Below, in pieces: positions 1 to 33,862 of a DNA stretch of 33,862 nucleotides. The position numbers and the translations under genes are program-made. The notes beneath the pieces were generated by a model. It searched no databases and had not been told where the DNA came from. It saw nothing but the letters and a program-made list of their open reading frames with translations. The stretch's first letter is position 1. Each line of letters opens with the position of its first letter. The DNA is from an uncultured Sphingomonas sp. (GTDB lineage: Bacteria > Pseudomonadota > Alphaproteobacteria > Sphingomonadales > Sphingomonadaceae), in contig NZ_CAJYVU010000142.1 in assembly GCF_913778135.1 (NCBI RefSeq), positions 1 through 33,862 of the forward strand, written 5' to 3'.

Positions 1-690
1 GCGGACGGGTCGGGGGTTGACCTCGCCAACGTCAAGATGAGCATGAACCCCTTCGACGAGATTGCGGTCGAGGAAGCGATCCGCCTGAAGGAGAAGGGTG
101 TCGTGACCGAGATCGTCGCAGTGTCGATCGGCGAGCAGAAGGCGCAGGAAACGCTGCGCACCGCGCTGGCGATGGGTGCCGACCGCGCGGTACTGGTCGT
201 CGCCGAGGGCAGGGTCGAGCCGCTCGGCGTCGCCAAGCTGCTGGCGAAGATCGTCGAGGAAGAGCAGCCGGGTCTGGTGATCCTGGGCAAGCAGGCGATC
301 GACGACGACAACAACCAGACGGGGCAGATGCTCGCCGGCCTGCTCGGCTGGGGTCAGGCGACCGCGGCGTCGAAGGTCGAGTTGTCGGCGGATAGCGCGA
401 CCGTCACGCGTGAGGTCGACGGTGGTCTGGAGACCGACACCTACAAGCTGCCCGCGATCGTCACCACCGACCTGCGCCTGAACGAGCCGCGCTACGCGAG
501 CCTGCCCAACATCATGAAGGCGAAGTCGAAGCCGATGGCGCAGAAGACGCCGGCCGATTACGGCGTCGATGTCGCCCCGCGCCTGACCACGCTGAAGGTG
601 GTCGAGCCCGCCAAGCGTCAGGCCGGCATCAAGGTCGCCGACGTCGACGAACTGGTCGGCAAGCTCAAGTCGATGGGCATCGCGAACTAA
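1..690 (+). CDS. etfB: Electron transfer flavoprotein beta subunit (5' end cut by window)
   Basis: This is the small subunit of electron transfer flavoprotein, which with EtfA accepts electrons from acyl-CoA dehydrogenases and passes them to ETF:quinone oxidoreductase. The reading frame is open from base 1 and begins [20 protein letters not shown], a strongly conserved EtfB stretch. Only about 20 N-terminal residues should therefore be missing, compared with a usual length near 250. The ATG at 37 is internal to this conserved block and is not the start. The AMP-binding segment ([20 protein letters not shown]) and the C-terminal recognition loop region ([10 protein letters not shown]) are both present. 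The stop lies 17 bases before etfA, so the two form an operon. Three acyl-CoA dehydrogenases in the same window are natural electron donors. The identification is nearly certain. Confidence 0.95.
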
Positions 691-707
691 TCCGAAAGGA
701 CCTGAAC

Positions 708-1637
708 ATGAAGACTCTGGTGTGGGTCGAACACGATGGTTCGACCGTGAAGGACGCGACACTGTCGGCGGTGACCGCGGCGTCGAAGCTGGGCGAGGTT
801 CACCTGCTCGTCGCTGGGCAGGGCGTCGACGGTGCCGCGCAGGCGGCAGCTAGGATCGCCGGCGTCGGCAAAGTCCACGTCGCCGACGACGCCGCCTACG
901 CGCACGCGCTGGCCGAGAACGTTGCGCCGCTCGTCGTCGAGCTGATGGGGCACCACGACGCGTTCGTCGTGCCGGCGACCTCATCGGGCAAGGCGATCGC
1001 GCCGCGCGTCGCCGCGCTGCTCGACGTCATGCAGATCAGCGACATCCTGTCGGTCGAGGGCGAGGACACGTTCACGCGTCCGATCTACGCCGGCAACGCG
1101 ATCGCGACCGTGCAGACCAAGGATGCGAAGAAGGTCATCACCGTGCGCGGCACCGCGTTCGAGAAGGCCGCGACCGAGGGCGGTTCGGGCACGATCGAGG
1201 CGGTCGCCTCGACCGGCGACAAGGGTCTGGCGACCTTCGGCAGCCAGGAGCTTGCCAAGTCGGAGCGGCCTGAGCTGACCAGCGCGAAGATCATTGTCTC
1301 GGGAGGGCGCGCGCTCGGCTCGGGCGAGAAGTTCCACGAGCTGATCGAGCCGCTCGCCGACAAGCTGCACGCGGGCGTGGGTGCAAGCCGCGCGGCGGTC
1401 GACGCAGGCTATGTGCCCAACGACTATCAGGTCGGTCAGACCGGCAAGATCGTCGCGCCGGAAGTCTATGTCGCGGTCGGCATCTCGGGCGCGATCCAGC
1501 ACCTCGCCGGCATGAAGGACAGCAAGACGATCATCGCGATCAACAAGGACGAGGACGCGCCGATCTTCCAGGTCGCGGACATCGGCCTGGTCGGCGACCT
1601 CTTCAAGCTGGTCCCGGAACTGACCGAAAAGCTGTAG
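708..1637 (+). CDS. etfA: Electron transfer flavoprotein alpha subunit
   Basis: This is the 309-residue FAD-binding subunit of electron transfer flavoprotein, at the usual family length. The C-terminal FAD domain is typical: [41 protein letters not shown], then [20 protein letters not shown]. The ATG at 708 follows an AAAGGA Shine-Dalgarno sequence, and the gene sits 17 bases after etfB, so co-translation is likely. It ends 15 bases from the stop of the convergent nitronate monooxygenase gene, with no obvious hairpin between them. It could be the cell's general ETF or one dedicated to the catabolic genes here; sequence alone does not separate these. Confidence 0.95.
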
Positions 1638-1652
1638 TCAAGGTCTCCCGCT

Positions 1653-2810
<1,158 letters not shown>

Positions 2811-2838
2811 CTATACCTGACGGGCGGGAGAAGCAGAT

Positions 2839-4065
2839 ATGACGTCGCAAGCCCTTGAGGGGGTCAGGATTCTGGATCTCAGCCGCATCCTAGCGGCACC
2901 GTTCGCCAGCCAGTTGCTTGCCGATCTGGGTGCGGAAGTCATCAAGGTGGAGCGGCCCGGCGTCGGCGACGACGCGCGACAGTACGGCCCGCCGTTCCTG
3001 GCCGATGCGGACGGCAAGGATACTCGTGATGCCGGCTTCTACCTGTCATGCAACCGCAACAAGCGTGCAATCACCGTCGACCATTCGACCGTCGAGGGCG
3101 CGGCGATCATTCGCGAGCTGGCGGCGAAATCCGACGTGTTGATCGAGAACTTTCGCACCGGCGTCCTCGCCAAGTACGGCCTTGACCATGAGTCGCTCAG
3201 AGCGGCGAACCCCAGGCTCGTTTATTGCTCGATCACGGGTTACGGTCAGGATGGTCCCTACGCCGACCGGCCCGGCTATGACGGAGTGTTCCAGGCGATG
3301 TGCGGGATGATGAGCGTGTCGGGCTTGCCCGACGGCGAGCCCGGCGGCGGACCAATGAAGGTCGGCGTGTCGATCGTCGACATCCTGACCGGTCTCTATG
3401 CCGCGAACGCGATCCAGGCGGCGCTGCGTCATCGCGATCGGACAGGGCAAGGGCAGCATATCGATCTGGCGCTGCTCGATTGCGGGCTCGCTTCGCTTTC
3501 GCACTACGTCCAGAACTATCTCATTTCGGGCAAGGTCCCGGCGCGACGGGGCAATGGCGGCTATGGCGGCATCCCGTCGCAAACGTTCCGCTGCGCCGAT
3601 CACGAAATTTTCGTCGTCGCGAGTACCAATCGCCAGTTTGCGGCGCTGACCCGTGCGCTCGGTCAGCCCGAGCTTGCCGGCGACCCGCGCTTCGACGAGG
3701 TCAGCCGCCGTATCGAGAATCGGGAAGCGCTGCTCGCGATCTTGGGCGAGGCGTTCGCGCAGCGGCCAGCGGCCGAATGGCTGGCGTCGCTCGAAGCAGC
3801 CGATGTGCCTGCAAGCCCCGTCAACGACGTGAAGACCGTCTTCGACAATCCCCAGATCTGCCACCGTGAAATGCTGTCGTCGGTGGATCATCCGGTCGCC
3901 GGTACGATCAAGGTGCTCCGCAATCCGATCCGGCTGTCGGAAACGCCGATCGGTCCGCCGCGCGCGCCGCCGGTACTGGGGCAGGACAACGACGCGGTAC
4001 TGCGCGGGCTGCTCGGCCGCAGCGACGAGGAAATCGCTGCCCTGCAAGCACATGGTGTCATTTGA
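2839..4065 (+). CDS. Class III (CaiB/BaiF family) CoA-transferase
   Basis: This 408-residue protein belongs to the family III CoA-transferases, which move CoA between carboxylic acids via an aspartyl-CoA intermediate. The N-terminus LEGVRILDLSRILAAPFASQ and LGAEVIKVERP is classic. The catalytic aspartate should be D148 in DRPGYDGVFQAM, matching the GYD motif of formyl-CoA transferase. GQGQHIDLALLDC and the C-terminal VNDVKTVFDNPQ are also typical. GGGAGA lies about 10 bases before the ATG. In this setting it could activate a carboxylic acid made by the oxygenase and dehydrogenase genes downstream, feeding the acyl-CoA dehydrogenase operon. Its CoA donor and acceptor cannot be read from the sequence. 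A hairpin follows directly after the stop codon. Confidence 0.92.
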   Translation: MTSQALEGVRILDLSRILAAPFASQLLADLGAEVIKVERPGVGDDARQYGPPFLADADGKDTRDAGFYLSCNRNKRAITVDHSTVEGAAIIRELAAKSDVLIENFRTGVLAKYGLDHESLRAANPRLVYCSITGYGQDGPYADRPGYDGVFQAMCGMMSVSGLPDGEPGGGPMKVGVSIVDILTGLYAANAIQAALRHRDRTGQGQHIDLALLDCGLASLSHYVQNYLISGKVPARRGNGGYGGIPSQTFRCADHEIFVVASTNRQFAALTRALGQPELAGDPRFDEVSRRIENREALLAILGEAFAQRPAAEWLASLEAADVPASPVNDVKTVFDNPQICHREMLSSVDHPVAGTIKVLRNPIRLSETPIGPPRAPPVLGQDNDAVLRGLLGRSDEEIAALQAHGVI

Positions 4066-4067
4066 GG

Positions 4068-4099
4068 TCGGGCGATCGCGATTGCGATCAAGCGCCCGA
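4068..4099. terminator. Hairpin just after the CoA-transferase stop; candidate terminator or attenuator
   Basis: TCGGGC plus GATCGC can pair with GCGATC and GCCCGA around a GATT loop, giving a 12-bp stem with a four-base bulge on the 3' side. It begins three bases after the CoA-transferase stop codon. No T-run follows, so an intrinsic terminator is not proven. It may protect the mRNA end or lower read-through into the flavoprotein gene. Confidence 0.35.
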
Positions 4100-4172
4100 T
4101 GCGCTTGAGCATGCCGGCAAGTAAGGGGCACCAACTGGCACGGCGTTCAGTTGAGGCCGGAGGAGAGTAAGA

Positions 4173-5909
4173 ATGTCTGAAATGCCGGCGCTGCAATCCG
4201 AATATGACCTGATTGTCATTGGATCGGGGGGCGGGTCGATGGCGGCGGCGCTGACTGCCAAGACGCTCGGCAAGCGGGCGGTGATCTTGGAGAAGATGGA
4301 CAAGGTCGGCGGCTCGACGAGCTTTTCGGGCGGCGTCTGGTGGATTCCGAACAGCTCGCTCCTCCGTGAGGCAGGTATCGAGGACAGCTACGAGAAATCA
4401 CGGCGATATTACGACAGTGTCGTCACCTATCGTGGGCCTGGCGTGACACCGGCGCGGCGCGACGCCTTTCTCAAGGGGGCGCCGCGGATGCTCGACTTCC
4501 TCATCGGATTGGGCCTGAAAGTCAGGCGTCCGCAGCCTAATTGGCCCGATTACTATGACGAGCTTCCCGGCGGGCTTCGCGAAGGCCGCTCGATCATGCC
4601 CGCCAAGTTCAACCTGAAGGAGCTCGGCGCGTGGAAGGATCGGCTGGCGCTCTACGGCCCGCTGACCCATATGCCGATGGGTTCGGACGAGTTCCCGGTG
4701 CTGTTTCTGCTCAAGCGGACGATGGCCGGAAAGCTGATGGCAGCGAAATACGCCGCGCTGATGCTGCGCGACAAGATCACCGGGCGGCAAACAGTGTCGA
4801 ACGGCGCGGCGATACAGGGACGGATGCTCCAGATTGCGCTGCGCGAGGGCGTCGAACTGCATCGCTCGACCCCGGTCACGCGCTTTATCGTCGAGAAGGA
4901 TCGAGTCGTCGGCGTCGTGGTCGAACAGAATGGCCGCGAGATCGAGGTGCGCGCGCGTGACGGCGTGATCGCCAATGTCGGCGGTTTCTCGCGCAACAAG
5001 GAGATGCGCGAGCGGGTGATGGGCGGGCTGCCGACGTCGAACGAATGGACCAATGCCAATCCGGGCGACACCGGCGAAGTCATTCAGGCGATGATGGACA
5101 TGGGCGCCGCGACCGACTGCCTCGACGCGGCCTGGTGGGTCGTGACCTCACGCAACACCGACGGCAGCTGGCCCGAGGGGGCGGTGTGGACCGACGGGAC
5201 GGTGGTACCGTTCATGCACCACCTCGACCTAAGCCAGCCCTTCTCGATCATGGTCGACCAGGACGGCCGACGCATCGCCGACGAGGCCGGCGCCTATATG
5301 GAGATCGGCGAGCGCCTCTACCAGCGCCAGCGCGATACCGGACGGGCGGTGCCCGCATGGGTCATCTTCGACAAGCGCCATCGCGAGCGGTACAACTGGG
5401 GCGCATCGCAGCCCGGCGTCACGCCGAAGTCATGGCTCGAAAGCGGCTATATGAAGAAGGCCGATACGCTGGCCGCGCTTGCCGCGGCTTGCGGGATCGA
5501 CGCCGCTGGGCTGGAGGCGGAGGTCGCGCGCTACAATCGGTTCTGCAAAACGGGCGTTGACGAGGATTACGGGCGCGGCAGTCGCGCCTTCGACAATGCG
5601 CACGGCGATCCGACGGTGAAGCCAAATCCCAATCTGGGTGCGATCGAGCAGGGGCCCTTCTATGCCGTCGCCATCTATCCGGGTGACGTGGGTACCGCGG
5701 GCGGTGTCGTCGCCGACGAATATGCAAGGGTGCTGCGCGAGGACGGATCGGTAATCGAGGGCCTTTATGCGGTCGGCAACTCGACGGCGTCGGTGTTTGG
5801 ACGATGCTATCCGGGGGCAGGCGCCAGTATCGGTGCGTCCTTCACCTTCGGCTATATTGCGGCTCATCACAGCGCGGGCTCGAACGAGCTGTCCCGGATC
5901 CTGAGCTGA
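4173..5909 (+). CDS. FAD-dependent oxidoreductase, 3-ketosteroid delta1-dehydrogenase / fumarate reductase flavoprotein family
   Basis: This 578-residue flavoprotein opens with a dinucleotide-binding fold (YDLIVIGSGGGSMAAALTAK, then VILEKMDKVGGSTSFSGG) and ends with GNSTASVFGRCYPGAGASIG, the typical FAD-binding-2 closing segment. FYAVAIYPGDVGTAGG near the C-terminus resembles the active-site segment of 3-oxosteroid 1-dehydrogenases, and the length suits that family, which removes two hydrogens next to a ring ketone. A strong GGAGGAGAG lies just before the ATG at 4173. No signal peptide is visible. The same fold serves fumarate and urocanate reductases and other enone reductases, so a steroid substrate is only one option. 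The neighbouring Rieske oxygenase and CoA-pathway genes favour degradation of a cyclic ketone-containing compound, which is inference. Confidence 0.85.
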   Translation: MSEMPALQSEYDLIVIGSGGGSMAAALTAKTLGKRAVILEKMDKVGGSTSFSGGVWWIPNSSLLREAGIEDSYEKSRRYYDSVVTYRGPGVTPARRDAFLKGAPRMLDFLIGLGLKVRRPQPNWPDYYDELPGGLREGRSIMPAKFNLKELGAWKDRLALYGPLTHMPMGSDEFPVLFLLKRTMAGKLMAAKYAALMLRDKITGRQTVSNGAAIQGRMLQIALREGVELHRSTPVTRFIVEKDRVVGVVVEQNGREIEVRARDGVIANVGGFSRNKEMRERVMGGLPTSNEWTNANPGDTGEVIQAMMDMGAATDCLDAAWWVVTSRNTDGSWPEGAVWTDGTVVPFMHHLDLSQPFSIMVDQDGRRIADEAGAYMEIGERLYQRQRDTGRAVPAWVIFDKRHRERYNWGASQPGVTPKSWLESGYMKKADTLAALAAACGIDAAGLEAEVARYNRFCKTGVDEDYGRGSRAFDNAHGDPTVKPNPNLGAIEQGPFYAVAIYPGDVGTAGGVVADEYARVLREDGSVIEGLYAVGNSTASVFGRCYPGAGASIGASFTFGYIAAHHSAGSNELSRILS

Positions 5910-6171
5910 CCGACCGCCCTTGGTGTCGTGAGCATTCGCCGGAGCCGTCATCATCCATGCTCCGAAGGCGCGTGCCACAAGCCTATGAGGCGGGCGCGCT
6001 TCGCCAATGTGGCTGGAATGCTGACGCAAGCCGTTTTTGATATCTCCGATCGGATTTCGCGGATGCGATGGACGAACGGACCGAAAAGCCTTTCGATAAG
6101 GGCACTTGTCATTACATCCCGAAAAGCCGACATTATTCGAAAGCGCTGAAGCGCGGCGTAAGGAGTTGGAT
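5910..6171. promoter_or_regulatory. Leader and possible promoter region of the Rieske oxygenase gene
   Basis: This gap of 262 bases has no convincing gene. The ten-base element CCGAAAAGCC occurs twice, at 6081-6090 and 6119-6128. A loose sigma70-like pair, TTGTCA at 6106 and CATTAT at 6131, has a rather long 19-base spacer. A perfect ten-base palindrome TCCGATCGGA lies at 6045-6054. An AAGGAG at 6160-6165 sits six bases before ATG 6172, which fixes the oxygenase start. None of the promoter elements is strong enough to be called with confidence. Confidence 0.3.
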
Positions 6172-7506
6172 ATGGCAACCGTCGTCGACACGCGTCCGCG
6201 AGACGTGATCCGGGTCTCCAAACGGGGTTACCTTTCGAAGGATTTCCTGGAGAAGGAAAACGAACGTCTCTGGCCGCGCGTTTGGCAGGTTGCCTGCCGC
6301 GAGGAGGAGATTCCTAACCCCGGCGATTATAGCGTCTATGATGTCGCCGACGAGACGATCGTCGTGGTGCGCAATCGCGACGGCGGCTTTAACGCGTTCC
6401 ATAACGTCTGCCCGCATCGCGGCCGGCAGATCATGGAAGGGTGCGGCCATGCCGTGAACTTCCGCTGCCAGTATCACAATTGGACGTTCAATCTAAACGG
6501 CAAGAACGTCGCGGTGCAGGACCGCGACGACTGGGCCGGTACGCTGGATCGTGAAGGTATCGATCTTCAAAAGGTCAAGACCGCAAGCTGGGGCGGATTT
6601 GTCTGGATCAACATGGATCCTGACAGCGAGACGCTGGAGGAATATCTCGGCGTCGTACCGGAATATCTCGACCCGTTCGAGTTCGAGAACATGCGCTACC
6701 GCTGGTCGCTGGAACTGCACCTGCCATGCAATTGGAAGACCGCGCTCGAAGCCTTCATGGAAGGTTATCATGTCGCCGCGACGCATACCCAGCTGCTCGA
6801 CGAGCAGGGCGAGGACTATACGACCAGCTTCGCACACGGGAAACACAGCCATTTCGGTTATTGGAATTCAACTGCGATGTTGGGCACGCCATCGCCACGC
6901 TTGAAGAAGGCTACGCCGGCGGACGTGCGCCCGGGCGTGGTGGAGTTTTTCCGCAAGATGGAGGACACGTTCGGCGCGATCTTCACCGACCGCGATTACG
7001 AAGCGGCCAAGAAGATTATGGATGAGGTGCCCGCCGACGCCGATCCGATGACAGCGTTCGGCATGGCAGTTGAGCTGGGCCGGCGCGCAGCGGAGGAGGA
7101 TGGCTGCGGCTACCCGCCCAACCTGACGCCCGAGGCAATGTTCAAGGCCGGGACCGACTGGCATGTCTTTCCCAATTGCGTGACGTTGCCCTATTTCGAT
7201 GGTGCCGTCTGGTATCGCGCGCGTCCGGACGGCAACGATCCCGACAAGTGCATCTTCAACATTTGGTCACTCAAGCGCTACGGCCCCGGCAAGGAGCCGA
7301 AGGTCGAGACACGCGTCGTCAAGGACGTCAGTGGCGAGACCTTTGGGCAGATCGTCGACCAAGACGTTGCCAACATGGCAAAGGTGCAAAAGGGGATGAA
7401 GAGCCGCGCCTTCCGCTACGCCCGCCCCAATCCGGTGCAGGAGGTCGAAATCATCAACTTCCACAAGCATCTCGAGGAATATGTCGACGGCACGCATAGC
7501 GACTAA
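6172..7506 (+). CDS. Rieske non-haem iron oxygenase, large (alpha) subunit
   Basis: This is the terminal oxygenase component of a ring-hydroxylating or related monooxygenase system. The Rieske [2Fe-2S] ligands are C80, H82, C99 and H102 in NVCPHRG and FRCQYHNW. The mononuclear iron histidines are H200 and H205 in MEGYHVAATH, with D398 in VDQDVANMAKVQKGM as the probable carboxylate ligand. The ATG at 6172 follows AAGGAG by six bases and gives 444 residues, a usual length; an upstream in-frame ATG at 6106 lacks such a site. No beta subunit, ferredoxin or reductase gene is adjacent, so the enzyme may be an alpha-only trimer fed by partners encoded elsewhere. Its substrate is unknown. A large perfect hairpin follows about 45 bases downstream. 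Confidence 0.94.
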   Translation: MATVVDTRPRDVIRVSKRGYLSKDFLEKENERLWPRVWQVACREEEIPNPGDYSVYDVADETIVVVRNRDGGFNAFHNVCPHRGRQIMEGCGHAVNFRCQYHNWTFNLNGKNVAVQDRDDWAGTLDREGIDLQKVKTASWGGFVWINMDPDSETLEEYLGVVPEYLDPFEFENMRYRWSLELHLPCNWKTALEAFMEGYHVAATHTQLLDEQGEDYTTSFAHGKHSHFGYWNSTAMLGTPSPRLKKATPADVRPGVVEFFRKMEDTFGAIFTDRDYEAAKKIMDEVPADADPMTAFGMAVELGRRAAEEDGCGYPPNLTPEAMFKAGTDWHVFPNCVTLPYFDGAVWYRARPDGNDPDKCIFNIWSLKRYGPGKEPKVETRVVKDVSGETFGQIVDQDVANMAKVQKGMKSRAFRYARPNPVQEVEIINFHKHLEEYVDGTHSD

Positions 7507-7551
7507 AACGGGTATCGATGAGGCGGTGGCGAGCAGGGCTGTATCCTCACC

Positions 7552-7603
7552 CGAGCGCTGCGAACGTCGTTCAGGCAGGTCTGAACGACGTTCGCAGCGC
7601 TCG
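7552..7603. repeat. Perfect 23-bp inverted repeat with 6-base loop
   Basis: Bases 7552-7574 are the exact reverse complement of 7581-7603, leaving a six-base loop GCAGGT. Each arm also carries its own near-palindrome: GAACGTCGTTC at 7562-7572 and GAACGACGTTC at 7583-7593, whose centres are 21 bp apart. It begins 45 bases after the Rieske oxygenase stop. No T-run follows on either strand, so a simple intrinsic terminator is unlikely. It may be an mRNA-stabilising structure, a double operator, or a mobile-element remnant. Confidence 0.85.
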
Positions 7604-7689
7604 CGTTCGCACCGGCCGGCGCGCAGTGCGCTGCGTTGATCGCGCCGTCTGATCGTCTCGCATCGGTTGCGGTGCGAAGGGTCATGATG

Positions 7690-8594
7690 CCGAGATAGGC
7701 TTGCTACTTGTTCCTCCGCGTTCGATGAGCATGTGCGCGACCTGCTCCAAAGGCAGGAGATGTTCAGTCGGCACCGCTACTGTGCCTTCTGTCACTCAGC
7801 CGGTGGCGCAAGCGAGATCGGCCCGGTCGGGTTCGACCCCCAATCATGGCGGGTGGTTCGATGCGGCCAAACCGGTCGATCATTGCCGCCGTCACAATGC
7901 CAATACGACCGCAGGCATGGGCGGCGCGGCGGAGGCGGGCTGCTGCGTTGTCACCTAACGTGCTGACGACACGATCGATTTGCTAGCAGCGTAGCTGATC
8001 GACGTCGACCAACAGAACCGCATCCAGTCCCAAGTTCAGAGATGGCCTACGGTGTTGTTTGCGCTTGGAGGCTATGATGAAGGTACTATGTCGACGTGCC
8101 GTATAAGTCGTGAAACGACCGATAGCGGCGGTGGCACCGGTCACGACCATAGCTTCCTGCGGGTTAGGGCGAATGTGGCACTCTTCGAGAAAAAGGGCCG
8201 GTTAACCCCGAGTTCGAGATACCCGCGGTGACGGCGTCTGGCAGCTCGTCGGGGCAGAGAGCCTCGCGGCCTGCTCGCGCGAAGGCGACCTAGACTTAGG
8301 CATGTTGTTTGATCGGATTGAGCATGACGACGACGTAGTCGCCGCTGGCAACGCCGCGTGCCGCTTCGCGTGACCCATCGACGGTGCCAATGACGTCATA
8401 GCCGGGCATGTCCGCTAGGCTGAGCGCCAGTGATCGCGAAACATGCCCGATCGCTATTTGGCGTCCGTCAGAGTGACGGCAGCGACAGCGACCTGAACGC
8501 GCAATTTACCGACGCTGGGTTTTGGTAGCGGTTGGTTGCCAACACTTAAGGCCGTCGGATCGCCTTAGATGGCGAAACTGACGACACGTATTAC
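7690..8594 (-). pseudogene. Decayed medium-chain dehydrogenase/quinone oxidoreductase (MDR) gene
   Basis: The gap holds a whole MDR-family gene broken by stops and frameshifts. Reading leftward on the minus strand: VIRVVSFAI-stop-GDPTALSVG and PLPKPSVGKLRVQVAVAAV resemble the MDR N-terminus; TDAK-stop-RSGMFRDH follows, with further in-frame stops at 8454-8456 and 8415-8417; then PGYDVIGTVDG and VASGDYVVVM in a shifted frame; CPDELPDAVTAG near 8210-8250; a Rossmann-like EAMVVTGATAAIGRF at about 8110-8155; GDNAAARLRRAAHACGRIG; and a C-terminal LLPLEQVAHMLIERGG at 7709-7760. The order and spacing match a protein of about 325 residues. It lies 12 bases after the SDR stop on the same strand, so it was probably once co-transcribed. 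The family call is from conserved motifs by eye. Confidence 0.75.
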
Positions 8595-8605
8595 CGACGC
8601 TGCAC

Positions 8606-9580
8606 TCAGGAATAGACCCCTTGCGCACGCGCCGCACGAGCGACGGCATCGAATTCCTCGTACACGTTCATCGGCTCGGACCAATTCGCCATTGTCTCGA
8701 TTTGATCGAAATGAGCGCCGATATCTTCGATCGTGGGCGGCGTCACGCCGGCAGGCGCAACCCAGCCATCGACCGCGCAGATGCGCACGCGGGCGTAGCG
8801 GCCCGAATTGCTGGAATACAGACCGTGCGTCGCGCTGCACACCTCGCTGACCAGATACAGCGCCAGCGGTACGTTGAATGGAGGGATGACCCGCCCCGCA
8901 CTTGCAGTGAAATCGGCGTTCCGGACCGCGTCGGCGAAGGGCGGGATTTCCATGAAGCCAGGATCCATTTCGGCGGCAAGCCGCGAGTCGGCGGTCGGTA
9001 GCAGCACGTTTGACTGGATGCCGTAGGCTGCTCCCTCGAGCGCGACGACGTTGCTCAGACCGACGAGGCCGCACTTGGCGGCGCCGTAGTTCGCCTGCCA
9101 CGCATGGCCGAAGACGCCCGATGCCGACGCCGTGAACAGCATCCGGCCATAGCCGCCGCGGCGCATCGCTCGATAAGCCGGCTGACCGACATAGAAGGCA
9201 CCCTTCAGATGGACGTCGAGGATCGTGTCGATCTGCTCGTCGGTCAGATCATCGAAACGGTTGTTGCGTAGGAAGCCGGCATTGTTGATGCAGATGTCGA
9301 CACGACCCCAGTTGTCGAGTGCCGCCTGCACGATCGCAGAGCCACCGGCTCGCGTGGCGACGCTTTCGTGGCTGGCGACCGCCTCGCCGCCCGTTGCCCT
9401 GATTTCCTCCACCACGCGATCGGCGGCCGTCACCGACTGACCGTGGCCGGACCCGGAACCGCCAAGGTCGTTAACCACCACCCGTGCCCCGCGCCGCGCC
9501 AGTTCGAGCGCATATTCCCGGCCGAGGCCGTTGCCGGCACCGGTGACGATAGCGACGCGGTCGTCGAAGCGAATGTTCAC
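8606..9580 (-). CDS. Short-chain dehydrogenase/reductase, MFE-2-type (3R)-hydroxyacyl-CoA dehydrogenase-like
   Basis: This 324-residue SDR has the cofactor motif TGAGNGLG at 13-20, the insert VVVNDLGGSGSGHGQS that is typical of the dehydrogenase domain of peroxisomal multifunctional enzyme 2, NNAG at 99-102, and the catalytic set S152, Y165 and K169 (YGAAK). It probably oxidises a 3-hydroxyacyl-CoA or a hydroxyl on a ring compound using NAD(P)+. The GTG at 9580 is chosen because GGAGAGG lies a few bases upstream and family similarity begins there; an earlier in-frame ATG at 9631 would add an unlikely leader. Unlike eukaryotic MFE-2 it carries no hydratase or sterol-carrier domain. It is divergent from the alpha/beta hydrolase gene and once preceded the dead MDR gene. 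Confidence 0.88.
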   Translation of the reverse strand: MNIRFDDRVAIVTGAGNGLGREYALELARRGARVVVNDLGGSGSGHGQSVTAADRVVEEIRATGGEAVASHESVATRAGGSAIVQAALDNWGRVDICINNAGFLRNNRFDDLTDEQIDTILDVHLKGAFYVGQPAYRAMRRGGYGRMLFTASASGVFGHAWQANYGAAKCGLVGLSNVVALEGAAYGIQSNVLLPTADSRLAAEMDPGFMEIPPFADAVRNADFTASAGRVIPPFNVPLALYLVSEVCSATHGLYSSNSGRYARVRICAVDGWVAPAGVTPPTIEDIGAHFDQIETMANWSEPMNVYEEFDAVARAARAQGVYS

Positions 9581-9738
9581 AGGGCCTCTCCAAGTCGATG
9601 GTGCGGAGACGGTGATCGGAGCTGCCGCCATCGTCGAGATGTCTGCGCGAATATCGGCTCCGTGATACTCGCCGGCGAGATCGCCCCATGCGCGCGCGCG
9701 CTGCTAGGATCGCGACATCGACTGCACGAGGAAGCATC

Positions 9739-10662
9739 ATGGCCATCGACAAGCGAACTGTCACCTTCACCAGCGAAGGCGTGCAATGCGAGGGTGACCT
9801 CTATCTCCCCGCCGGTTTCGACGAGCACGCAAAGACGCCGGCGCTGGTAATCGGTCACGGTTTCACGGTCGCGCGCACGAGCCTGGTCGAGGAAGGCCGG
9901 CTCTTCGCGGAGGCGGGCTATGTCACCCTGGCGATCGACTACCGCCATTTCGGCGGATCGGGAGGCGAGCCGCGTGGACGGCTCTGGCCGCTTCAGGAAA
10001 CAGAGGATTTCAAGGCGGCGATCGACTGGCTGGAGACCCAGCCTGGCATCGATGCCGACAATATCGGTATCTGGGGAACGAGCTTCGGCGGGGGCGTGGT
10101 GACCCATGTCGCCGCGCATGACATTCGCGTCCGCGCCTGCGTCGCGCAAGCCCCGATCCTCGACGGCGATTTCTGGATCCGCTCGCTAAACCGCGAGAGC
10201 GATTATCTGGCAATTCGAAAGTATCTGCGCGATGCGCGTCGCGCGCGGGCGACCGGGGGCGGCGATCCCGTCTTTCCGATGATGGTGCCAGCGGATGACG
10301 GCTTCGTTCCGATGCCTGCCGACCCGGCGATGATCGAGGACGTGACGAGCTGGTATGCCAAGACCGGCGACATGCTGATGCATTCGGCAAGCGAGATGAC
10401 GATCGAAAGCTACGAGCGATTGATGGAATTCGATGCGACCTACACCGCACGCAAGATCGCGCCGCGCGCTTATTGCATCGTGCAGCTGACCGGGCACGAC
10501 GTCTATCATCCCAACGAACCGATCCAGACCGCGTATCGCGTCGCGGGCGAACCCAAGCGGATGGTATCGCTGCGCATGGACCAGCTCGACTGCTACAAAC
10601 CCGGTCAGCGCGAACAGACGATCGGCGCCGCAGTCGCCTTCTTTGACGAGTATCTGAAGTGA
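9739..10662 (+). CDS. Alpha/beta hydrolase (dienelactone hydrolase / YcjY-like)
   Basis: This 307-residue alpha/beta hydrolase has the nucleophile elbow GTSFG with serine S115, and the N-terminal strand and oxyanion region ALVIGHGFTVART, followed by FAEAGYVTLAIDYRHFGGSG. The profile fits dienelactone hydrolase-like or X-Pro dipeptidyl-peptidase-like enzymes acting on esters, lactones or activated C-C bonds. ATG 9739 is preferred over the ATG at 9688 because GAGGAAG lies just before it and the upstream residues look non-coding. Its stop codon overlaps the GTG start of the GMC oxidoreductase (GTGA), so the two are translationally coupled and probably act on related compounds. No signal peptide is visible. 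The exact substrate is unknown. Confidence 0.85.
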   Translation: MAIDKRTVTFTSEGVQCEGDLYLPAGFDEHAKTPALVIGHGFTVARTSLVEEGRLFAEAGYVTLAIDYRHFGGSGGEPRGRLWPLQETEDFKAAIDWLETQPGIDADNIGIWGTSFGGGVVTHVAAHDIRVRACVAQAPILDGDFWIRSLNRESDYLAIRKYLRDARRARATGGGDPVFPMMVPADDGFVPMPADPAMIEDVTSWYAKTGDMLMHSASEMTIESYERLMEFDATYTARKIAPRAYCIVQLTGHDVYHPNEPIQTAYRVAGEPKRMVSLRMDQLDCYKPGQREQTIGAAVAFFDEYLK

Positions 10663-12218
10663 ACGAGGCGGCATTCGACTATATCATCGTGGGTGCCGGG
10701 TCGGCGGGCTGCGTGCTCGCCGATCGCCTGACCGCCGACGGTCGATCGAAGGTGCTGTTGCTTGAAGCCGGGCCGACCGATGCGACGCCACTCGTTTCGA
10801 TGCCGAAGGGGTTCGGCAAGTTGCTCGCCGACCCGAAGCGCGTGCACTACATTCCGACCGCAGCGGACGGCGACATTCCGGGCGAGACGTGGATCCGCGG
10901 CAAGATGCTGGGCGGTTCGTCTTCGGTCAACGGCATGATGTATTTCCGCGGCCATCCCGAAGATTATCAGGAATGGGTGGCGCTGGGTGCGACTGGCTGG
11001 GGTTGGGACGTGATGTCGCGCGCGTTTGACGCGACGGAAAAGCAACTTCGACCGTCCGTATGCCAGGAACATGGCGAACTTGGCGATCGGCTGATCGCAG
11101 CGGCGGGCGCGCTGGGTGTGCCGCGCGTCGACAACCTCAACCACGACGAGCAGTTCGGCATCGGTTATGCGCCGCGCACGATCCGCGACGGTCGCCGCAC
11201 CAGCGCGGCGGCGGCGTTTCTGAAGCCGGCAATGCGTCGCCACAACCTTAAGGTCGAGACCGGTGTTTCGGTTGATCGCATCACGTTCGAAGGGACGCGG
11301 GCGACCGGCGTGATCGGCCGCCGCGGCGGCGCGCCGGCTCAATACAACGCTCGCCGTGAAGTTATCATCAGCACCGGCGGGCTGTTCAGTCCACAGCTCC
11401 TCCAGCGTTCCGGCATCGGTCCGGCAGCGTCGTTGGCGTCGCTCGGCATTCCGGTGATCCACGACGCGCCGGGCGTCGGGGCCAACCTGCTCGAGCACCG
11501 GCTTCAGATGATGCACTATCGGTTGAACCGGCCGATCAGCGCTAACCCCCGGTTGCAGGGGCTCGGCCTGATGCGCAGCGTGCTTCGATATGCACTCGGG
11601 CGCAAGGGCGTGCTGGCAGCGGGTTCCTACGACGTGGGCGCCTTCTTCAAGAGCGACCCGGCGCTTGAACGACCCGATTGCGAGTTGCTGATGGCGCCCT
11701 ATGGCTATCTGTTCCAGCCCGATGGGTCGACCAAGGTTCCCGATTTTCCGAGCTTTCACATGTTCGGCTATCCGCTTAGATCGCGAAGCAAGGGAACGAT
11801 CCGGTTGGCGAGTGCGGACCCCGACGTCCCGGCAGTCATCAAGCCCAACTATTTGTCAGACCCATACGACCGACAAGTGACGGTGGCGATGTTTCGTTTC
11901 ATCCGCCGGCTGGTCGCAACTACGCCGCTAGCCGACGTGATCGCCGAAGAACTAGCACCGGGTCGCCAGATCGAGACCGATCAGGATATCATCGACCTCT
12001 ACCGCACGCGCGGACAGGCCGGCTATCATGCCTGCGGCACCGTCGCGATGGGGGGCGAGGACGCGCCGCTCGATCCCGAACTACGCGTGCGCGGGGTAAG
12101 TGGCCTCCGTGTGGTGGACGGATCGGTGATGCCGACGATGCTGTCGGCCAATACCAACGGTCCGATCATGGCGATCGGTTGGCGCGCCGCCGACCTGATC
12201 CTGCGCCGCCGCAACTGA
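10659..12218 (+). CDS. GMC family FAD-dependent oxidoreductase (choline dehydrogenase-like)
   Basis: This 519-residue glucose-methanol-choline oxidoreductase carries the N-terminal FAD motif DYIIVGAGSAGCVLADRL, the GMC signature LGGSSSVNGMMYFRG, and the C-terminal active site with H457 (GYHACGT) and N500 (SANTNGP). Members oxidise primary or secondary alcohols, passing electrons to quinones or O2. The GTG start overlaps the stop of the hydrolase gene by four bases. Together they could process an alcohol released by ester or lactone opening, which is inference. A weaker hairpin follows its stop at 12226-12251. Confidence 0.93.
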   Translation: MNEAAFDYIIVGAGSAGCVLADRLTADGRSKVLLLEAGPTDATPLVSMPKGFGKLLADPKRVHYIPTAADGDIPGETWIRGKMLGGSSSVNGMMYFRGHPEDYQEWVALGATGWGWDVMSRAFDATEKQLRPSVCQEHGELGDRLIAAAGALGVPRVDNLNHDEQFGIGYAPRTIRDGRRTSAAAAFLKPAMRRHNLKVETGVSVDRITFEGTRATGVIGRRGGAPAQYNARREVIISTGGLFSPQLLQRSGIGPAASLASLGIPVIHDAPGVGANLLEHRLQMMHYRLNRPISANPRLQGLGLMRSVLRYALGRKGVLAAGSYDVGAFFKSDPALERPDCELLMAPYGYLFQPDGSTKVPDFPSFHMFGYPLRSRSKGTIRLASADPDVPAVIKPNYLSDPYDRQVTVAMFRFIRRLVATTPLADVIAEELAPGRQIETDQDIIDLYRTRGQAGYHACGTVAMGGEDAPLDPELRVRGVSGLRVVDGSVMPTMLSANTNGPIMAIGWRAADLILRRRN

Positions 12219-12225
12219 AATATCC

Positions 12226-12251
12226 GGGCGAGCGGGCAGGTCTGCTCGCCC
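12226..12251 (+). terminator. Hairpin after the GMC oxidoreductase gene; candidate terminator
   Basis: GGGCGAGC pairs with GCTCGCCC around a ten-base loop, starting eight bases after the GMC stop. The sequence after it (TGATCCCCTTC) has no good T-run, so this is a weak candidate for a plus-strand terminator between convergent genes. Confidence 0.35.
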
Positions 12252-12280
12252 TGATCCCCTTCGGCTCACCGACAAAGAAA

Positions 12281-12306
12281 GGGTGCCGGTCCAAGGACCG
12301 GCACCC
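12281..12306 (-). terminator. Rho-independent terminator of the TonB-dependent receptor gene
   Basis: GGGTGCCGGTCC and its exact complement form a 12-bp stem with a two-base centre. On the minus strand it is followed by TTTCTTTGTC, giving the usual GC-rich stem and T-rich tail 28 bases after the receptor stop. A second hairpin at 12313-12338, with one bulged base and the same ACCGGCACC core, overlaps the receptor stop codon, so two stems lie in tandem. Confidence 0.8.
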
Positions 12307-12334
12307 GGAACGCTGACCGGCACCAAGTGCCGGG

Positions 12335-14812
12335 TCAGAACTTCGCCGACAGCTCGATCCCATAGGTTCGAGGCTCGCCAAAAGCCGAGGCCGAGAAGCC
12401 CGGACCGGCCCCTGGGGTAACGCCGCCGATAATCGGGCCGCCGCTGGCAAGGTACAGGCCGCCCTGCATGTAGTATTTGTTGAAGATGTTGTTGGCGAAC
12501 AGCGCGACGCCAAAGTTGCTGCCGGCGATCCGACTGATCCCGATCCTGGCGTTGGCGAGGGCATAAGCGGGCTGAACCGCGTCGAGATCGAAATCGTCCA
12601 GCGGAGTATCGCTTCTATAGGTCGCGTTGACGTTAGCGGTCAGGTCGCCGACGCTGTCGATCTCGCGGTTATAGGTGATACCACCGCCAACCTGATGCTT
12701 TGGAATTGAGTTGAGCGCAATCGTGCCGTTGTCGCCCTTGACCACCTTGATGTCGACATACGAGTAGAACAGGTTGAACGACAAGCCGTTATCGAACGAT
12801 AGGTTGGCCTCAAACTCGCCGCCGTAATTGTGCTGCGCGCCGATATTGCTGACGATGGTTGCGATCGCGGTACCAACAAGAATGTTCTGCTGACGCTGAA
12901 CATTTTTATAGTTCTGAAAGAAGCCGGCCAGATTAGTTGATAGTTTCCCGGATCCTATGTCAAAACTGTTCTTGATGCCCGCTTCATACTCTTGGACCGT
13001 CTCCGGCTGAAATGGCTGGAATGCCAGGTCCGACTGCGCGCGTAGGTTGAACCCGCCCGATCGATATCCACGACGAGCGGAGATGTAGAGATTGAGGTCG
13101 GAGTCGGACTGATACTGTAGCGTCGTGTCCCAGGTCACCGCGTCGTTCTTGAGGGTGCGCGTGAATGAGCAGTTGTTGAGCGGCACTGTGCCGAGGCCGT
13201 TGAACAAACAGAAACCCGTTCCGACCCCCGGAATGACAAGCTTGGGCAGCGATGGGCTGACCGTTGCGCGGCGCAGGTCGTTGTTATAGCGGACGCCGCC
13301 TGACAATTTGAAGTGATCCGTCAGCTTGTATGTTCCGGCCAGGTAGAAGGCGTAACTCCGCGCCAGACCCTCCCCGATCTGGCTTTGATTGAAGGCGTCG
13401 GCGTTCTGCGAGAGGAATGAACCGGCCAGCGCAGGAATGCTCGAGGCGTAGCCGATCGATGTCAACTGCGGGAACGTGTTGGCGAAGGCGCCGTCGGTGC
13501 CCTTCTCAAGGAAGAAGTAGCCGCCCGTCGTCAGCTGGAACGCTTCGCCGAACGGCGTTCCTTGCATCTGGAACTCTTCGCTGTAGTTTTCGGTGTTTGA
13601 AAACTGGACCGGGAAGATCAAAGAGTTTGGACTGCCGTCATAGTCTGTATGATTGACGTAATCGATCTTGCGATAGCCAAAGATATTCTTGAACGTAACG
13701 GGCCCGGCATCAAGTGTCGTGCGGTTGACGACGCCGTAGTTCTTGATCCGGTTGTACGGTATCCCCGCGCTGCCATCGAGCGCCGCGTTCGTGCCGATCC
13801 TGCCCGTATCGATCCGATAGCGACCCAACGCCAGCGCTCGATTGAAATTGCCGATGATATCCTGCGGCGGGGCACCGGCTGCCAACGGGAAGAAGGGCGA
13901 AGCGCCCACCTGCTGCGCGATGACGGTGGGTTGGCCGTTGCGCGGATCGATCAGATTGTAGCCGATCAGCTTCAGGCCCGTGCCATGCTCGTCCTGCTTG
14001 AGATAGTCAAAGGCCGTGTAGTTCCGAAGTCGACCAAGCTTGAGTTCGCCTGACACACGAAAAGCATGATAATGCTGGTCGTCATAATCACGACCGGTAC
14101 TGACGTCGCGGGTAAAGCCGGTCCGATCACGATATTTACCGGCCACGCGAAAAGCAAATACGTCCTTAATCACGGGAACGTTGACCATCCCCGACACGTC
14201 TTTCAGATCATAATTGCCATATTGGCCGGTGATATCGGCGTGATATTCACCCAGGTCGGGATGATTGGGTTCGACCAGCACCGCACCGCCGGTCATGTTC
14301 CGACCGAACAATGTGCCCTGCACACCCTTGAGCACCTGCACGCTCTGAATATCGTAGAAGTTGCTGCCGAAACCGTAAGGGCGGGGCAGCACCACCTCTG
14401 CATAATAGGTTCCGACGGGTTGATCGGTAAGCAGCTGTGCTTCCTGAGTGCGCTGCCCGCGGATTGCATAGGCGACGCTGGTGCGGCTGGCACCGTTTGT
14501 CGTGACTGACAGTGAAGGCGTTTGGCTTTGAAGACCGAAGATGTCGGTGACCCCGCGTTCAACGAGCGACGCGCCCGAGACGGCGGTGATCGAGATCGGC
14601 ACGTCCTGAATGCGTTCCTCGCGGCGACGGGCGGTCACGACGACTTCGCCGCTCGCGGCACGCCCCGACGCCTCTGTGTCGTCTTGGCTGGCATCAACAG
14701 GGTTTTGTGCGGCCGGGGCGGCAGGCGCGGGCTCTGGCGTGACGGCTTGGGCGTTTGCAGTGGCCGCCAGCGCGAGCTGACTGACCGCGGCGATCAAATA
14801 CGCGGCTTTCAT
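12335..14812 (-). CDS. TonB-dependent outer-membrane receptor
   Basis: This 825-residue protein has a Sec signal peptide (MKAAYLIAAVSQLALAATANAQA, cleaved about residue 22), a low-complexity Ala/Pro linker, and then GEVVVTARRREERIQDVPIS, the start of a TonB-dependent receptor plug. VQVLKGVQGTLFGRNMTGGA is the conserved plug core. A long beta-barrel follows, rich in alternating aromatic and polar strands, ending in AFGEPRTYGIELSAKF with the terminal Phe used for outer-membrane assembly. GGGAGGAGGATCC before the ATG is a strong ribosome-binding site. Such receptors in sphingomonads often take up substrates other than iron, including sugars, lignin-derived aromatics and hydrophobic compounds. 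Its place between catabolic genes suggests uptake of their substrate, but this is inference. Confidence 0.95.
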   Translation of the reverse strand: MKAAYLIAAVSQLALAATANAQAVTPEPAPAAPAAQNPVDASQDDTEASGRAASGEVVVTARRREERIQDVPISITAVSGASLVERGVTDIFGLQSQTPSLSVTTNGASRTSVAYAIRGQRTQEAQLLTDQPVGTYYAEVVLPRPYGFGSNFYDIQSVQVLKGVQGTLFGRNMTGGAVLVEPNHPDLGEYHADITGQYGNYDLKDVSGMVNVPVIKDVFAFRVAGKYRDRTGFTRDVSTGRDYDDQHYHAFRVSGELKLGRLRNYTAFDYLKQDEHGTGLKLIGYNLIDPRNGQPTVIAQQVGASPFFPLAAGAPPQDIIGNFNRALALGRYRIDTGRIGTNAALDGSAGIPYNRIKNYGVVNRTTLDAGPVTFKNIFGYRKIDYVNHTDYDGSPNSLIFPVQFSNTENYSEEFQMQGTPFGEAFQLTTGGYFFLEKGTDGAFANTFPQLTSIGYASSIPALAGSFLSQNADAFNQSQIGEGLARSYAFYLAGTYKLTDHFKLSGGVRYNNDLRRATVSPSLPKLVIPGVGTGFCLFNGLGTVPLNNCSFTRTLKNDAVTWDTTLQYQSDSDLNLYISARRGYRSGGFNLRAQSDLAFQPFQPETVQEYEAGIKNSFDIGSGKLSTNLAGFFQNYKNVQRQQNILVGTAIATIVSNIGAQHNYGGEFEANLSFDNGLSFNLFYSYVDIKVVKGDNGTIALNSIPKHQVGGGITYNREIDSVGDLTANVNATYRSDTPLDDFDLDAVQPAYALANARIGISRIAGSNFGVALFANNIFNKYYMQGGLYLASGGPIIGGVTPGAGPGFSASAFGEPRTYGIELSAKF

Positions 14813-15089
14813 GGATCCTCCTCCCCAGTATGGCGGTCACGACCCCGGCTCAGCGGTGCGTTGTCCCGGCGCAAAACCTCTTCCCCAATCGCGCGCCGCG
14901 CAATCCGGGATCGGCGTCCTGGGGCCAAGCATCACATTGGCGATGTCGCCCCTGCGCCCCTTGGGTGACGAGGGAAAGCGCGTCAGGAAGTGACGATGTC
15001 ATCGCCACTGCTGTCGGAAGCGTTCGTCGTCGACGCCGTTTCGTGGCATCGGTGATCGGCAACCTGCCGTGCGTTTCAAGAGGTTCGTG
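14813..15089. promoter_or_regulatory. Divergent control region between TonB receptor and E1 alpha genes
   Basis: The 277 bases between these divergent genes contain no convincing gene. An imperfect 19-bp palindrome GTGACGATG-T-CATCGCCAC lies at 14990-15008 with one mismatched pair, and GGCGATGTCGCC at 14939-14950 is a shorter inverted repeat sharing the CGATGTC core. Either may be a regulator site. No clear -35/-10 pair was found. Confidence 0.35.
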
Positions 15090-16070
15090 ATGACCAGCAA
15101 CTACGCCCCCGATGCAGCCACGCAGCTCGAAATCTATCGCCGCGTCGCGTTGCTCAAGGCCAATGACGAGCGCAGCCGCAAGGTCATCAAGACCGGTCGC
15201 CTCGTCATGCCCTATTACAGTTATCGCGGGCAGGAGGTGATCCCCGCCGCGACGATGACCGCGCTGGAAGACACCGATTACCTCGTCACCATCTATCGCG
15301 GCATTCACGACATGCTGGCCAAGGGCATGCCGCTGAAGGATCTGTGGGCGGAGGTCGCGGGCCGCGTCGACGGGACCTGCAAAGGCAAGGGTGGACCGAT
15401 GCACCTGACCTATCCGGACAAGGGGATCATGGTGACGACGGGGATCGTCGGGTCGTCGATGCCGATCGCGTGCGGCCTCGGCTGGGGATCGCAGCTATCC
15501 GGCGACGGGCGGGTCGCGGTGGCGACGTTCGGCGACGGCGCCTCGAACATTGGCGCGTTCCACGAGAGCCTTAATCTAGCGGCGGTGTGGAAGCTGCCGG
15601 TGATCTTCCTCTGCCAGAACAACCTTTATGGCGAGCACACGACCTACGAGAAGGCGACGTCAGCGCCGCGGATCGCGGATCGGGCGGGCAGCTATGCGAT
15701 CCCGGGTGTCCGCGTCGACGGCAACGATCCCATTGAGATGTACGCCGCCGCGCGAGAGGCGGTGGCTCGCGCGCGGGCGGGAGAGGGGCCGACCCTGATC
15801 GAGGCGATGACCTTCCGCTTCCACGGCCACGTCTTCGGCGATGCCGATGGCTATATGGACAAGGCGCAGAAGGCCGCTGCGGTCGAGGCCGACCCGGTAC
15901 CCCGTTTCCGCGCCCGTCTGATCGCCGAGGGTATCGCGACCGAGGAGGAACTGGCGGCGGCCGAGGCCGAGATCGAGGCCGCGATCGACGAGGCGGTCGA
16001 GTTCGCGCTCGCCTCTCCGTTCCCCGAACTCGATGAACTGACCCGCGACGTCTACGGAGTTGCAGCATGA
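15090..16070 (+). CDS. Thiamine-dependent 2-oxo-acid/acetoin dehydrogenase E1 component, alpha subunit
   Basis: This 326-residue protein is the alpha subunit of a heterotetrameric E1 that decarboxylates a 2-oxo acid (pyruvate, branched-chain oxo acid) or cleaves acetoin with thiamine diphosphate. The ThDP/Mg2+ motif runs from GDG at 148-150 to N178 (FLCQNN), and YRGIHDMLAKGMPL and KGKGGPMHL are typical of the acetoin/PDH alpha family. RFHGHVFGDADGYMDK matches the phosphorylation-loop region. The ATG at 15090 is preferred because AAGAGG lies just upstream; an in-frame GTG at 15069 is less likely. Its end overlaps the beta gene by four bases (ATGA). No E2 or E3 gene follows, only a lone lipoyl domain. 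Confidence 0.92.
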   Translation: MTSNYAPDAATQLEIYRRVALLKANDERSRKVIKTGRLVMPYYSYRGQEVIPAATMTALEDTDYLVTIYRGIHDMLAKGMPLKDLWAEVAGRVDGTCKGKGGPMHLTYPDKGIMVTTGIVGSSMPIACGLGWGSQLSGDGRVAVATFGDGASNIGAFHESLNLAAVWKLPVIFLCQNNLYGEHTTYEKATSAPRIADRAGSYAIPGVRVDGNDPIEMYAAAREAVARARAGEGPTLIEAMTFRFHGHVFGDADGYMDKAQKAAAVEADPVPRFRARLIAEGIATEEELAAAEAEIEAAIDEAVEFALASPFPELDELTRDVYGVAA

Positions 16071-17095
16071 CCACCGACCTCGCTGATCCGCCTGCCGCGG
16101 CAAAGGTGAAGCCCGTCACCATCCTCCAGGCGATTAACGCCGCGATCGCCGATGCGATGGAGGCCGACGACAAGGTCGTCGTTCTAGGCGAGGATGTCGC
16201 CGATCCTGAGGAGGGCGGCGTGGTCGGGGTGACCAAGGGACTGTCGAACCGGTTCGGCGAGCATCGCGTCCGTTCGACGCCGATCGCCGAGCAGGCGATC
16301 ATCGGCACCGCGATCGGCGCGAGTCTCGTCGGCTACAAGCCCGTGGCGGAGATCATGCTGATGAACTTCACGACGGTGGCGATGGACATGATCGTCAATC
16401 ACGCCGCCAAATTGCGCTTCATGTCGGGCGGTCAGACGCATGTGCCGATCGTCATCCGTACCATGACGGGCACGGGCTTCTCCTCGGGCGGACAGCATTG
16501 CGACTACCTTGAGGCGTGGTTCGCGCATACCGCGGGCATGAAGGTGGTGGCGCCGTCCAACCCCGCCGATGCCTATGGCCTGATGCGCGCGGCGATCGAT
16601 GATCCCGATCCCGTGCTCTACATCGAGAATCTGCCCGCCTATTGGAGCGGCGGCGAAGCGGCGCAGCCCGGCCATGTGGTGCCACTGGGCAAGGCTTGGA
16701 TCGCGCGCGAGGGCACCGACGTCACGATCGTAAGCTACTCGCGCGTCCTGAACGAGGCGGTCGCAGCCGCCGACGCGATCGAGGCGGCTGGCTTTTCGGC
16801 CGAGGTCATCGATCTGCGCACCATCTCGCCCTGGGATCGCGAGACGGTTCTCGCTTCGGTGCGCAAGACGGGACGCTGTCTCGTCACGCACGAGGCGGTG
16901 ACGCAGTTCGGCGTCGGTGCCGAGATCGCGGCGGTCCTCTCCGAGGAACTGTTCGGCGTCCTCAAGCGCCCCGTTGCCCGGCTTGGCGCACCCTATGCGC
17001 CCGTGCCTTTCTCCAAGCCACTCGAAGCCGCTTACGCGCCCGACGCCAAGCGGATCGCCGAGGCGGCAATCACGCTCTGCAAACAGGATAACTGA
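16067..17095 (+). CDS. Thiamine-dependent 2-oxo-acid/acetoin dehydrogenase E1 component, beta subunit
   Basis: This 342-residue protein is the transketolase-like beta subunit that completes the E1 active site with the preceding alpha subunit. Typical segments are VVVLGEDVADPEEGGVVGVT, RVRSTPIAEQAIIGTAIGAS, YKPVAEIMLMNF and, in the C-terminal domain, VIDLRTISPWDRETVLASV and TGRCLVTHEAV. Full length and an uninterrupted frame suggest a working enzyme. Start and stop overlaps (ATGA with the alpha gene, a two-base gap to the lipoyl gene) indicate tight co-translation. The substrate cannot be told apart between pyruvate, acetoin and longer oxo acids by eye. Confidence 0.93.
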   Translation: MTTDLADPPAAAKVKPVTILQAINAAIADAMEADDKVVVLGEDVADPEEGGVVGVTKGLSNRFGEHRVRSTPIAEQAIIGTAIGASLVGYKPVAEIMLMNFTTVAMDMIVNHAAKLRFMSGGQTHVPIVIRTMTGTGFSSGGQHCDYLEAWFAHTAGMKVVAPSNPADAYGLMRAAIDDPDPVLYIENLPAYWSGGEAAQPGHVVPLGKAWIAREGTDVTIVSYSRVLNEAVAAADAIEAAGFSAEVIDLRTISPWDRETVLASVRKTGRCLVTHEAVTQFGVGAEIAAVLSEELFGVLKRPVARLGAPYAPVPFSKPLEAAYAPDAKRIAEAAITLCKQDN

Positions 17096-17097
17096 CG

Positions 17098-17328
17098 ATG
17101 GCGACCGAAGTACTGCTCCCCAAGCTCGGCTTTTCGATGAACGAGGGCGTGCTCGCCGAGTGGCTGGTTGCCGACGGCGGGCAGGCGGTCGAGGGCGAAC
17201 CGCTGTTCGCGCTCGAAAGCGACAAGTCGACCAACGAGGTTGAAAGCCCGGCCAGCGGCACGTTGAAGATCCTGAAGGAGCCGGGCGAAACCTACGAGGT
17301 CGGGACGGTTCTGGGTATCATCGAATGA
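17098..17328 (+). CDS. Free-standing lipoyl-domain protein
   Basis: This 76-residue protein is just one lipoyl domain. The lipoylation lysine is K43 in ESDKSTNEVESPASG, and LPKLGFSMNEGVLAEWLV at the start and GTVLGIIE at the end bound a complete domain. In known 2-oxo-acid dehydrogenases this domain is the N-terminal arm of the E2 acyltransferase, but here a stop follows and no peripheral-subunit-binding or catalytic E2 domain is encoded downstream. The next gene is convergent and unrelated. It starts two bases after E1 beta, so it should be made together with E1 and act as a mobile acyl carrier, comparable in form to GcvH. A biotin-attachment role is less likely, since the biotinyl motif is normally MKM. 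Confidence 0.9.
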   Translation: MATEVLLPKLGFSMNEGVLAEWLVADGGQAVEGEPLFALESDKSTNEVESPASGTLKILKEPGETYEVGTVLGIIE

Positions 17329-17332
17329 CGGC

Positions 17333-17361
17333 CCCGGCGCCCGTCGCGGGCGGGCGCCGGG
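17333..17361. terminator. GC-rich hairpin between convergent operons
   Basis: CCCGGCGCCCG pairs exactly with CGGGCGCCGGG (11 bp) around a seven-base loop, placed four bases after the lipoyl gene stop and seven bases from the stop of the convergent acyl-CoA dehydrogenase gene. No T-run follows on either side, so it may be a two-way attenuator or a Rho-assisted terminator. Confidence 0.5.
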
Positions 17362-17367
17362 CACCCA

Positions 17368-18555
17368 TCATCGTGTGTCGCGCTTGATTTTCTTGGCCAG
17401 GCTCCAGCGATGGACCTCGCTCGGTCCGTCGTAGATGCGGAAGGCGCGGATTTCGCGGAACACCTGTTCGACGATGGTGTCGCCGGTCACGCCGGTCCCG
17501 CCCATCACCTGCACGCAGCGATCGGCCACGCGCATTAGCGCTTCCGACACGGCGACCTTGGCGATCGAACTCTGCGCGGTGCCGAGATCGCCGGTATCGA
17601 GGATGCCTGCCGCCCAGTCGGTCATCAGCTCGGCCTGTTTCAGGTCGATGAGATTGTCGGCGAGCATGAAGCCGACACCCTCGTGATCGATCAGCGGCTT
17701 GCCGAAGGCCTGTCGTTTCAGGGCATAGGCGGTCGCAAGCTCGTTCGCGCGCGTCGCCGCGCCCAGCCAGCGCATGCAATGCGACAGCCTCGCGGGGCTG
17801 AGGCGGATCTGGGCGTAGCGCAATCCTTCGTCCGGCGCGCCGAGCACGGCATCGCCGTCAACGTGCAGATCGTTGATCGACAGTACCGAATGACCACCGG
17901 GCATCGAGCTGTCGATGGTGTCGAGCACGCGCTCGATCGTGATCGCCGGGTGGGGCAGGTCGATCAGGAACATCGTCGCGCGCACGGGCTCTCCCTCGGA
18001 CGAGGTTCGCGCCATGACGATGCCGACCTTCGCGCCGGCATAGCCGGTGATGAACGCCTTTCGCCCGTTGATCGTCCAGCCGTTGCCCGCTGGCGTGGCC
18101 GTGGTCTTCATCATCGACGGATCCGAACCCGCGCCGCCGTCGACCGCTGGTTCGGTCATCAGGAAGGCCGAGCGCGCATCGCCGGCGATCAGGGGGACAA
18201 GGAAGCGCGCCTTCTGCGCCTCGGTCGCGACCTTCCCCAACAGGAACATGTTGCCCTCGTCGGGGGCCATGGTGTTGCAGGCGAGGGGGCCGAGCGGAGA
18301 CAGGCCCGACTTGCGCAGCACGTACGCCGTTTCGCGCTGGGTCAGGTGCCCGCCGCCGGGCAGGATGTGCGGCGTCAGCACCCCGGCCTGGCGTGCCAGC
18401 CCGCGCAGCTCGTTGACGAGCGCGTCGGTCGGGCCATGGGCGTCGCGACGCGGATCGCGCTCGAACGGGGCGACGACATCGCGGACGAAGCGTTCGACCC
18501 GGTCGCCGATCTCGGCGGCGCGCGGCGTGACCGCTGGACTTTCATAGGTGGACAT
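17368..18555 (-). CDS. Acyl-CoA dehydrogenase, ACAD10/11-like
   Basis: This 395-residue flavoprotein has the usual acyl-CoA dehydrogenase layout: a helical N-domain, the FAD-binding beta-domain with FLMTEPAVDGGAGSDPSMM and GWTINGRKAFITGY, and a C-terminal helical domain with KRQAFGKPL, QVMGGTGVTGD and IYDGPSEVHRWSLAKKI. The DGP-SEVH ending is typical of the ACAD11 branch, with D where classic enzymes carry the catalytic Glu. The start at 18555 overlaps the stop of the phosphotransferase gene by one base (TGATG); longer upstream frame is not coding-like. In vertebrate ACAD10/11 an APH-type kinase domain and this dehydrogenase domain are fused, which suggests the two bacterial genes work as one unit on 4-hydroxyacyl-CoAs. 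That substrate is inference. Confidence 0.92.
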   Translation of the reverse strand: MSTYESPAVTPRAAEIGDRVERFVRDVVAPFERDPRRDAHGPTDALVNELRGLARQAGVLTPHILPGGGHLTQRETAYVLRKSGLSPLGPLACNTMAPDEGNMFLLGKVATEAQKARFLVPLIAGDARSAFLMTEPAVDGGAGSDPSMMKTTATPAGNGWTINGRKAFITGYAGAKVGIVMARTSSEGEPVRATMFLIDLPHPAITIERVLDTIDSSMPGGHSVLSINDLHVDGDAVLGAPDEGLRYAQIRLSPARLSHCMRWLGAATRANELATAYALKRQAFGKPLIDHEGVGFMLADNLIDLKQAELMTDWAAGILDTGDLGTAQSSIAKVAVSEALMRVADRCVQVMGGTGVTGDTIVEQVFREIRAFRIYDGPSEVHRWSLAKKIKRDTR

Positions 18556-19619
18556 CAGCGGGTTCCCGTCTGTTCCCAGCCGATCCGCGCCAGTTTGGGC
18601 AGCGTGTCGACCAGCGATTGTGCCGTCGCCGAGGCGGCATTGCCGCGGATCAGCCGTCCTTTCACGCCGTGCAGGATCGCGGCGAAGCGGAACATGTTGA
18701 AGGCAAGGTAGAAGTCGAGCGCGTCGATGCCCCCGCGCCCCGTCCGCCGGCAATAAGCGGCGACATAGTCGGCTTCCTCCGGGATGCCCAGAGTGGCGAG
18801 GTCGGCCCCTGCAAAACCGCCGAGCACGTCGGGCGGAAGGCGGTACATCATCAGGTGATAGGTGAAGTCGCCGAGCGGATGGCCCAGCGTCGACAACTCC
18901 CAGTCGAGCACCGCGAGGACGCGCGGCCCGGCATCGTCGAACATGAAGTTGTCGCCGCGCAAGTCGCCATGGACCAGCGTCGTCTCGTCACCCGGCGGTA
19001 TATTCGCGCCCAGCCAGTCGATGAGCCTGTCAAGATGCTCGTTGCGCCCGGCATCGACGTCCTCGCGATACTGGCGCGACCAGCGAGCCAGCTGCCGCTC
19101 GAAGTAATTGCCGGGCTTGCCATAGCTCGACAGGCCGAGCGCATCGACATCCAGCGTGTGGAGCCTGGCGATCGTCGCGTTCATCGCGTCGAAATGCGCG
19201 GCGCGGTCGGCCGGATCGAGGCCCGGCATCGTCGAGTTCCAGAAGATGCGGCCCGGCACGAACGCCATGACGTAGAAGGGCGTGCCGATCACGCCCGCAT
19301 CCTCGCAGAGCGCGAGCGGTCGGGCGACGGGAAAGTCCGCATCGGAAAGCGCCGCGATCACCCGGTACTCTCGCTCGACGGCGTGCGCACCCGGCAGGAT
19401 CGGCCCAGGCGGCTTTCGGCGCAGGACATAGCGGCGCCCAGGCGTGTCGAGGCGATAGGTCGGGTTCGACTGGCCGCCGTTGAACTGGGTCACCGTCGGC
19501 GGGCCGGCATAGCCGGGCAGGTTGGCGGTCAGCCACGCATCGAGCGCCTCGACGTCGAAGCCGTGACCCGCGCGGATCGCACCGGTGCCGCCGAACGCCT
19601 GTTGGTGGTCGATGCTCAT
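18555..19619 (-). CDS. APH-family phosphotransferase (ACAD10/11 kinase domain-like)
   Basis: This 354-residue protein has the aminoglycoside phosphotransferase/choline kinase fold. [10 protein letters not shown] (H217, catalytic D219, N224) and VLDWE (D239, metal-binding) are intact, with an ATP-binding N-lobe including [13 protein letters not shown] and YVLRRKPPG. The pattern is that of the ACAD10/11 kinase domain and of LvaA from levulinate degradation, which phosphorylate the 4-hydroxyl of 4-hydroxyacyl-CoA. It overlaps the thiolase gene by four bases (ATGA) and the acyl-CoA dehydrogenase by one. Antibiotic resistance is unlikely given this setting. The substrate here is inferred only from the neighbour and the family. 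Confidence 0.88.
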
Positions 19620-20794
19620 ACGATCTCAAACAGGCCGGCCGCGCCGATGCCGCCCGCCGCGCACATGGTGACGACGGCGTATTTCTCGCCGCGCCGCTTC
19701 GCCTCGATCAGGGCATGGCCGGTCATCCGCGATCCCGACATGCCGAACGGATGGCCGATCGCGATCGCGCCGCCGTCGACGTTCAGGCGCGCCGGGTCGA
19801 TGCCGAGCGTGTCGCGGCAGTATAGGACCTGTACAGCGAACGCCTCGTTCAGCTCCCACAGGCCGATGTCTTCGATTCGGAGCCCGGCGCGTTCGAGCAG
19901 GCGCGGCACCGCGAAGACGGGACCGATCCCCATCTCGTCGGGCTCGCAGCCGGCGACCGCGAAGCCGCGGAAGATTCCGAGCGGGGCGAGCGACCGACGC
20001 TTCGCCTCATCCGCGCTCATGACCACGCAGACGCTGGCGCCGTCCGACAATTGGCTAGCATTGCCCGCGGTGATGCAGCCGCCCTCGACCACGGGCTTCA
20101 GCGCGGCGAGACCTTCGTAGGTCGTATCCGACCGGTTGCCCTCATCCCGGTCGAGCGTCACGGTTTCCTCGCCCGTTACCTCGCCCGCCTTGTCCTTCAA
20201 AAGCTTAACGGCCGTCACGGGCACGATCTCGGCATCGAAGCGGCCGGTTGCTTGTCCCGCCGCGGTGCGCTGCTGACTTTCGAGCGAATAGCGGTCCTGC
20301 GCGTCGCGATCGATGCCGTAGCGGCGGGCGACAGTTTCGGCGGTCTGGATCATCGAATCATAGGCGCCTGCGACGTTCGTCTTGAGCCATGGGTTGATCG
20401 CCCGGTCGCTGCGCGTGTTCGGCAAGGCCAGCGAGCAACTGTCGAGACCGCCGGCGATATAGATGTCGCCCAGGCCCGCCATCACGCTCTGTGCGGCGAT
20501 CGCGATCGTGTTGAGGCCCGAGGCGCATTTCCGATCCAGCGACACACCGGGCACGGACACTGGCAGCCCCGCGCGCAATGCGCTGGTGCGGCCGATATTG
20601 CCGCTCTGCGGCCCCTCCAGGCGCGCTGCGCCCAGGAGTACGTCGTCGATCTCCTCACCCGACAGGCCGGCGCGGCGCGCCGCCTCGGCGACGACGATAC
20701 CGCCAAGCTCGGCCCCGTCGAGATTGTTGAGCGCCCCGCGCCCGGCACGACCGATCGGCGTGCGGGCGGTGGCGACGATGACGGCATCGCGCAT
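19616..20794 (-). CDS. Thiolase (acetyl-CoA C-acyltransferase)
   Basis: This 392-residue protein cleaves 3-ketoacyl-CoA with CoA. The nucleophile is C90 in [13 protein letters not shown], the histidine H348 in [13 protein letters not shown], and the second cysteine C378 in [12 protein letters not shown], so all catalytic residues are present. AITVIV-type N-terminus reads [17 protein letters not shown], and [14 protein letters not shown] is typical of degradative thiolases. GAGGAAG lies before the ATG, and the short acyl-CoA dehydrogenase gene ends 14 bases upstream. Its position in the operon points to beta-oxidation of the acyl chain handled by the neighbouring dehydrogenases. A dead thiolase gene of different sequence lies about 2.3 kb away at 23067-23992. 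Confidence 0.95.
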
Positions 20795-20808
20795 CGGTAT
20801 CTTCCTCG

Positions 20809-21780
20809 TCAGTCGGTAACGGCGGTCAGGTCCGCCCAGAATCGGTCGGCACCGCGCGCGCAGATCCGATCGCCCAGTACGCCCGACCAGTGGCTGTCAC
20901 CGCCGAATTCGGATCGCCAGGCCCAGAGCCGACGGGTCAGCGGATGCAGCGAGTATTCGTGCGTGAAACCGATCGCGCCGTGAACCTGATGGGCAAGCGC
21001 GGTGCCCACGCCGACCGCCCGGTTGGCGCGCAGCTTGGCCGCGGCGATCGCATAGTCGCCGTCGCCGCGCCCTTGCGCCTGCGCGGCACCAAGTGCGGCA
21101 CAATTCGCGGCCGCGGCCTCGCACGCAAAGGTCGCGAGGCTTTGCTGGACCGCCTGGAACTTGGCGAGGGGGCGCCCGAACTGCTTGCGCTCGTTCACAT
21201 AAGCGACCGACATCGCAAGGCTGGCATCGAGCGCACCGGCGATCTGCGCCGCGCGGGCAAGCGCGCCGAGCGCGAATATGTCGGCGGGAAGGCGCTTGGC
21301 CGTTGCACCCTCGAAAGCCAAGTTCGCGCGCGGTTCGCCCGCGATGTTGGCGGCCGACCCGATTGAGGCCTGCGCCATGTCGAGGATCATCGATCCGCCC
21401 CCCGGTGCCGGGGCGACGACATAAGCTGCGCCCTCCGCCCAGGCCACGCCGGTAATTGAGCCGTCGAAGCGATCTCCCGCCAGCGTCCCTTCGACCGCGG
21501 GCGCGATCGTGCCGCGTCCGTCGAATGCCCCATCCGCCAACGCTGCCGCGATCGTTGCCTCGACAACCGGCAGGGCGAGGGCGCGGTAGCCCGCCAGGCG
21601 AAAGACGATTACCGCGTCAGACCAGCTACCGCCAAATCCCCCCCGGCCGGCGTCGACCATCAGCGATGGCAGTCCCACCGCTTCGACCGCGTCCCACGAC
21701 GCCCCGGACATCTCTCGCGCGCTCAGATCGGCGAACAGGTTATCCGCCATCTCGGCAATCATCTGCTGCTGTTCGTTCAT
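20809..21780 (-). CDS. Short acyl-CoA dehydrogenase family protein, likely partner subunit
   Basis: This 323-residue protein is shorter than the usual 380. It keeps a C-terminal helical domain ([21 protein letters not shown], then [20 protein letters not shown]), but its beta-domain is reduced and lacks the usual FAD-domain motif. In steroid-degrading actinobacteria, pairs of full-length and reduced dehydrogenases form alpha2-beta2 tetramers with only half the usual FAD sites; the neighbouring 379-residue dehydrogenase, overlapping by four bases (ATGA), is the natural partner. The start at 21780 is set by that overlap and by the [17 protein letters not shown]-terminus; the longer frame is not coding-like. 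That the two proteins combine is inference. Confidence 0.88.
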
Positions 21781-22916
21781 CGAAGTCCCAGTCCGCGCGC
21801 TATGATACCCTTCAGGATTTCTCTCGTCCCGCCACGCAACGAGAAGGAGGGCGACAGCTGAAGCAGATGCCCCAGCATCAGACCGAGCGGATCGGGGCCG
21901 GCGGGATCGACCTCGATCGCGGCCTGGATCAGTTCGGGAACGGCCTGTTCGAAGCTGTTGCCAAGGTCCTTGACCATCGTCGCCTCGAGCGCCGGATCCT
22001 CGCCGCGGGCGATCTTGACCGCGATGGACGCCGACATCAGGCGAAGCGTCCATGTCTCAGCCGCGAGCCGCCCGATGAGTGCGCGGACCGCCGCATCTGG
22101 ATGCGCGCCGGCACGGCGGATCAGCGCGGTCAGCAGCGTAGTCGAGGACAGATAACGCTCCGGCCCCGAGCGCTCGAGCGACAGTTCGGCCGTCACCTGC
22201 CGCCAGCCGTCACCCTCGACCCCGACCAGCGCGCTGGCGGGAAGGCGGACGCCGTCGAAGAATACCTCGTTGAAGTCGTGCCCGCCGGTTAGGTCGATGA
22301 TCGGCCGGATCGAGACGCCTGGCGCGTCCATCGGCACGAGGAATTGACTGAGGCCGGCGTTGCGTTCCGATCCCTCCTCGGTCCGCATCAAGGCGATCAT
22401 GACATGCGCGTGGTGAGCGTTGGTGGTCCACACCTTCTGCCCGTCGAGGATCCAGTCGTCGCCGTCGCGCCGTGCGGTCGCACGGACCGAGGCGAGATCG
22501 GATCCCGCGTTGGGCTCCGACAGGCCGATACAGGCGTATATTTCGCCGCGGGACATGCCGGGTACCCAGCGCTCCCGCGCTTCTTCGGTGCCATAGCGGA
22601 TGAGCAGTGCGCCGGTCTGACGATCGGCGATCCAATGCGCTCCGACCGGCGCGCCGGCCGCCAGCAACTCTTCCAGCACGACATAACGTTCGATTGAAGA
22701 GCGTTCGTGCCCGCCATAAGCTCGCGGCCAGGTCATGCCGATCAGTCCGGCGGCGCCTAGCGTGCGACTGAATTCAGGATCGGGCACCGCCCAGCTGTTG
22801 GCAAGGCGACGCGGATCGCTGCCATCGACATGTGCCGCCACCAGAGCACGGACCTCGGCACGGAGCGCTGCTGCACTTTCGGGCCATTCGATCGATTCGG
22901 GAACGAAAGTCTGCAA
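21777..22916 (-). CDS. Acyl-CoA dehydrogenase, full-length subunit
   Basis: This 379-residue acyl-CoA dehydrogenase has FAD/substrate segments IGLSEPNAGSDLASVRATA and WILDGQKVWTTNAHHA, then SLRGGTREILKGIIARGLGL at the C-terminus. The place of the C-terminal catalytic Glu seen in MCAD is taken by Gly, so the base is probably an upstream Glu such as that in AELSLERSG, as in several FadE enzymes. No ATG fits; a TTG at 22916 with AGGGGAG five bases upstream is the likely start. It is the first gene of a five-gene minus-strand operon, and its end overlaps the short dehydrogenase gene by four bases. Substrate is unknown; ETF from the left edge of the window is a plausible acceptor. Confidence 0.9.
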   Translation of the reverse strand: MQTFVPESIEWPESAAALRAEVRALVAAHVDGSDPRRLANSWAVPDPEFSRTLGAAGLIGMTWPRAYGGHERSSIERYVVLEELLAAGAPVGAHWIADRQTGALLIRYGTEEARERWVPGMSRGEIYACIGLSEPNAGSDLASVRATARRDGDDWILDGQKVWTTNAHHAHVMIALMRTEEGSERNAGLSQFLVPMDAPGVSIRPIIDLTGGHDFNEVFFDGVRLPASALVGVEGDGWRQVTAELSLERSGPERYLSSTTLLTALIRRAGAHPDAAVRALIGRLAAETWTLRLMSASIAVKIARGEDPALEATMVKDLGNSFEQAVPELIQAAIEVDPAGPDPLGLMLGHLLQLSPSFSLRGGTREILKGIIARGLGLR

Positions 22917-23066
22917 AGCGACTCCCCTGAAGAGACGACGGGGCCTTGCGGCACTATTGCACCGCAACCAACAGGACCGGATCGATCATCACGGACACGA
23001 TAACAGCGTGCGCTGACGTGCCGACATCGCGTTCGTGACGGCTGCGATGCTTGTTTGCTGCCGCGC

Positions 23067-23992
23067 CGCAGTATCCTGATACTATCCAGCGTACCAACCG
23101 AGATTGCAGTGTTCGGCGGTGTATCGAAGGTCGTGCAGATCGCAGAACTTGGCGCGCTGGTGTTTTGCAAGGAGCGGCCCGCGCCGGCGTCCCCCCGGCG
23201 CATGCCGAGCCGGTGATGCTCCCTTACCCTCGCCGACGCCTATGTGTCCTGCGTTGAAACGGGGGAGTGCAAGTTGTGCTGCTGCGCTGACCGTCAATCG
23301 GCTGGGCGGGGCGGAGAGCGTGAGACGCGCGCCGCACTTTGTCACGATAATGCGCTTCGGCCAGCGCCTGCGTGACGCGGTCATGCTGGACGCATTGACG
23401 CAGACGCTGAGCGATCCCGTATAAATCTACCACACGTGCATCGCCGCTGATAATGTCGCGCGGGCCGAAGATAGCGACCGCGTAAGCCACGATACTCACA
23501 TCAAGGAAACGGCGGCATTGAAGCCGGCCCTTGCGCTGGGCGGCACGGTTATGGCCGGGATCCATAACGGCGCGGCAGCGCTGGTTTTCGCCTCTCCCGC
23601 CAGCACCGCACCTACGGGCAAGCGGCCGACCACGTGGATGGTAAGATGGGATCTCGCCGCGGTAGAGCCGTCGTTGAAGGGCTTGGCCCAGTCGAAGCGG
23701 TGGCGATGGGGCTCGCTCGCGCGGGCTTTGCTTTGGGCAGATCGAGATGTCGAACCGAACGAGGCCTTCACGGCACAGCGCTTGTGCCGTCGCTGATCGT
23801 CTGAGGTTCGATCGGGCACGTACGAAGGTCAACGGGTCGGCGATCTCGCTAGGTCAGTCGATCGGTGCGCCCCAGCAACAAACCTAATGAAGTGGCTTTA
23901 CGAACTATGGCGCAGCGGCGGCCGCTGCTGCTGCCCTGCTTTGATAAGCATCGGCGGCGGGCCTCGCCATGGTTGTGGAAGTGCCGTCCTGA
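23067..23992 (+). pseudogene. Decayed thiolase (acetyl-CoA acyltransferase) gene
   Basis: The gap between the acyl-CoA dehydrogenase operon and cysQ is a complete but broken thiolase. In order on the plus strand: ILSSVPTEIAVFGG and AELGALVF (from 23079); ARAGVPPAHAEPVML in another frame; TVNRL joined directly to GGAESVRRAPHF (from 23281), deleting the nucleophile-cysteine block; DALTQTLSDPV-stop; IAADNVAR, LKPALALGGTVMAG and NGAAALVFAS; GLGPVEAVAMGLARAG (shifted, about 23679-23730); NEAFTAQ at 23758-23778; KVNGSAISLGQSIGA (about 23825), where the active-site GHP is GQS; and GLAMVVEVPS ending at 23992. All three frames are used and at least five stops interrupt them. It is unlike the intact thiolase of the operon in detail, so it is not a recent duplicate. 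Confidence 0.8.
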
Positions 23993-24035
23993 TCGGTGCA
24001 CGATCGGCGGGTGCGATGCGCGTCCGCCGATCGTG

Positions 24036-24797
24036 TCAGTTTGCGGCCTCAGACGTTTTCTGAGTCTCCCGTAGTGTCGCAAGAACCTGTCCGGCTAGCG
24101 CCTTGGGGCAGATGAGCAGGTCGGGCAGGTACACGTCTTCGCGATTGTAGCGCAGCGGCGTGCCGTCGATCCGCGAGCAATGGAGGCCGTGGGCAAGGGC
24201 GACGGCGACGGGTGCCATCGAGTCCCATTCATACTGGCCGCCGGTGTGGAGGTAGATGTCGGCCTCGCCGCGAACCACCGCCATCGCCTTTGCCCCCGCC
24301 GAGCCCATCGGAATGAGTTCGGCGCCCAGACGCTCGGCGACGGCGATGGCCTCAGGAGCGGGGCGGGTGCGGCTGACGACCATGCGCAGGGGATCGGCTG
24401 GCGGTTGTAGCGGCTCGGCCCGGTCAGAGCGAAGGACCACGCCCGCATCGGGCAGCGCCACTGCGCCGACCACCGGCTCGCCGTCGATGGCAAGGCCGAC
24501 ATGCACTGCCCAGTCGGCACGCGCCTCGCCATATTCGCGGGTGCCGTCGACGGGATCGATGATCCAGACGCGCGATCTGGTCAGACGCGTGCCGTCACAC
24601 TTCGCTTCTTCGGACAGAAGGCCGTCGTCAGGACGCGCCTCGCGCAACGCGTGGACGAGGAAGGCATTGGCGGTCTGGTCTCCCGCCTTGCCAAGCGCCT
24701 TGGGCGAGAAAATCCCGCTCGCCCGCACGTCGCGCAGGATGCGCCCGGCGGTCTCGGCCAGATGCGCCGCAAGGTCGGCGTCGTTCATCGCGCTCAT
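24036..24797 (-). CDS. cysQ: 3'(2'),5'-bisphosphate nucleotidase CysQ
   Basis: This 253-residue inositol-monophosphatase-fold enzyme hydrolyses PAP (3'-phosphoadenosine 5'-phosphate) to AMP, removing the product of PAPS-dependent reactions. The metal-binding set is visible: D40, LSEE at 62-64, [13 protein letters not shown] with D81 and D84, and QYEWDSMAP late in the protein. The length fits. Its start overlaps the cysNC stop by four bases (ATGA), so it is the last gene of a cysD-cysNC-cysQ operon. The close association with PAPS synthesis is functionally sensible, since PAP inhibits sulfotransferases and PAPS reductase. Confidence 0.93.
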
Positions 24798-26713
24798 GGG
24801 ATCAGCCTCGCGACGATCGCGTCGGCGGCCTCCTCGGCGGTCATGCCGGTCGTGTCGATGCGGATCTCCGGATCGTCGGGGGCCTCATAGGGGCTGTCGA
24901 TGCCGGTGAAGTTGGCGAGCTGGCCCGCGCGCGCCTTGGCATAAAGGCCTTTCACGTCGCGCGCCTCCGCCTCGGCCAGCGGCGTGTCGATATGCACCTC
25001 GATGAACTCGCCGGGCGCCATCATCCGGCGCACCATCTCGCGCTCGGCGCGGAAGGGCGAGATGAAGGCGGTGATGACGATCAGGCCGGCATCGGTCATC
25101 AGCTTGGCTACTTCGCCCACCCGGCGGATATTCTCCACCCGGTCGGCATCAGTGAAACCCAGGTCCTTGTTGAGGCCATGGCGGACATTGTCGCCGTCGA
25201 GCAGGAAAGTGTGCCGGTTCATCCGCGCCAGCTTCTTCTCGACGAGATTGGCGATCGTCGACTTGCCCGCGCCCGACAGCCCGGTGAACCAGAGGACCGC
25301 GGCCTTCTGGTTCTTGAGCGCGGCGTGATGCTCGCGGTCGAGGTCGACGGGCTGCCAGTGGACGTTCTGCGACCGGCGCAGGCTGAAGTGCAGCATTCCC
25401 GCCGCGACCGTCGCGTTGGTCAGCTTGTCGATCAGCACGAACCCGCCGAGCGTGCGGTTGTCGCCGTAAGCCTCGAACACGATTGGCTTGTCGGTCGAAA
25501 GATTGGCGACGCCGATCGAGTTCAAGTCGAACGTCTTGGCCGCCAGCTTCTCCATCGTGTTGACGGCGATCTGGTATTTAGGCGCCTGTACTGTCGCACT
25601 CACGGTTTGCGTCGCAAGCTTCAGCCAGTAGCTGCGGCCCGGCAGCATCGCCTCGTCCGCCATCCAGACGAAGGTCGCCTCAAACTGGTCGGCGGCCTGC
25701 GGGGGCGCGTCGGCGGCTGCGATCACATCGCCGCGCGAGCAGTCGATCTCGTCGGTGAGCGTCAGCGTCACTGACTGGCCCGCGACCGCCACATCGATGT
25801 CACCGCCGAAGCTGACGATGCGCTGGACGCTGCTCGTCTTTCCCGAGGGCAGCACGCGGATTTTGTCGCCGGGGCGCACCTCGCCGCCGGCGATCAGCCC
25901 GGCGAACCCGCGAAAGTCGAGGTCAGGGCGATTGACCCACTGAACGGGCAGGCGGAACGGCCTTGCGCGATCGCGCTCGGCATCGATCTCGACGCTTTCC
26001 AGATGCTCGACCAGCGACGGCCCCTCGTACCAGGGCGTGTTGGGGGAGGGGGCGGTGATGTTGTCGCCCCTGAAGCCAGAAATCGGCATCGGCGTGAAAT
26101 CGGTGATGCCGATACTTTCGGCGAACGCGCGATAATCCGCGACGATGTCATCAAACTTCTGCCGGTCGTAGCCGACGAGATCCATCTTGTTTACCGCCAG
26201 CACGAGGTGGCGGATACCGACCAGGTGCGCGAGATAGCTGTGCCGCCGCGTTTGCGTCAGCACGCCCTTGCGAGCGTCGATCAGGATGACGGCTAGGTCG
26301 GCGGTCGACGCGCCGGTCACCATGTTGCGGGTGTATTGTTCGTGCCCAGGCGTATCGGCGACGATGAATTTGCGCTTCTCCGTTGCGAAGAAACGGTAGG
26401 CGACGTCGATCGTGATACCCTGCTCGCGCTCGGCGGCGAGGCCGTCGACCAGCAGCGCGAAATCGATCTCCTGCCCTTGCGTACCCACCCGCTTCGAATC
26501 GCTCTCCAGCGCGGCGAGCTGATCCTCGAAGATCATCTTGGAATCATAGAGCAGGCGCCCGATCAGCGTCGATTTGCCGTCGTCGACCGAGCCGCAGGTG
26601 ATGAAGCGCAGCAGGCTCTTGTTGCGATGAAGCTCGAGATAGGCATCGATGTCTTCGGCGATCAGGCGATCGACCTGATAGGCACCGGCATCGGCAGCGT
26701 GAACCGTGGCCAT
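24794..26713 (-). CDS. cysNC: Bifunctional sulfate adenylyltransferase subunit 1 / adenylylsulfate kinase CysNC
   Basis: This 639-residue fusion has two parts. Residues 1 to about 440 are CysN, a GTPase of the EF-Tu type with GSVDDGKST (41-49), DTPGH (120-124) and NKMD (175-178), driving ATP sulfurylase. Residues from about 450 to the end are APS kinase, with P-loop GLSGAGKST (478-486), [16 protein letters not shown] and [13 protein letters not shown]. With CysD it converts sulfate to APS and then PAPS. The start overlaps the cysD stop by one base (TGATG). The kinase half makes PAPS rather than leaving APS, as needed by sulfotransferases. The fusion is common in proteobacteria and is intact here. 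Confidence 0.97.
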
Positions 26714-27615
26714 CAGAAATATCCCTCCTGCTTCTTCTTCTCCATGCTTGCCGAGCCCGCATCCTTGTCGATCGCGCGGCCTTGCCGCTCGCTGGTCGTC
26801 GTCAGCAGCATTTCCTGAATCACTTCGCTGAGCGTTGCCGCCTCGCTCTCGACGGCGCCGGTCAGCGGATAGCAGCCGAGCGTGCGGAAGCGGATCGAGC
26901 GTTCCACCGGCACCTCACCGGGGTCGAGGCGGAAGCGGTCGTCGTCGATCATCAACAGCATCCCGTCGCGCTCGACCACGGGGCGGGGCGCCGCGAAATA
27001 AAGCGGGACGATCGGAATATCCTCGAGCTGGATGTACTGCCACACGTCAAGCTCGGTCCAGTTCGAGATTGGGAAGACGCGGATCGATTCCCCCTTGGAC
27101 TTGCGCGTGTTGTAGAGGTTCCAGAGCTCGGGCCGCTGGTTTTTCGGATCCCAGCGGTGGTTGGCCGAGCGGAAGCTGAAAACGCGCTCCTTCGCGCGGC
27201 TCTTCTCCTCGTCGCGGCGCGCGCCACCGAACGCTGCGTCGAAGCCGTACAGGTCCAGCGCCTGCTTCAACCCCTCGGTCTTCCACATGTCGGTGTGGAG
27301 CGGGCCATGGTCGAAGGGATTGATCCCGCGCGCCTTGGCCTCCGGGTTCTGGTGAACAAGCAGTTCCATCCCGGTTTCGCGCGCGATACGGTCGCGGAGC
27401 TCGTACATCGCACGGAATTTCCACGTCGTGTCGACATGCAGCAGCGGAAAGGGTGGCGGTGCAGGGTAGAAGGCCTTGCGCGCCAGGTGCACCATCACCG
27501 CCGAGTCCTTGCCCACCGAATAGAGCATCACCGGCTTCTCGCACTCGGCGACGACTTCTCGCAGGATATGGATACTCTCGGCCTCGAGCCGCTGGAGATG
27601 GTTGAGGTGGGTCAT
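26713..27615 (-). CDS. cysD: Sulfate adenylyltransferase subunit 2 CysD
   Basis: This 300-residue protein is the catalytic ATP-pyrophosphatase subunit of ATP sulfurylase, forming APS from ATP and sulfate. The PP-loop [10 protein letters not shown] (residues 31-40) and [16 protein letters not shown] are typical, and [15 protein letters not shown] and [18 protein letters not shown] are conserved CysD blocks. The ATG at 27615 is preceded by AGGGAG; residues encoded upstream are not CysD-like. It is the first gene of the cysD-cysNC-cysQ operon and diverges from a LuxR-type regulator gene 78 bases away, which may control it. Confidence 0.97.
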
Positions 27616-27669
27616 CGGGAGCTCCCTGGCAATGCACGCAGCTTCCCCCCACGAGCTTGCGCGCACACC

Positions 27670-27681
27670 TCCCATATGGGA
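27670..27681. promoter_or_regulatory. 12-bp perfect palindrome between cysD and the LuxR-type regulator gene
   Basis: TCCCATATGGGA is a perfect palindrome in the 78-bp divergent gap, partly overlapping the GGGAAGG ribosome-binding site of the regulator gene. It is a candidate operator for control of one or both transcripts. The call rests on position and symmetry only. Confidence 0.35.
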
Positions 27682-27693
27682 AGGCCCGCTGCG

Positions 27694-28599
27694 ATGGCTT
27701 TGTCACGCATCGATCAGGACGAATTGCTGAGCGCCCTTTATACGCTCGACAATCTCCAGCCCTTTGCGGCGTTTCTCGAGCGGCTTCGTCGTCGCACACG
27801 TGCCAGCGAAGCCGTTCTGCTCACCTGCAGCAGCATCGGAAGCTGGGACACGTATGCTTCCCGCACTTCGAACGCCGCCGCGCTTACCCCTTTGCCGCGC
27901 GGGCTGCTCCAATCTTTGCGCTCCGGGCGTGTGTATGATCTCGAGGAACTCGGCGACGAAGGATACGGTCGGATCATTCGGGCATCCAGCCACCGAAGCG
28001 ACGTCTGGATAGGAATCCGGAGCGTAACGTCAGGCTGTTTCGAGGCCTCTGACGCAGCGTTGCTGTCAGCCTTGTCGTCCCATGCGGCAACCGCCGTGAC
28101 GAACATCGCGCGCCTGCACGACAGTCAGGTCGAACTTGCCGCAGCAAATGAGGCGCTGGACAGGGCGGGCGTGGGGTGGGCGGTGCTCGACGACTATGGA
28201 GAGGCCGGCGCTGGCCGAAGCCTCGACGTGTCACCCCGGCAGCGAGCCGCGCTTGTCAACGGTGTGAAAGGCGGGGCACGTGTGGCCGTCGCAGGCGAGG
28301 CAATCGCGCTACCGTTTGCCGCCGGCGATCGCGGCACGGCACTGGCGTTGTTCCGCAAGCCCGTCCAACCGATCGACCGGGCCGCTGCCTTCGCCGCTGC
28401 GTACGGGCTGACGGGGGCGGAGTCGCGGATGGCGATCGCGCTGGCAGAAGGCGCGTCGATCGTCGAGGCCGCCGCAAGGCTAAACCTCACCGAGCAGACC
28501 GCCCGCCACTATTCGAAGCGATTATATGCGGCGACCGGGGCGCGTGGTCAGGCCGAACTCGTGCGCCTCGTCTGGACCAGCGTGGCGGCGCTGGCCTGA
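27694..28599 (+). CDS. LuxR-type helix-turn-helix transcriptional regulator
   Basis: This 301-residue protein ends in a GerE/LuxR-type DNA-binding domain (residues about 239-301: [44 protein letters not shown]). The N-terminal part is not a receiver domain; it resembles a weak GAF-like sensor with helices such as [20 protein letters not shown], and its signal is unknown. The ATG at 27694 follows GGGAAGG by nine bases; an in-frame ATG at 27676 has no such site. The divergent position beside cysD suggests local control, but it could equally regulate the sulfotransferase operon beyond or another target. A longer upstream frame is antisense to cysD and not real. Confidence 0.85.
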
Positions 28600-28634
28600 C
28601 GACATTCCGACCGGGACCGGCCGATGAGCGCCGC

Positions 28635-29138
28635 CTAACCCTTCACGGCGGATGGAAATCCCGGAAATCCGGGCACGCCGGCGAACATCGCCTGGCCATG
28701 CGCGCCAAGCCGGACATATTCGAGGTAGTGACCGAGTTCCGCGACGGTGTCGGCGTAGAGATAGGCGGCGAAATCCGGCACCTCTCCCTCCATGACGATT
28801 GCGCTGTCGTTCTCGACCACTCTCTGCCGCATCGCATCCCAGTCCGCGGCTTCGTCGATCAGCAGACCGACGTGATGGAAGCGGCATACGAACGACGTCG
28901 CATCGGCGATCCAGTCCGCATACAGCGCGCGTCCGTTCTCACCCGGCTGGATCAGCTCGATGTTAGTCTGTCCGGCATAGCCGAGCGCGACATGGATCTT
29001 GCCATCGGCATCGGGGGTGTCGCGCATGATGTGGAATCCGCCGACGCCGTAACGCGACGTGAACATTTCCGCCGCGCGATCGATGTCGTTGGTGACATAG
29101 GCAAGCTGAAAGACGTTCTGGAACAGCGGGTAAGACAT
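28635..29138 (-). CDS. VOC-family (glyoxalase/dioxygenase fold) protein
   Basis: This 167-residue protein has two beta-alpha-beta-beta-beta modules of the vicinal oxygen chelate fold: FQLAYVTNDIDRAAEMF and HVALGYAGQTNIELIQP, then FHHVGLLIDEAADWDAM and LGHYLEYVRLG. Candidate metal ligands are E61, H89 and E140; the position of the first ligand holds Q11 rather than His, so metal use may differ. The ATG at 29138 follows AAAGGA. It ends the sulfotransferase-DUF1214 operon, 84 bases after the DUF1214 gene. VOC proteins catalyse isomerisation, epimerisation, ring cleavage or ligand binding; which one applies here is unknown. Confidence 0.82.
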   Translation of the reverse strand: MSYPLFQNVFQLAYVTNDIDRAAEMFTSRYGVGGFHIMRDTPDADGKIHVALGYAGQTNIELIQPGENGRALYADWIADATSFVCRFHHVGLLIDEAADWDAMRQRVVENDSAIVMEGEVPDFAAYLYADTVAELGHYLEYVRLGAHGQAMFAGVPGFPGFPSAVKG

Positions 29139-29222
29139 CTGGCGTCCTTTCCTGAGCAAGCTGGCGGCGACAGGTCGTTGGCCGCCGCCGCCCGATTTCG
29201 ATTTTGTTGCGATCGGCGCCCC

Positions 29223-30392
29223 CTACCAGCGGCGGCGTTGCTGGGCACCGCGACTGCGGGCGCGGATCGCGTCTGCCCGCTCCTCCGACGAGACGTCGGG
29301 CGTGTCGGGAGGTAGGTGATCGCGGACTTCGGACAGCTTGACGCGCCGCAGGACGGGTGTCGGTGCATCACTCGATCGATACCATCGGCCCACCAAGGTA
29401 CCGGTCGCATGGCCAAGCGTATCCAGCCAGTTCGGCACACCCGGATCCTGTGAGGCGACGACGGCGCGGAACCGTCCGTCAGCGTCGAGATGCGCCTGAT
29501 GCCCATTCAGGCTTGATTGCGCATTCACATATTCGATCGTGTTCCAGATCTCGTCGTTGAGCTGCACATTCCAGTAGCGTACCTGGCGTGGAACTTCCGT
29601 TTCGACGATCAGCGCCTCGTCCGGCTCGATCTCAAAGATCGCCTCCCAGTAAACCTGCGCCTTCACGCCGCCCATTTCCTGAAACGGCGCGACATGGACG
29701 GTATTGGGCGCATGTCGCTCCTTGATGCCATTAACGAAGTTCAGCCAAAATCGGCTGAGCCGCTCTGCGAATGCCATCATCCCGTCGAGGCGCTGTTCGA
29801 TTTCTTCCGTCGGCATCCGCCTCTTGATCGGGTCGTTATCGAGCCGCTCGATCGACAGGCGGGCATCGGCTTCGTTACCCCAGTCATAGCTCCGCTGGCG
29901 GATGAGCACATATTCTGAATCGGGTCGAATCTGCAGCCACGCGCCCTTGTGACCTTCCGGCTTTTCGACCGAGAGAATGATGTCGACCTTGCCATCTGAG
30001 CCCGGCGCCAGATCGTCGACATCGACCTCGAGATGCTGCTGGCCCAGTTCTTCGACCATGCCCATCATGTTCTTGCCGATGGTGATGGTCAGCAGGTGAA
30101 CGGAGCCACGATCGCCTGAGATGCGGTAGACCCCGTCGCCGCTGATGTGCGCAACGACATAGGCGTCGTCGGGGTTCGGCTGAAGGAGGTAGACCGAATT
30201 CAGGAAGGGCGCAAAATCGGGATGTTCGGGGCTGGACTGGAAATACAGGAAATAGCCCAGCGACAGGTTCATCATGATCTGCCGGTGTAGTTCCGCCTGA
30301 ACCTGCTCGTCGTCGGGGGCCCATGTGCGCGCCCAGAGTTCGCCAGCGTGTTCGATCTGCTTGAGCCGATCACGCCATGGAAGAACCGTCAT
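29223..30392 (-). CDS. DUF1214-domain protein of unknown function
   Basis: This 389-residue soluble protein lacks a signal peptide or membrane segment. The C-terminal half (VPRQVRYWNVQLNDEIWNTI, SSLNGHQAHLDADGRFRAVV, DPGVPNWLDTLGHATGTLVG) matches the DUF1214 domain as I recall it, found in proteins of unknown role that often occur in lipid, steroid or sulfotransferase gene clusters. TAAGGAGG, a near-perfect Shine-Dalgarno sequence that includes the stop codon of the sulfotransferase gene, lies just before its ATG, so the two genes are tightly coupled. I do not assign a reaction. Confidence 0.8.
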   Translation of the reverse strand: MTVLPWRDRLKQIEHAGELWARTWAPDDEQVQAELHRQIMMNLSLGYFLYFQSSPEHPDFAPFLNSVYLLQPNPDDAYVVAHISGDGVYRISGDRGSVHLLTITIGKNMMGMVEELGQQHLEVDVDDLAPGSDGKVDIILSVEKPEGHKGAWLQIRPDSEYVLIRQRSYDWGNEADARLSIERLDNDPIKRRMPTEEIEQRLDGMMAFAERLSRFWLNFVNGIKERHAPNTVHVAPFQEMGGVKAQVYWEAIFEIEPDEALIVETEVPRQVRYWNVQLNDEIWNTIEYVNAQSSLNGHQAHLDADGRFRAVVASQDPGVPNWLDTLGHATGTLVGRWYRSSDAPTPVLRRVKLSEVRDHLPPDTPDVSSEERADAIRARSRGAQQRRRW

Positions 30393-30403
30393 CGTCCGCC
30401 TCC

Positions 30404-31558
30404 TTACGCAAAACCGTAGCGTTCACGGTACGCAGCGTAGCGCTCCACCAGGCTGCCCGTGCTCCCGCCCCAGTCCTCGGGCGTGAAGCGCTGCATCGTC
30501 GTCGATCTACGCGGATTGGCGGCAAGCCAGTCGCGCATCGCTGTTTCAGCCGCGGCGCCGAGCGTCAGGTCAAAATGGTCGTAGATCTTGTGCACGACGC
30601 TCATCTGGTCGCGCACGAACTGCCCAAAGTCGATATCGATGGCGCGGCCGGGCACCGTCGCCTTGACCGCATCTGCGCGTTCGACCGCCAACGCCCACAT
30701 TTCCTGCTCGCGCGCGAACACCTTGGCCATGTCGGCGTGCTCTCCGACATAGAAGCGATGAGCGCCCGCCAGCAGGTTTACGATCGACGGTACCGCTTGA
30801 AGCGGATCGCGATGGGTTTGGACGATCATCGCGTCCGGGAAAACGTTGAGCACCTGCTGGAGAGAAAAGGTGTCCGTCGGGTTCTTCAGCAGCCAGGTGC
30901 GGTCTGGATCGTTCGCCCCGATCAAACGGAGGTTATTGGCGAAATGGCGATAGCTGAACGTGTCGTCCGTCGCCTTGTACCAAGCGTCATACTCCGGAAT
31001 GCTTGTCTGCGACGGGAACATGTTCGAACAGAAGCTCTGCGGCAACATGTGCAGCGATTCCTCGACCGTATCGACGGCCATGCCGTGATCCTCGATCATT
31101 TCGGGCGAAACGGCTGCCATCGCGGCAAGCTTTGCACTGGCACGCTCGAAATCGGGATTGCCGGGCCAATCCGGTCGCGCTGGGCGCGGCTGGGGCGCGA
31201 AGGTGATCCAGTGTTCGGTTCCCTGGAATTGCGGGTCCATCGACAGCAGCTTGTGCAGTGCGGTCGTGCCCGACCGAACGATCCCGGTAATGATAAGCGG
31301 GCGGACAATCGGCCGCGCCATCGCTTCGCGCTGTTGCTTGAACCCCGCGACCGAACGCAGGCGGCCGGTCAGATAATCGACGATCTGTTCGCGCATCGCC
31401 GACGCACCGGCATCCGAGAGGCCGATTCCGTCCAGCTCTCCGAGCAGACGGTCATATCCTTCGCGATAATCATCCGCCCCGAAGTCGTCGTAGCCGGCGC
31501 GACGGATCGCCTCCTCTCGCAACCTGTCGTGTGCGGTAGCGAAAGCGTGGTCGGTCAT
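30404..31558 (-). CDS. PAPS-dependent sulfotransferase family protein
   Basis: This 384-residue protein has the 5'-phosphosulfate-binding loop TGIVRSGTTALHKLL (residues 91-105) and the 3'-phosphate-binding segment VQTHRDPLQAVPSIVNLL with R250 and S258, the order and spacing of the sulfotransferase fold. It likely moves sulfate from PAPS onto a hydroxyl or amine of a small molecule or lipid. The N-terminal 80 residues are extra, helical and charged, as in the bacterial 'sulfotransferase family protein' group that sits beside DUF1214 genes. TGGAGAG precedes the ATG. It is the first gene of an operon with the DUF1214 and VOC genes. Some members of this group have no proven sulfotransferase activity. 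Confidence 0.87.
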   Translation of the reverse strand: MTDHAFATAHDRLREEAIRRAGYDDFGADDYREGYDRLLGELDGIGLSDAGASAMREQIVDYLTGRLRSVAGFKQQREAMARPIVRPLIITGIVRSGTTALHKLLSMDPQFQGTEHWITFAPQPRPARPDWPGNPDFERASAKLAAMAAVSPEMIEDHGMAVDTVEESLHMLPQSFCSNMFPSQTSIPEYDAWYKATDDTFSYRHFANNLRLIGANDPDRTWLLKNPTDTFSLQQVLNVFPDAMIVQTHRDPLQAVPSIVNLLAGAHRFYVGEHADMAKVFAREQEMWALAVERADAVKATVPGRAIDIDFGQFVRDQMSVVHKIYDHFDLTLGAAAETAMRDWLAANPRRSTTMQRFTPEDWGGSTGSLVERYAAYRERYGFA

Positions 31559-31951
31559 CGAAGCTCTCCATTCGGGCGGCGCGCGAGCGCCAGGCTCGCA
31601 CGATGTTATTCTTTTTGCGCGGCCGACCGGACCGCAAAGCCTGTCTGTTTACAACTGTGGAGACCGGTTGATCGTTCTGACGATATGTCTGATGGCGGGC
31701 ACGCACGATCGTTTTCGTAAATGCGTCCCATGCATCACGGTTGCGATAGACAATTCGTCGGCATGATCCGTGAGTAAGAACTCGCTTTAAAGGCGCTCCG
31801 CGAACAGGCGGGAAAAATTGCGCATGCTGATGTCCGATGTATTGGTCTTGATTGCGGTGTTGCTACCCCCGCGATCACGCTCTTGCTCGTTCACTGAGAT
31901 TAGGGGCGGAACGAAGCGACCCGTCCTTCCGGATCAAATGAAGGCGCGGTC
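31559..31951. promoter_or_regulatory. Divergent intergenic region, no gene seen
   Basis: The 393 bases between the sulfotransferase operon and the MFS gene are divergent and must carry both promoters. A small inverted repeat GCGAGC-GCCAG-GCTCGC at 31583-31599 lies in the sulfotransferase leader. I see no convincing gene, pseudogene remnant or -35/-10 pair. The stretch is locally less GC-rich than its surroundings, as expected for a control region. Confidence 0.4.
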
Positions 31952-33187
31952 GTGTTGAACGAGCGTCAGTTGCAGCGCGCGATCATCGCATCCGAATGGC
32001 GCGAGGGGTGGAGCACCGGCGTCGCGACGATGCTCGGTATGGGATTGGGCGCGGCGGCCATGCCGACGGTGTTCAGCCTGTTCGTCCGGCCGTTGGGCGA
32101 GGCTTTTGGCTGGACGCCGGGGCAGATCGGCCTGGCGCAGAACGCAGCGCTACTGTCTGCCATCGCGTCGCCCTTCGCCGGCCGGCTGATCGATCGCATG
32201 GGCGCACGGCCTTTCATTCTTTGCGGACTGGCAGGATTGGCGACTGCTTATCTGGCGCTGGCGGCGATGCCGGGGCGACTAGCGCTCTTCTATACGCTCT
32301 GGACCGCGGCAACCGTTGTCGGCGTTGCGACGTCGGGGCTCGGCTTCTCTCAAGTCATGGGCCTCGTCTTTCCAAAATCGCTCGGCTTCTCATTGGCGGC
32401 CGGCCGGACGGGTCAGGCGCTGGCGGGCATAGCGCTGCCTTCCGCCCTTTATGCCGCCATCGACGCATATGGGTGGCGTGCGGGTTACGCACTGATGGCG
32501 GCGTTGATTCTTCTGCTCGCGTTGCCGGCGGTCTGGCGGTGGCTCGGGCGTTCGGCCCCGAAAGCGCTCGAACCTCGGACGTTTCGCGAAAGCGGCCGGC
32601 GACCTTGGGCAAGTCTGTTGTCAGACCGCCGCATCGTCATCGTCGCGCTCGCGGCCGCCCTCGCTTATGCCGCCTTGATCGCGATCGTCTCGCAGCTTCA
32701 GCCGCTGCTCATCTCGAAGGGCATCGCACCGGCGTCGGCGGCGGCGATGATGGGGTTGATCGGTGCCTCCAGCTTCGCCGGAGCGCTCGTAACAGGCCTG
32801 CTCCTCGATCGGCTCTGGGCGCCGGGGGTCGCGCTGGCGATGATGCTGGCCGCGGCATCGGGTGCCGCGCTGCTGCTATGGCACGGCGGGAACCCACGCT
32901 ATGCGGCGGCAGGGCCGTTCTTGCTCGGGCTGGGACAAGGGGCGGGATTCGACATCGTCGGCTTCGTCGTTGCGCGCTACTTCGGCATGCGCAATTTCGG
33001 CGGCCTCTTCGGTCTTGTCGTCTTCTCGATCGCGGTGGGCGTGGCGGTTGGCTCCTCGCTGATCGGCTTGTCGTTCGACGCGTTTCACAGCTACGATCCG
33101 GCGCTCGGAGTGGCGGCGGGCGCTCTCGTGCTGTCGGGCTTGGCCTATCTCCTTCTCGGGCGTTATCCCGACCGTCCCGATGGCTGA
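31952..33187 (+). CDS. MFS transporter
   Basis: This 411-residue integral membrane protein shows about twelve hydrophobic segments in two halves, starting at ATMLGMGLGAAAMPTVFSLF and ending at LGVAAGALVLSGLAYLLLG. The loop between the second and third segments reads GRLIDRMGARPF, the MFS motif A. The start is GTG at 31952, with AAGG about seven bases upstream, or the adjacent TTG. It likely imports or exports an organic acid or small catabolite; MFS members of this type often sit in degradation clusters. It is followed after 165 bases by an alcohol dehydrogenase gene on the same strand, so the two may share a role. The substrate is not apparent. Confidence 0.9.
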   Translation: MLNERQLQRAIIASEWREGWSTGVATMLGMGLGAAAMPTVFSLFVRPLGEAFGWTPGQIGLAQNAALLSAIASPFAGRLIDRMGARPFILCGLAGLATAYLALAAMPGRLALFYTLWTAATVVGVATSGLGFSQVMGLVFPKSLGFSLAAGRTGQALAGIALPSALYAAIDAYGWRAGYALMAALILLLALPAVWRWLGRSAPKALEPRTFRESGRRPWASLLSDRRIVIVALAAALAYAALIAIVSQLQPLLISKGIAPASAAAMMGLIGASSFAGALVTGLLLDRLWAPGVALAMMLAAASGAALLLWHGGNPRYAAAGPFLLGLGQGAGFDIVGFVVARYFGMRNFGGLFGLVVFSIAVGVAVGSSLIGLSFDAFHSYDPALGVAAGALVLSGLAYLLLGRYPDRPDG

Positions 33188-33352
33188 GGCATCGGTCGGG
33201 CGGGTCGGCACAGTCATCGCAGGCGCGATGCACGGTTCGTCATCAGCGGTGCTATGCAGGCGACGGAGAGGATTGGTCGGGCAGCCGCTTGCGATAATTC
33301 CAGCGGGGCAGCGAACAGTCCGTTTCGTGCGCTTTCAACGAGGAACAACAGC

Positions 33353-33862
33353 ATGCGCGCTGCCGTATTCAAAGGTGCCGACCGTCCCTGGGCCATCGAG
33401 TCTCTGCCCGATCCCGAACCCGGCGTGGGAGAAGCCGTCATCAAGGTCGGTCGATGCGGCGTTTGCGGCACCGATCTGAACATGACGTCCGGCAACGGTT
33501 ACGACTTCCCATGCGGTTCGGTGCTGGGGCACGAATTTTGCGGAGAGGTCGTGGCACTAGGCCAGGATATTCGTTCGCTAAAGATCGGAGACGTCGTGAC
33601 CGCGATGCCAGCCGCAGGTTGCGGGCATTGCGACATGTGCCGGATCGGCATGCAGGTGATGTGCGCGACACCAACGCATTATATGGGCGGTTTCGGCGAA
33701 TATATGCGCATTGCGGAGCGCGCGTCGGTCAAACTACCGTCCGCGCTGTCGCTCTTGGATGGCGCGTTGGTTGAGCCGCTGGCTGTCGGATTACATGGAG
33801 TGTCGCTTGCGCGATTGAAGCCAAACGCACGGGTGCTGGTGCTCGGTGGCGGTACGGTCGGT
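33353..33862 (+). CDS. Zinc-dependent alcohol dehydrogenase (3' end cut by window)
   Basis: The frame is open from ATG 33353 to the last base, giving the first 170 residues of a medium-chain zinc dehydrogenase. Catalytic-zinc residues are C38 (CGVCGTD), H60 and E61 (LGHEF), with E141 (VEPLAVG). The structural zinc site is the four-cysteine lobe C90, C93, C96 and C104. The segment RVLVLGGGTVG opens the NAD(P) Rossmann fold where the window ends. GAGGAAC lies before the ATG. It probably oxidises an alcohol or polyol; the threonine/sorbitol/butanediol branch cannot be resolved from half a protein. Confidence 0.92.
   Translation, partial: MRAAVFKGADRPWAIESLPDPEPGVGEAVIKVGRCGVCGTDLNMTSGNGYDFPCGSVLGHEFCGEVVALGQDIRSLKIGDVVTAMPAAGCGHCDMCRIGMQVMCATPTHYMGGFGEYMRIAERASVKLPSALSLLDGALVEPLAVGLHGVSLARLKPNARVLVLGGGTVG

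Follow-up and report, generated by a model that had tools for sequence, protein, structure and literature searches.

Do a kinase and a dehydrogenase encoded by two adjoining bacterial genes carry out the hydroxyl-clearing reaction of mammalian ACAD11, and on which acyl chains would they act? Mammalian ACAD11 is a two-in-one kinase/dehydrogenase that clears the 4-hydroxyl from fatty acyl chains (PMC12440821). The reaction of ACAD10 and ACAD11 was assigned only in 2024-2025, and their precise mechanism is described as still unclear (PMC12440821). The question is raised by a 33,862-nucleotide stretch of DNA, referred to here as the window, whose host belongs to the genus Sphingomonas or to its close surroundings. 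An earlier note, made from the letters alone, had proposed a split ACAD11-like pair in an operon capable of degrading 4-hydroxy or lactone-derived acyl chains.

The APH-fold kinase, a predicted 4-hydroxyacyl-CoA kinase of 354 amino acids, is read through from an ATG start to a TGA at 18557-18555 (18555..19619, minus strand) and scores 185 bits against Pfam APH (cut-off 23.2). The ACAD11-like acyl-CoA dehydrogenase (17368..18555, minus strand; 395 amino acids) starts with the ATG at 18555-18553 and its stop codon ends at 17368; it matches Acyl-CoA_dh_1, _M and _N with 132, 52 and 24.5 bits, each above its cut-off. Kinase stop and dehydrogenase start have one base in common, the A of TGATG at 18555, and both the intact kinase and the one-base overlap of the earlier note are confirmed. 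The dehydrogenase reading frame can be extended upstream to a TTG at 18753, but translation more sensibly begins with the ATG at 18555. An uninformative scan of positions 17000-24100 returned no promoter-like and three terminator-like sites, the same level as in shuffled sequences.

Membership in the APH family, together with low-scoring matches to the models for APH(3'), Mph and thiamine kinase, would fit a homologue of antibiotic, choline or thiamine kinases unrelated to acyl-CoA. However, those matches reach 20-29 bits where the cut-offs are 205-640, and phmmer comparison with solved structures gives 391 bits for 3dxp and 258.6 bits for the ACAD11 kinase domain, against 30.7 bits for a hygromycin kinase and 28.1 bits for a macrolide kinase. 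No choline kinase occurs among the nine matches of the kinase to solved structures. The scores rule against this reading, which is highly improbable, and the kinase sides with ACAD11 and not with the choline or antibiotic kinases that the earlier note had named as the contrary outcome. The motif HGDLRGDN (codons 18948..18971, minus strand) supplies the catalytic Asp and Asn (ACAD11 D220 and N225), and a DWE motif is also read. Catalytic Asp and Asn, the Arg-Glu of alphaC and R176, which cover the core kinase residues and the CoA-contact arginine, are kept in 63/63 rows of the kinase alignment; R86 of the paper could not be placed by number, and the arginine beside the Glu of alphaC stands in for it. 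Because the more distant 9o56 keeps the tested kinase residues too, they are not diagnostic.

The dehydrogenase carries more specific marks. Alignment equates its R251, R256, H259, R262 and D376 with R626, R631, H634, R637 and D753 of ACAD11. The first four lie in the R251-R262 stretch, RLSPARLSHCMR (codons 17770..17805, minus strand), whereas D376 belongs to DGPSEVH (codons 17410..17430, minus strand), part of the YDGPSEVH that bears out the ending noticed earlier. PMC12440821 identifies D753 as catalytic and describes the roles of R626, R631, H634 and R637; replacing R626, H634 or R637 by Ala or Leu hit the elimination step hardest. In addition, P98 aligns with a helix-breaking proline described as specific to ACAD10/11 (PMC11342911), a mark that is not fully exclusive, since one homologue without HCMR (L029) has proline in the same column. 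The patterns R....R..HCMR, DG..EV and APD.G are each kept in 86/86 homologues of the window dehydrogenase (window-type homologues). In an ordinary acyl-CoA dehydrogenase (ACAD) of R. phaseoli the six positions read N, R, I, Q, E and S, so that R256 alone is common to both. More generally, the residues of the phosphate-eliminating site are absent from the ordinary dehydrogenases compared, except the R631 equivalent, which most ACADs keep.

A rival view is that the protein is an ordinary oxidising acyl-CoA dehydrogenase and that the adjoining kinase serves another purpose. The best PDB sequence matches are 4hr3 and ACAD11, and the structural model (pLDDT 93.2) returns 4hr3, 2wbi and 8v3u as the top three Foldseek entries, in favour of the ACAD11 reading. 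For the rival view, the fold is that of a typical ACAD, with near-equal VIA-align Z scores (46.4 for ACAD11 2wbi, 44.9 for isobutyryl-CoA dehydrogenase and 44.5 for ACAD11 8v3u). Because isobutyryl-CoA dehydrogenase ranks between two ACAD11 structures, the modelled fold alone cannot separate ACAD11 from ordinary ACADs. The residues speak against the rival view: in 86/86 homologues Asp takes the place of the catalytic Glu, and a normally hydrophobic pocket is lined with one His and two Arg. Moreover, under the assay conditions of PMC12440821, ACAD10/11 did not act on saturated acyl-CoAs.

Gene linkage bears on the same alternative. In 38/86 loci, a window-type dehydrogenase has a kinase relative (>50% identity) no more than 2.5 kb away (33/80 genome loci and 5/6 plasmid loci, two of the plasmid loci having been chosen through a kinase search), and the neighbourhood therefore exceeds chance. 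For 48/86 homologues no kinase was detected within 2.5 kb, and some sit in otherwise ordinary fatty-acid gene groups; both points favour the rival view. Among 241 genomes of the class, its own included, 19 carry the dehydrogenase (E<=1e-120) and 94 the kinase (E<=1e-70); the kinase is present in 16 of the 19, versus 78 of the 222 others (Fisher p 3.6e-5, relatedness ignored). Two of the three exceptions have a kinase of ~30% identity directly adjoining the dehydrogenase, and the third (G250) has no near kinase relative, only a distant 54-bit match. Where the listed dehydrogenase has no kinase neighbour, a kinase was found elsewhere in 25/25 genomes checked, six of which carry a second, kinase-linked window-type dehydrogenase (L119-L124). 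This result is weakened because such kinases are a common background, present at E<=1e-90 in 33/41 genomes searched as relatives (own included). Kinase type equals dehydrogenase type in all 21 informative loci (those of 39 kinase loci that have a partner in the short flanks), which again argues against an unconnected kinase. An ordinary oxidising role is accordingly judged unlikely.

The sequence supports the ACAD11 mechanism well, because the active-site residues of ACAD11 are kept and the kinase scores favour ACAD11. It is likely that the pair forms a split 4-hydroxyacyl-CoA processing module, in which phosphorylation precedes phosphate elimination on FAD; catalysis, the 4-position and the order of steps are what we infer from these likenesses. 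The kinase would use ATP to phosphorylate the 4-hydroxyl of the acyl-CoA. In the dehydrogenase-fold flavoprotein, Asp376 would then remove the C2 proton with transient use of FAD, and the phosphate, held by Arg251, His259 and Arg262, would be expelled to leave an ordinary 2-enoyl-CoA for beta-oxidation. The phosphate-elimination step would involve no net oxidation. Hydration and oxidation of the enoyl-CoA would next fall to enzymes encoded outside the operon, and cleavage to the adjoining thiolase.

Kinship with ACAD11 does not extend to membership of its branch. The window dehydrogenase is ~32% identical to ACAD11, whereas the canonical dehydrogenase of the same genome, part of a second, canonical ACAD11-type pair on another contig (C130), is 55-58% identical. 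In trees whose reference clade joins the ACAD11 proteins of mouse and human to 4hr3 and close bacterial orthologues, the clade of the window dehydrogenase is separate from the ACAD11/4hr3 clade, and the separation holds with the motif columns masked. Signature-bearing ACADs form sister clades in the unmasked tree (support 99/96). In the masked tree a single clade of signature-bearing ACADs is not rejected (p-AU 0.33), and the non-signature L029 (IYDGPTEIH, no HCMR) is nested with the canonical branch (90/60). LvaC is placed on the ACAD10/11 side because of its published 56-62% identity to ACAD11/10 (PMC11342911), not by tree. Identity and trees together rule out membership of the ACAD10/11/LvaC branch proper, and the ACAD11-like pair of the earlier note holds for the kinship of both proteins and for the catalytic and phosphate-binding residues, not for the branch of the dehydrogenase. 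Judged by these comparisons, the pair represents its own branch beside ACAD10/11/LvaC, with cognate kinases of its own. The window-type branch is widespread in bacteria; a literature search, mostly of papers outside subscription, found no publication on it. Because identity is only ~32%, transfer of the ACAD11 substrate is unsafe.

The remaining genes of the five-gene operon offer other clues to the substrate. An acetyl-CoA C-acyltransferase (thiolase; 19616..20794, minus strand; 392 amino acids) overlaps the kinase start by 4 bases and scores 569 bits against PRK07108 (cut-off 615) and 396.8 bits against TIGR01930 (cut-off 240.55, passed). It is preceded by two adjacent, overlapping genes: ACAD-B, a shorter dehydrogenase subunit for which Pfam finds the C-terminal domain only (20809..21780, minus strand; 323 amino acids), and ACAD-A, a full-length subunit with a likely TTG start (21777..22916, minus strand; 379 amino acids), whose N and middle domains exceed the Pfam cut-off and whose C-terminal match falls below it. 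The best PDB matches of ACAD-A are 6wy9/6wy8 (Tcur3483, 167.6 bits, residues 11-377), followed by 4x28, presumably FadE26-FadE27. ACAD-B matches Tcur3481 (6wy8_A) across residues 85-306 with 41.3 bits, slightly below the scores of six ordinary ACADs, whose matches are shorter. ACAD-A and ACAD-B are probably two subunits of one heteromeric, steroid-type dehydrogenase, which would start beta-oxidation, or take it further, on the same and perhaps bulky acyl-CoA. The thiolase and the two more dehydrogenases of the earlier note are thus present as genes, the latter looking like a single heteromer.

The same chemistry might, then, serve a ring-bearing, branched or steroid- or terpenoid-derived hydroxyacyl-CoA, whose hydroxyl may sit at a different position. 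Besides ACAD-A and ACAD-B, this reading draws on the neighbourhood: a 3-ketosteroid Delta1-dehydrogenase (KSTD)-like flavoprotein (4173..5909, plus strand; PRK12844 749.8 bits, cut-off 789; best PDB match 7p18), a Rieske ring-hydroxylating oxygenase alpha subunit (6106..7506, plus strand) and a GMC oxidoreductase (10659..12218, plus strand) hint that the substrate is bulky and not a simple hydroxy fatty acid or lactone. L058 likewise has Rieske, GMC and E1 genes, and L063, L092, L034 and L054 have part of the set. The E1 genes encode 2-oxoacid dehydrogenase E1 alpha (15069..16070, plus strand; TIGR03182 292.5 bits, cut-off 393.85) and E1 beta (16067..17095, plus strand), which clusters with the L058 gene at 17671-18702 that has transketolase domains. 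Outside the five-gene operon, an SDR (8606-9631) belongs to the surroundings, and an SDR cluster (47 members by single linkage, which may lump families) is found within 7 kb in 41/96 loci. Set against solved structures, the one cluster member examined resembles type II 3-hydroxyacyl-CoA dehydrogenases, and an LvaD-like reductase as the recurrent neighbour is rejected on that basis; NCBIfam gave below-cut-off matches only for three SDRs. Against a bulky substrate stands the rarity of this neighbourhood: homologues occur in 7/95 loci for GMC, 5/95 for Rieske and 4/95 for E1, L030 included; among the 95 loci, L030 alone has a near counterpart of the KSTD-like flavoprotein, and it is also the only one of 80 genome loci with the full operon. 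Neither heteromeric ACADs nor KSTD-family flavoproteins are confined to steroid substrates, and by Pfam none of the five operon genes encodes a steroid hydratase or aldolase. A substrate of this kind is a real possibility, given slightly less than even weight. Two further neighbours, named from sequence reading, are a TonB-dependent receptor (12335..14812, minus strand; homologues in 5/95 loci) and a stand-alone lipoyl-domain protein (17098..17328, plus strand; 76 amino acids) convergent with the operon.

The degradation of simple gamma-hydroxy fatty acids or lactones suggested by the earlier note finds no pointer in any operon gene. The only sign of a lactonase comes from an alpha/beta hydrolase (9688-10662), whose 103 bits against UilS fall well short of the cut-off of 400. 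Oleate hydratase would supply 4-hydroxyacyl-CoA via the 10-hydroxystearate route; the genome has no match to PF06100 (4/14 control genomes matched, 1/14 above cut-off), and this source is rejected.

A broader and rather doubtful proposal is that at least two kinase/phosphate-eliminase systems operate side by side in bacteria and may not be interchangeable: ACAD10/11/LvaC would handle linear 4-hydroxy acids, and the branch described here, paired with a separate kinase clade, bulky hydroxyacyl-CoAs derived from steroids, terpenoids or other ring compounds. If true, phospho-elimination would be a general way to clear the hydroxyls that stop complex natural products from passing through beta-oxidation. 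A branch that has diverged elsewhere while preserving its catalytic and phosphate-binding residues also provides an independent test of the key residues and of substrate-size determinants. Many genes annotated merely as "phosphotransferase family protein" or "acyl-CoA dehydrogenase" would gain a function, some of them in sphingomonad catabolic gene clusters that pass through hydroxylated intermediates.

Among known systems, LvaA-LvaC of the Pseudomonas putida lva operon resembles the window pair in having separate kinase and dehydrogenase genes in one operon, and the same reaction is proposed for it in PMC6692424. In contrast to LvaC, the window dehydrogenase lies far from ACAD11 in identity. 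The lva operon also has a CoA synthetase (LvaE), an SDR (LvaD) and the small LvaB, whereas the five genes of the operon here include none of these, ruling out a levulinate operon. LvaB is guessed from size and gene order to be DUF6285, a profile without a match in this genome (2/14 control genomes matched). Steroid-type alpha2beta2 ACADs (Tcur3483/Tcur3481, FadE26-FadE27) are the likeness of ACAD-A and ACAD-B, at the moderate similarity given above. The C130 pair has the same two protein types and the same signature, but its kinase is 49% and its dehydrogenase 32-34% identical to the window pair, and it belongs to the ACAD11 branch. Mammalian ACAD11, whose sequence and not that of ACAD10 was compared, is a single fused chain on a separate branch, whereas the window pair is two genes; with ACAD11/ACAD10 the pair nevertheless has in common kinase and dehydrogenase, catalytic Asp, HCMR motif, upstream Arg and proline, and its kinase keeps D220, N225 and R176 of the ACAD11 kinase domain.

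The kinase and dehydrogenase genes of the window belong to an operon of five closely spaced genes on the minus strand (17368-22916). In order of transcription these encode the dehydrogenase subunits ACAD-A (21777-22916) and ACAD-B (20809-21780), a thiolase (19616-20794), a kinase of the APH fold (18555-19619) and an ACAD11-like acyl-CoA dehydrogenase, the window ACAD (17368-18555). ACAD-A and ACAD-B overlap by 4 bases, as do thiolase and kinase, and 14 bases separate ACAD-B from the thiolase; the one-base overlap of kinase and dehydrogenase described in the earlier note is borne out by the sequence TGATG, with a single base in common. ACAD-A probably starts with TTG at 22916. The ~1 kb upstream of it (23009-24035) holds weak ORFs only. 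A 270-base part of this region (23661-23926) may be a gene remnant, because it gives a 71% match inside the second thiolase gene (about 4283-5440) of the related locus L030. The adjacent sulfate assimilation genes (24036-27675, minus strand), namely a CysQ-like phosphatase (below its cut-off), a CysN/CysC fusion and CysD, have no visible connection to the operon.

The kinase is akin to that of ACAD11 rather than to antibiotic kinases, in agreement with the earlier proposal. Among solved structures it scores best with 3dxp (391 bits) and the mouse ACAD11 kinase domain (258.6 bits), whereas hygromycin and macrolide kinases reach only about 30 bits. All 63 aligned kinases keep the catalytic Asp and Asn, the alphaC Arg-Glu and R176 (ACAD11 numbering), the Arg beside the alphaC Glu standing in for the published R86, whose number had no match in the alignment. 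These residues are necessary but not diagnostic, because the more distant 9o56, one of the 63, also keeps all those tested. In a quick tree, all 20 entered kinases linked to homologues of the window ACAD branch (window type) fall inside one 36-row clade (support 98).

For the window ACAD, the best-scoring solved structures are 4hr3 with 193 bits and ACAD11 with 175 bits. Its AlphaFold2 model (28 sequences; mean pLDDT 93.2) has 4hr3 and two ACAD11 structures, 2wbi and 8v3u, as top Foldseek entries. The fold by itself is not decisive, because in VIA-align Z isobutyryl-CoA dehydrogenase (44.9) ranks behind 4hr3 (46.5) and 2wbi (46.4) and ahead of 8v3u (44.5). According to one ACAD11 study, simulations have the 4-phosphate held by R626, H634 and R637; R631, conserved across ACADs, positions the acyl-CoA, and D753 is the catalytic base. 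Ala or Leu at R626, H634 or R637 hurts elimination most, R637K has a partial effect, and, under the conditions of that study, ACAD10/11 show no activity towards saturated acyl-CoAs (PMC12440821). A second study describes an ACAD10/11-specific proline and proposes that FAD acts transiently (PMC11342911). The counterparts of R626, H634, R637, R631, D753 and this proline in the window ACAD are R251, H259, R262, R256, D376 and P98. On this sequence evidence, which is strong, the best reading, and a quite probable one, is that the window kinase would phosphorylate a 4-hydroxyacyl-CoA, from which the window ACAD would eliminate phosphate with the help of FAD to give a 2-enoyl-CoA.

The ACAD11-type signature (R....R..HCMR, DG..EV and APD.G) is present in 86/86 close homologues of the window ACAD and in six of seven more distant ACADs fetched from a plasmid list (Thermus, Chelatococcus, a Paracoccaceae bacterium, Sphingopyxis, Ruegeria and Sphingobium indicum); the exception, from Rhizobium phaseoli, is an ordinary ACAD that keeps only the common Arg. 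A phosphotransferase is annotated nearby in five of the six signature-bearing cases. On the Thermus thermophilus HB8 plasmid pTT27 (L158, 4962-8089), genes for a phosphotransferase, a DUF6285 protein of 116 aa and a histidine phosphatase come after a signature ACAD (47% to the window ACAD). An lva study reports that the 12-kDa LvaB works with LvaA in P. putida and that a histidine phosphatase gene adjoins the LvaA homologue of P. citronellolis (PMC6692424); by analogy with this arrangement, DUF6285 may be the LvaB family. A third signature-ACAD variant, ending in DGADEVHKM, occurs at L159 (4989-8959) and L160 (3989-7813), with an acyl-CoA ligase gene between the ACAD and its kinase; adjoining genes at L160 are annotated as KstR regulator, SDR-type dehydrogenase, nitronate monooxygenase and acyltransferase. 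On the Sphingobium indicum B90A plasmid pSRL1, which carries lindane-degradation genes, the signature ACAD (L163, 4962-6200) lies between linX and gorA, and no annotated kinase was found in the 11 kb shown.

Identity to mouse ACAD11 is 32% for the window ACAD and 55% for the canonical protein that the same genome encodes on contig C130, the latter also being 58% identical to human ACAD11. A tree of 47 rows places the 26 window-type and 6 canonical rows in two starred clades, one for each type, which are sisters (99/96) on long stems. Once the motif columns are masked and intermediate sequences included, a 100/100 group unites all 26 signature rows with L029 (5865-7058), a paralogue on contig C50 of the source genome that has the catalytic Asp (IYDGPTEIH) and the proline and is without HCMR; both trees were built without LvaC and ACAD10 sequences. 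A single origin of the motif is likely rather than proven, because the signature rows as one clade are not rejected (p-AU 0.33) but L029 stands beside the canonical branch at 90/60 in the masked tree. L029, which adjoins the kinase-linked group in the trees, may represent an ancestral or reverted state.

Among 39 kinase loci (L110-L148; flanks up to 1.5 kb), 21 hold a dehydrogenase of the group, often truncated by the locus end, and 18 have none in the flank. By best hit, 12 of the 21 pair a window-type kinase with a window-type ACAD, nine are canonical with canonical and none is mixed, two of the 12 being one genome twice (L110, L119) and several others closely related. The two systems can share a gene cluster, since L041 and L053 each combine both dehydrogenase types with a single window-type kinase, within a few kilobases. 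A kinase of >50% identity lies within 2.5 kb of the window-type ACAD at 38/86 loci (the 80 best-ranked of at least 553 confirmed genome loci plus six plasmid loci, two picked by kinase search; some end near the gene). Genome-wide searches for 25 of the remaining 48 loci found a kinase (E<=1e-30) in 25/25 genomes, which is weaker than it appears because 33/41 genomes searched as relatives, source genome included, have one at E<=1e-90 and a second window-type ACAD with a linked kinase is present in 6/25 (L119-L124). Among 241 genomes drawn evenly from the class (source included; at most 7 or 8 candidates scored per genome), 19 have the window-type ACAD (E<=1e-120), 94 the kinase (E<=1e-70) and 16 both, so that 16/19 genomes with this ACAD have the kinase versus 78/222 without it (Fisher p 3.6e-5, relatedness ignored). 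Immediately beside the ACAD, two of the three ACAD-only genomes carry a divergent kinase (about 30%); for the third, G250, the sole match scores 54 bits and lies far off. Tandem pairs of kinases of this family, about 40-200 bases apart, are seen in 11 class genomes (G073, G187, G120, G205, G097, G142, G220, G300, G235, G286 and G269); in G120, where the two kinases occupy L152 9473-11574, a window-type ACAD lies 2.4 kb from them.

The earlier note had named 4-hydroxy or lactone-derived acyl chains as substrates; the gene neighbourhood leans, purely as context, to a bulky, ring-derived acyl-CoA over linear or lactone-derived chains. ACAD-A best matches Tcur3483 (6wy9/6wy8, 167.6 bits), then 4x28 (FadE26-27). 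ACAD-B matches Tcur3481 over the longest stretch (41.3 bits), with six ordinary ACADs slightly higher over its C-terminal half. Enzymes of the Tcur3483/Tcur3481 and FadE26-27 types act on steroid-CoAs. The matches suggest that ACAD-A and ACAD-B form one heteromeric dehydrogenase of that kind. Alpha2beta2 steroid ACADs are described in a further paper (PMC12502768). At L155, from another family, a counterpart of this pair (65% and 49% identical) adjoins a window-type ACAD. The window also encodes a KSTD-like flavoprotein (749.8 bits, slightly below the cut-off of 789), a Rieske oxygenase, a GMC oxidoreductase, a class III CoA-transferase, ETF subunits, E1 alpha, E1 beta, a lipoyl protein and a TonB receptor, the last named by reading. 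The L058 pair has a similar setting (two Rieske oxygenases, SDR, GMC oxidoreductase, a distant KSTD-family flavoprotein, E1 beta and E2), and parts of the set recur at L063, L092, L034 and L054. Neighbour counts among 95 loci (E<=1e-25, L030 counted) are GMC 7, Rieske 5, TonB 5, E1 4 each and KSTD-like 1; among the 80 best-ranked of at least 553 genome loci, the whole operon recurs only at L030, a Sphingomonas MAG. The commonest neighbour cluster is SDR, within 7 kb in 41/96 loci (27/43 with a linked kinase, 14/53 without), and its single compared member matches type II 3-hydroxyacyl-CoA dehydrogenases.

No paper on the window-type branch was found in the literature searched, the coverage of which leaves out many journals. 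One study states that bacterial orthologues resemble ACAD10/11 far more than they do other enzymes of bacteria (PMC11342911), a description that does not fit this branch. The reaction type is already known from work on lva and ACAD10/11; the apparent novelty lies in a separate and widespread branch of split type, which has kinases of its own and coexists with the canonical pair in a single genome.
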